Virus record (IMG/VR): IMGVR_UViG_3300036715_002805
Span: 1-34,606 of that record
Origin: a virus
Reading direction: 5' to 3' (one strand)
Length of the DNA: 34,606 nt
The translations under genes were made by a program, and so were the position numbers. The notes under the pieces were generated by a model. That model worked only from the letters and a program-made list of their open reading frames with translations, ran no database searches and was not told the DNA's origin. This document shows, in pieces, positions 1-34,606 of the stretch (positions are counted from its first letter, which is position 1; each line of letters starts with the position of its first letter).

Positions 1-1618
1 CTTTGACGACATCTGCAGCGGTGCTGAACAGTTGCAGTTGCTGGTAGGCAACCATCACAGGTTGCGCCAATCCGCGCATCACTGCCCCGAATCCGTTCGC
101 CGCTCCGGTGCCACCGCTGAACAGATTCAACACCGCCGAGATCGCCGGCTTCACAACCAGAAAAGCATCGGTGACCGTCTCGACCGTATCGGCCGCGAAG
201 AGCAGCACAGAGATCAGCGCTTCGACCGCGGACCCCGCCCCCGTCCCGTCGCCTGTCAGCTTCGAGAACACTCGACCGAGCGTCTCGAGCACCTTCGAGA
301 AGTTGTCGCCGCTCGTCGTGCCGGGCTCGAACGCTTCGATAATCGAGTCGATCGTGCCCTGGATGTCGATGTTGCCGAACGCGTCGGTGATCGAGCCAGA
401 GATGCGGTTGAAAATGTCGATGATCTGCTGACCGCTCTCGCCCGCTGGATCGAGAGCGGCCGTGAGCTCAGACATGGCCTGCACGGCCGGGCCTTTGCCG
501 ACGTCGAAGCTCTTGAAGAGATCTTCGACACGTGACTTCAGGTTCTCGAGACCGCCGGTGATCGTCGAGTTCTTGAACTCTTGCGCGAGCCCTCCGACGC
601 TCTTTCCGGTCTGCTGCTGCAGCGCGCGAAGCGCAGCGTTCGTCGCTTCGCTTGGGTCGATCTTGCCAGCCTTGATCGCCGTCTCGATCGCTGCTGTGAG
701 CTCGGCGCGCTTGGCATCTGCTTTGCCGAGTTGACCGCTCGCCACGAGCTTCGAGAGCGCATCGGCCTTGCCCTGCATACCGAGCGTCTTTGCGAGCTGG
801 CCGAGCACCCTATCTTGGCCACCTTGCCCAAGCTGCGCCTCGATGGTGGCAATGGCCGAGCCTTGCCCCTTCTTGAGCTGGGCGATGCCATCGGCGAACG
901 CATTCGAATCGCCTCCGAGCTGCGAGATGTCGGCCATCCCCTGCAGCAGATCTTTGGCGGCCTGCCCCTTGATCCCCTTGCGACCGAGCGCGGTGATCTG
1001 CTTGACCGCTTCGTCGGTCGATGTGCCGAGCAGGCGTGCCACATCCGAGGCAGCGGCCATCGCATCTGCGGTCGCCTTGCCTCCACCGAAAACAGCCTTC
1101 GCTGTGAAGTCTGTGGCTTCGGCCGCCATCTGCACCTTAAGGGCATACATGTACAGCGTGGCGACGAGTCCGACGGCTGCGAGCGACACGCCAGCGACGG
1201 CAGCGGCGAAAGTCTGCACGAGTGCAATCGAGGTGCTGAGGCCAGCCGAGATCGCCGTGCTCGCAATGGCAAGCGGTGCACTCATCGCCTTGAAGACGGT
1301 GTTCTTTGCTACCTCCTTGCCCTTCTCGCCAAACGAATCGACGAGGAACTTGGAGAGCAGCGAGTCCTTGCCGAAGGTCGACTCGACGCGGTCCTTTGCC
1401 TTGGTCAGCCCATCGGTGAGCTTCGACGACAGCTTCTCTCCCCATGTCGGCGGGAACTGTTTTTGCGCGTCGAAGTTCTCGAAGAGCTTCTTGCCGACCC
1501 CTTCGCCGGATACCTTGTTGACCGAGTCCCCTACTTTTTCGAGGGCCTTGGATGCAGCCTTCGCAGGCCCCGAAACGTGGTCGACAAGAGTGAGTGTAAA
1601 CTCGACGGCGTTTGCCAC
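1..1618 (-). CDS. Tail tape measure protein (partial, C-terminus off the left edge)
   Basis: Open from a GTG at 1618 to the window edge, at least 539 codons. The GTG is chosen because an in-frame TGA lies just upstream (1631-1633). The protein is rich in Ala, Lys, Ser and Gly. It has a hydrophobic Ala/Val/Leu segment around residues 115-160 and long helical stretches, as expected of a tape measure that spans the tail tube and sets its length. It directly follows the G/GT tail chaperone pair, the standard position for this gene. No in-frame TAG is present in the visible part. Family assignment rests on position, composition and length rather than on a signature motif. Confidence 0.8.
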   Translation of the reverse strand, partial: MANAVEFTLTLVDHVSGPAKAASKALEKVGDSVNKVSGEGVGKKLFENFDAQKQFPPTWGEKLSSKLTDGLTKAKDRVESTFGKDSLLSKFLVDSFGEKGKEVAKNTVFKAMSAPLAIASTAISAGLSTSIALVQTFAAAVAGVSLAAVGLVATLYMYALKVQMAAEATDFTAKAVFGGGKATADAMAAASDVARLLGTSTDEAVKQITALGRKGIKGQAAKDLLQGMADISQLGGDSNAFADGIAQLKKGQGSAIATIEAQLGQGGQDRVLGQLAKTLGMQGKADALSKLVASGQLGKADAKRAELTAAIETAIKAGKIDPSEATNAALRALQQQTGKSVGGLAQEFKNSTITGGLENLKSRVEDLFKSFDVGKGPAVQAMSELTAALDPAGESGQQIIDIFNRISGSITDAFGNIDIQGTIDSIIEAFEPGTTSGDNFSKVLETLGRVFSKLTGDGTGAGSAVEALISVLLFAADTVETVTDAFLVVKPAISAVLNLFSGGTGAANGFGAVMRGLAQPVMVAYQQLQLFSTAADVVK

Positions 1619-1630
1619 GACGTGGGCCTT

Positions 1631-2106
1631 TCAGGAGCTGAGGAACGCGTTGATCTGCACGAGGAAGCGGGCGAGTAGAATGGCCCCCGCTTCAGCCTCC
1701 TCTGAGTCTTCCCGTGCGAGAAACGACGTCAGGCAGTCAGCAGCGAAACCAATATCCCGGTCGCACTTGCCGATCAGCTCCCTGCTTTTTTTGCCGAGGC
1801 CTCGACGTTGTTGCCGAGCATCTCGACAACTTTCGCGCCGAACACCTCGGTGCCAGCCGGGAACGCGTCGAGCATCTTGTCGAACTCTTCGCGGCTCGGC
1901 GATACCAGCACATCGAGCAGAAGCGTCTCGACCGCGAACTCTTTCTTGTCCGGAGCGAATGCGGCTGACCTGTACGCCTTGTATTCCGCGCGACGTGGAC
2001 GACGCACGGCGACCTCGTAGGTCACGCCTTCGAACTTCGCCTCGAGGAGGTAGACCTTCCCGTAGGCGGCCTGCAGCTTGTCGGTCTCTTCTTTGCTGAA
2101 CGGCAT
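1631..2106 (-). CDS. Tail assembly chaperone GT, predicted -1 frameshift product
   Basis: Predicted fusion of the upstream chaperone (107 codons, 2106 to 1786) to a second reading frame of 51 codons ending at TGA 1631-1633. The second frame has no convincing start of its own. It is entered exactly by a -1 slip on seven consecutive A residues. The extension contains an acidic DSEEAEAG patch and ends in a hydrophobic FLVQINAFLSS tail. In lambda-like and many contractile-tailed phages, G and GT bind the tape measure during tail assembly and occur at a fixed ratio set by frameshifting. The downstream neighbour here is the tape measure, as expected. Confidence 0.75.
1774..2106 (-). CDS. Tail assembly chaperone G
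   Basis: 110 residues starting MPFSKEETDKLQ with a GAGGA ribosome binding site a few bases upstream. It lies between the tail tube and tape measure genes, where contractile- and siphovirus-type phages place the tail chaperone. It is a charged alpha/beta protein without a signal peptide or membrane segment. The run of lysine codons near its end (AKKAG) is the frameshift site for the longer GT product. It has no in-frame TAG and stops at TGA. Confidence 0.75.
   Translation of the reverse strand: MPFSKEETDKLQAAYGKVYLLEAKFEGVTYEVAVRRPRRAEYKAYRSAAFAPDKKEFAVETLLLDVLVSPSREEFDKMLDAFPAGTEVFGAKVVEMLGNNVEASAKKAGS
1786..1792 (-). other. A AAA AAA slippery heptamer for -1 frameshifting
   Basis: On the minus strand the gene G frame reads GCA AAA AAA GCA, giving a heptamer of the X XXY YYZ type in the correct phase. 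A slip of one base back continues as AGC AGG GAG CTG ATC and stays open for 51 codons. In the zero frame, G terminates three codons later at TGA 1774-1776. Confidence 0.75.
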
Positions 2107-2113
2107 CGTGTCC

Positions 2114-2563
2114 TCACTTCATGTTGGGAATGGGATCGAACCCATTCCACTTGATTTTCATCACGCTGAGATCGTGCTTGCGGACCGATGGATCCGAGCC
2201 GGATGCGTTGCTCGAGTCGTTGCCCTTGAGGCGAACGCCGACGATCTCGTCTTGCACGAGAGGTAGCCCTGGCTCGCGATATGATGACGTGATCGTGAAG
2301 CTCTTGAAGAGAAAGCCGGGGCCGAGAGCGGCCTTGATGACCTCGTAAGTCGCCAGGTAGAACGTAATCGACCCATCGGCCTTGTATTGGCCTCCGGTGC
2401 GATAGAGCATCTACCGAGCGGCGCCGTAGCCTTCACCAGGCTCGCACGTGTCTTTGTAATTCAGCTCTTTGACACCGCGGTACGTGATGCCGTTGATCTT
2501 GATCTCGATCGAGCCGTAGTCGTAGTGGTTGCCGTTGATGAGCGGAAATCCGGGTTCGTTCAT
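2114..2563 (-). CDS. Tail tube protein, with one in-frame TAG
   Basis: 149 residues when TAG at 2411-2413 (codon 51) is read as an amino acid, probably Gln. Start ATG 2563 (MNEPGFPLINGNHYDYGS) has an upstream GAGGACA. The segment around the TAG reads GYGAAR-(TAG)-MLYRTGGQYKADGS; a G-x-x-R-T-x-G-Q pattern is common in phage tail tube proteins. If TAG were a stop, the upstream 50 codons would have no role and the remainder would begin exactly at the ATG following TAG, without a ribosome binding site. It follows the sheath gene by 11 bases, the usual sheath-tube order of a contractile tail. Confidence 0.8.
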
Positions 2564-2574
2564 GACTCATGTCC

Positions 2575-4011
2575 TCAGGAGAGCGCCGCGGTCAGTGCTG
2601 GATTCTCGAAGCCAATATCGACCTCGATGTCTTCGGCCTTGCCATTCGGACGCACGCGAACCTTGACCGGAACAATGCCAGTCGAGAGGATATTGGATGC
2701 CCGATCGACCGTCACCGAAGCGGCGGACGCTTGACCGTTCTGCACCACTGCGGCCTTCAGCTTCACGCCGACATTGGTTTCGATGTCGCGCGCAGCTGCT
2801 TCGTCGATCAACCCGAGCTCGTCGACGGCCAGGTCTTCGTTCAGATATTCTAGCATCGCACCGCGAACCGTCTCGCACGCGACGTCCATCACCTGGCGCT
2901 TGTGGATCTGGTCGAAGTCGCTGCCCGTCGCGGACATGAGTCGGCCGCGTGTGAAGTAGAAACCCACTTTGCCCACGAGCGTGCGCGCGGTGATAAAACG
3001 CGCAGCGTCGAGACCAGGGGTCGCATTCTCGTCACGCGTGAGCGCCGTGATGCCCTTGATGGGACCAGAAGCTACGCGGCCAAGATGCTCGCCGATTGGA
3101 ATCCTGGCAAGGCGGGCGCTCGCGCTCCATGAGAGCGGACGCTTGTAGAGCCTCCCGCTGATCTGCGAGGTGAGTTCGTCGAAGCCGGCGCAGACGCCCA
3201 CCCGGCTCGAGACGAGACTGGCGAACGCAGAAATCAGGTTGCCGTCCGTGTCATCTGCAGCCTGCATCAAACCGAAGATGTAGCGAAACTGTGTTTCCGC
3301 TTCGTCCATCTTGGTGCTCAAGGTGCCGAACATCGTGGCCGACCCCGAGGCCGACGAAGCCCTGCCAATCACATGGATGAACCGATACACCTCCGGGCGA
3401 GCCAGGGCGACGTCGATGGCGTCTCCGAGGTCACTCGTGCTGTACCCTGGCGCAGTACAGTTGAACGCGAACTTGTCACCCACCCGGAACGCCGTGCCGG
3501 CCCCGTTGGTCCACGTTAGCGTGAGGTCCGTGTCGGCCGGAGAATAGACGCCGCTGGTCGGCATCGCGATCTCTGGAGACCAGGTATCGCCACCATCCAG
3601 CGAGTACACGAACGCGGCGGTCGCGGCGGCGAGGTTCGCCCCTCCGCGGGTGATTTTCGCGATGACCTCGAAGTCATCATAGGGCGCGCCTGTCACTGCG
3701 AGGACGCCCGTGGAGGCCGTCCCACTGGCTCGCGTGACAGTCACCGATCCTGCGACGCCAGCGACGGTGGGATCGACAGGGACCGCATACACAGGGCCGC
3801 CAGAGAGGGTGAGGTCGTGCGCGATTGACTCGACGAGCGGACCCTTGCCGAGCGTCGTACGAGCCTTCGTTGGGTCGGTAAACGAGTACCAGGTTCCAGG
3901 CGTTCCTAGTGAGCAGACGCCCACGGAAACGTGTGGGCCCTACAGCGACGACGCAGCGACGCCGATCGCGCCATCTGCGACTGCGAGATTCACTTCTGGT
4001 AGCGTGCTCAT
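2575..4011 (-). CDS. Contractile tail sheath protein (DUF2586-like), with one in-frame TAG
   Basis: 478 residues from ATG 4011 (MSTLPEVNLAVADGAIGVAA) with TAG at 3940-3942 (codon 24) read through. The remainder is one uninterrupted frame with a large Gly/Ser/Thr-rich beta domain, then FIHVIGRASS, RDENATPGLDAARF and a C-terminal KRQVMDVACETVRG helical part resembling the sheath polymerisation domain. The ATG overlaps the stop of the preceding gene (ATGA), which fixes the start upstream of the TAG. Sheath subunits surround the tube and contract on injection. Family assignment is by architecture and by the tube gene next to it. Confidence 0.8.
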
Positions 4012-4274
4012 CGAATCACCGTCCCTTTCGCGAGTGCGATCGCTTCATCAAAATCTTTCTCGGTCAACTCCGCGCCGATCGGCCAACCATGCCCCGCTCG
4101 TGCTGCGGCAAGGACCGATGGCTTGATTTTCTTTTCCGACGCCCAGACCTCGAACGGCTTGCGTTCGGCCTCTGCCTGGGCTGGTGACGCAGCTTGTTCA
4201 GTCGACGGCGGGCGCTCGGCATCGAGCTCGTTTGCGTCGCCTGAGTCATTGTGCGGAGTGATCTACGAGGTCAT
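4008..4274 (-). CDS. Small protein before the sheath, with TAG at codon 4
   Basis: 88 residues from ATG 4274, reading M-T-S-(TAG)-I-T-P-H-N-D. TAG lies at 4263-4265. No other start gives a sensible frame: the residues after the TAG run straight into an acidic, Pro/Gln-rich linker and a conserved-looking end (KPSVLAAARAGHGWPIGAEL). The stop overlaps the sheath start by ATGA. In Mu-like clusters a short gene of the gp38/DUF2635 type sits at this position; I do not see enough to assign the family. A competing arginine-rich frame in the same region is a shadow. Confidence 0.65.
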
Positions 4275-4290
4275 TGGCGGGCTCACTGTA

Positions 4291-4830
4291 TCACGGTTTT
4301 GGAACAACGCCCTCAAGCGACCCGTTGCCACGCTGATGCTCACCAGAGAGCGTCGTACCGGTGACACGAGCCGTTTGTTTGGAATCAGTGACCAGGCAGA
4401 GGATGTGGAAGGTCAGCAAATACAATGCGCCATCGTGCCGGTATCCTGGCGTTTGCTCTGTCGCCCACTGGCCAGAGTCGGGGGCGACCGACGTGGTCTT
4501 GAACGTACGGAATGCCTTGATCGTTGCAGGGATGAGCACCGTCTCGATCTGGTCTCGAGCGGCCTCCTGTGTCTCTCCGCTACCCCAGATGTGAGCGATA
4601 CATGAAACGTTTCGAGTCGATAGGATCTTGACGTCCTTCGACGACGATTGGAGTGCGGGCCCGTAGCTCTCGGAGAGCGCAACGAGCACCACGCGCGGCG
4701 CGGCATCCGAGTCGCTCACGGCGAGAGCGCCTGTTTTGAAAAGCACCCCAGGAAGCTCTCGCGTCGCCGCCTCGAGCAAGACCTGTTCGATGTGATCGAA
4801 CACCTCGGAGATGGGCCCCTTGGTAGTCAT
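4291..4830 (-). CDS. Mu gp37-like protein, probable tail terminator
   Basis: 179 residues, ATG 4830 overlapping the previous stop. It begins MTTKGPISEVFDHIEQVLLE, has no membrane segment, and ends at TGA. Its place between the gpG-like morphogenesis protein and the sheath matches the gp37/DUF1834 position in Mu-like phages. Such proteins are thought to cap the tail tube at the head-proximal end. It carries no in-frame TAG. Function is inferred from order and size only. Confidence 0.55.
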   Translation of the reverse strand: MTTKGPISEVFDHIEQVLLEAATRELPGVLFKTGALAVSDSDAAPRVVLVALSESYGPALQSSSKDVKILSTRNVSCIAHIWGSGETQEAARDQIETVLIPATIKAFRTFKTTSVAPDSGQWATEQTPGYRHDGALYLLTFHILCLVTDSKQTARVTGTTLSGEHQRGNGSLEGVVPKP

Positions 4831-5318
4831 TGAAGCAACGCCTCGACCGTTTCCTTGGCCACCTCAGACAGCGCTGTCGCCCATTTGCCTGGGAGGTCTG
4901 CCGTGGGCAGGAATGGTCGAGCGGGGATGGTGACCTGTTTGCCGAAGGCGATCTTCAGCTTCGACGAGTAGAGAGTCTTGGCTTTCTTGACTCGGATCGT
5001 TGCACCGTTCTGGTGCACGCCGGCGTAGAAGACATTTGTTCCGAGGTGAAACCCAAGGTCACTTACCTCGAGTGTGATCGAGCTCCGCGGGCGACCGGAA
5101 TCCACCAGCGGCATGCCACCGCGAACAGCAAGTGGAGCCCATGCGGCGCCGTCTGGAGATGTGCCGGAGGCGAACCCCTGGAATACGAGATCGCGCGCCT
5201 CTTCGCCCATCTGCTTCGCAACAACGCGGACGGCTTTCGGGAGCGAGCCGATCTTCTGCGCGAGCCTTTGCGGGCCCGTAACGTTGCCGGACGCCTTGAT
5301 CGAGATGCCGCCGCTCAC
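4827..5318 (-). CDS. Virion morphogenesis protein, Mu gpG / tail completion family
   Basis: 163 residues from GTG 5318 (overlapping the upstream stop as GTGA). The protein contains the family-like stretch SPDGAAWAPLA, then VDSGRPRSSITLEV, then FYAGVHQNGATI, and ends with PARPFLPTADLPGKW. This order (DG..W..L, L..SG.L..S, YA..HQ.G, PARPFL) is the recognised signature of the phage virion morphogenesis family (Mu gpG, P2 gpS). These proteins act in head-tail joining or tail completion. No in-frame TAG. Confidence 0.9.
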   Translation of the reverse strand: MSGGISIKASGNVTGPQRLAQKIGSLPKAVRVVAKQMGEEARDLVFQGFASGTSPDGAAWAPLAVRGGMPLVDSGRPRSSITLEVSDLGFHLGTNVFYAGVHQNGATIRVKKAKTLYSSKLKIAFGKQVTIPARPFLPTADLPGKWATALSEVAKETVEALLQ

Positions 5319-6067
5319 GAGTCCACCGTGTCATCTTGGCCGCCTCGATTGCCCCAGCCTCGCCGGGGCTTCGACGTCATCGACGAGCCCCCTTCGACGG
5401 TTTCCGGGGTCGCATCTACGAGCCATGCGGGGGTCACGCGCCCCTGAGAGATCTGCTCGAACCAGCGCACTGCGGTATCGTGACGGGTCACGAAGACAGC
5501 GTCGGCCGAGCTCTCGGGATTGAACCCACCTTGCGACAAGGCGTCGAAGAACGCCACGGCGCAAACCGCGCGTTCGAGGTCTCCGCCCCACGAGGTCAAC
5601 GGCAGGGTGTACCGGCTCGGGAAATATCCGTTCGCCAGATCGGTTGCATCTTGGAGGAACGACTCGAGCGCTTCATCCGAGAACTTCGACAGCCTCTCGC
5701 CGGAGCGCTGGCCTCGCAGTTTTGCGGGCGTGGCGTACGTCTGCACGCTCTGCCCGGTGCATGACAGGACGGCGGACGGCGATGTACCGGCGAGCGTCCA
5801 GCGCATGCGCACGAAGCGCGAGCAGCCCGGGAAGAGCACCTCGCGCGACGGGCCTACGGAGAGAGCGGGAAAATCAGCGAGAGCGCGCCACGGTCCAGAG
5901 GACGCATGCGCGGTCTCAAGTTTGAGGAGACACGTGCCCGACAGCGAGGTCAGGTCGACGACGAGCGCTGCGGTACGCAGCAGTCGCAGATCCACCGCGG
6001 CGCCCACCCCTGACGAGGAGAGCGTCTGCGCTGGAATCGGATCGTCGATGTCCTCGCGGTAGGGCAC
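5315..6067 (-). CDS. Mu gp36-like head-tail protein (DUF1320) with an added N-terminal domain
   Basis: 250 residues from GTG 6067. Residues from about 130 to 215 (SKFSDEALESFLQDATDLAN, then YTLPLTSWGGDLERAVCAVA and FFDALSQGGF) match the helical DUF1320/gp36 fold, a head-tail connector family normally about 140 residues long. The first 115 residues are extra and beta-rich (VDLRLLRTAALVVDLTSLSG, LKLETAHASSGPWRALADFP), like a small virion beta-sandwich. The C-terminus is basic and Gly-rich. It overlaps the gpG-like gene by GTGA and has no TAG. Confidence 0.75.
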   Translation of the reverse strand: MPYREDIDDPIPAQTLSSSGVGAAVDLRLLRTAALVVDLTSLSGTCLLKLETAHASSGPWRALADFPALSVGPSREVLFPGCSRFVRMRWTLAGTSPSAVLSCTGQSVQTYATPAKLRGQRSGERLSKFSDEALESFLQDATDLANGYFPSRYTLPLTSWGGDLERAVCAVAFFDALSQGGFNPESSADAVFVTRHDTAVRWFEQISQGRVTPAWLVDATPETVEGGSSMTSKPRRGWGNRGGQDDTVDS

Positions 6068-6073
6068 GTTTGC

Positions 6074-6430
6074 TCACTTCTTCTTCGATGCCGGTGCTGC
6101 TGGGGCCGGTGCAGCTTCGGGCTCTCCGGTCGCCGGAGCGCTTGGCACCGGAGCGGCGTCGACGAGACCTCGCTTGCGCGCGAGCTCGACCAGGGCGCGA
6201 AGCTCGTCGTCGCTGGGCTCCACACCCAGAGGCATCGATGAGCCGTCTGCGTTCACACGCACGACGACGATCGCTGCCTCTGCCTCGAGAATGTCCGCCT
6301 GTTCTGGCGTGACCTCGTGCTCGCTGGCCTCGGGCTCCCACTTGATTCCACAGCGGAAGAAATGCCCGACCTTGTTCGGGACGCAGCGACCCTTGACGCG
6401 CACCTTGGGCGCTTCGGTTTCGCTGGACAT
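6074..6430 (-). CDS. Mu gp35-like protein with FluMu-type N-terminal domain
   Basis: 118 residues starting at ATG 6430 (MSSETEAPKVRVKGRC), which overlaps the stop of the capsid gene. Residues 20-55 (GHFFRCGIKWEPEASEHEVT, PEQADILEAE) look like the small FluMu/gp35 domain, in which an F-x-R-x-G-x-x-W motif is followed by a short helix. The C-terminal half is an Ala/Pro/Glu linker ending KKK. The role in virions is not established. The stop is TGA, and a longer arginine-rich upstream extension in the same frame is not coding. Confidence 0.65.
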   Translation of the reverse strand: MSSETEAPKVRVKGRCVPNKVGHFFRCGIKWEPEASEHEVTPEQADILEAEAAIVVVRVNADGSSMPLGVEPSDDELRALVELARKRGLVDAAPVPSAPATGEPEAAPAPAAPASKKK

Positions 6431-7377
6431 CAGGTCGCCACGCCTTTCAGCGCGAGGTACCAGAGGCCGTAGCCGCCGTTGCCCCTGGCGCGAACGCCAT
6501 ACTGGAACACGTCGCGATCCCACACGTTGGGGTCGCCGGGGTTCTCACGAGGGACCAGCGCGGGTGCAACCCTTTGCTGGAAAATGAACGGCAGAAGAGG
6601 CCGGCTCGTGTCGAGCAGGTACCAGTCGCACGTCGCCTCCACACCGGTGTCTGGCAGGTCGTGCCACACCATCACATCGGCGGTGCCCTGGAGCACGTTC
6701 TTGTTGTCCTCTGCCGCCGCGGCGGTGTTCGAGCCGTATACGCGGGCAATGAGGTCGGTGTTGACGATGCGCTTGGCCATCGTCTCGAGCGTGGGGGGGA
6801 CCACCAGAAGGTTCGGCGTCACGCGGAGCGTGCGGCCATCTTCTTCCTTGAACCCCATCATGCGAGCTCGAGCCTGCGCGTACGTCGTCGCGCTGAGCGG
6901 CGAGGTCGCGAGAATGTTGCTCTGCGTTCCGGTTGACGAACGATCCGGGTCCACTGGGTGGTCCAAATCGAAAAAGTACTGCCCATCATGGCAGATGGTC
7001 GACGTACCTGCGGTGAACGCCGTGGTGACAAGGTCGTCCGGCCACATCTCGGACTGGTACCCGACATCGGTCATCCAGTCGTTGAACACACCGATCTGAT
7101 CGTCTTCGATCTCGTCACGCGTGACTTCGGTCGTGTGCTCGAACTTGTCGTTTCCGAGCACGTAGTCGTAGACGCGAAAGTTGTTGTAGGTGCGCTCGCC
7201 CAACCAATTGCGCAGCTTCGGCAGCGTGCTGCGAAGCGGGTAGTGGGTCTCCTTGGCGGTCGACGTTCGAAGCGAAGCGACGCGCTTCCAGAGCGGGATT
7301 GCGCGGCTCTTGCCCTCCTTGAAGGAGAGGTCGAACTGCTGGAAAATTGCTGCGAGTGTAGAGCCTGTGATCTACAT
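6430..7377 (-). CDS. Major capsid protein, Mu gpT-like, with TAG as codon 2
   Basis: 315 residues from ATG 7377, reading M-(TAG)-I-T-G-S-T-L-A-A-I-F-Q-Q-F. TAG is at 7372-7374. The N-terminal region, including LPKLRNWLGERTYNNFRVYD, is the hallmark gpT start. Downstream hallmarks include FTAGTSTICHDGQYFFDLDH and RVTPNLLVVPPTLETMAKRI. The length matches Mu gpT (about 305). Without suppression the gene would produce only Met before the stop. A start inside the gene (GTG or TTG near 7203) would delete the conserved first 58 residues. Forms the icosahedral shell; processed and assembled with the adjacent protease. Confidence 0.9.
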
Positions 7378-7383
7378 GGTTTT

Positions 7384-7815
7384 TCAGAGCCCCAGTCCGA
7401 GGAGAACCCAGACGCCGTCGGTGTCGACGTCCATCACTTTGCCCGCCCTGGAGCGGGTGCCCGACGCGTCGGTCTTTGCCACGGTCTGGTTATCAACGAG
7501 GTAGCAATCCTTGCCCACCTCGGTGACTCCAATCGCGTCCGTCGATGCGCTGTTGTTGTAGCGGAACTGTCCCGGCTCGACCCTGATCTTCAGGTCGCCG
7601 CTCGCCCCCGCTGAGTTGTCCACCGTCTCGGCGGCGCGTCCCGCGGTGATCAGCGTGGTTGCTGCGCTCGGGCCTTTTGCATAGCCAGTGGAATCGAGCA
7701 CGACAATGGTCCCCTTGAGGATAGTCGTGCTCGCCTTCATCGGCAGGCTGTGAACTTCTGGGAGCACATGTGCCCCACGCTTGGGTGTGTTTCGTTCCGT
7801 CGCTGCGTTGGACAT
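7384..7815 (-). CDS. Head decoration protein (DUF2190-like)
   Basis: 143 residues from ATG 7815, sharing one base with the protease stop. A basic N-terminus leads into a beta-rich body with KGTIVVLDSTGYAKG and RAGKVMDVDTDGVWVLLGL. This is the pattern of small capsid-stabilising proteins encoded between protease and capsid genes in many phages. No in-frame TAG; stop TGA. Its end is 7 bases from the capsid start. Function inferred from position and fold impression. Confidence 0.65.
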   Translation of the reverse strand: MSNAATERNTPKRGAHVLPEVHSLPMKASTTILKGTIVVLDSTGYAKGPSAATTLITAGRAAETVDNSAGASGDLKIRVEPGQFRYNNSASTDAIGVTEVGKDCYLVDNQTVAKTDASGTRSRAGKVMDVDTDGVWVLLGLGL

Positions 7816-9050
7816 CAGACCTCCTCCTCGTCGTCGTCATCGGCCTCGACCGCACTGGTCGCTGCCCCGTTTCGAGCCGCGCTGGTGACAGCGCCACGGT
7901 TCTTGGCAAGCTCGATCGGGTCTCGGCCGAACTGCCTTGCCACCTCTCGCTCTGCCTTGGTGGGCACCGGATCACCGTTGCCGGCCGGTGGCTTGTGTCG
8001 TTGTCCCAGCGGAACAATCGGATCGGCGTCCTCGAGGTACTCGCGAGCGTACGAGACACCACGGTTTCGGATCCGTTGCTCGTTCGCATCGGTGATCTTG
8101 CCCTGGGTACGACCGAGCTTAATCAGTCCGTCGAGTTCCTCTTTCTCGTTGCCCTTCTCGAGCTTCACGAGACGAGTGACGAGCGCCGGGACCATCGCCG
8201 CCTGCTCTCGAATCTTATCGAAGCGAGCGCGCGCCTGATCGATGTTCGATGCGCCAGTCAGAATCAAAATGTCCCGACGGACGCGCGACATCGTTGCGGC
8301 GGTAGAGGCTGGCTTGTCGCTCGCTGCTGACATCGCTGCAGCGTCCCCGCCGTCATCGGCCGAGGGAGCGGGCGGATCTTTCGGATCCTTGGCGGAAAGC
8401 CCTTCGACGGTCTCCGGCTCTCCGGAGAGCGCGGGGCCATCTGCGCCGAGGGTAAACCCAATCGAAAAGGGCTTGCCGTCGGGACCGGTGTACACGCACT
8501 TGGTGGGGTATACGGCGGTCACTTCGACCGACGCGCCTGTCTTGTCGGAGAGAAGCGCTTCGAGGCTCTCTTCCAGGGTTGGATCCATGGTCTGTCCTCT
8601 CGCGGCCATGAGCGGCCGCATCCCGATCGTCGCCGGGAAATTGGTGAGCGCGAGCGGCAGCACATCCACGATGCGCCCCTCGGTGTCCGTCACGAATGAC
8701 GGTGAGTAGTATCGATACTTCTTCTGCTCAATGAGCGCGGCGGCCTCGGGCTCCCACTCGACGTGAGCGATGAGCCCTTCGTCGGTCAGCTCGAGCGCGC
8801 CCTGGCGAATCCACCCAGACGGCGGAACGGGCCCGTTGCCGCGCGGCTTGAGCGCAGCGTGCTCGTAGTCGCATACGATGTCGTTGCCGTAGGCGGCAAA
8901 CGCTTCGAGGATCTACGGAGCGAGATCGCGGTCGAGGATATACGGCCCCTTGACGCTCTCGTTGCGTCCCCAGTGCGCCAGGCAGATGTCACGCGGCACA
9001 CCCTCGAAGGGGCGTGCATCTGCGGTGATCTATCGACGGTGCACAGTCAT
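7815..9050 (-). CDS. Mu protease I / scaffold, with two in-frame TAGs
   Basis: 411 residues from ATG 9050, with TAG at 9030-9032 (codon 7) and 8913-8915 (codon 46). The region after codon 46 carries the gpI hallmarks: DIVCDYEHAAL, PPSGWI, then HVEWEPEAAALI and KKYRYYSPSF, followed by LALTNFPATIG. Between the two TAGs lies ICLAHWGRNESVKGPYILDR, a normal N-terminal part of this family. The C-terminal half, from about residue 200, is charged and helical, as expected of the scaffold portion, and ends in a strongly acidic DDDDEEEV. The protein cleaves scaffold during head maturation. The stop is TGA, and the start overlaps the MuF stop (ATGA). Confidence 0.9.
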
Positions 9051-10438
9051 GGAGCGATCGGGAGAGTACCAGACCACGGGGAGGCTTGCAAGAGGAAGGC
9101 CTTGCCGACCTGTTTCCCCTTGATCACGAGCGAGGCGACCGCCGCCGGATTGCCTGACAGTCGCTCGGCAATGTCCGACGATTCAGCGGAGGTCAGGCCG
9201 ACTGTGCGTGTGAGGTATTCGAAGAGTTCTGCGCGTTTTTTCACCACATCGGCGGCGGACCATTGGAATCCTTTTTTTGCCCAAACGTATCGACCAATGA
9301 ACTCCGCATCGAGTTCGATCTGGCTCACACCCATCTGTCGATATGCGGCGAGGGTAGCCTCGTGAATCGCAGAGCCAACCCCGGCGCCCTGCTCTGTGTC
9401 GAGCAACTCGATCGATTCCTGATACGCGACCAGCTGGCCGCCTCGCCGATAAAACAGGCGAGAGAGCGCGCCGATGTCCTGCCCGTCTTTCATGAGTCCC
9501 AGCTCGATACGCACCCCCAAAGGGCGCACCTTGTTTGCCCCCTGTACGGAGACTCCGGCGAGTCGCGCGTGTGCGCCTCCGGCGGAGTATGCAGCCTCGA
9601 GCGACTGTGGAGTTGGCACGCGTGCGCCGAAAATGTCGCGAGCTGCAGCGGGAACGTCTGGTGCCACATAGGCGCCTCGTTGTTCTGCTGCCTGCACATC
9701 GAACGTCGGCGTGACCGTGACAACCGGTGCAGGCGGAAGCGCTGGAGGTACGAGCCCAGCGTCGGCGTTGCGTTGCACCTGGGCGGCGAGCGGATCGGTC
9801 TCTGGGTTGTCGGCCCCTGGGAGCCCACCGAAACCGGGTGCGACGATGCCCGGCGGTGGTTCCTCTGTGATGCCGCGCGCCTCGGCTTCGGAACGTCGAA
9901 GCGATCGAGCGATCGCGCGGCAGTTGAAATGCGTTGGCGGATAGTTGTTGTTCCACCACGGATCGTCCTGATGCAGCAGCACGCCGTTGCGCGATCGGCA
10001 GCCCGCGGTGGTGCGGCCGTCGATCACCGAGTCATAGAGCCAGTACGGTCGGATCTTGCGGGTGACCGGATCGGTGAGCTGAGCGTGTCGCCCCGCGCTG
10101 TAGGCGTGCTGGACGTTGGTGCGAAAGATCGTGTCGGCTCGAACGCTCGGATTCTCGACGCTGCCTGCCCACGCTTTCGTGAGCTTCGGTAGCGCGACCG
10201 CCTTCCAGTCGTCGAGCGATTGTCCGTTCTCGAGCGCCTGCGTTAGCGAGTCTTGGATCTCTCTGATCAGACTCGCCTGCGTCACGCCTGCGATCGTGAA
10301 CGCGCGCTGTCTGGCCGCTTCAGAGAGCGCGTTGTATTCGTCCTTGGTGATCCCCGTGCGCTTGCGGTGCCAGTCGATCGCTTCGTCGAACCGGTTGGGG
10401 TCGGCGGGCGGATTGGCCTGGAGAATGAGCAGCGTCAC
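9047..10438 (-). CDS. Minor head protein, Mu gpF (MuF domain), with a C-terminal GNAT-like domain
   Basis: 463 residues from GTG 10438, chosen for a perfect AGGAGG six bases upstream and the GTGA overlap with the portal stop. Residues of about 100-190 hold the MuF signature: DTIFRTNVQHAYSAGRHAQL, then YWLYDSVIDGRTTAGCRSRN and NNNYPPTHFNCRAI. A Pro/Ala linker follows, then a C-terminal domain with EQGAGVGSAIHEATLAAYRQ and GRYVWAKKGFQW, which looks like the acetyl-CoA loop (Q-x-x-G-x-G) and last strand of a GNAT acetyltransferase. MuF proteins sit in the head near the portal and are often fused to toxins or enzymes that may be injected with the DNA. No TAG. Confidence 0.85.
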   Translation of the reverse strand: MTLLILQANPPADPNRFDEAIDWHRKRTGITKDEYNALSEAARQRAFTIAGVTQASLIREIQDSLTQALENGQSLDDWKAVALPKLTKAWAGSVENPSVRADTIFRTNVQHAYSAGRHAQLTDPVTRKIRPYWLYDSVIDGRTTAGCRSRNGVLLHQDDPWWNNNYPPTHFNCRAIARSLRRSEAEARGITEEPPPGIVAPGFGGLPGADNPETDPLAAQVQRNADAGLVPPALPPAPVVTVTPTFDVQAAEQRGAYVAPDVPAAARDIFGARVPTPQSLEAAYSAGGAHARLAGVSVQGANKVRPLGVRIELGLMKDGQDIGALSRLFYRRGGQLVAYQESIELLDTEQGAGVGSAIHEATLAAYRQMGVSQIELDAEFIGRYVWAKKGFQWSAADVVKKRAELFEYLTRTVGLTSAESSDIAERLSGNPAAVASLVIKGKQVGKAFLLQASPWSGTLPIAP

Positions 10439-12015
10439 AGGTCCTCCTGAACTGCCCACCTCCCGCGGAGGGCGCCGAGTAGCAGCGCCTTGCGCACCGT
10501 CTCCGCGAGCGGGCCTGGGTCGAGATCGGCGTGGAGCGAGCGGAGGTCTTCGGCGAGCTGCGTCGGGTCGCTCGCGCTGTTGATCACCGCGAGCACGGCG
10601 TCGATGTCGGGTGCGAGCGCAGCGGTACCGTGCCCCGCGTGGTCGTCGGCCAACTGGTCGACGTACGCCTGGCCTTGAACGACGCCAGATGTCTGCGGCA
10701 ACCGATCCCCAGAGGCCAGCGTGATGACGCGCGAGGCGAGGGCCTGTGAGGGCGGCGGCGGCGGTGAAGTGAGTAGCGCGGGTTGGACCGCTGTCTCTGC
10801 GCTTGGCGTCGAGGTCGGATTGGCTGGCGCCGCAGCTGGCACCTTGTCGGGATCGAGCAGCGGGATACCCCCTCGCTCGAGCAGCGCACGGCGGTCGACT
10901 TCAGGCGGAAGCGTGGCGCACGTCGCAATCGCCTGAGCTTGTGCGAGCAGCGTGTCGGCCTTCAGCTTCACATCTTCGGGCGGACTCGGATCCCAGCACG
11001 GCAGGGGCGCCGCTGCCTCCGAGCCGTGGTTCACACGTGCCCACGGGCGGATCGCGCAGAAATGCAAGCACTCGGCGATCGCGAGTCCGTACCCGCGAAG
11101 CACGCGTAGCTCGATCCCCTCGTGCGTGTCCGTAGCTGCGAGCGAGCCCCCAGAGACGTCCGTGCTCAGGTTCTGCCCGAGGAAGATCACCGAGATCGCC
11201 TTGTTGGCCGAGTCCCAGATGCCCTGGAACATCTCCCACGTGTTGGCGCTCGCCTCGATCAGCGCGACGCTGTTGCCCTCCTCTACGACCATCGAGGCCT
11301 CGCGCCCGCGTTGGTTGAGCTGGCGCGACATCTTCTTTCGCTCTGGCTCTTTGGTGCCCTTCGCGACGGTGCCAATGAGCAGGCCTTGGCCGTGGAGCTC
11401 GCTATGACGAGCAGCGTCCTCCATCGCGTAGCTCTTCATGAGCCACCAGCGCGAGATGGGTCTCCATGCGCCGAAGCTCCACGGGCGTTTCTTCCCGTAG
11501 GGCGTGAAGAGCACCCATTTGCCCTCGCCGGGAATCACATCGACGACGCCCGATGTCGTCTGGATGCGCCAGAGATCTTGGGCCCACGAGTAGTAGAGGT
11601 GGCGTGGATGCCAGACCTCGAGCGAGGGGACCAGGCGCCCCTGTCGCTCCTACCAGACGAGCTCGCCGACCCCCACACCAAGCAGCAAGCCCCACGACAA
11701 CAGATGCCCCAGATCGGCGGCCGGGAACATTGCTTGCCAGTCTTGCCGCGCCTCGAGGTCTCGCACTGGTGTCTTTCGACCTTCGCCCGGTTGAAATGTC
11801 AGCGGCAAACCGAACAATGTCTGGCTGATCTTGGTGAGCACGCCCGAGACATGGTCATCGCCGAGCATCGCCTCACACAGATCGGCGGCACGCATCAGCG
11901 TGCCATTGTCTGCGGCGTGCAGCGCGTCAGTAATCTACGACGGTTCCCACTCGTCGAAGACACGAACCGGAGACTCTCGGTGGTGGCCAAAAGCTGGGTC
12001 AATCGTCGTCGTCAT
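10435..12015 (-). CDS. Portal protein, Mu gp29 (DUF935), with two in-frame TAGs
   Basis: 526 residues from ATG 12015, close to the length of Mu gp29 (about 510). TAG occurs at 11935-11937 (codon 27, EWEPS-(TAG)-ITDALHAADNG) and 11650-11652 (codon 122, GELVW-(TAG)-ERQGRLVPSLEV). Both junctions fit the DUF935 pattern of an N-terminal helix ending in ...AADxG, then a helix-rich region and W.....P.LE..HPRH. Further downstream are FTPYGKKRPWSFG and NSVALIEA. The portal forms the head vertex ring through which DNA passes. The gene overlaps the terminase end by 17 bases. The stop is TGA. Confidence 0.9.
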
Positions 12016-13375
12016 CGTCCCTCTGTGTATCACGATCGTCCACGTCATGCTCTGTCGTGAACAGGTTTCCAGACATGCGATCGCCGAGCAGCGCCGTGGC
12101 TGCCCACACATACGCGTCGAGCCTGTCTGGTGATTTCTGACCAGGCTCCCACGTGCAGAGCTGGTCCTCGAGTTGGCTGAATGTGCCGACGTGGTGGATG
12201 CGCCCCTGCTCGGCCTGCGTCGAGATCGGCTCGGCTCGGGTCGCTTTCCCGCGCGCTGCGTGCACCTCTTCGGTGGGCACGTTCGCTCGATACGCCTGGA
12301 TGTTGGCCGCGACCAGGTCGCCACCGTTGTTGACCTCGGCGACAATTGCGTTCGCTTCCCAACGGTCGTAGGCCCCGACGGCGATGCGAGCCCAGTCTGT
12401 CGGGGCGTACTTGCCAGAGAGATCTTCGAGCAGGTACGCGTGAAAGTCATCACCGAGACCCATGACGACGATCCCCGTCTCGGCACTCTCTTCGCTCACC
12501 GTGACAGCCGGGTCGATCGCCACGACGATCCGCCGCATTGACGGGATCTCTTTGCGATGCACACGTCGCGCATCGATCATGGTCGCGCGCTTCCAGAGAG
12601 CGCCCGGGTTGTCGTCGAGCAGCTCGGCGTAGAGCTCTTGTCGACCGAGGCGTGACCCCTCGTATTTCTTCAAGATCTCGGTGAGAAACGCCTGCGCAAG
12701 GTTGCCCGCGTTCTCATACGTCGAACCTCGCGTGAGCGCGGTCGACGGTGATGTCATGAGCTCACGAATGAGCGGGGTGTTGCGCGGTGTCGTGGTGACC
12801 ACCGCTTGCGGATTGTCGCCGAGACGCAAACCCATCATCGCCTGATCCCACGCCTCGGGATACCGCCACGCCGCGACCTCGTCAGCGAGCAGCTTGTGGT
12901 GTTGTTTGCCTCGAAGTCGATCGGGCTCGTCGGCGGTAAACAGGCGAGACTCGACACCGTTTGGCCAGACCAGACGGCGCTTCGAGGATTGATAGACCGG
13001 CCGGAACCACTTGGGCGCCGTCGCCAGGATTCCAGACTCGCCCTCGACCAGGATGTCACGCACGTCGTCGGCGGTCGCGCCGATGAGCGAGACGTATTTA
13101 CTCTTGCCGGTCTCGGCCTCTTCGCGCACCCATTCGACACCGCAGCGAGTCTTGCCAAACCCTCGACCAGCAAGCACCAGCCAGATGCGCCAGTTGCCGG
13201 GGGGCTTGAGTTGCTTCGGCCGTGCCCAGAACTTCCACGAGTACTCGAGCGCTTCCTACTCAGCCTGGGTCGGCGCCAGATCCCGGAGAACTGCCGCTCG
13301 CTCCGGAGGCGGCAAGGAGCCGATCCAAGCGGCTACTGATTCGAGCTGCTGCCTCTGCCTGCTCGGCTGCACCAT
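11999..13375 (-). CDS. Large terminase subunit, with one in-frame TAG
   Basis: 458 residues from ATG 13375 (MVQPSRQRQQLESVAAWIGS) with TAG at 13256-13258 (codon 40). The sequence after it, EALEYSWKFWARPKQLKPPG, then WLVLAGRGFGKTR (Walker A) is a classic terminase N-terminus. There is no usable start between the TAG and Walker A. DEV in LADEVAAWRYPEA is the Walker B region, and RIVVAIDPAVT begins the RNase H-like nuclease domain with its first Asp. The protein packages DNA into the prohead through the portal. The start lies inside the small terminase gene (116-base overlap). The acidic C-terminus ends in six Asp before TGA. Confidence 0.9.
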
Positions 13376-13793
13376 CGGGCTCACCCGCACCCGAGTACTT
13401 CAGCGTGGTGTCGACCACCTTGCGAAGTTGCTCGGTGATATCGAGATACTGTGCCAGCGCCTTCGGTTCGTCGGCTCGCAATGATAGACGGTCCGATGAC
13501 AGTGCAGCGTTGAAGGTCAGCGTCGCGAGTCTGCTCAGACGACGGCGCTGGCGATCGAGCGAGTCTAGCGCCGGGGGAATGGTCCGCTTGATGGTCTCGC
13601 GAACGATCTCCTTTGCAGCAGCCTGGAAGGGCTCGCGCTTGCGTTTGACACGAGCCCCGAGAGACGCGGCGGAGATTTCGATCTTGTGCGTCTCGAGCAA
13701 CCACTTGCAGACCTACCTGAGCGAGTGTCCCTCAGCGCATCGAACAATGCATTCTCGCTCGATTTCTGGGGTCAGTTTTGCGGGGTGAGCCAT
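13260..13793 (-). CDS. Small terminase, Mu gp27-like (DUF3486), with one in-frame TAG
   Basis: 177 residues from ATG 13793 (MAHPAKLTPEIERECIVRCA), with TAG at 13713-13715 (codon 27) in the middle of a helix-turn-helix: EGHSLR-(TAG)-VCKWLLETHKIEIS. Reading it as Gln gives a complete HTH followed by ISAASLGARVKRKREPF, the arrangement of gp27. The rest is helical and ends in a Gly/Ser tail. Small terminases recognise the packaging site and load the large subunit. It is the first gene of the late block, 125 bases after the tRNA gene. The stop is TGA. Confidence 0.8.
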
Positions 13794-13794
13794 T

Positions 13795-13827
13795 GTCAGC
13801 CTTGTACCTTCGTTGCGTCAGGCTTGT
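13795..13827 (-). promoter_or_regulatory. Two 11-bp direct repeats upstream of the late block
   Basis: On the minus strand ACAAGCCTGAC (13827-13817) and ACAAGGCTGAC (13805-13795) differ at one position and start exactly 22 bases apart, i.e. two helical turns on one DNA face. They end right at the small terminase start codon. An overlapping AGGCTT-GT-AAGCCT inverted repeat lies at 13820-13833. This is a plausible binding site for a late regulator; I see no clear -10 or -35 box here. Confidence 0.4.
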
Positions 13828-13918
13828 AAGCCTACCATGCGTGCGGGGTCATCGCCCGCAAGACAGCTACGGCGCCCGTGCCCCGACGCGACCTGGTGTT
13901 CTGGCTCGATAGTGCATC

Positions 13919-13993
13919 TGGTTCTGGGGGCCGGACTCGAACCGGCGTTGCATCGAATTAGAGTCGAACGTCCTGCCTTTAGACGACCCCAGA
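13919..13993 (-). tRNA. Amber-decoding (suppressor) tRNA, anticodon CUA, Gln-like
   Basis: Complete 75-nt cloverleaf. The acceptor stem is TCTGGGG/CCCCAGA (7 pairs) with discriminator A and an encoded CCA. The D arm is GTCT-AAAGGCA-GGAC. The anticodon arm is TTCGA-CTCTAAT-TCGAT, with a T-T mismatch at the top pair and anticodon CTA (13959-13961). The variable loop is GCAAC, and the T arm is GCCGG-TTCGAGT-CCGGC. The D arm and the GACTCTAATTC loop resemble bacterial tRNA-Gln(CUG) with one changed anticodon base. U35 and the U1-A72 pair favoured by GlnRS are kept, while G73 and the G2-C71/G3-C70 pairs of the E. coli determinant set are not, so the charged amino acid is probably but not certainly Gln. 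It is the last gene before the TAG-containing late block. Confidence 0.92.
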
Positions 13994-14018
13994 GTAGGAC
14001 CTATCTACGGGCTCCTAC
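13994..14018 (-). promoter_or_regulatory. Hairpin abutting the tRNA 5' end
   Basis: GTAGGA (14018-14013 on the minus strand) and TCCTAC (13999-13994) form a 6-bp stem with a 13-base loop that ends exactly at the first base of the tRNA. It lies between the TAG stop of the HTH gene (14037-14039) and the tRNA. It probably helps 5' processing or shields the leader of a tRNA cut from a long early mRNA. Confidence 0.4.
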
Positions 14019-14036
14019 CCTTCGCGCCGCGCGCAT

Positions 14037-14285
14037 CTATTCCGCGTTCGACACGCAGGCCGCGTTCTCGATCTGCTCGGTCTGCCACCGACGCTCGAGT
14101 TCGTCCCATTCGTCTGGATGACTGTCGCGCAAGGCATACAGATCGACCCGCCATCGACCGAGGATCTTTTTGCCTGGGAGAGAGCCCCGACGCAGGTGCT
14201 CACGAATCACGTCGTCGCTCACGTCGAGCAGTTCGGCCACAAGCGCCGGCTCGAGATACCGCGCGGCGTGGAGCGGACGGTTCAC
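14037..14285 (-). CDS. Small helix-turn-helix DNA-binding protein, ends in TAG
   Basis: 82 residues from GTG 14285 (GTGA overlap with the upstream gene). The segment ARYLEPALVAELLDVSDDVI, then HLRRGSLPGKKILGRWRVDL is a MerR/excisionase-type HTH_17 domain, including the W-R-V-D wing. It is the last protein gene before the tRNA and its stop is TAG (14037-14039). Read-through would carry translation through another TAG and into the tRNA gene sequence, so TAG must still act as a stop here. It may regulate the late switch or act in excision; neither is shown. Confidence 0.7.
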   Translation of the reverse strand: MNRPLHAARYLEPALVAELLDVSDDVIREHLRRGSLPGKKILGRWRVDLYALRDSHPDEWDELERRWQTEQIENAACVSNAE

Positions 14286-14569
14286 GCGGCATCCTTGGGC
14301 TGTGGTCGTCGAAGCTCTTTGAGCGCCAGAATCCTTTGCTCGACGCGCTTTTCCTCATGCCAGCACGCGGCCCACATGAAGTAGGCGAGGAACGACATCA
14401 GCGAGACTTCTTCGAGGTCTTCGCGCGTCACCAGCTTCCCGCTGTCGTGGGCCGACCTTGCTGCCGATGACCAAGCGCCTGCCCTGAATACAAGAAACCT
14501 GACTTCGGAGAGCCAGCACTCCTCACGGGCGATCTGTAGCTCCAGGCGGAGCCGTTCGAGTTCGCTCAT
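14282..14569 (-). CDS. Hypothetical early protein
   Basis: 95 residues from ATG 14569 (MSELERLRLELQIAREECWL). The N-terminus is helical and probably coiled. A hydrophobic aromatic stretch (MSFLAYFMWAACWHEEKRV) around residues 60-78 could associate with membrane or pack internally. Start and stop overlap both neighbours (ATGA and GTGA), so it is translated with the early operon. No family recognised. Confidence 0.6.
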   Translation of the reverse strand: MSELERLRLELQIAREECWLSEVRFLVFRAGAWSSAARSAHDSGKLVTREDLEEVSLMSFLAYFMWAACWHEEKRVEQRILALKELRRPQPKDAA

Positions 14570-14718
14570 CGATGCCCCTCCCTCTCCCGCCACGCGAGCA
14601 CCAAATCCCTCGCTACGGTGACCAGCACCTTTGGCAGCGTCACGAGCCAGAGCGCGAGGTAGCGAGGGCCCGAGAGCTGGGGGTCGGGGCGAGGTGGGGT
14701 GTGGTGGTGGTGGGTCAT
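14566..14718 (-). CDS. Small protein with a hydrophobic helix
   Basis: 50 residues from ATG 14718 (MTHHHHTPPRPDPQLSGPRY), followed by LALWLVTLPKVLVTVARDLV, one likely membrane or amphipathic helix, and a charged end. It overlaps both neighbours by ATGA. The natural His run may bind metal. Function unknown. Confidence 0.5.
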   Translation of the reverse strand: MTHHHHTPPRPDPQLSGPRYLALWLVTLPKVLVTVARDLVLAWREREGHR

Positions 14719-15134
14719 GGGGCTTCTCGCTGGTAGATGTCGACTCTCACGCCGCAGGTCTTCGACCGCTCTTGCAGCACCTGCCACGAGACGCGCGGGT
14801 CTCGATCGTCGATACCAAGCCAATCGGCACAACCATCGCGGCATGCCTTGAGGGAGCTCGCGAGGTTGTCGTCGTCAAGCGTGCCGGGGGCGAGACGGGT
14901 GAGGACGACGTGCAGGGGGCCGAGAGGAGGCTTGCCTGCCTTGGCTCGGAGGGAGAGCGCAACCGCTCCCCTTTGCCCCTGAGCGCGACCAGCCTTCATG
15001 AACCAAGTGTCCCTCTGGTTCGCCTCGGACACCGTCCTGACTGGCACGGTTACGGAGGCCAGGAGGGGTCGAGAAGGAAGCGGCTGGCCGCAGTGAGGGC
15101 AGGGCAAGGGGGAGATGGCAGCGGAGGCGTTCAT
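14715..15134 (-). CDS. RusA-like Holliday junction resolvase (probable)
   Basis: 139 residues from ATG 15134. A CPHCGQPLPSRP stretch near the N-terminus could be half of a metal site. The core LTRLAPGTLDDDNLASSLKA, then GCADWLGIDDRDPRVSW follows the RusA pattern: a D-x-D-N motif starting a helix that ends in an Asp-containing loop, which together bind magnesium. Phage RusA proteins cut branched DNA during replication or recombination. It lies in the early operon with replication genes. Family assignment rests on the motif only. Confidence 0.6.
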   Translation of the reverse strand: MNASAAISPLPCPHCGQPLPSRPLLASVTVPVRTVSEANQRDTWFMKAGRAQGQRGAVALSLRAKAGKPPLGPLHVVLTRLAPGTLDDDNLASSLKACRDGCADWLGIDDRDPRVSWQVLQERSKTCGVRVDIYQREAP

Positions 15135-15380
15135 GGTGCCTCCTGTTGCCAGTGCGTAGAAACACCTAGGCCGTGTGACGTAGGGTAAGAATCAGATGGT
15201 GAAAAGGCGCAGGTTGGTAGAAGAGAAGTAAGAGAAAGAAAGAAGAAGAGAGGGGAATTATCTTCTTTTTTATATACATCCACCACACCCACCACGGGCA
15301 CACCTTTCCCGTATCTGCTGTCGCAACTGTCACACGATGTCTCTTGTCGATCCTGCGACGCTTTTAGAGCCGTTTTATGC
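15135..15380 (-). other. Intergenic stretch with polypyrimidine tract and TGTCGCA motifs
   Basis: About 245 bases between the DUF3987 gene and the RusA-like gene. On the minus strand it holds an AT-rich TATATAAAAAAGAAGATAAT (near 15260-15280), then a 45-base pyrimidine-only-like tract (15215-15256). Near its start it holds TGTCGCA/TGTGACA elements (15319-15325 and nearby). An 86-codon frame spans it (15131-15391, ATG overlapping the DUF3987 stop). Its composition is poor and I do not call it a gene with confidence. Confidence 0.35.
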
Positions 15381-16991
15381 TTACGTCGCATCGTTTTTAC
15401 CCTCTGTCGCAGTGTCGCTCGTGGTTTTCAGGCGAATCACTTTGTAGCCCGCCGCGCGGGAACCTCCGACACGCGACACTTTTTCGATGTGTCCACGATC
15501 CAGCAGGATTCCCAGGGCGCTATCGATGCGGCTCGACTTTCGGAGCGGAGAATGTCGCTGCACGTCGCGGCGAGTGAATGAGAGGTACTTGCCCCGTCGC
15601 ATCCAGTCCTCGACGATCTTGGCATCCTTCTCGGCCGGATCGGCCTCCATGGTCGCGAAGGCAATGTGCGCCTGAAGAAGCAGGTAGTGACCAAGCTCCA
15701 TCGCGCGATCCAGATCGGACACATCGAGCTCGACCGACTCCGGAGCGAGCCCTTCGGAGACGCAGCGCAGGACGTGGAACAGTCCAGCGATCCGGACGAT
15801 GGCGCCCCTGAGCTTGCTCGCCCAGTCCTGGATCATGTGCAGGTTTCCGCCCTGCCCCATCCGGTGATCGATGCCCACACAGACGCGCTTCATGAGCGCC
15901 CAGGCGGGAGCGGAAAAGCGAATCGATGCGGGCTTGCCACCCGCCTTCAGGGGCTCGAGATCGGTGGGCGCTGGCCAGCTCTGGGGCCTGGCATCAATGA
16001 GCATCGTGACGAGGTGCTTGTATTGGTCGCGCACCTGCCAATCGATCGGAGGCCCGTCGAAGGTCTTCGAGCCGATCCGTGACTGGGGCTGCGAGAACAG
16101 GAAGCGGGCGACCATGCCCTGACCTCGAAGCTCTGGCTTGCTCCCGAGCAGGCGAAACATCTCGGGCTGAATCGCCAGCGCCATCGTCAGGAGCGGGTTC
16201 GTCAGTACGACGTGCTTTTCGAGATCGCGCCGATCGACCGTGTAGGCCCCGCCGTCGTGGGCCTTCAAGAAGACACTATTGTTCGGGGTCTTCGAATACA
16301 GACCACAGATGAGACTGAATACGGTCCCCTCGTCGGAGGCCACCGCGAGGCGCTCGCCCTGTTGCGCAAGGAGTTGGGCCACGGTCTCTTGGGTGGCGTC
16401 GTCGACGAACAGTCGAGGTCGTGGGGGAACCGGAACCTTGGGCTCTCCGCGCTTCTTCAGGAGGTTGAGCGCCTCGGTCTTCTCGGTGAGCTTTCGCCAG
16501 GACTCGACGAGCTTCATCTCGTGGGCGCGGAGGGGCGAGAACATCTCTTTGAAGCACGCGCTCTTCTGCTCGCCTGGCTCCATCGCCACGGCCAGGTAGA
16601 GGTTCAGTGGTTCGCGCCAGTCCTGCTTGGGCTGCACAGTCCACTTGCGTTGGACGGCGGTCGAAAGAACGCCGAGGGCGAGCATCCCAGGAAGGTCGAC
16701 GGGGATCTCGTGAGAGTCGGCGAGCGCCTCGACGAACTCTCGGATGCCATCGGGGAGTACTTCGGTCGGGAAGGGTTTCTTCTCGAACGAGTCGAAGGGG
16801 ATCGGGTTCTCCCGAACGGTCCCCTCTTCGTCCTCGACTACCTCGCCATTCGCTTCGGCCTGAACCGCTCGAGCGTGCTCAGCCTCTCGAGCTTGTTCCT
16901 CCTCGGCGATGCGAAGCACCTCCTTGGGGTCAAGGGGGCGAGCCTGCTTGGCCGGACGACGGCGCGGGGTGACGTCGCTGGTCACGTCCAT
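15381..16991 (-). CDS. DUF3987 protein, probable replication primase/helicase-type factor
   Basis: 536 residues from ATG 16991. The N-terminus is basic then acidic and coiled (EEEQAREAEHARAVQAEANG). From residue 75 it follows the DUF3987 layout: FPTEVLPDGIREFVEALADS, VDLPGMLALGVLSTAVQRKW, NLYLAVAMEPGEQKSACFKE, then LAVASDEGTVFSLICGLYS and PLLTMALAIQPEMF. DUF3987 proteins are common in phage replication modules, and the E-P-G-x-x-K-S phosphate-loop-like motif (EPGEQKSA) suggests a degenerate ATPase. The C-terminus is a winged helix (RRDVQRHSPLRKSSRIDSAL). The stop is TAA, the only one seen in the window. Confidence 0.8.
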   Translation of the reverse strand: MDVTSDVTPRRRPAKQARPLDPKEVLRIAEEEQAREAEHARAVQAEANGEVVEDEEGTVRENPIPFDSFEKKPFPTEVLPDGIREFVEALADSHEIPVDLPGMLALGVLSTAVQRKWTVQPKQDWREPLNLYLAVAMEPGEQKSACFKEMFSPLRAHEMKLVESWRKLTEKTEALNLLKKRGEPKVPVPPRPRLFVDDATQETVAQLLAQQGERLAVASDEGTVFSLICGLYSKTPNNSVFLKAHDGGAYTVDRRDLEKHVVLTNPLLTMALAIQPEMFRLLGSKPELRGQGMVARFLFSQPQSRIGSKTFDGPPIDWQVRDQYKHLVTMLIDARPQSWPAPTDLEPLKAGGKPASIRFSAPAWALMKRVCVGIDHRMGQGGNLHMIQDWASKLRGAIVRIAGLFHVLRCVSEGLAPESVELDVSDLDRAMELGHYLLLQAHIAFATMEADPAEKDAKIVEDWMRRGKYLSFTRRDVQRHSPLRKSSRIDSALGILLDRGHIEKVSRVGGSRAAGYKVIRLKTTSDTATEGKNDAT

Positions 16992-17020
16992 CACGAGACC
17001 ACCTCTGTGCATTGCACGAG

Positions 17021-17262
17021 AAACCGCTGCGACACTGCGACAAAGCCTCGAAAACGAGAATCACAAGGAAAAACACGAATCCGATGTGTCGCGTCGAGAT
17101 GGCTCGACAATCGCGTGACAGTCGCAAGTGACGGGTCACCCATTGCAAGCTCCGTAAAACCGCTGCGACACTGCGACAAAGCCTCGAAAACGAGAATCAC
17201 AAGGAAAAACACGAATCCGATGTGTCGCGTCGAGATGGCTCGACAATCGCGTGACAGTCGCA
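17021..17262. repeat. 106-bp perfect direct repeat (two copies, 136-bp period)
   Basis: 17021-17126 and 17157-17262 are identical over 106 bases, separated by 30 bases, in the gap between the DnaB-N gene and the DUF3987 gene. Each copy holds two TGCGACA heptamers (for example 17028-17034 and 17036-17042), a CTCG-AAAA-CGAG hairpin, TGTGTCGCGTC, and a GTCGAG-ATGG-CTCGAC hairpin. TGTCGCA recurs at 15319-15325 and 15405-15411 around the other end of the DUF3987 gene. This looks like an iteron-type origin or a binding region for the adjacent replication proteins. Because the period is not a multiple of three, it is not a coding repeat. Confidence 0.85.
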
Positions 17263-17847
17263 TCACGAGTTCTTTCGGCCGAGATCTGCGTTGAGGTTGT
17301 CCAGCATCCGGCGAAGACGCGGAGCGGCACCAAGCTCGAGCCCGCGAGCGGCAGCGAACGAGGTGTCGACCTCGAGGAAACGAACGTGCTCAAAGAACCT
17401 GCGCCAGGCAGAGATCGATCGGATGCGAAGCGCTTGCTCCGCGACCGACGGATAGAGCTGGACGGGCCACTCTGCATCGAGTCGATCGAGCCAGACAAGA
17501 ATCGTGTCTGGATGGCGACCCGACGCCTTGGCCATGGTCGAGATCTTGGTTTCGCGAGAGAAGACCTTGCCGCCACGGATGGCGGACGCCTCGAGCTCGA
17601 ACAGCATGCCGCAGCGCTTGTCGACGAAGTGTTCTCCGCCGAGACCTTCGATGTCAGCGGCCACGCCGAACCCAGCGCGAAGCGTTGACAGAAGCGTGCG
17701 TTCCGCTGCGAAGTCGGCGAGCTCTGGGCGACCGAAGGCGGGGCTTGCCGATGCCTGCGCCTGATTCTGGTCCATGCTCTGCTCGCGAATATCTTCCATC
17801 GCCATATCGGCGATCGGAGGGCACGGCTTTCGGTTCGTGGCGCTCAC
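17263..17847 (-). CDS. DnaB N-terminal-domain protein
   Basis: 194 residues from GTG 17847 (GTGA overlap with the exonuclease-helicase gene). Residues of about 45-130 (ERTLLSTLRAGFGVAADIEG, then EHFVDKRCGMLFELEASAIR, ILVWLDRLDAEWP) match the helical N-terminal domain of DnaB-type replicative helicases, including the ...A.LG.. start and the IF.A...L...G pattern. The RecA-like helicase domain is absent. Stand-alone DnaB-N proteins in phages may adapt or load a helicase or primase; here the partner could be the DUF3987 protein. Earlier arginine-rich codons in the frame are not coding. Confidence 0.65.
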   Translation of the reverse strand: MSATNRKPCPPIADMAMEDIREQSMDQNQAQASASPAFGRPELADFAAERTLLSTLRAGFGVAADIEGLGGEHFVDKRCGMLFELEASAIRGGKVFSRETKISTMAKASGRHPDTILVWLDRLDAEWPVQLYPSVAEQALRIRSISAWRRFFEHVRFLEVDTSFAAARGLELGAAPRLRRMLDNLNADLGRKNS

Positions 17848-20534
17848 GATAGGCTCCTTCCAAACAGCGAGGACGTCTTGCCGGCGTTCGGATCTCGCAC
17901 GAGGAACAGCTCTCGAGCGGCTCGCGTGATGCCGACGTACCAGAGGTTTTCTTCTTCTTCGGTCTGTGCTGCCGAGGGGGACGGCTGCCCCTTGCGGGGG
18001 CGAATGTCCGTCGTGGGCGCACCGCTTCGCGAGGAGGGCACGCGATAGGTCCATGCCAGAACCCAGACGCGATCGGCCTCGAGCCCCTTGGCCTTGTGGG
18101 TGCTCATCAGACGGATTTTTGAGGTGTCGCCGTTCTCGTCGGTGGATGCCTGAACGAGCAGACGGACGCGCTCGAGCGCATCGTCGAGCGAGGAGGCGGC
18201 ACCGATCACCGCCTGAACGCACTGGCGTTCATCCTCGAGCTCGCCGACCGGGTCACCGCGCTCTTCGGCCATCTTGATTCGAAACTCGTACCGAGCGTTG
18301 ACGCGCTTGCCCAGGTCGAGCAGCGAGTCGGACTTCGGAGCGAGATCGCCGATCGAGCTCAGGCTCGATGAGACATCGCGCCCGACGAGCGTGACGGGCA
18401 ATCCCTTGGCCAGAAGGCGAAGGCACACGCGCACGAGCGGATTGTTCGAGCGAGACACGATGATGTCGCCGGGCGCCGCCTGGTCGTACATGTCGTCGGT
18501 CTCGAGCTCTTCGATCTTGCCCGCGTGGGCACCGGGAGCCGCTTCGAAGTCGCGAACGATCCGCTTGGCAAGGTTGACGATCGCAGTGCCGCATCGACGC
18601 GTGACGGTGAGCGGCAGCACCTGCGCGTTGAGTCGTCGAACGAGCTGCGAGAACGCGGCCGAGTGAGCGCCTCGCCACTGGTAGATCGCCTGACGTGGAT
18701 CGCCAACGACCACGACGCGAACGCCCTCGCCAGCGAGGCGGCACACGATCTCGATCTGAAGCTCGTTCAGATCTTGCGCCTCGTCGACGAGCACGAGCGG
18801 CCAGCATGGGCGAAAGAGGTTGGCGTGAAACGCACGCCAGACCTGCTCAGAAAACGACAGGCGCGCGGTGTCGAGCCAGGCCCGACGGATGATCTCGATC
18901 GCCATCGAGTAGAACGCGCCCAAGGTCTTCCATGCCTGCTCGAGCGTCTCCTCGTCGAAGAACCTTCCCTTGCCTGGCACCTCATCGCGAACGACGGGAA
19001 TCAGCAGCGGAGGAAGCGAACGAGGCGGCAGGTGAACGCTCTCGAACGCCTTCTTGACGACGCCCACGACCACGAACACGCGGGCACGGGTCCAGAACGC
19101 CTTCGCTTCGCCTTCGAGCTCGGCGACGATCTCTTCGCAGATACGGAACTCTTTCCGCTGATCGACGGTGTTCGCGCCGTACTTCTCGGACATGAGTTGC
19201 TTGCCGAGAGCGTTGAGCGTGCGGACCTCGGTCCACGAAGGCGCTCGGCTTCGAAGCTCGCTGGCGATCTGGGCGTTGAACGCGAGGAACAGCGCACCGT
19301 CGACGCGCGCATATCCGTCGGAGAGCGCCCGCACGAGCGTCGTCGTCTTACCCGTCCCGGCCCTCGCTTCGAGCGCGATGTTCCCCTGCCCATCTCGAAG
19401 CAGATCGAAGAACGCGCGCTGTTGATCAGAGGGCAAGAACGCGCTGGCGCTCTGGCTCGTCTCCGACGTGCTTGACTCGTTTGAAGAAGAAGTTTTCGCC
19501 GGCTCGGGTGCGCTCAATGCCGACGCGACACTCTCCGCTGAGACCGACGCGACCGCATCGACACTCGGTTTGGCTTCGGTCCCACCAGACGTAGCAACCG
19601 GTGCAGAGGTAGGCGTAGAGGCTGCCCGTGGCTCGCATGTCGTGTGCCTCGCGAAAGCGTGAGAGAGCATCTGGTGGAGCTTCACGCCGCTGTAGCCGTG
19701 CACGAGTTCGGGGACGTTGCAGCGTGAGCAGGTGAAGATCTGGGCACCCGTCGGGGTGACGCGCAGGCCCAGCGACAGGGGCATCAACACATCGACGAGC
19801 GTCGAGGCGTCGGGCTCGAGCCGACGGGTGAGGACGGGCGCAGACTCGGGAGCGCGCTCGATCTCAACCTTCGCCGGCACCTCCTGGTCGGGGTCGTAGT
19901 CGACTTCGAACTCGTCAATCTCCCCGTCGGTGCGCAGCTGTGCAGGCACGACCGCCGTGGCTCGTGGCGCCGCTGGTTCGACGGGAACGCCCTCGACCTG
20001 TCCCGCGGCGATCAGGATGCGAGCGCATGCGCGGGCATCAGAGAGCGCCTCGTGGTGGTTGAGCGGGATCCCCAGGTGTTGCGAGACGATATTTAGCTTG
20101 TGACTCTGTAGGTTCGGCCACACGCGGCGCGAGATCTTCAGCGTGCACTCCCACGACAAGCGCGGGAGCGTGATGCGGAAGTGGTTCGCGCAAGCCTCGA
20201 GGACGCTCTTGTCGAACGTCGCGTTGTGGGCGACGACGAACGCCACACCGCTAAAAATCGAGGCGAGATCGTTCCAGACGCCGAGGAACGATTTGGCACC
20301 GACAACGTGGCGCGCCGTGATGCCGTGCACGTCGGTAAACTTCCATGCGCCGATGTCGGAAGGAGGCTTGATGAGCGCGACTTCTTCGCGAACGATCTTG
20401 CCCTGTTCGACGCGCACGACCGCGACCTGACAAGCACTGTGGCGCTTCTCGGTGGCGGTCTCGAAGTCGAGCGCAACCCACGGGCGATCGAGTGCCGGCA
20501 GAAAGCCGATCGGAAGAGAGGCGGCCTGGCTCAC
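17844..20534 (-). CDS. DnaQ-like exonuclease fused to UvrD-type helicase
   Basis: 896 residues from GTG 20534. Residues 18-190 form a DEDDh 3'-5' exonuclease: ALDFETA (D-x-E), VVAHNATFDKSVL, and HEALSDARACARI (H....D). Residues of about 245-290 include CSRCNVPELVHGYSG with a later H-x-x-x-H-x-x-C, a putative zinc knuckle. Residues of about 375-890 form an SF1 helicase: EARAGTGKTTTLVRAL (Walker A), LVDEAQDLNELQ (Walker B), VVVGDPRQAIYQWRGA, STHKAKGLEADRVWVL, WYVGITRAARELFLV. Such a fusion could unwind and trim DNA ends during recombination-dependent replication. The SQSASAFLPSDQQRAFFDLL segment joins the two halves. The stop is TGA. Confidence 0.9.
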   Translation of the reverse strand: MSQAASLPIGFLPALDRPWVALDFETATEKRHSACQVAVVRVEQGKIVREEVALIKPPSDIGAWKFTDVHGITARHVVGAKSFLGVWNDLASIFSGVAFVVAHNATFDKSVLEACANHFRITLPRLSWECTLKISRRVWPNLQSHKLNIVSQHLGIPLNHHEALSDARACARILIAAGQVEGVPVEPAAPRATAVVPAQLRTDGEIDEFEVDYDPDQEVPAKVEIERAPESAPVLTRRLEPDASTLVDVLMPLSLGLRVTPTGAQIFTCSRCNVPELVHGYSGVKLHQMLSHAFARHTTCEPRAASTPTSAPVATSGGTEAKPSVDAVASVSAESVASALSAPEPAKTSSSNESSTSETSQSASAFLPSDQQRAFFDLLRDGQGNIALEARAGTGKTTTLVRALSDGYARVDGALFLAFNAQIASELRSRAPSWTEVRTLNALGKQLMSEKYGANTVDQRKEFRICEEIVAELEGEAKAFWTRARVFVVVGVVKKAFESVHLPPRSLPPLLIPVVRDEVPGKGRFFDEETLEQAWKTLGAFYSMAIEIIRRAWLDTARLSFSEQVWRAFHANLFRPCWPLVLVDEAQDLNELQIEIVCRLAGEGVRVVVVGDPRQAIYQWRGAHSAAFSQLVRRLNAQVLPLTVTRRCGTAIVNLAKRIVRDFEAAPGAHAGKIEELETDDMYDQAAPGDIIVSRSNNPLVRVCLRLLAKGLPVTLVGRDVSSSLSSIGDLAPKSDSLLDLGKRVNARYEFRIKMAEERGDPVGELEDERQCVQAVIGAASSLDDALERVRLLVQASTDENGDTSKIRLMSTHKAKGLEADRVWVLAWTYRVPSSRSGAPTTDIRPRKGQPSPSAAQTEEEENLWYVGITRAARELFLVRDPNAGKTSSLFGRSLS

Positions 20535-20729
20535 TCAGCGAGCCCTCTTGAATCGGGTCGGGTCGCTCGGTGCTGGCTTGAACCCGCCGAGATCAACAGC
20601 CTCGTGCTGGAGCTGCCCCGGCTCGCAACCGAGCGCACGAACGGCAAGCGCACGACCCGCGAACCAGGTGCGGGTGCGGGTGCGGTGAATACGCCCGTCG
20701 GGGGCGCGGAAGATGAATCGAACTTTCAC
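20535..20729 (-). CDS. Hypothetical 64-residue protein
   Basis: GTG 20729 to TGA 20535, directly abutting the exonuclease-helicase start and overlapping the upstream HTH gene (GTGA). It is a small basic protein, MKVRFIFRAPDGRIHRTRTR, probably beta-stranded. No family recognised; its place suggests a role in early DNA metabolism. Confidence 0.55.
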   Translation of the reverse strand: MKVRFIFRAPDGRIHRTRTRTWFAGRALAVRALGCEPGQLQHEAVDLGGFKPAPSDPTRFKRAR

Positions 20730-21226
20730 TTTGACCTCGCAGCTTTGGCGGCCCTGCCCACGGCGTGAGCAGCGCGGATGACAGCTCGTGCGGCGACCTC
20801 GCGATCGTCGCGTCGTGCGGCGTCCAGCACCTCGGCAGCGGCCACCGAGAGCGACACCGCCTCATCGAGGAGCGTCGAAACGGTCTCCTCGTCGTCAAGT
20901 CCCCAGAGGGTGTTCAGGCGATCGCGAAACGCCCGCCGAGCCGGCTTCGGAAGTTGCCCGACGCGTTCGATCGACAGGGGTTTCTCGCCATCGAGAATCG
21001 CGGCGCAACTCTGCGGGGTAACGCCCCAGAGTCGAGCGACCGCGGCGCGTGACAGACCGAGATCGCGAAGCACCTCGCCAAGAATCTGGGCGATGTGTCG
21101 ACGCGCGATCGCGTCTACGTCGATAGGATATTTCCCTACATTTTGGGCTGCGAAATTCGTATCCGTCGCAGCCCGACTTTGTGAATCGTCGTGGTGAGGA
21201 TGGAGCTTATGAGCAATCAGCGCCAT
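20726..21226 (-). CDS. Putative HTH early regulator
   Basis: 166 residues from ATG 21226, with GGGAGGG eight bases upstream. Residues of about 40-85 (RRHIAQILGEVLRDLGLSRA, then VARLWGVTPQSCAAILDGEK) form an XRE/HigA-like helix-turn-helix. The C-terminal half is a long Ala-rich helix. It may control the early operon or bind the origin; not determinable. No TAG. Confidence 0.6.
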   Translation of the reverse strand: MALIAHKLHPHHDDSQSRAATDTNFAAQNVGKYPIDVDAIARRHIAQILGEVLRDLGLSRAAVARLWGVTPQSCAAILDGEKPLSIERVGQLPKPARRAFRDRLNTLWGLDDEETVSTLLDEAVSLSVAAAEVLDAARRDDREVAARAVIRAAHAVGRAAKAARSK

Positions 21227-21229
21227 CTC

Positions 21230-21463
21230 TCAGCCCTCCCCGCCCACGTAATTGTCCGCCTGAACGAGCTGCGAATCGCTCTCGACGTGGTGCGCTACTC
21301 GCGTCGCTGGACGGCAAACGACAATGGTGTCGCGCCTCGTCCAATCGCCGTTGCGATCCGCCTGGTCGCATGACCGTTCGCCCCACGAGAGGATCGCGTG
21401 CTCGATCCATGGCCAGCAGAGCCACGCGACGAGCGTCAGGTGGGCGAGCACGCGTGGCGTCAC
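21230..21463 (-). CDS. Small protein with N-terminal hydrophobic segment
   Basis: 77 residues from GTG 21463 (GTGA overlap). VLAHLTLVAWLCWPWIEHAI near the start is hydrophobic enough for one membrane helix. The rest is polar. Overlapping gene borders support coding on this strand over a competing plus-strand frame. Function unknown. Confidence 0.5.
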   Translation of the reverse strand: MTPRVLAHLTLVAWLCWPWIEHAILSWGERSCDQADRNGDWTRRDTIVVCRPATRVAHHVESDSQLVQADNYVGGEG

Positions 21464-21822
21464 GAGACTGCCCTCGCTGCCAAAACCTCTCGCCTAGAAC
21501 GATGAGGCGTCAGCCCTCCTCGTTGTTTGTTGACGAGCGGACAGCCCGCAGCAGTGTGCCGCTCAATGCACTCGCGTTCGGCCAGGCTGGCACCGTCGAG
21601 ATCCGTATCGATCTCCTCGACGAGCGAGATGATGGGCAGCACGCCGGCCGCGCGCATATCGCTCCACCACGCGGCGCGAGCGCCGTTCTTACCCTGCGAA
21701 GCCCGAGAACGAGCGTCGCAACGGTGCCCGGCAAGCCTCGCAACAAGACTCTGGTTCGTGACTCCGACGTATCGGATCGCGTTATCCCGCGGGTCGCTCA
21801 GCGTGTAGAGGCGAAAGATCAC
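21460..21822 (-). CDS. GIY-YIG nuclease-domain protein
   Basis: 120 residues from GTG 21822 (overlap with the Cro-like stop). FRLYTLSDPRDNAIRYVGVT holds the Y-T-L ... Y-V-G pair of the GIY-YIG fold, followed by SLVARLAGHRCDA (the conserved R and H helix). EEIDTDLDGASLAERECIER supplies the catalytic-type Glu, and LVNKQRGG the final Asn. GIY-YIG proteins cut DNA in homing, repair or restriction. As a single domain of this size it may be a phage-borne nuclease acting on host or competing DNA. Confidence 0.75.
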   Translation of the reverse strand: MIFRLYTLSDPRDNAIRYVGVTNQSLVARLAGHRCDARSRASQGKNGARAAWWSDMRAAGVLPIISLVEEIDTDLDGASLAERECIERHTAAGCPLVNKQRGGLTPHRSRREVLAARAVS

Positions 21823-22079
21823 GCCGCGCCCGCTTCGGCTTCGACCTCTTCGCTCGGTCCGATTGAAGCGATCGGATCACCCGTACGCCAGGATCGAATC
21901 GGCACTTCGCCGAAACTGATCTCCTCGATGCGGATGGCTCCGTTGATGTTGGGGTGCTTCTTGCCCTTTTCCCAGTCGCAGACCGTCGATTGCCGGACAC
22001 GGAGCGCGTCGGCAACCTCTTGCTGCGAATACCCGCGCCGCTTGCGCCAGGCAGCGAGCAAACTCGATCCGTGTTCCAT
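21819..22079 (-). CDS. Cro-like XRE repressor, leaderless
   Basis: 86 residues from ATG 22079 (MEHGSSLLAAWRKRRGYSQQ). SQQEVADALRVRQSTVCDWE is an XRE-type helix-turn-helix, with KGKKHPNI completing helix 4. The ATG is seven bases after the promoter -10 box, so transcription should begin at or next to the A of the start codon. It is the first gene of the leftward early operon, as cro is in lambda, and is divergent from the repressor gene. Confidence 0.8.
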   Translation of the reverse strand: MEHGSSLLAAWRKRRGYSQQEVADALRVRQSTVCDWEKGKKHPNINGAIRIEEISFGEVPIRSWRTGDPIASIGPSEEVEAEAGAA

Positions 22080-22085
22080 CTTGTC

Positions 22086-22114
22086 CCTATAGCAATAACG
22101 TAATCCTCCGTCAA
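22086..22114 (-). promoter_or_regulatory. Leftward early promoter (PR analogue)
   Basis: On the minus strand TTGACG (22114-22109), a 17-base spacer, then TATAGG (22091-22086). The spacer ends in TTACGTTATTGC, an operator copy that touches the -10 box. Expected start near 22079. Drives the Cro-like gene and probably everything down to the tRNA. Confidence 0.75.
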
Positions 22115-22129
22115 GAGTTACGTTCCCGC
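22092..22129. promoter_or_regulatory. Pair of inverted operators between repressor and Cro-like gene
   Basis: TTACGTTATTGC on the minus strand (22103-22092) and TTACGTTCCCGC on the plus strand (22118-22129) face away from each other 14 bases apart. A third copy, TTACGTTATCGC, lies at 23189-23200 inside the second early promoter. The shared core is TTACGTT with GC at the end. Likely bound by the repressor and the Cro-like protein; the plus copy lies upstream of the repressor start and could give autoregulation. Confidence 0.65.
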
Positions 22130-22162
22130 GATGAGGTAAATCGTCGCATGTCAGGCTAAAAC

Positions 22163-22636
22163 ATGGCCGCCAGCAAAAAGCTCCCCGACCAGCAGCAGCA
22201 GCGGGCACGCGAGTTCGTCCAACGGATCGTCGACGAGCAGTTCGGGAAAAACGTGCTCGACGCCTCCCGTAAGATAGGCGTCTCGCAGTCGTGGCTTTAT
22301 GAGTTCTTGCACGGCAAGCGCGGCGCTGGATTTAAGTCGCTCGCAACAATTGCTGCGTTCGCCAGCACGACCACGGACGTCGTTCTCGGACTGACGCCGG
22401 CTCCACCGGCCAGCGAACGTCGCCCCCTGGGCAACGGCGCCATCGGCGATCACCCGATGTGGACGGAAACGATCGAAATCACTCGTCGGCGCTACGGCAA
22501 ACGTCTCACGGAGGAGATGATCGAGAAGCTCGAGCGCGCCTCGCTCTCCTTCACCCCCGAGCGTTTGACCCCTGAATTCTTGTACACCGTTGCGGAAGCC
22601 ATCGAAGAATCGGAGCCCTTCGAAGATCCGAGCTAG
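22163..22636 (+). CDS. Phage repressor (CI-type, XRE family), ends in TAG
   Basis: 157 residues from ATG 22163 (MAASKKLPDQQQQRAREFVQ). Residues of about 27-75 (FGKNVLDASRKIGVSQSWLY, then EFLHGKRGAGFKSLATIAAF) form a helix-turn-helix of the XRE family. The C-terminal part lacks a LexA-type protease domain and may mediate dimerisation. It is divergent from the Cro-like gene and next to an ImmA-like peptidase, so it is most likely the lysogenic repressor. The stop is TAG (22634-22636). If TAG is read through, the frame stays open for 97 codons to TGA 22925-22927, including one more TAG. Confidence 0.75.
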   Translation: MAASKKLPDQQQQRAREFVQRIVDEQFGKNVLDASRKIGVSQSWLYEFLHGKRGAGFKSLATIAAFASTTTDVVLGLTPAPPASERRPLGNGAIGDHPMWTETIEITRRRYGKRLTEEMIEKLERASLSFTPERLTPEFLYTVAEAIEESEPFEDPS

Positions 22637-22644
22637 GACATATC

Positions 22645-23130
22645 GTGGCCGTCGCGTAGTTGTACGCGAGCCATCGAAGATGCATCCATTCCGTTGTGCG
22701 TGTCCCTCGGCATATCCTTCGGATGCTGTTCTCGGGCCAGTTTGAAGCGGCTGGCCTCGGAAGACCGACGCTCTCAATAGAGGAGTGTCGCGAGCTCCGC
22801 CGCCAGGCGATGCAGCTACACGCCCTCGACGCGACTGCGCCACCGTGGACGCTCGCCCGGGCTGAAGGATACGACCTTCGCGCGTCGAGACAGCGGCGAG
22901 TGTCTGCGTGCATCGACAACACACTGATCTTGCCGCCGCTGTTTCAGCTCGACGAACTGTGGTTGACCGCTGCCCACGAGCGCGCCCACGGCATTCTCGG
23001 GCGGCTGTGTGAGCCGGGTACGACCACCGAGGCGGACGCGTGGGTGCTGACGTACGTCCTTACCGAGCCCGCCTTGGCGGAGTGTCCGGCGTGGTGGGTC
23101 GAGACGGTGACCGACGCTGAGATCCTCTAG
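22645..23130 (+). CDS. ImmA/IrrE-type zinc metallopeptidase, possibly with an early in-frame TAG
   Basis: ELWLTAAHERAHGILGRL contains the H-E-x-x-H zinc motif, followed by TTEADAWVLTYVLTEPALAE with the third ligand Glu, as in ImmA-type peptidases that cleave phage repressors. The best ribosome site (AGGA, six bases) precedes GTG 22645. That frame reads M-A-V-A-(TAG)-L-Y-A-S, with TAG at 22657-22659 (codon 5). Downstream starts GTG 22696 and ATG 22723 avoid the TAG but have no visible Shine-Dalgarno. The stop is TAG 23128-23130; suppression there would add 16 residues to TGA 23179-23181. Confidence 0.65.
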
Positions 23131-23177
23131 ATTTCGGCTGAGTATGTCCTTTTTATCGCTCATGCGATACTTTGTGC

Positions 23178-23206
23178 TTGACCTTTATTTACGTTATCGC
23201 AATAAT
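23178..23206 (+). promoter_or_regulatory. Rightward early promoter (PL analogue) with embedded operator
   Basis: TTGACC (23178-23183), a 17-base spacer, then AATAAT (23201-23206). The spacer ends in TTACGTTATCGC, the same position relative to the -10 box as in the leftward promoter. Expected start near 23213, just before ATG 23217. The promoter follows the peptidase gene and starts the long rightward operon. Confidence 0.75.
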
Positions 23207-23216
23207 GCGACCCACG

Positions 23217-23402
23217 ATGAAGCCGCGCACCCACTCCGCCGCCGTTCGCAAGAGCCTCCGCCAGATCGATGCCCTGATCGCCGCAGAGACGGCCGAGCGA
23301 GCTGAGTACCGCAAGGCGCACGTTCTTCACATGGTGTTGGCCTGCACGATGGCACTGCGCGACCTGCGCATCCGTCGCCGGCTGATGTCCGCACGAGCCT
23401 GA
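23217..23402 (+). CDS. First protein of the rightward early operon
   Basis: 61 residues from ATG 23217 (MKPRTHSAAVRKSLRQIDAL). An ATG twelve bases earlier overlaps the -10 box, so it is unlikely to be used. Basic and helical, with AAETAERAEYRKAHVLHMVL and an Arg-rich end. It lies only a few bases from the predicted transcript start. No family recognised. Confidence 0.55.
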   Translation: MKPRTHSAAVRKSLRQIDALIAAETAERAEYRKAHVLHMVLACTMALRDLRIRRRLMSARA

Positions 23403-23467
23403 AACGCAGCGCTCGAGGTGCGGATTCTCCCGCCTCGGCCCCATGTCTCCCACCCTATAGGGTCGCC

Positions 23468-23725
23468 ATGTCTCGATATGTCGTCGTCGGTTCCTACGCC
23501 GAGTCCGACGTGCAGCTCTGCCTGCACTACACAGATGATTTGCTCGACGCTCGCAGGTACGTCACGGGCGAGCGCCGCCGTAAATCAGGCTGCGACCTGC
23601 TCGCGGTGATCGACACCACCACGGGCCAGCCCGCCGCCATGCCGCATGCGAAGCGGCTCGTGATCGTCAACGCTCATATGCAGGGGCACACGGTTCGCCG
23701 TGTCTCCGTCGCGAGGGCGTCATGA
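23468..23725 (+). CDS. Hypothetical early protein
   Basis: 85 residues from ATG 23468 (MSRYVVVGSYAESDVQLCLH), with a mixed alpha/beta pattern and a Y-V-V-V-G start. It follows a 65-base gap that holds a perfect palindrome ACCCTATAGGGT (23452-23463) just before the start. It overlaps the pentapeptide gene by ATGA. No family recognised. Confidence 0.55.
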   Translation: MSRYVVVGSYAESDVQLCLHYTDDLLDARRYVTGERRRKSGCDLLAVIDTTTGQPAAMPHAKRLVIVNAHMQGHTVRRVSVARAS

Positions 23726-24516
23726 GCGAGCTCGTCACCATTCCAGGTGAGCAAATACTGACGATTACCCGAGGGCAGCTGAAGGGCCTCGATGCGTGTC
23801 GAGAGGGCATGCGGCTCTTCAACGTGTTCGTCGGAGGGCGCAATAAAAACGTTCTTCGGATCATCTGGAGCCCATTGGCCCAGGTGTGGTTCGCGAAAAA
23901 CCACAGCGGTTTTGCTGCATGGCTGTACGACTGCGGTGTCACGCCGCGGTTCTCGTTGTCATCGGCGGACCTCAGCTGGGCGAACCTCAGCTCGGCGAAC
24001 CTCCGCTCGGCGGACCTCAGCTCGGCGAACCTCAGCTCGGCGAACCTCCGCTCGGCGGACCTCCGCTCGGCGGACCTCCGCTCGGCGGACCTCAGCTCGG
24101 CGAACCTCAGCTCGGCGAACCTCCGCTCGGCGGACCTCAGCTCGGCGAACCTCCGCTCGGCGAACCTCAGCTCGGCGGACCTCAGCTGGGCGAACCTCCG
24201 CTGGGCGAACCTCAGCTCGGCGGACCTCAGCTCGGCGGACCTCCGCTGGGCGAACCTCAGCTGGGCGGACCTCAGCTCGGCGAACCTCCGCTCGGCGGAC
24301 CTCAGCTCGGCGGACCTCAGCTCGGCGAACCTCCGCTGGGCGAACCTCAGCTGGGCGGACCTCCGCTGGGCCCTTTTGCCCGATGCCATCCCAGAGGGAG
24401 CACAGCTCGCGGGGGCTTGGCGAGCCTCTACAGACGCGCCGATTCTGGGGTGGCACCTGCGCAAAACGAACGAGAGCGACACGTACGGCCAGCTCGAAAA
24501 GGACGGTGCACCATGA
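23722..24516 (+). CDS. Pentapeptide-repeat protein with a conserved N-terminal domain
   Basis: 264 residues. Residues 1-80 form a globular domain (ITRGQLKGLDACREGMRLFN, SPLAQVWFAKNHSGFAAWLY, DCGVTPRFSL). A run of about 27 pentapeptides of the L-[SR]-[SW]-A-[DN] type follows, predicted to fold into a right-handed quadrilateral beta-helix. The end is WRASTDAPILGWHLRKTN. Such helices often mimic DNA, for example gyrase-binding MfpA/Qnr, but target and function are unknown here. A paralogue with the same three-part layout lies at 30912-31295. All three forward frames stay open because the repeat unit is 15 bases. Confidence 0.85.
   Translation: MSELVTIPGEQILTITRGQLKGLDACREGMRLFNVFVGGRNKNVLRIIWSPLAQVWFAKNHSGFAAWLYDCGVTPRFSLSSADLSWANLSSANLRSADLSSANLSSANLRSADLRSADLRSADLSSANLSSANLRSADLSSANLRSANLSSADLSWANLRWANLSSADLSSADLRWANLSWADLSSANLRSADLSSADLSSANLRWANLSWADLRWALLPDAIPEGAQLAGAWRASTDAPILGWHLRKTNESDTYGQLEKDGAP
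23971..24360 (+). repeat. 26 tandem 15-bp units (minisatellite within the pentapeptide gene)
   Basis: Twenty-six complete units of the form CTC-[AC]GC-T[CG]G-GCG-[AG]AC, differing only at three positions (Ser/Arg, Ser/Trp, Asn/Asp choices). Partial units flank both ends. The near identity at DNA level points to recent expansion by slippage or recombination. Confidence 0.95.
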
Positions 24517-24716
24517 TCGCCGGCACAGTCGCAGGTCGCCCCGTCCTCTGGCTCTGGAGAGAGGATCTCCCCAAGCGCCCGCCTGGTTTTTTCCGAGCCG
24601 CACAGTTCGAGACCGCGGTCGGGAAGCGTCCGGTTCGGATGATCTCGAGGGTGAGCCCAGCCCTTCGAGCCGCCGCCCCCGATGGCGCTGTCGCCGTGGT
24701 CGAGGTGTCGGAATGA
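24513..24716 (+). CDS. Hypothetical early protein
   Basis: 67 residues from ATG 24513 (MIAGTVAGRPVLWLWREDLP), overlapping the pentapeptide gene stop by ATGA. A short beta-like start is followed by a basic middle (KRPVRMISRVSPALRAAAPD). No family recognised. Confidence 0.5.
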   Translation: MIAGTVAGRPVLWLWREDLPKRPPGFFRAAQFETAVGKRPVRMISRVSPALRAAAPDGAVAVVEVSE

Positions 24717-24910
24717 ACGCCGAAGACCTCTCCGCGCGCCTCGCGCGCCTCTCGACGGATGCCCTTGGGATTCTTGTCGATCTGAAGCGCAGCGGCCTCG
24801 AATGGCGAGCGGGCCAGATCTCGATGATCATCTCGCTCGTCGGCGTCGTTCGGAACTCGATCGACGACGACATTCGTCACGCAAAGAACCGCGCCGAGGC
24901 ATCGCTGTGA
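24713..24910 (+). CDS. Hypothetical early protein
   Basis: 65 residues from ATG 24713 (MNAEDLSARLARLSTDALGI), largely helical, with an ATGA overlap upstream and a GTGA overlap downstream. No family recognised. Confidence 0.5.
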   Translation: MNAEDLSARLARLSTDALGILVDLKRSGLEWRAGQISMIISLVGVVRNSIDDDIRHAKNRAEASL

Positions 24911-25221
24911 CCGCCCGCGAACAGTGGGAGAAATCCCTCGCTGCGTGTGGTGAGTGGCGAGGGGTCGTCTCGGATCTCGAGCGAGCGACCAGTCGGCTCG
25001 AGCGCGCCGTCGATGACTCGACGCTGCGCATGTCCGACCGCGACGCACTCTCGATCGCCCTCGGCCGACTCGACACCGAGCGCGCCGAGGCGCTCGACCG
25101 GATGGCGCAGCTCGAGCGCGAGGCCGATACGTGGTGGACGCGCGTGCTCATCGAGGAAGACGACGAGCTCGAGGGCGCCCAGGTTTTCGACGGCTCATTC
25201 GGGGAGGCCCTCCATGCGTGA
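24907..25221 (+). CDS. Coiled-coil early protein
   Basis: 104 residues from GTG 24907. Long charged helices (ATSRLERAVDDSTLRMSDRD, TERAEALDRMAQLEREADTW) suggest a coiled coil, followed by an acidic end. The start is set by the GTGA overlap. No family recognised. Confidence 0.5.
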   Translation: MTAREQWEKSLAACGEWRGVVSDLERATSRLERAVDDSTLRMSDRDALSIALGRLDTERAEALDRMAQLEREADTWWTRVLIEEDDELEGAQVFDGSFGEALHA

Positions 25222-25798
25222 CGGCGCCCGCGACATCGAAGGGCAAATCGCCCAGCGCGTCTGCTCGTACCTCACGAGCGGTCCTCACACCGTCGGCGAA
25301 ATCCAAGCGTTTGCGCACGGCATGGCCGCAGGTTCGTACACCGACGAGTCTACCCCGCTCCCTCCCGCCGTGGCTCCCCGCCGTCGACGCGGTGAGCGCA
25401 AAGGTCCGCGCGCGCTGACCCCAGACGAGATTCACGCGCTCGGCGCTCGAGCGATTCAAGCCGTCGAAGAGCTGAGGTTCGACGACGCTCGACAGCTCGT
25501 TGCCGAGTTGGCCCACGCGTCACCCGAGCTCGCTCGGGTCTGCGCGTCGCTCATCGAGTCGCTCGACATCGCGACAGCGCCCGCGAAGGCCAAGTACCTC
25601 CGACCTCACACCTACGACGTCGCCCGACCGCTCGCCGATTCCGCCTCGAGCTGGGTCGTGGATGCCGCCTACGACGAGCTCGCCGAGCTGCGCGCTCACC
25701 CGCCGCTCACCCGAGACGACCCAGCGTGGCGCGTGGCCTCAGATGGGCTCGGACCATCGGCCGAAATCGAAACCTCGAAACCAAGGAAACGACCATGA
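25214..25798 (+). CDS. Hypothetical early protein with possible winged-helix start
   Basis: 194 residues from ATG 25214 (MRDGARDIEGQIAQRVCSYL). IEGQIAQRVCSYLTSGPHTV looks like the first helices of a winged helix. A basic linker (PRRRRGERKG) and a helical domain (TPDEIHALGARAIQAVEELR, LAELRAHPPL) follow. It overlaps both neighbours, directly before the recombinase gene. Function unknown. Confidence 0.55.
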   Translation: MRDGARDIEGQIAQRVCSYLTSGPHTVGEIQAFAHGMAAGSYTDESTPLPPAVAPRRRRGERKGPRALTPDEIHALGARAIQAVEELRFDDARQLVAELAHASPELARVCASLIESLDIATAPAKAKYLRPHTYDVARPLADSASSWVVDAAYDELAELRAHPPLTRDDPAWRVASDGLGPSAEIETSKPRKRP

Positions 25799-26775
25799 CT
25801 CAGCCCATTTCGATCACAACGGCGCGCAAGAAAATCAGCCTCGCGAACGTCAAGCGAGGCGTCGAGCGCGCGCCCTATAGACTCGTTATTTGGGGAACCG
25901 CTGGCGTCGGGAAAACGACTTGGGCCGCAGAGTCACCGAGTCCGATCTTCCTGTGCACCGAGCAGGGTGCCGACCAAATCGGCGTGGATCGATGGGTGAT
26001 CGAGTCGTTTCAGGACTACATCGACGCGGTCTCGGAACTGCTGACCGGAGAGCACAGCTACCGCACGGTGGTCGTCGATTCGCTCGCCCCTCTCGAGGCA
26101 ATGCTGCACCGTCACCTGTGCGAGCTGAACCGCTGGAAGGACATCGACGCACCGGCCTACGGCAAGGGTTTTTCCGAGGCTGTTTCGTGGTGGCGCACGA
26201 TGCTCGAGTCGCTCGATGGGCTGCGCAAACAGCGACGCATGAACGTCATTTTCATCGGTCACTCGACCAACAAAAACTGGAAAAACCCAGAGGGCGAAGA
26301 CTTTGATCGCTACGAGCCCAAACTGCACTCGAAGGCATGGGAGCTGATCAAAGCGTGGGCGGACGGAGTATTGTTCGCGCGACACGAGGTGCTCACGAGC
26401 ACCAAGGACAAACGCACCCGCGGCGTCTCGTCTGGCGCTCGCGTGCTCTGTACACAGTGGCGCCCTAGCTACGATGCGAAAGTGCGCTGGCTCATGCCGG
26501 AGACAATCCCGCTGTCATGGGATGAGTTTTTGGCGAACATCGAGCAGGGATACAGCGCCGCGGCGATTGCTCGCATGCGCTCGCAGGTACGAGAAATCGG
26601 CTCGAAGCTCGTTGGGACCGAGCACGAAGGCAAGGCCGACAAGGGGCTCGAGTGGAGCGGAGACGACCCCGTTCGTCTCGCGCAAACCGTGGAACGCCTC
26701 CGAGCTCTCGCTGGGCTTGCTGGCGTTGCGACTGAAGAAGAAACCGCATCAGGAAAGCAAGAGATCGAACAATGA
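25795..26775 (+). CDS. Sak4-like RecA-fold recombinase ATPase (AAA_24)
   Basis: 326 residues from ATG 25795 (MTQPISITTARKKISLANVK). YRLVIWGTAGVGKTTWA is Walker A, YRTVVVDSLAPLEAM is Walker B, and MNVIFIGHSTNKNW is the sensor region. This is the AAA_24/Sak4 family of phage single-strand annealing or strand-exchange proteins, which work with an SSB during phage recombination and replication. The next gene encodes an SSB-like protein, the usual partner. Confidence 0.85.
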   Translation: MTQPISITTARKKISLANVKRGVERAPYRLVIWGTAGVGKTTWAAESPSPIFLCTEQGADQIGVDRWVIESFQDYIDAVSELLTGEHSYRTVVVDSLAPLEAMLHRHLCELNRWKDIDAPAYGKGFSEAVSWWRTMLESLDGLRKQRRMNVIFIGHSTNKNWKNPEGEDFDRYEPKLHSKAWELIKAWADGVLFARHEVLTSTKDKRTRGVSSGARVLCTQWRPSYDAKVRWLMPETIPLSWDEFLANIEQGYSAAAIARMRSQVREIGSKLVGTEHEGKADKGLEWSGDDPVRLAQTVERLRALAGLAGVATEEETASGKQEIEQ

Positions 26776-27341
26776 CACTCCCCATCGGAAAATACGCAGC
26801 ACGCGCAGTTTCAGCCGACCTCGGACGCACCGAAGGGTCGCAAGATAAAGCACCGCAAGAAGTCGTCTCGGTGGTGTTCGAAGTCACCGCTGGCGAGCAC
26901 TTGGGCGCTCGCATGACGTGGCGTGGTTGGTTCACCGAGAAGACGATGCGCCGCACGATCGAGTCGCTGAAGCACTGCGGCTGGCTGGGCGACTGGGATA
27001 CCTGGGGCGGGCTCACCTCTGAGGTCGTGCAAATCGACGTGCAAGAGGACAAAGACATCAAGACCGGCGCCGTACGTGGCACGCGCATCGCGTGGGTAAA
27101 CCCACCCATGTCGACGAAGCCCCTCGAGGGCAGGGAGAAAAACGCGTTCACCGCTTCGATGCGGGGGCTCGTTCTGGAAGTACTCGGGCCCCAAGGCGCC
27201 GCGCCCAAGATGGCGCCCGGCCCCGCTGCTCGAGCTCCTGTCCCGCAGTCTCCAGCGATGCGCCCCGCGGATCAGTGGAACGGCCAAGGCGCCGAACCAT
27301 CCGCTGACGACATCCCGTTCATCTTCGGGGGCTGGCGGTGA
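26772..27341 (+). CDS. Single-stranded DNA-binding protein (SSB-like)
   Basis: 189 residues from ATG 26772 (ATGA overlap). The N-terminal beta domain (MTLPIGKYAARAVSADLGRT, GARMTWRGWFTEKTMRRTIE, KTGAVRGTRIAWVNPP) is followed by a Pro/Ala linker and the acidic tail SADDIPF. D-D-I-P-F is the bacterial SSB C-terminal tip, which docks repair proteins, though here five more residues (IFGGWR) follow. Pairing with the Sak4-like gene supports the call. Confidence 0.75.
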   Translation: MTLPIGKYAARAVSADLGRTEGSQDKAPQEVVSVVFEVTAGEHLGARMTWRGWFTEKTMRRTIESLKHCGWLGDWDTWGGLTSEVVQIDVQEDKDIKTGAVRGTRIAWVNPPMSTKPLEGREKNAFTASMRGLVLEVLGPQGAAPKMAPGPAARAPVPQSPAMRPADQWNGQGAEPSADDIPFIFGGWR

Positions 27342-27691
27342 ACACGACGATCGAACGCGACGGGCGCAAGATCGCCCTCGCTTGCGACGGTCGGCGCATC
27401 CTGCTCACACCAGACCGCGCCGACCTGTTTGCGCTGACGCTGTTGTCGGCGCTTCGACTGCCCGACGGGCCCGCTCGACTGCTGCTCGATGAGCAGCGGT
27501 CGGCCGGCTACCGTCTCGCAGTTGTCGCGTGTCCCACGAGGCGGCTGATTGCCGTCGGAAATCTAGGACAGTTCGGCGACACATTTGCCGGATGGACGTT
27601 CGACGAGGCGCGCGAGGCTGCGTCTCGGTTGCTCGCCGTGGCTGTAGAAATCGGCGCCATGCCAGTGCGCACGAGGAGGAAAGCAGCGTGA
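27338..27691 (+). CDS. Hypothetical early protein
   Basis: 117 residues from GTG 27338 (GTGA overlap). MNTTIERDGRKIALACDGRR and RLIAVGNLGQFGDTFAGWTF give an alternating beta/helix impression. No family recognised. Confidence 0.5.
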   Translation: MNTTIERDGRKIALACDGRRILLTPDRADLFALTLLSALRLPDGPARLLLDEQRSAGYRLAVVACPTRRLIAVGNLGQFGDTFAGWTFDEAREAASRLLAVAVEIGAMPVRTRRKAA

Positions 27692-27993
27692 CAGACTGGT
27701 TTACGAAGTGGGGATTTGTTGTCCTGAATATCCTGCTGTTCGCCTGCGGGATCATCTTCGGCAGGAGCCTCGAGATCGGTCGAGTATCGGCACCGTTGCC
27801 GCCCCAGGCTTGCCGAGACAGTGTGATCTCCACGTACTCGCTCGACTCTCTGTCGGCCGGCGCATCGTGTCTCCCCGGTGCCCGCCTGACCGTGGACCGT
27901 GCCGCAGGCCTGGTGATCTGCGAGTGCCCCGACGTACTCGAAGCCCCGACGATACAGAGCGCGACGGTCTCGCCGTGGGAGGTGCAGCCATGA
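27688..27993 (+). CDS. Membrane-anchored early protein
   Basis: 101 residues from GTG 27688. One N-terminal membrane helix (WGFVVLNILLFACGIIFG, about residues 8-25) precedes a soluble part with four Cys (ACRDSV, SCLPGA, CECPDV). The soluble domain may be periplasmic and disulphide-bonded. An inner-membrane role such as exclusion is possible but unproven. Confidence 0.55.
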   Translation: MTDWFTKWGFVVLNILLFACGIIFGRSLEIGRVSAPLPPQACRDSVISTYSLDSLSAGASCLPGARLTVDRAAGLVICECPDVLEAPTIQSATVSPWEVQP

Positions 27994-28214
27994 CGCTGCC
28001 CCCCGCAGTCGCTAGTCTCGCCGCTGAATTCGACGCCCTCACTGACGCATTGATCCTCGCGATCGCCGACACGGTGCTCGTTGATTGGCGAGAGCACCTG
28101 CCCGAGGTGGATCGCGCTCGCCTCGCTCGAGTACTCCTCGTGATCTACGCATCGAGCTCGTGGTCGGCGCGCGTCGAGATCGAGCAGACCGCCCGCCAGG
28201 TGGTGGCAGCATGA
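27990..28214 (+). CDS. Hypothetical early protein
   Basis: 74 residues from ATG 27990 (MTLPPAVASLAAEFDALTDA), helical and acidic. It overlaps both neighbours by ATGA. No family recognised. Confidence 0.5.
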   Translation: MTLPPAVASLAAEFDALTDALILAIADTVLVDWREHLPEVDRARLARVLLVIYASSSWSARVEIEQTARQVVAA

Positions 28215-28447
28215 GCGCCCTAGCCTGGCACGACGAGACGGGCGTGCATCGACTCCGATCCGAGGGCGCCAGGCTCGCGCTCGCTTCGGTCTGGACCCAT
28301 GCGGGCGTCTGGTTCTGGTTGGTGTGGAGCGACGGGAAACAGGCGAAATCGTGCGGCGGACCGAAAGCGGTCGAGTCGTTCGAGGCAGCGAAAACCAAAG
28401 CAGAGAACCGCGCTCGAGAAATCTGCGCGTTGGAGGTGTCACCGTGA
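28211..28447 (+). CDS. Hypothetical early protein
   Basis: 78 residues from ATG 28211 (MSALAWHDETGVHRLRSEGA). The W-rich strand-like WTHAGVWFWLVWSDGKQAKS is followed by a Lys/Glu helix; such small alpha/beta proteins are common in phage early operons. No family recognised. Confidence 0.5.
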   Translation: MSALAWHDETGVHRLRSEGARLALASVWTHAGVWFWLVWSDGKQAKSCGGPKAVESFEAAKTKAENRAREICALEVSP

Positions 28448-28803
28448 ACGTTGCCGTCCTAGCCGGCTGGATCCCCGAGGAATGGCGCGCTCGACCCGAG
28501 CCGGCACCAGAGCCCGTGCCGCTTGCTAAACCTGATGACGACCCCGTGTACGCGCTCGTCGACCTGGTCAAGCGCGTCGGCGTCGCAGGTGTGGCCGATG
28601 CGCTCCGGTGCTCGGAGTCGGTCGTCTACACGTGGACCTCGCGCCGGTGTCGACCTAACGAGGAATTCGAACCCGCGCTCGCCGAGCTCACGGGGACGAC
28701 CGTCGAGGCATGGGCATATTACCGCCTCCGACATCTCGAGAGGGTACGTCCGAGCGTCCTCCGCGCAGCCCAGGCACGCCAGCGGATGAGGGACGGTCGA
28801 TGA
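28444..28803 (+). CDS. Small HTH-like protein
   Basis: 119 residues from GTG 28444. DLVKRVGVAGVADALRCSES, then VVYTWTSRRCRPNEEFEPAL fits a helix-turn-helix with R-R-x-R-P after the recognition helix, as in CI/Cro-type adaptors. It is in the rightward operon before a winged-helix protein. Role unknown. Confidence 0.55.
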   Translation: MNVAVLAGWIPEEWRARPEPAPEPVPLAKPDDDPVYALVDLVKRVGVAGVADALRCSESVVYTWTSRRCRPNEEFEPALAELTGTTVEAWAYYRLRHLERVRPSVLRAAQARQRMRDGR

Positions 28804-29957
28804 CCCGCACCCGCACCCTCTCACTCGCCGAGCTCGCCGCTCGGCGTTCTCAACTCTCGATCGCCCGCGAGACCGCGCGAGTCTCATCCGCCACCGCGCG
28901 CCGCCTCCTTCGTGAGCTCGTCGAAGGCACGAGCGAAGAGACCGACGAGAGGCAGCTCGCGCTCCCCGTCGCGCTCGAGCCGCAGGCCCCCGCGACGGGG
29001 CCCGCTCGATGGCGCCTGGATGCCGAGCCCACGCCGGTACGCATCGCAGCACGTGTCGAGCCTGCACCCACGCTCGAGCAACTCGGCGTGTCCGACCTGG
29101 CGATGCGTCTCCTCGAGGAGATGATCGAGCAACCACCCGAGAATCAACACGCTTGCCTCGACGACCTCGAGGCTAGCGGTCCCACGCGCGGCACAGCACT
29201 CGAGGCGATGGCTGAGCTCACAATCATCGGCGCCGTGTCGCATTCGCCGATCATGATTTACGAGCCGTATCCGGAGCGATGGAGCCTGAGCAAACCGCCC
29301 TACGAGTGGCCCGATCAGGAGACGATCTTGAATGACGTGATCGGTGCGCTGCCGCGTGACCTGGGTGTGTTCGACCCCGCGGCGATCGCACACCGCAAGT
29401 CGATCCCGATCGCGTTCGTCATCGCCTCGCTCGAGTCGCTTCGCGAGCTGGGAGCCGCCCAGTGTGACGATCGTGGATGGTCGAGAGTGCAGCGCGTCTC
29501 TGTGCTCGAGCAGACCATCGTCGATGCGCTCAAAACCTGCGAAACAACTTGGCCAACGCACACCGAAAATCACGTTGTCGCGCTGCCGGGAGAGGTGAAG
29601 GCGAGCGACAACCTTTGGTTCTGGGCCGACGCCGAGCTTCGCGTCGCGGGAGTGCTCGAGCGCGAGACGTTTGCACTCGCGGAAACGGTGACTCCGCTTG
29701 TTCCGGCAGAACAGGTCGAGTGGATTCTCGCTACGCTCTCGTATCCGCAGGAACCATGGCGACTCGCCTCGATGATGCACCTACCGGTTTGGTTCGTCGA
29801 CCAGGTGCTTGAGCTCGCAGGTGACCGAGTGCTGCGCACGACGGGGACACGTGGTGAGACCATCTTCGCCCCTGTTCCGACCCCGAAGAAACCCAAGGTA
29901 GAGAAGAAATCAGCGCCCAAGAAGGCGAAGAGCAAGACGAGCGAGGTGCGAGCGTGA
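28800..29957 (+). CDS. Tandem winged-helix-like DNA-binding protein (putative)
   Basis: 385 residues from ATG 28800. It starts with coiled helices (LSLAELAARRSQLSIARETA). Several segments of the same size then look like winged helices: LAMRLLEEMIEQPPENQHAC, DDLEASGPTRGTALEAMAEL; FDPAAIAHRKSIPIAFVIAS; WRLASMMHLPVWFVDQVLEL. The end is a Lys-rich tail (KKPKVEKKSAPKKAK). This could be a replication or regulatory DNA-binding protein. No known family is certain. Confidence 0.5.
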   Translation: MTRTRTLSLAELAARRSQLSIARETARVSSATARRLLRELVEGTSEETDERQLALPVALEPQAPATGPARWRLDAEPTPVRIAARVEPAPTLEQLGVSDLAMRLLEEMIEQPPENQHACLDDLEASGPTRGTALEAMAELTIIGAVSHSPIMIYEPYPERWSLSKPPYEWPDQETILNDVIGALPRDLGVFDPAAIAHRKSIPIAFVIASLESLRELGAAQCDDRGWSRVQRVSVLEQTIVDALKTCETTWPTHTENHVVALPGEVKASDNLWFWADAELRVAGVLERETFALAETVTPLVPAEQVEWILATLSYPQEPWRLASMMHLPVWFVDQVLELAGDRVLRTTGTRGETIFAPVPTPKKPKVEKKSAPKKAKSKTSEVRA

Positions 29958-30610
29958 ACGCGACCATTACCGACATCGGCGCAGCGAAGCGAAAGCGCTT
30001 CTTCGACGCCGCTACCTCGGCCCTCGAGGGCTACGTCACGAAGCTCGAAGCTACCGGCGTGAAGTCGACCGACGCGGTCATCGTGCTTCGTACCTTCAAG
30101 ACCTCAGAGGGCTACAACGTGAGCTTCGTGCGGATGCAACACGTCGCGGACGCATTCGGTCCAGAAATGTTGGATCTTATCGAGAACAATCGTGCACTCA
30201 TCGGCGAAGGCCAGTTCGTTGTCGGTGTCGTGGACGAGCGGGACAAATGGTCCTGGTTCTCGTTCGGGCTCTCGCCAGAACCCACGCTCGAGCAGAAGAC
30301 AGCGTGGCACTTTCGCCGCCAAGACCTGGCCAATCAGTGCTGGGATACGATTCTCGATGTGACATCGAGAAAGGACAAAGAGGGTGCGCCCCGCGACAGC
30401 TACGTGGTCACGTTCGATGTGTCCGGCAACCAGGTCGCGATCACGTCCGTCGACAGTTCCAGGTTCGCCGACGTATTCGACGAGTGGACGCTCCCGGTTG
30501 CACAGTCGATGGTTCGATCGCTGAATAGGCCGGGAGATTTCGCGCTGCTTCTCCGTGACGAGGATGGGGTCTCTGGTGCGATTCGAAACACGAGCGAGGC
30601 CGTGTCGTGA
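29954..30610 (+). CDS. Hypothetical early protein
   Basis: 218 residues from GTG 29954. A basic helical start (MNATITDIGAAKRKRFFDAA) is followed by beta-rich sequence (NVSFVRMQHVADAF, YVVTFDVSGNQVAITSVDSS). No membrane segment. No family recognised; it overlaps both neighbours by GTGA. Confidence 0.5.
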   Translation: MNATITDIGAAKRKRFFDAATSALEGYVTKLEATGVKSTDAVIVLRTFKTSEGYNVSFVRMQHVADAFGPEMLDLIENNRALIGEGQFVVGVVDERDKWSWFSFGLSPEPTLEQKTAWHFRRQDLANQCWDTILDVTSRKDKEGAPRDSYVVTFDVSGNQVAITSVDSSRFADVFDEWTLPVAQSMVRSLNRPGDFALLLRDEDGVSGAIRNTSEAVS

Positions 30611-30849
30611 CCCCGCGATACGCCCGTCTCGTCTCGCTCCTCCGCGCCGTCGACGCGCGCGAATGGATCGACGCAGAGGCGATCGAATACCTCGGCATGC
30701 TCGTCACGTGGATCAATGCCACGGGTGAGGGTCCGAGCGTCAACGGCCGCGCGCTCGTGCTGACAGAGGCGGGTGCGTTCTCGCTGTCGAGCGACCAGGT
30801 GTGGGTGGCTCCGGAGGGTGACGATGCTCCGATGGTGCTGATGCAATGA
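30607..30849 (+). CDS. Hypothetical early protein
   Basis: 80 residues from GTG 30607 ([20 protein letters not shown]). A helical start is followed by a short beta end. It precedes the second pentapeptide gene. No family recognised. Confidence 0.5.
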
Positions 30850-30911
30850 CTCCCCTGACAGAGCGGCTGAATCGTGAGCAAGTGGCAGACCCTAGACGTG
30901 GAGGAAGCGAA

Positions 30912-31295
30912 ATGATCCATTGCACACTGATGATTACGCGAGCGCACCTCGAGCAGCTGGGCGCCTGCGAGGACGGGCTGGCCCTGTACGATTCGTTCGC
31001 AGCCGGGGCCGACGAGGTCTCTGTGGTCTGGGACCAGTTGGCACAGGTGTGGACGTCCCGCGCATACCCGGGGTTCGCGTCGTGGCTGCGGGATACTGGG
31101 ATCACGCCGTGGTTCACCCTGCGCGGGGCCGATCTGCGCGGGGCCGATCTGCGCGGGGCCGATCTGCGCGGGGCCGATCTGCGCGGGGCCGATCTGAGCG
31201 GGGCCGATCTGAGCGGGGTCTGGCGGTACCAGTCTGACGCCTCAATCCTGGGGTGGCACCAGCGAGGCGGGCGTCTCGAGAGGGATGCGAAATGA
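30912..31295 (+). CDS. Second pentapeptide-repeat protein (paralogue)
   Basis: 127 residues from ATG 30912, chosen for GGAGG seven bases upstream; an ATG at 30846 overlapping the previous stop is possible. The N-terminal domain ([50 protein letters not shown]) matches the 23722-24516 protein in order and motif: I-T-R-x-x-L, A-C-x-x-G, L-A-Q-V-W, G-F-A-x-W-L, G-[VI]-T-P-x-F. Only about seven repeats (L-R-G-A-D type) follow, then [16 protein letters not shown]. The repeat region is about a quarter of the length of that in its relative. Confidence 0.8.
31119..31208 (+). repeat. Six tandem 15-bp units, five identical
   Basis: CTGCGCGGGGCCGAT is repeated five times without change (31119-31193), followed by one unit with a single changed base and then a partial unit. 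Encodes the L-R-G-A-D repeats. Unit sequence differs from that in the paralogue, so the two arrays expanded independently. Confidence 0.9.
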
Positions 31296-31669
31296 CTGGA
31301 CAAGATAGGATTATCGAAGCGCTGCGGGCGTGGCCCGAGGTCACCACTCGGCAAGCGGGACTGCTTTTTGCGGCCGGGTGTGCGTACGATTCCATACTGG
31401 CAGTGTCCGCCCAGGGCATATCGACGCAGGCTCGCGGACTCACCGCGGCAGGACACGCACTACTCTCCCTCGCCGCCGAGCGCGACCGTGAGAGGCTGCG
31501 CGCGGAGTGGCAGCATGCAACCGCGCAGGCTCTACGGGCGTTTGGCGACTGGACGCGGGCTGTCACCGCTGGACACAAGGCAGAGAAAGAAGCGGGTGCG
31601 CTGGACGTAGCGGCGCAGCGGCGAGAGTCGACACGTGCGGCATATGTGGCCGCGGGAGGTGTGGTGTGA
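31292..31669 (+). CDS. Hypothetical early protein
   Basis: 125 residues from ATG 31292 ([20 protein letters not shown]). The N-terminus ([20 protein letters not shown]) may be a helix-turn-helix; the remainder is a long charged helix. No family recognised. Confidence 0.5.
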
Positions 31670-31965
31670 AGACTGTCACGATTTCACTGCCCATAGACGA
31701 GGCGAAACTGCTCTCTCGACTGCTCTACGAGGCCGGAGACGCGATGCCGAACACTCTGATTTGTGGATGGATCAACGAGGCCAGCGAAGGAGACCCACAG
31801 AAAGAGGACGAGCTCATGGCCAGCTTTGCAGCGAAGGCGATCGCTGCCGGATTGCTCGATCAGGAAGAGTTCGACGACGACGGAGAATTGCAGGTTTGGC
31901 AGGCGTTCGCGCTGTTTGAGCAAATGGTGTCGGAGGCGATCGATCGAGTGGAGAAAGACGGATGA
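31666..31965 (+). CDS. Acidic early protein
   Basis: 99 residues from GTG 31666 (starts [20 protein letters not shown]). Strongly acidic (EASEGDPQKEDELMASF, DQEEFDDDGELQVW). An acidic, helical protein of this kind could be a DNA mimic or inhibitor; nothing in the sequence decides it. Confidence 0.5.
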   Translation: MKTVTISLPIDEAKLLSRLLYEAGDAMPNTLICGWINEASEGDPQKEDELMASFAAKAIAAGLLDQEEFDDDGELQVWQAFALFEQMVSEAIDRVEKDG

Positions 31966-32153
31966 CCGCCACCATCTACGACGCTCCCACCGTCGCACGA
32001 CCCGAGAGCAACGACCGCAAGCTGAAGCGAGCCCTCCGCGCCGCGCTTCAATGCGTCTTGGCTGGCGGTTCTCCCGATGACGCGATCGACGCGGTAGAGG
32101 ACGTGGATCCGCATCTGGTCTCGCCCAAGTTTATCAAGCTGGGGGATGAGTGA
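31962..32153 (+). CDS. Hypothetical early protein
   Basis: 63 residues from ATG 31962 (MTATIYDAPTVARPESNDRK), helical in the second half (KRALRAALQCVLAGGSPDDA). No family recognised. Confidence 0.45.
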   Translation: MTATIYDAPTVARPESNDRKLKRALRAALQCVLAGGSPDDAIDAVEDVDPHLVSPKFIKLGDE

Positions 32154-32545
32154 TGGCCAACCGATCTATTGACCTGGCGGAGCACTGCCGCGAGGTGTCC
32201 TTCGTTGTGGAGTACGAGCATCACTTTCTCAACGGCGACGGGCTATGCGAAGCCGTCTCGGCGCACAGTGCGACCGAAGCGCTCGAATGGGGCGAGGACA
32301 GGGGCGACGTGGTCAGCGTGACGCGTGAGCCGCTGTTCGACCGCGGCGAGTCTGCGCGCACGTGGCTCGACGCCGGATACTCGTACGAATGCGAAGCGTG
32401 CTCTCATCGCGTGAGTAAATACGTCGAGGGCATATTCTGCGACGACACAGAGACGGGCGATGGCGTGATCGTGGGCGAGCGGGTGTATTGCTCGCAGGCG
32501 TGCGCGGACGGGCGGCCGGAAGAGCATGAAGAGGAAGAGGGATGA
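32153..32545 (+). CDS. Putative zinc-ribbon early protein
   Basis: 130 residues from ATG 32153 (a GTG three bases earlier is in frame). YECEACSHRVSKYVEGIFCD then VYCSQACADG gives two C-x-x-C-like pairs (CEAC and CSQAC) that could hold zinc. An acidic tail (EEHEEEEG) ends the protein. No specific family recognised. Confidence 0.5.
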   Translation: MANRSIDLAEHCREVSFVVEYEHHFLNGDGLCEAVSAHSATEALEWGEDRGDVVSVTREPLFDRGESARTWLDAGYSYECEACSHRVSKYVEGIFCDDTETGDGVIVGERVYCSQACADGRPEEHEEEEG

Positions 32546-32886
32546 GCACTGTCCATATCGCTAATCGATTCTTCGCCGTCATGTTTCACGGCGACCATTT
32601 CAAAGGCGCCGTCGAGGCACGGTCGGAGGACGATGCGCTGACGCTCTGTCATGGCTACGACCAGGCTGGCAGCGACTTCGCCTCATACGTCTTTTATTGG
32701 GGAGCAACGCGCGGATTCGACGACGAAATGTACCTCGCCGAAAACTGGCCAGCGGCTGCTATCGATAAAGCCAGGGCCGCGGTCAACACGCTCGGGAACA
32801 TGCCGGCGTATCCGGGGCGGAGCATCGATCACCGCGGGTGGATTTGCGTACTCCGATGGTTCGCTAGGCCGGGAGAGAATCAATGA
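32542..32886 (+). CDS. Hypothetical early protein
   Basis: 114 residues from ATG 32542 (MSTVHIANRFFAVMFHGDHF), alpha/beta with several aromatics. No family recognised. It overlaps both neighbours by ATGA. Confidence 0.5.
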   Translation: MSTVHIANRFFAVMFHGDHFKGAVEARSEDDALTLCHGYDQAGSDFASYVFYWGATRGFDDEMYLAENWPAAAIDKARAAVNTLGNMPAYPGRSIDHRGWICVLRWFARPGENQ

Positions 32887-33140
32887 GCCTCGCCGAGGCG
32901 ATTCAAAAGGCCCGCGAGAAGGCGGGTATAACGCGGACGGAGCTCGCCCACCGCGCCATGGTGGACAATTCCTACGTCACGCTAGTCGAAAAGGGCTCGC
33001 GTTTGCCAAGCCTCCACGCCATCGATCGGCTCGCCGACGCGCTCGGAGTGTCACCGCTGGCGCTGTTCATGGCCGGCGCTTCGGACGACGAGCGAGCGGC
33101 TGCGATGCGGCAATACGACAGCGACGGGAGTGCCAAGTGA
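32883..33140 (+). CDS. XRE-family regulator near the integrase
   Basis: 85 residues from ATG 32883. IQKAREKAGITRTELAHRAM, then NSYVTLVEKGSRLPSLHAID and ADALGVSPLALF form a full XRE helix-turn-helix domain. It precedes the integrase and may regulate integration or excision. Confidence 0.75.
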   Translation: MSLAEAIQKAREKAGITRTELAHRAMVDNSYVTLVEKGSRLPSLHAIDRLADALGVSPLALFMAGASDDERAAAMRQYDSDGSAK

Positions 33141-33187
33141 CCGCCCTCGCTTCCCCCACACTCCTCACCAAGCGCGAGGCGCCATGA
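33137..33187 (+). CDS. 16-residue mini-ORF bridging two genes
   Basis: GTG 33137 to TGA 33187 encodes MTALASPTLLTKREAP. It overlaps the XRE stop (GTGA) and the next start (ATGA), so ribosomes can run across. L-L-T-K-R-E-A resembles the first residues of an excisionase, whose remainder is missing. It may be a coupling peptide or the remnant of a deleted xis gene. Confidence 0.35.
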   Translation: MTALASPTLLTKREAP

Positions 33188-33387
33188 GCAGCGCCGCCGA
33201 GCTCGAGGCCATGGCAGAGAGCCTGGAGCAACACGCCGCACGTCTGCGCGAAGAGGCCGCCGCGAAGCGCGCATCGTCCTCACGAAGTCGCTCGCCGCTC
33301 CGTCTCGTGCGTAAGCTGGAGCCCACCGCCGAACAGCAAGCTACCGCCGAGCAAGTGATCGCGAAGCTCAAGAGGGAACGAAAATGA
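33184..33387 (+). CDS. Small coiled-coil protein before the integrase
   Basis: 67 residues from ATG 33184 (MSSAAELEAMAESLEQHAAR). Helical and coiled at the start, Ser/Arg-rich in the middle, and basic at the end (QVIAKLKRERK). It overlaps the integrase start by ATGA. An accessory role at the attachment site is possible. Confidence 0.5.
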   Translation: MSSAAELEAMAESLEQHAARLREEAAAKRASSSRSRSPLRLVRKLEPTAEQQATAEQVIAKLKRERK

Positions 33388-34606
33388 GACCCCAGGGATC
33401 AGGCAGCACCTACGAGCAGGATGGCCGATGGTACGCGCGCCTCCCGCCGATCTACGGCCGCAAGATCATCGGGTCGTACGACACCCAGCAAGAGGCGCTA
33501 GACGCACTCGATGTGACGCTCGCCGCGATTGCCGCCGACGGGCTCAAGGCCAGCGGGCCCGAGACGCTTGCAGCCTACGGAGATCGTTGGCTCGCACGCC
33601 GAAACGGCATGCGCTCCGCGGGCACGCAGAACGCGCTCTGGTCCAAGCACATCGCCAAGTCGGCGCTCGGCGCGACGCCGCTTGTGGACCTGAGCAAACG
33701 GCAGATCCGAGAGTGGGCGCACTCACTCTCCGCGGTGCGCCGACATGACGATCGCGGGCCGATCTCGAAACAGACGCGCGTGCACCTGCTCAACCTCGTG
33801 CGCCGCTGTCTCGGTGACGCCGTCGACGACGAGATCATCAAGGCGAACCCCGCGATGGGAGTAAAGATCGCCGCCGAAGTCACGACGGATCCGGGCTGGA
33901 AATACCTGCTACTCGAGCAGCAGACCGCGCTCCTGAACGCATGCCCGGAACCGGAGCGATGGATCGTCGAGACGGCACTCTACAGCGGGTGCCGCAAGAG
34001 CGAGCTATGGTGTCTCCACGTCAACGATGTGCACCTCGACGACGCGCAGCCGTGGCTTTGGATCCGCTACGGCGGGCGCAAGGCCGGCAAGCTCGGACCC
34101 ACGAAGAGCGGCACGCCGCGCCGCGTGTCACTGCCTCCCGCTGGCGTGACGGCTCTCCGCAAGTGGCTGGACGCGCTCCTCGAATATACCAAGGGCAAGG
34201 CGCGCGTGAGCCGCAATCCTCACGGGCTCGTGTTCCCCGGCAGGCTCGGCGAGTACCGCGACAAGTCGAAGCAGCCGGCGAGCTGGAGCAAGGCGCTTGC
34301 ACGCGCCGGTCTCTCGATCCGCTGGCATGACCTACGGCACACGTGCGCATCGTCGCTGGTCGCAGGATGGTGGGGGCGCGCGTGGACGCTGCAAGAGGTC
34401 AAGGAATACCTCGGACACAAGTCGGTGACGGTGACCGAGCGCTACGCACATCTCTCGGGTGGGCACCTCGCGAGCGCTGCGGCCGCAACATTCTTGGCGG
34501 ATGCTCTGCCAAGTGACGGCGACGTGGAAGAGCTGTCGAGGCTCGTTTCTCGGTCGGGAAGACTGGATTCGAACCAGCGACTTCTTGCTCCCAAAGCAGT
34601 AGAAAA
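33384..34606 (+). CDS. int: Tyrosine-recombinase integrase (partial, runs off the right edge)
   Basis: ATG 33384 with GAGGG just upstream; 407 codons visible. The N-terminus is a small beta arm-binding domain (RPQGSGSTYEQDGRWYARLP). A core-binding SAM-like domain follows (ETLAAYGDRWLARR). The catalytic residues are in order: R in YSGCRKSEL (about 204), H-x-x-R in WHDLRHT (about 314-317), H in YLGHKS (about 345) and the nucleophile Y in TERYAHL (about 354). It catalyses site-specific integration at the attachment core that lies inside its own 3' end. No in-frame TAG. Confidence 0.92.
   Translation, partial: MRPQGSGSTYEQDGRWYARLPPIYGRKIIGSYDTQQEALDALDVTLAAIAADGLKASGPETLAAYGDRWLARRNGMRSAGTQNALWSKHIAKSALGATPLVDLSKRQIREWAHSLSAVRRHDDRGPISKQTRVHLLNLVRRCLGDAVDDEIIKANPAMGVKIAAEVTTDPGWKYLLLEQQTALLNACPEPERWIVETALYSGCRKSELWCLHVNDVHLDDAQPWLWIRYGGRKAGKLGPTKSGTPRRVSLPPAGVTALRKWLDALLEYTKGKARVSRNPHGLVFPGRLGEYRDKSKQPASWSKALARAGLSIRWHDLRHTCASSLVAGWWGRAWTLQEVKEYLGHKSVTVTERYAHLSGGHLASAAAATFLADALPSDGDVEELSRLVSRSGRLDSNQRLLAPKAVE
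34552..34597 (-). other. Attachment core: 3' half of a tRNA-Pro
   Basis: On the minus strand the stretch has the anticodon loop TTTGGGA (anticodon TGG, proline, 34591-34593), the right half of the anticodon stem (GCAAG), a T arm (CTGG-TTCGAAT-CCAG), and the acceptor end TTCCCGACC. The left anticodon strand ends after three pairs and the rest of the tRNA 5' half is absent, so it is not an intact tRNA. Typical of a phage attachment site that restores the 3' end of a host tRNA on integration. It lies within the integrase frame. Confidence 0.7.

Follow-up and report, generated by a model that had tools for sequence, protein, structure and literature searches.

Amber suppressor tRNA gene upstream of late genes with N-terminal in-frame TAG codons in a temperate phage genome: candidate translational gates

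Organization of the suppressor tRNA locus

We analyzed the virus record IMGVR_UViG_3300036715_002805 from position 1 to 34,606, a stretch of 34,606 nucleotides with a GC content of 63%, which is referred to here as the window. The phage is temperate, judging by its predicted integrase gene. An amber suppressor tRNA gene, the sole suppressor tRNA of the phage, sits between the blocks of early and late genes. The features outside the late block are as follows.

13919..13993, minus strand: tRNA-CUA, amber suppressor (ARAGORN, anticodon CTA; Rfam RF00005, 53 bits)
14037-14285, minus strand: HTH_17/excisionase-like gene, last early gene, stop codon TAG
14715-15134, minus strand: RusA-like gene, early
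15381-17012, minus strand: DUF3987 helicase-like gene, early
17844-20534, minus strand: exonuclease/UvrD-like helicase gene, early
21819-22079, minus strand: Cro-like HTH gene, early
22086..22114, minus strand: putative early leftward promoter PL (TTGACG at 22114-22109, 17-nt spacer, TATAGG at 22091-22086)
22092-22103: putative repressor-type operator TTACGTTATTGC in the PL spacer
22163..22636, plus strand: HTH repressor-like gene between both operators, stop codon TAG
23178..23206, plus strand: putative early rightward promoter PR (TTGACC-17-AATAAT)
23189-23200: putative operator TTACGTTATCGC in the PR spacer, repeating the PL operator
33384..34604, plus strand: tyrosine integrase gene, open at the contig end (PF00589, E=3.5e-19)

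The tRNA folds into a canonical cloverleaf with an encoded 3' CCA, a Glu/Gln-type D arm, U1-A72 and A73, and its body is nearest to tRNA-Gln and then to tRNA-Glu when compared with 252 distinct phage-locus tRNAs. ARAGORN labels it tRNA-Pyl because of its CTA anticodon; the canonical body, which is not a PylT fold, argues against a pyrrolysine tRNA, and the window genes covered by the scans include none recognized as PylS-like. In the window, no ribozyme family passed its threshold.

The early genes run leftward throughout, from 22079 to 14037, and 10 of the 12 borders mapped are overlapping or abutting (gap <=0), the remaining gaps being 3 bp and 250 bp (17013-17262). The tRNA lies 43 bp beyond the stop of the HTH gene (14037), and a further 125 bp separate it from the start of the first late gene (13793). 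The sequence-only reading had described this same one-directional, mostly overlapping gene order and the same two distances. PL, about 8.1 kb upstream of the tRNA, was missed by the consensus promoter scan because its -10 element lacks the final T. A scan for sigma-70-type sites in this 63% GC genome returned no promoter or operator match adjoining the tRNA, in agreement with the absence of a tRNA-proximal promoter that the earlier proposal required, and no promoter between the tRNA and the late genes. No intrinsic terminator was detected near the tRNA or between it and the late genes, the single terminator-like site being at chance level. The tRNA had been proposed as the last product of the early operon; it is the last element by position, and the sequence would fit either the end of an early transcript or the start of a late one.

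The repressor-like gene has no Pfam match, so its assignment rests on its position and on an HTH-like sequence recognized by eye. Read-through of its TAG stop (22636) would add 96 codons. TAG is likewise the stop codon of the next gene (23130) and of the last early gene, while TGA ends 31 of the 35 scored non-late genes. An HC2 match at 23792-24910 falls in another frame of an apparent pentapeptide-repeat gene and was not used.

In-frame TAG codons in the late genes

Eight of the 16 late genes carry in-frame TAG codons, 10 in total, with one or two per gene.

13260..13793, minus strand: probable TerS, from its position and HTH-like sequence, with no family match; TAG at codon 27 (13715)
11999..13375, minus strand: terminase large subunit (TerL), relatives at 53-56% identity aligning across the TAG; TAG at codon 40 (13258)
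10435..12015, minus strand: portal, by homology; TAG at codons 27 and 122 (11937, 11652)
7815..9050, minus strand: Mu-gp32-like head protease, by homology; TAG at codons 7 and 46 (9032, 8915)
6430..7377, minus strand: major head protein (Mu gpT-like), by homology; TAG at codon 2 (7374)
4008..4274, minus strand: small late gene with homologues in two other loci (L114, L113); TAG at codon 4
2575..4011, minus strand: tail sheath, by homology; TAG at codon 24 (3942)
2114..2563, minus strand: tail tube-like; TAG at codon 51, with Gln at this site in both relatives

Homology places TerL codon 40, portal codons 27 and 122, protease codon 46, major head codon 2, sheath codon 24 and tube codon 51 inside conserved parts of the proteins, which bears out the earlier claim that the late genes need the tRNA. 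In the protease, only codon 46 lies within the part common to most relatives, and the TAG of the small late gene lies outside the part aligned with its two homologues. The possibility that the TAGs precede true, downstream start codons is ruled out by homology for TerL, portal codon 122, protease codon 46, the major head protein, the sheath and the tube; it is rejected with less certainty at codon 7 of the protease, in TerS and in the small late gene. Relatives carry Gln at tube codon 51 and, in one case, at portal codon 122, with no consensus at the other window sites. Gln is also found in relatives at several TAG sites of the unrelated L041 clade described below, and these residues would fit a reading of TAG as Gln.

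Nine of the 10 late TAGs occur within the first 60 codons of their genes (p=6.5e-6; KS p=3e-5). Internal TAG is absent from the early leftward genes (14037..22079) and from the lysogeny and integration genes, with none in approximately 5,800 non-late codons (Fisher p=2.7e-4 vs late genes). When the window is taken together with G001, a phage unrelated to it, a purine follows TAG at 20 of 20 sites (p=1.4e-4) and AT follows at 13 of 20, for an expectation of 7% (p=4e-11). Eight densely recoded genomes and loci (G008, G009, G011-G013, L061, L082, L083) show no clear N-terminal or context bias; KS p values of about 0.045-0.048 in two further dense recoders (L063, G014) make the contrast between sparse and dense recoding a statistical rather than an absolute one. 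TAG counts per gene look Poisson-like and hence do not support the idea of one gate per gene. The sequence-only reading had overlooked the N-terminal clustering of the ten late TAGs, which is the stronger feature, as well as the TAG stop of the last early gene.

Treating TAG as sense raises the coding density of the window from 87.4% to 88.2% (+0.8 points), and that of the late part alone by 6.8 points. The window thus falls below the 5-10% gain required in PMC10879173, which is a screening criterion and not a biological definition. Two features of code-15-like recoding are present, namely in-frame TAG in conserved phage genes and a cognate suppressor tRNA encoded alongside them.

Occurrence of the layout in other phages

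Two phage groups unrelated to the window share a tRNA before the terminase genes and N-terminal TAGs. In G001/G002, the tRNA is just upstream of the terminase genes and 10 TAGs are N-terminal (KS p=7.5e-7). In the L041/L044 clade, whose short loci had their genes laid out by hand since the gene finder chose wrong frames, the tRNA is upstream of TerL and TAGs are again N-terminal (KS p=2.4e-4), with some internal ones and without the UAG-AU context. TAG is kept at portal codon 19 and at codon 41 of g4243 in both L041 and L044 despite 60-66% protein identity.

A TerL search recovered 20 IMG/VR loci at 34-57% identity, none with a detected tRNA and none with TAG at the window's site. The portal search gave one distant locus, and searches with the major head protein and a near-exact tRNA pattern gave no relatives or matches. 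Among GTDB genomes, TerL had no match, and the tRNA pattern had 11, nine of them without a tRNA by ARAGORN. These TerL, portal, head and tRNA searches found no close relative in which conservation of the window's own TAG positions could be followed.

Proposed amber gating and alternative explanations

We propose, with a probability of roughly 0.58, that the late UAGs are sparse, context-tuned translational gates that would hold back the late genes until the suppressor tRNA accumulates. Without the tRNA, translation of most gated genes would halt after 1-50 residues, yielding short peptides and not the long fragments that act as dominant negatives. Nonsense codons near the N-terminus are the most polar, so Rho may also cut short late transcription. 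Relief of repression would allow the early promoter to drive synthesis of the tRNA; its charged form, probably glutaminyl, would build up and beat RF1 at the favourable UAG-A and UAG-G contexts, opening terminase, portal, protease, capsid and tail genes together, with two-UAG genes opening last. Stray late-gene transcripts that bypass the tRNA would remain silent. Against gating count the Poisson-like TAG numbers, the lack of TAG in half of the late genes, the missing UAG-AU context and some internal TAGs in the L041 clade, and the placement of the tRNA ahead of the late genes on one strand with them, by which any transcript entering from upstream yields both.

It had been suggested that some 8 kb of early transcription delays tRNA synthesis and hence the virion proteins. 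Gene order, a putative operator-bearing early promoter at the appropriate distance and the lack of a promoter match near the tRNA in the sigma-70-type scan are in keeping with this, but the delay itself is not supported: with the late genes 125 bp on, on the same strand and with no terminator detected, polymerase would need only seconds from the tRNA to reach them, and a distance of 8 kb would hold up mRNA and tRNA alike. The 250-bp gap in the early block could also hold another promoter. We therefore regard a distance timer as improbable; a separation of tRNA from mRNA could come from tRNA maturation, from charging and from the need to compete with RF1, and polarity at N-terminal ambers may add to it. 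A weightier alternative, albeit an unlikely one, is an incipient code change, in which a suppressor was recently gained and TAGs drift in where failed read-through is cheapest, leaving short N-terminal fragments, with no regulation involved. Selection for such cheap placement could also favour N-termini, the number of TAGs per gene looks random, expression of the late genes would coincide with the presence of the tRNA, and ongoing TAG accumulation after suppressor gain is described for crAss-like phages (PMC7886860). Drift accounts less well for TAG positions kept between L041 and L044, for the strong UAG-purine and UAG-AU context in two unrelated phages, and for dense recoders, presumably past this stage, that retain no clear N-terminal residue. 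N-terminal, context-tuned and conserved UAGs point to regulation over drift, two processes that dense recoding cannot separate.

The suppressor might instead act mainly on host UAG stops or on the phage's own TAG-ended genes, for instance through a C-terminally extended repressor-like protein that disables defence or locks the lytic choice. An anti-host role has been proposed (PMC7886860, PMC12386605), and the TAG stops that close the repressor-like gene, the gene next to it and the early block stand out against the prevailing TGA; these stops are just three and were noticed after the fact, and the late-gene TAGs and their N-terminal place would be left unexplained, which makes this reading very improbable. 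Least probable of all is a host that reads UAG as sense, through pyrrolysine or a reassigned code, with the TAGs as ordinary codons: the ARAGORN label would agree with it, but the tRNA body argues otherwise, and non-late genes still stop at TAG and never use it internally.

Beyond the gating of this phage, we tentatively suggest, at somewhat less than even odds, that sparse amber gating is a distinct and repeatedly evolved class, characterized by single 5' UAGs in a read-through-favouring UAG-AUY or UAG-purine context and a single suppressor tRNA placed immediately before the late operon in small phages. If so, one small RNA would switch the entire virion programme. Approximately 10 UAGs and one tRNA make a system small enough to revert and test, and searches based on coding density would miss such phages.

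Comparison with known systems

Mx4 of Myxococcus, Meiothermus MMP7 and Thermus Riverbug share with the window the order of their portal, head and tail genes, but have no TAG at the aligned sites; in Riverbug, RusA is followed by TerL upstream of the late genes with no tRNA in the annotation. Suppressor tRNAs associated with theta ribozymes have been proposed to act as the switch that controls recoded genes for lysis and structural proteins (PMC10879173), whereas the window has no ribozyme family above threshold and its tRNA encodes the 3' CCA. In crAss-like phages, TAG is read as Gln in late genes (PMC7886860), with proteomics in PMC9523058. Like the window, they have mostly late TAGs and suppressor tRNAs; unlike it, many are densely recoded, and the available portions of these two papers do not mention N-terminal placement.

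A further parallel is the stop-codon recoding of phage lytic genes, for which a regulatory role was proposed (Borges et al., 2022, as represented in PMC9523058, PMC10607447 and PMC13059738). As relayed by these papers, it resembles the window in combining a suppressor tRNA and TAG in structural genes with the standard code in other genes; the window differs in having only 10 TAGs in the contig, their N-terminal position and tuned context, and a density gain below threshold. Suppressor-tRNA recoding of lytic genes is thus already known, and the N-terminal gate pattern looks new in comparison with the work of Borges et al. as described by the papers that cite it.

Results

The window is a linear IMG/VR virus contig (34,606 bp, 63% GC) from a phage that is temperate, since integrase, repressor-like and Cro-like genes are present. 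The amber-suppressor tRNA (tRNA-CUA; 13919-13993, minus strand) is genuine, as ARAGORN and Rfam concur and the sequence forms a canonical cloverleaf with an encoded CCA. The layout proposed in the sequence-only reading also held: all genes from 22079 to 14037 run leftward, and of 12 borders only two leave a gap (3 and 250 bp), the remaining 10 overlapping or abutting. The tRNA follows the last leftward early gene after 43 bp and precedes the late genes by 125 bp. Between the tRNA and TerS lies a near-identical 12-nt pair, GTCAGSCTTGTA (13795-13806 and 13817-13828), a possible regulator site. Elsewhere, an 896-aa protein (17844-20534, minus strand) joins an RNase T-type exonuclease domain to a UvrD-like helicase, and 23722-24516 (plus strand) probably encodes a pentapeptide-repeat protein; an overlapping frame gives a Pfam HC2 match, probably a spurious one.

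The claim that the late genes need this tRNA was borne out. Six late genes with family matches become intact once TAG is treated as a sense codon (TerL, portal, head protease, major head protein, sheath and tail tube), as do TerS and one small gene, neither of which matches a family. Alignment to relatives spans the TAG in TerL, portal, protease (codon 46), sheath and tube, and codon 2 of the major head protein falls within its N-terminal alignment to the related phage JBD26. Internal TAG is absent from non-late genes (Fisher p=2.7e-4). The window TAGs occupy codons 27, 40, 27, 122, 7, 46, 2, 4, 24 and 51, so that the first 60 codons, 21% of late codons, hold 9/10 (p=6.5e-6; KS p=3e-5). This N-terminal clustering was overlooked in the sequence-only reading.

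TAG is the terminal stop of three non-late genes, unlike nearly all stops in the window genome, which are TGA.

Non-late genes ending in TAG, with the extension that a suppressor would add
14037-14285, minus strand: last early gene (HTH), before the tRNA; 72 codons
22163-22636, plus strand: repressor-like gene; 96 codons
22900-23130, plus strand: neighbour of the repressor-like gene; 16 codons

The 22900-23130 product has an HExxH-like motif and appears ImmA-like by eye.

An inverted pair of 16-nt repeats sits in 17-bp spacers between promoter-like hexamers.

Putative early promoters, by consensus match
22088-22103 (repeat in spacer): leftward, TTGACG/TATAGG, immediately ahead of the Cro-like gene
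23189-23204 (repeat in spacer): rightward, TTGACC/AATAAT

These promoters and the operator rest on consensus matching, and promoter-like matches in the wider region occur at chance density. The motif TTACGTTATYGC has exact copies at these two sites only; of three copies with two mismatches, one is at 29570 and the others fall within the immunity region that holds these sites, and no copy of either kind lies near the tRNA. If the candidate operator is real, the repressor would control the tRNA solely via a promoter 8.1 kb away.

Among 252 distinct phage-locus tRNAs, the tRNA body is nearest tRNA-Gln, then tRNA-Glu. Relatives carry Gln at the tail-tube TAG site (2/2) and at portal codon 122 (1/4), and relatives of L041, a phage contig with its own tRNA-CUA, carry it at several L041 TAG sites. 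UAG is thus likely read as Gln.

Further phages were found by a pattern scan for Glu/Gln-type tRNA-CUA, a second scan with another Gln-type D arm, and a one-portal search. In G001/G002, whose terminase and portal are unrelated to the window's, the tRNA closely precedes the terminase genes, with 10 TAGs located at codons 10-90 (KS p=7.5e-7). A third unrelated group (L041/L043/L044) has the tRNA upstream of TerL; 9/14 L041 TAGs lie within the first 60 codons (p=2.4e-4). Two TAG positions are common to L041 and L044; TAG is absent from these sites in L045-L050, which are more distantly related. G003 and G010 carry tRNA-CUA with almost no recoding.

Several details accompany these loci. In G001/G002 (L099-L102), A follows 8/10 TAGs and ATY 7/10, and a metallopeptidase-like ORF (HEYVH; L027, ~51-452) with an early TAG then an Ile codon lies directly upstream of the tRNA. 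L041 (570-7594) and L044 have a terminase-portal-capsid module with N-terminal TAGs adjoining tRNA-CUA, with seven TerL TAGs in L041 versus one in L044. The G003/G004 contig pair (L103, 5862-6599 and 8077-8859), which has a tRNA-CUA and is hardly recoded, has one TAG at codon 25 of one gene, Gly-rich and membrane-protein-like, and one at codon 47 of another.

In the window and G001, a purine follows TAG in 20/20 cases (p=1.4e-4) and AT in 13/20, against 7% expected (p=4e-11). A purine after UAG is known to favour suppression. At positions where ATY follows TAG in the window, its relatives frequently carry Val or Leu, which suggests that the 3' codon was shaped jointly with TAG. The L041 clade shows no purine or AT bias after TAG, and eight densely recoded contigs show neither clear front-loading nor AT bias; two others were borderline for front-loading (L063, KS p=0.045; G014, p=0.048).

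TAG placement in densely recoded contigs (TAG sites; KS p)
G008: 89; 0.09
G009: 104; 0.26
G011: 100; 0.48
G012: 137; 0.10
G013: 54; 0.22
L061: 49; 0.10
L082: 50; 0.70
L083: 36; 0.60

Discussion

The proposed timing circuit is partly supported: the tRNA position and the late-gene need stand, and a delay from 8 kb of transcription finds no support as such. The late genes share the tRNA's strand and we found no terminator or promoter between them, so distance delays tRNA and late mRNA alike and cannot by itself part them. Any delay must therefore arise as the tRNA matures, is charged and accumulates in competition with RF1.

Sparse N-terminal amber codons are a convergent pattern and a stronger finding than the timer. 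Their best reading is that they gate late translation. N-terminal ambers would keep truncated products short, and because start-proximal nonsense codons are the most polar in bacteria, as established from the lac operon, Rho could stop transcription of the late genes while the tRNA is still absent. The main rival is that TAGs drift and settle where they are cheap, with no gate.

The window's portal, head and tail gene order matches that in phages Mx4 (Myxococcus), MMP7 (Meiothermus) and Riverbug (Thermus). According to later papers, Borges et al. (2022) proposed that suppressor tRNAs regulate lytic genes; the portions of later phage-recoding papers considered here are silent on N-terminal placement and on 3' context, which is weak evidence of absence. 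In PMC10879173, recoding is called at a 5-10% gain in coding density. The window's predicted density rises from 87.4% to 88.2% with TAG as sense, below that gain, and coding-density screens would therefore miss it.
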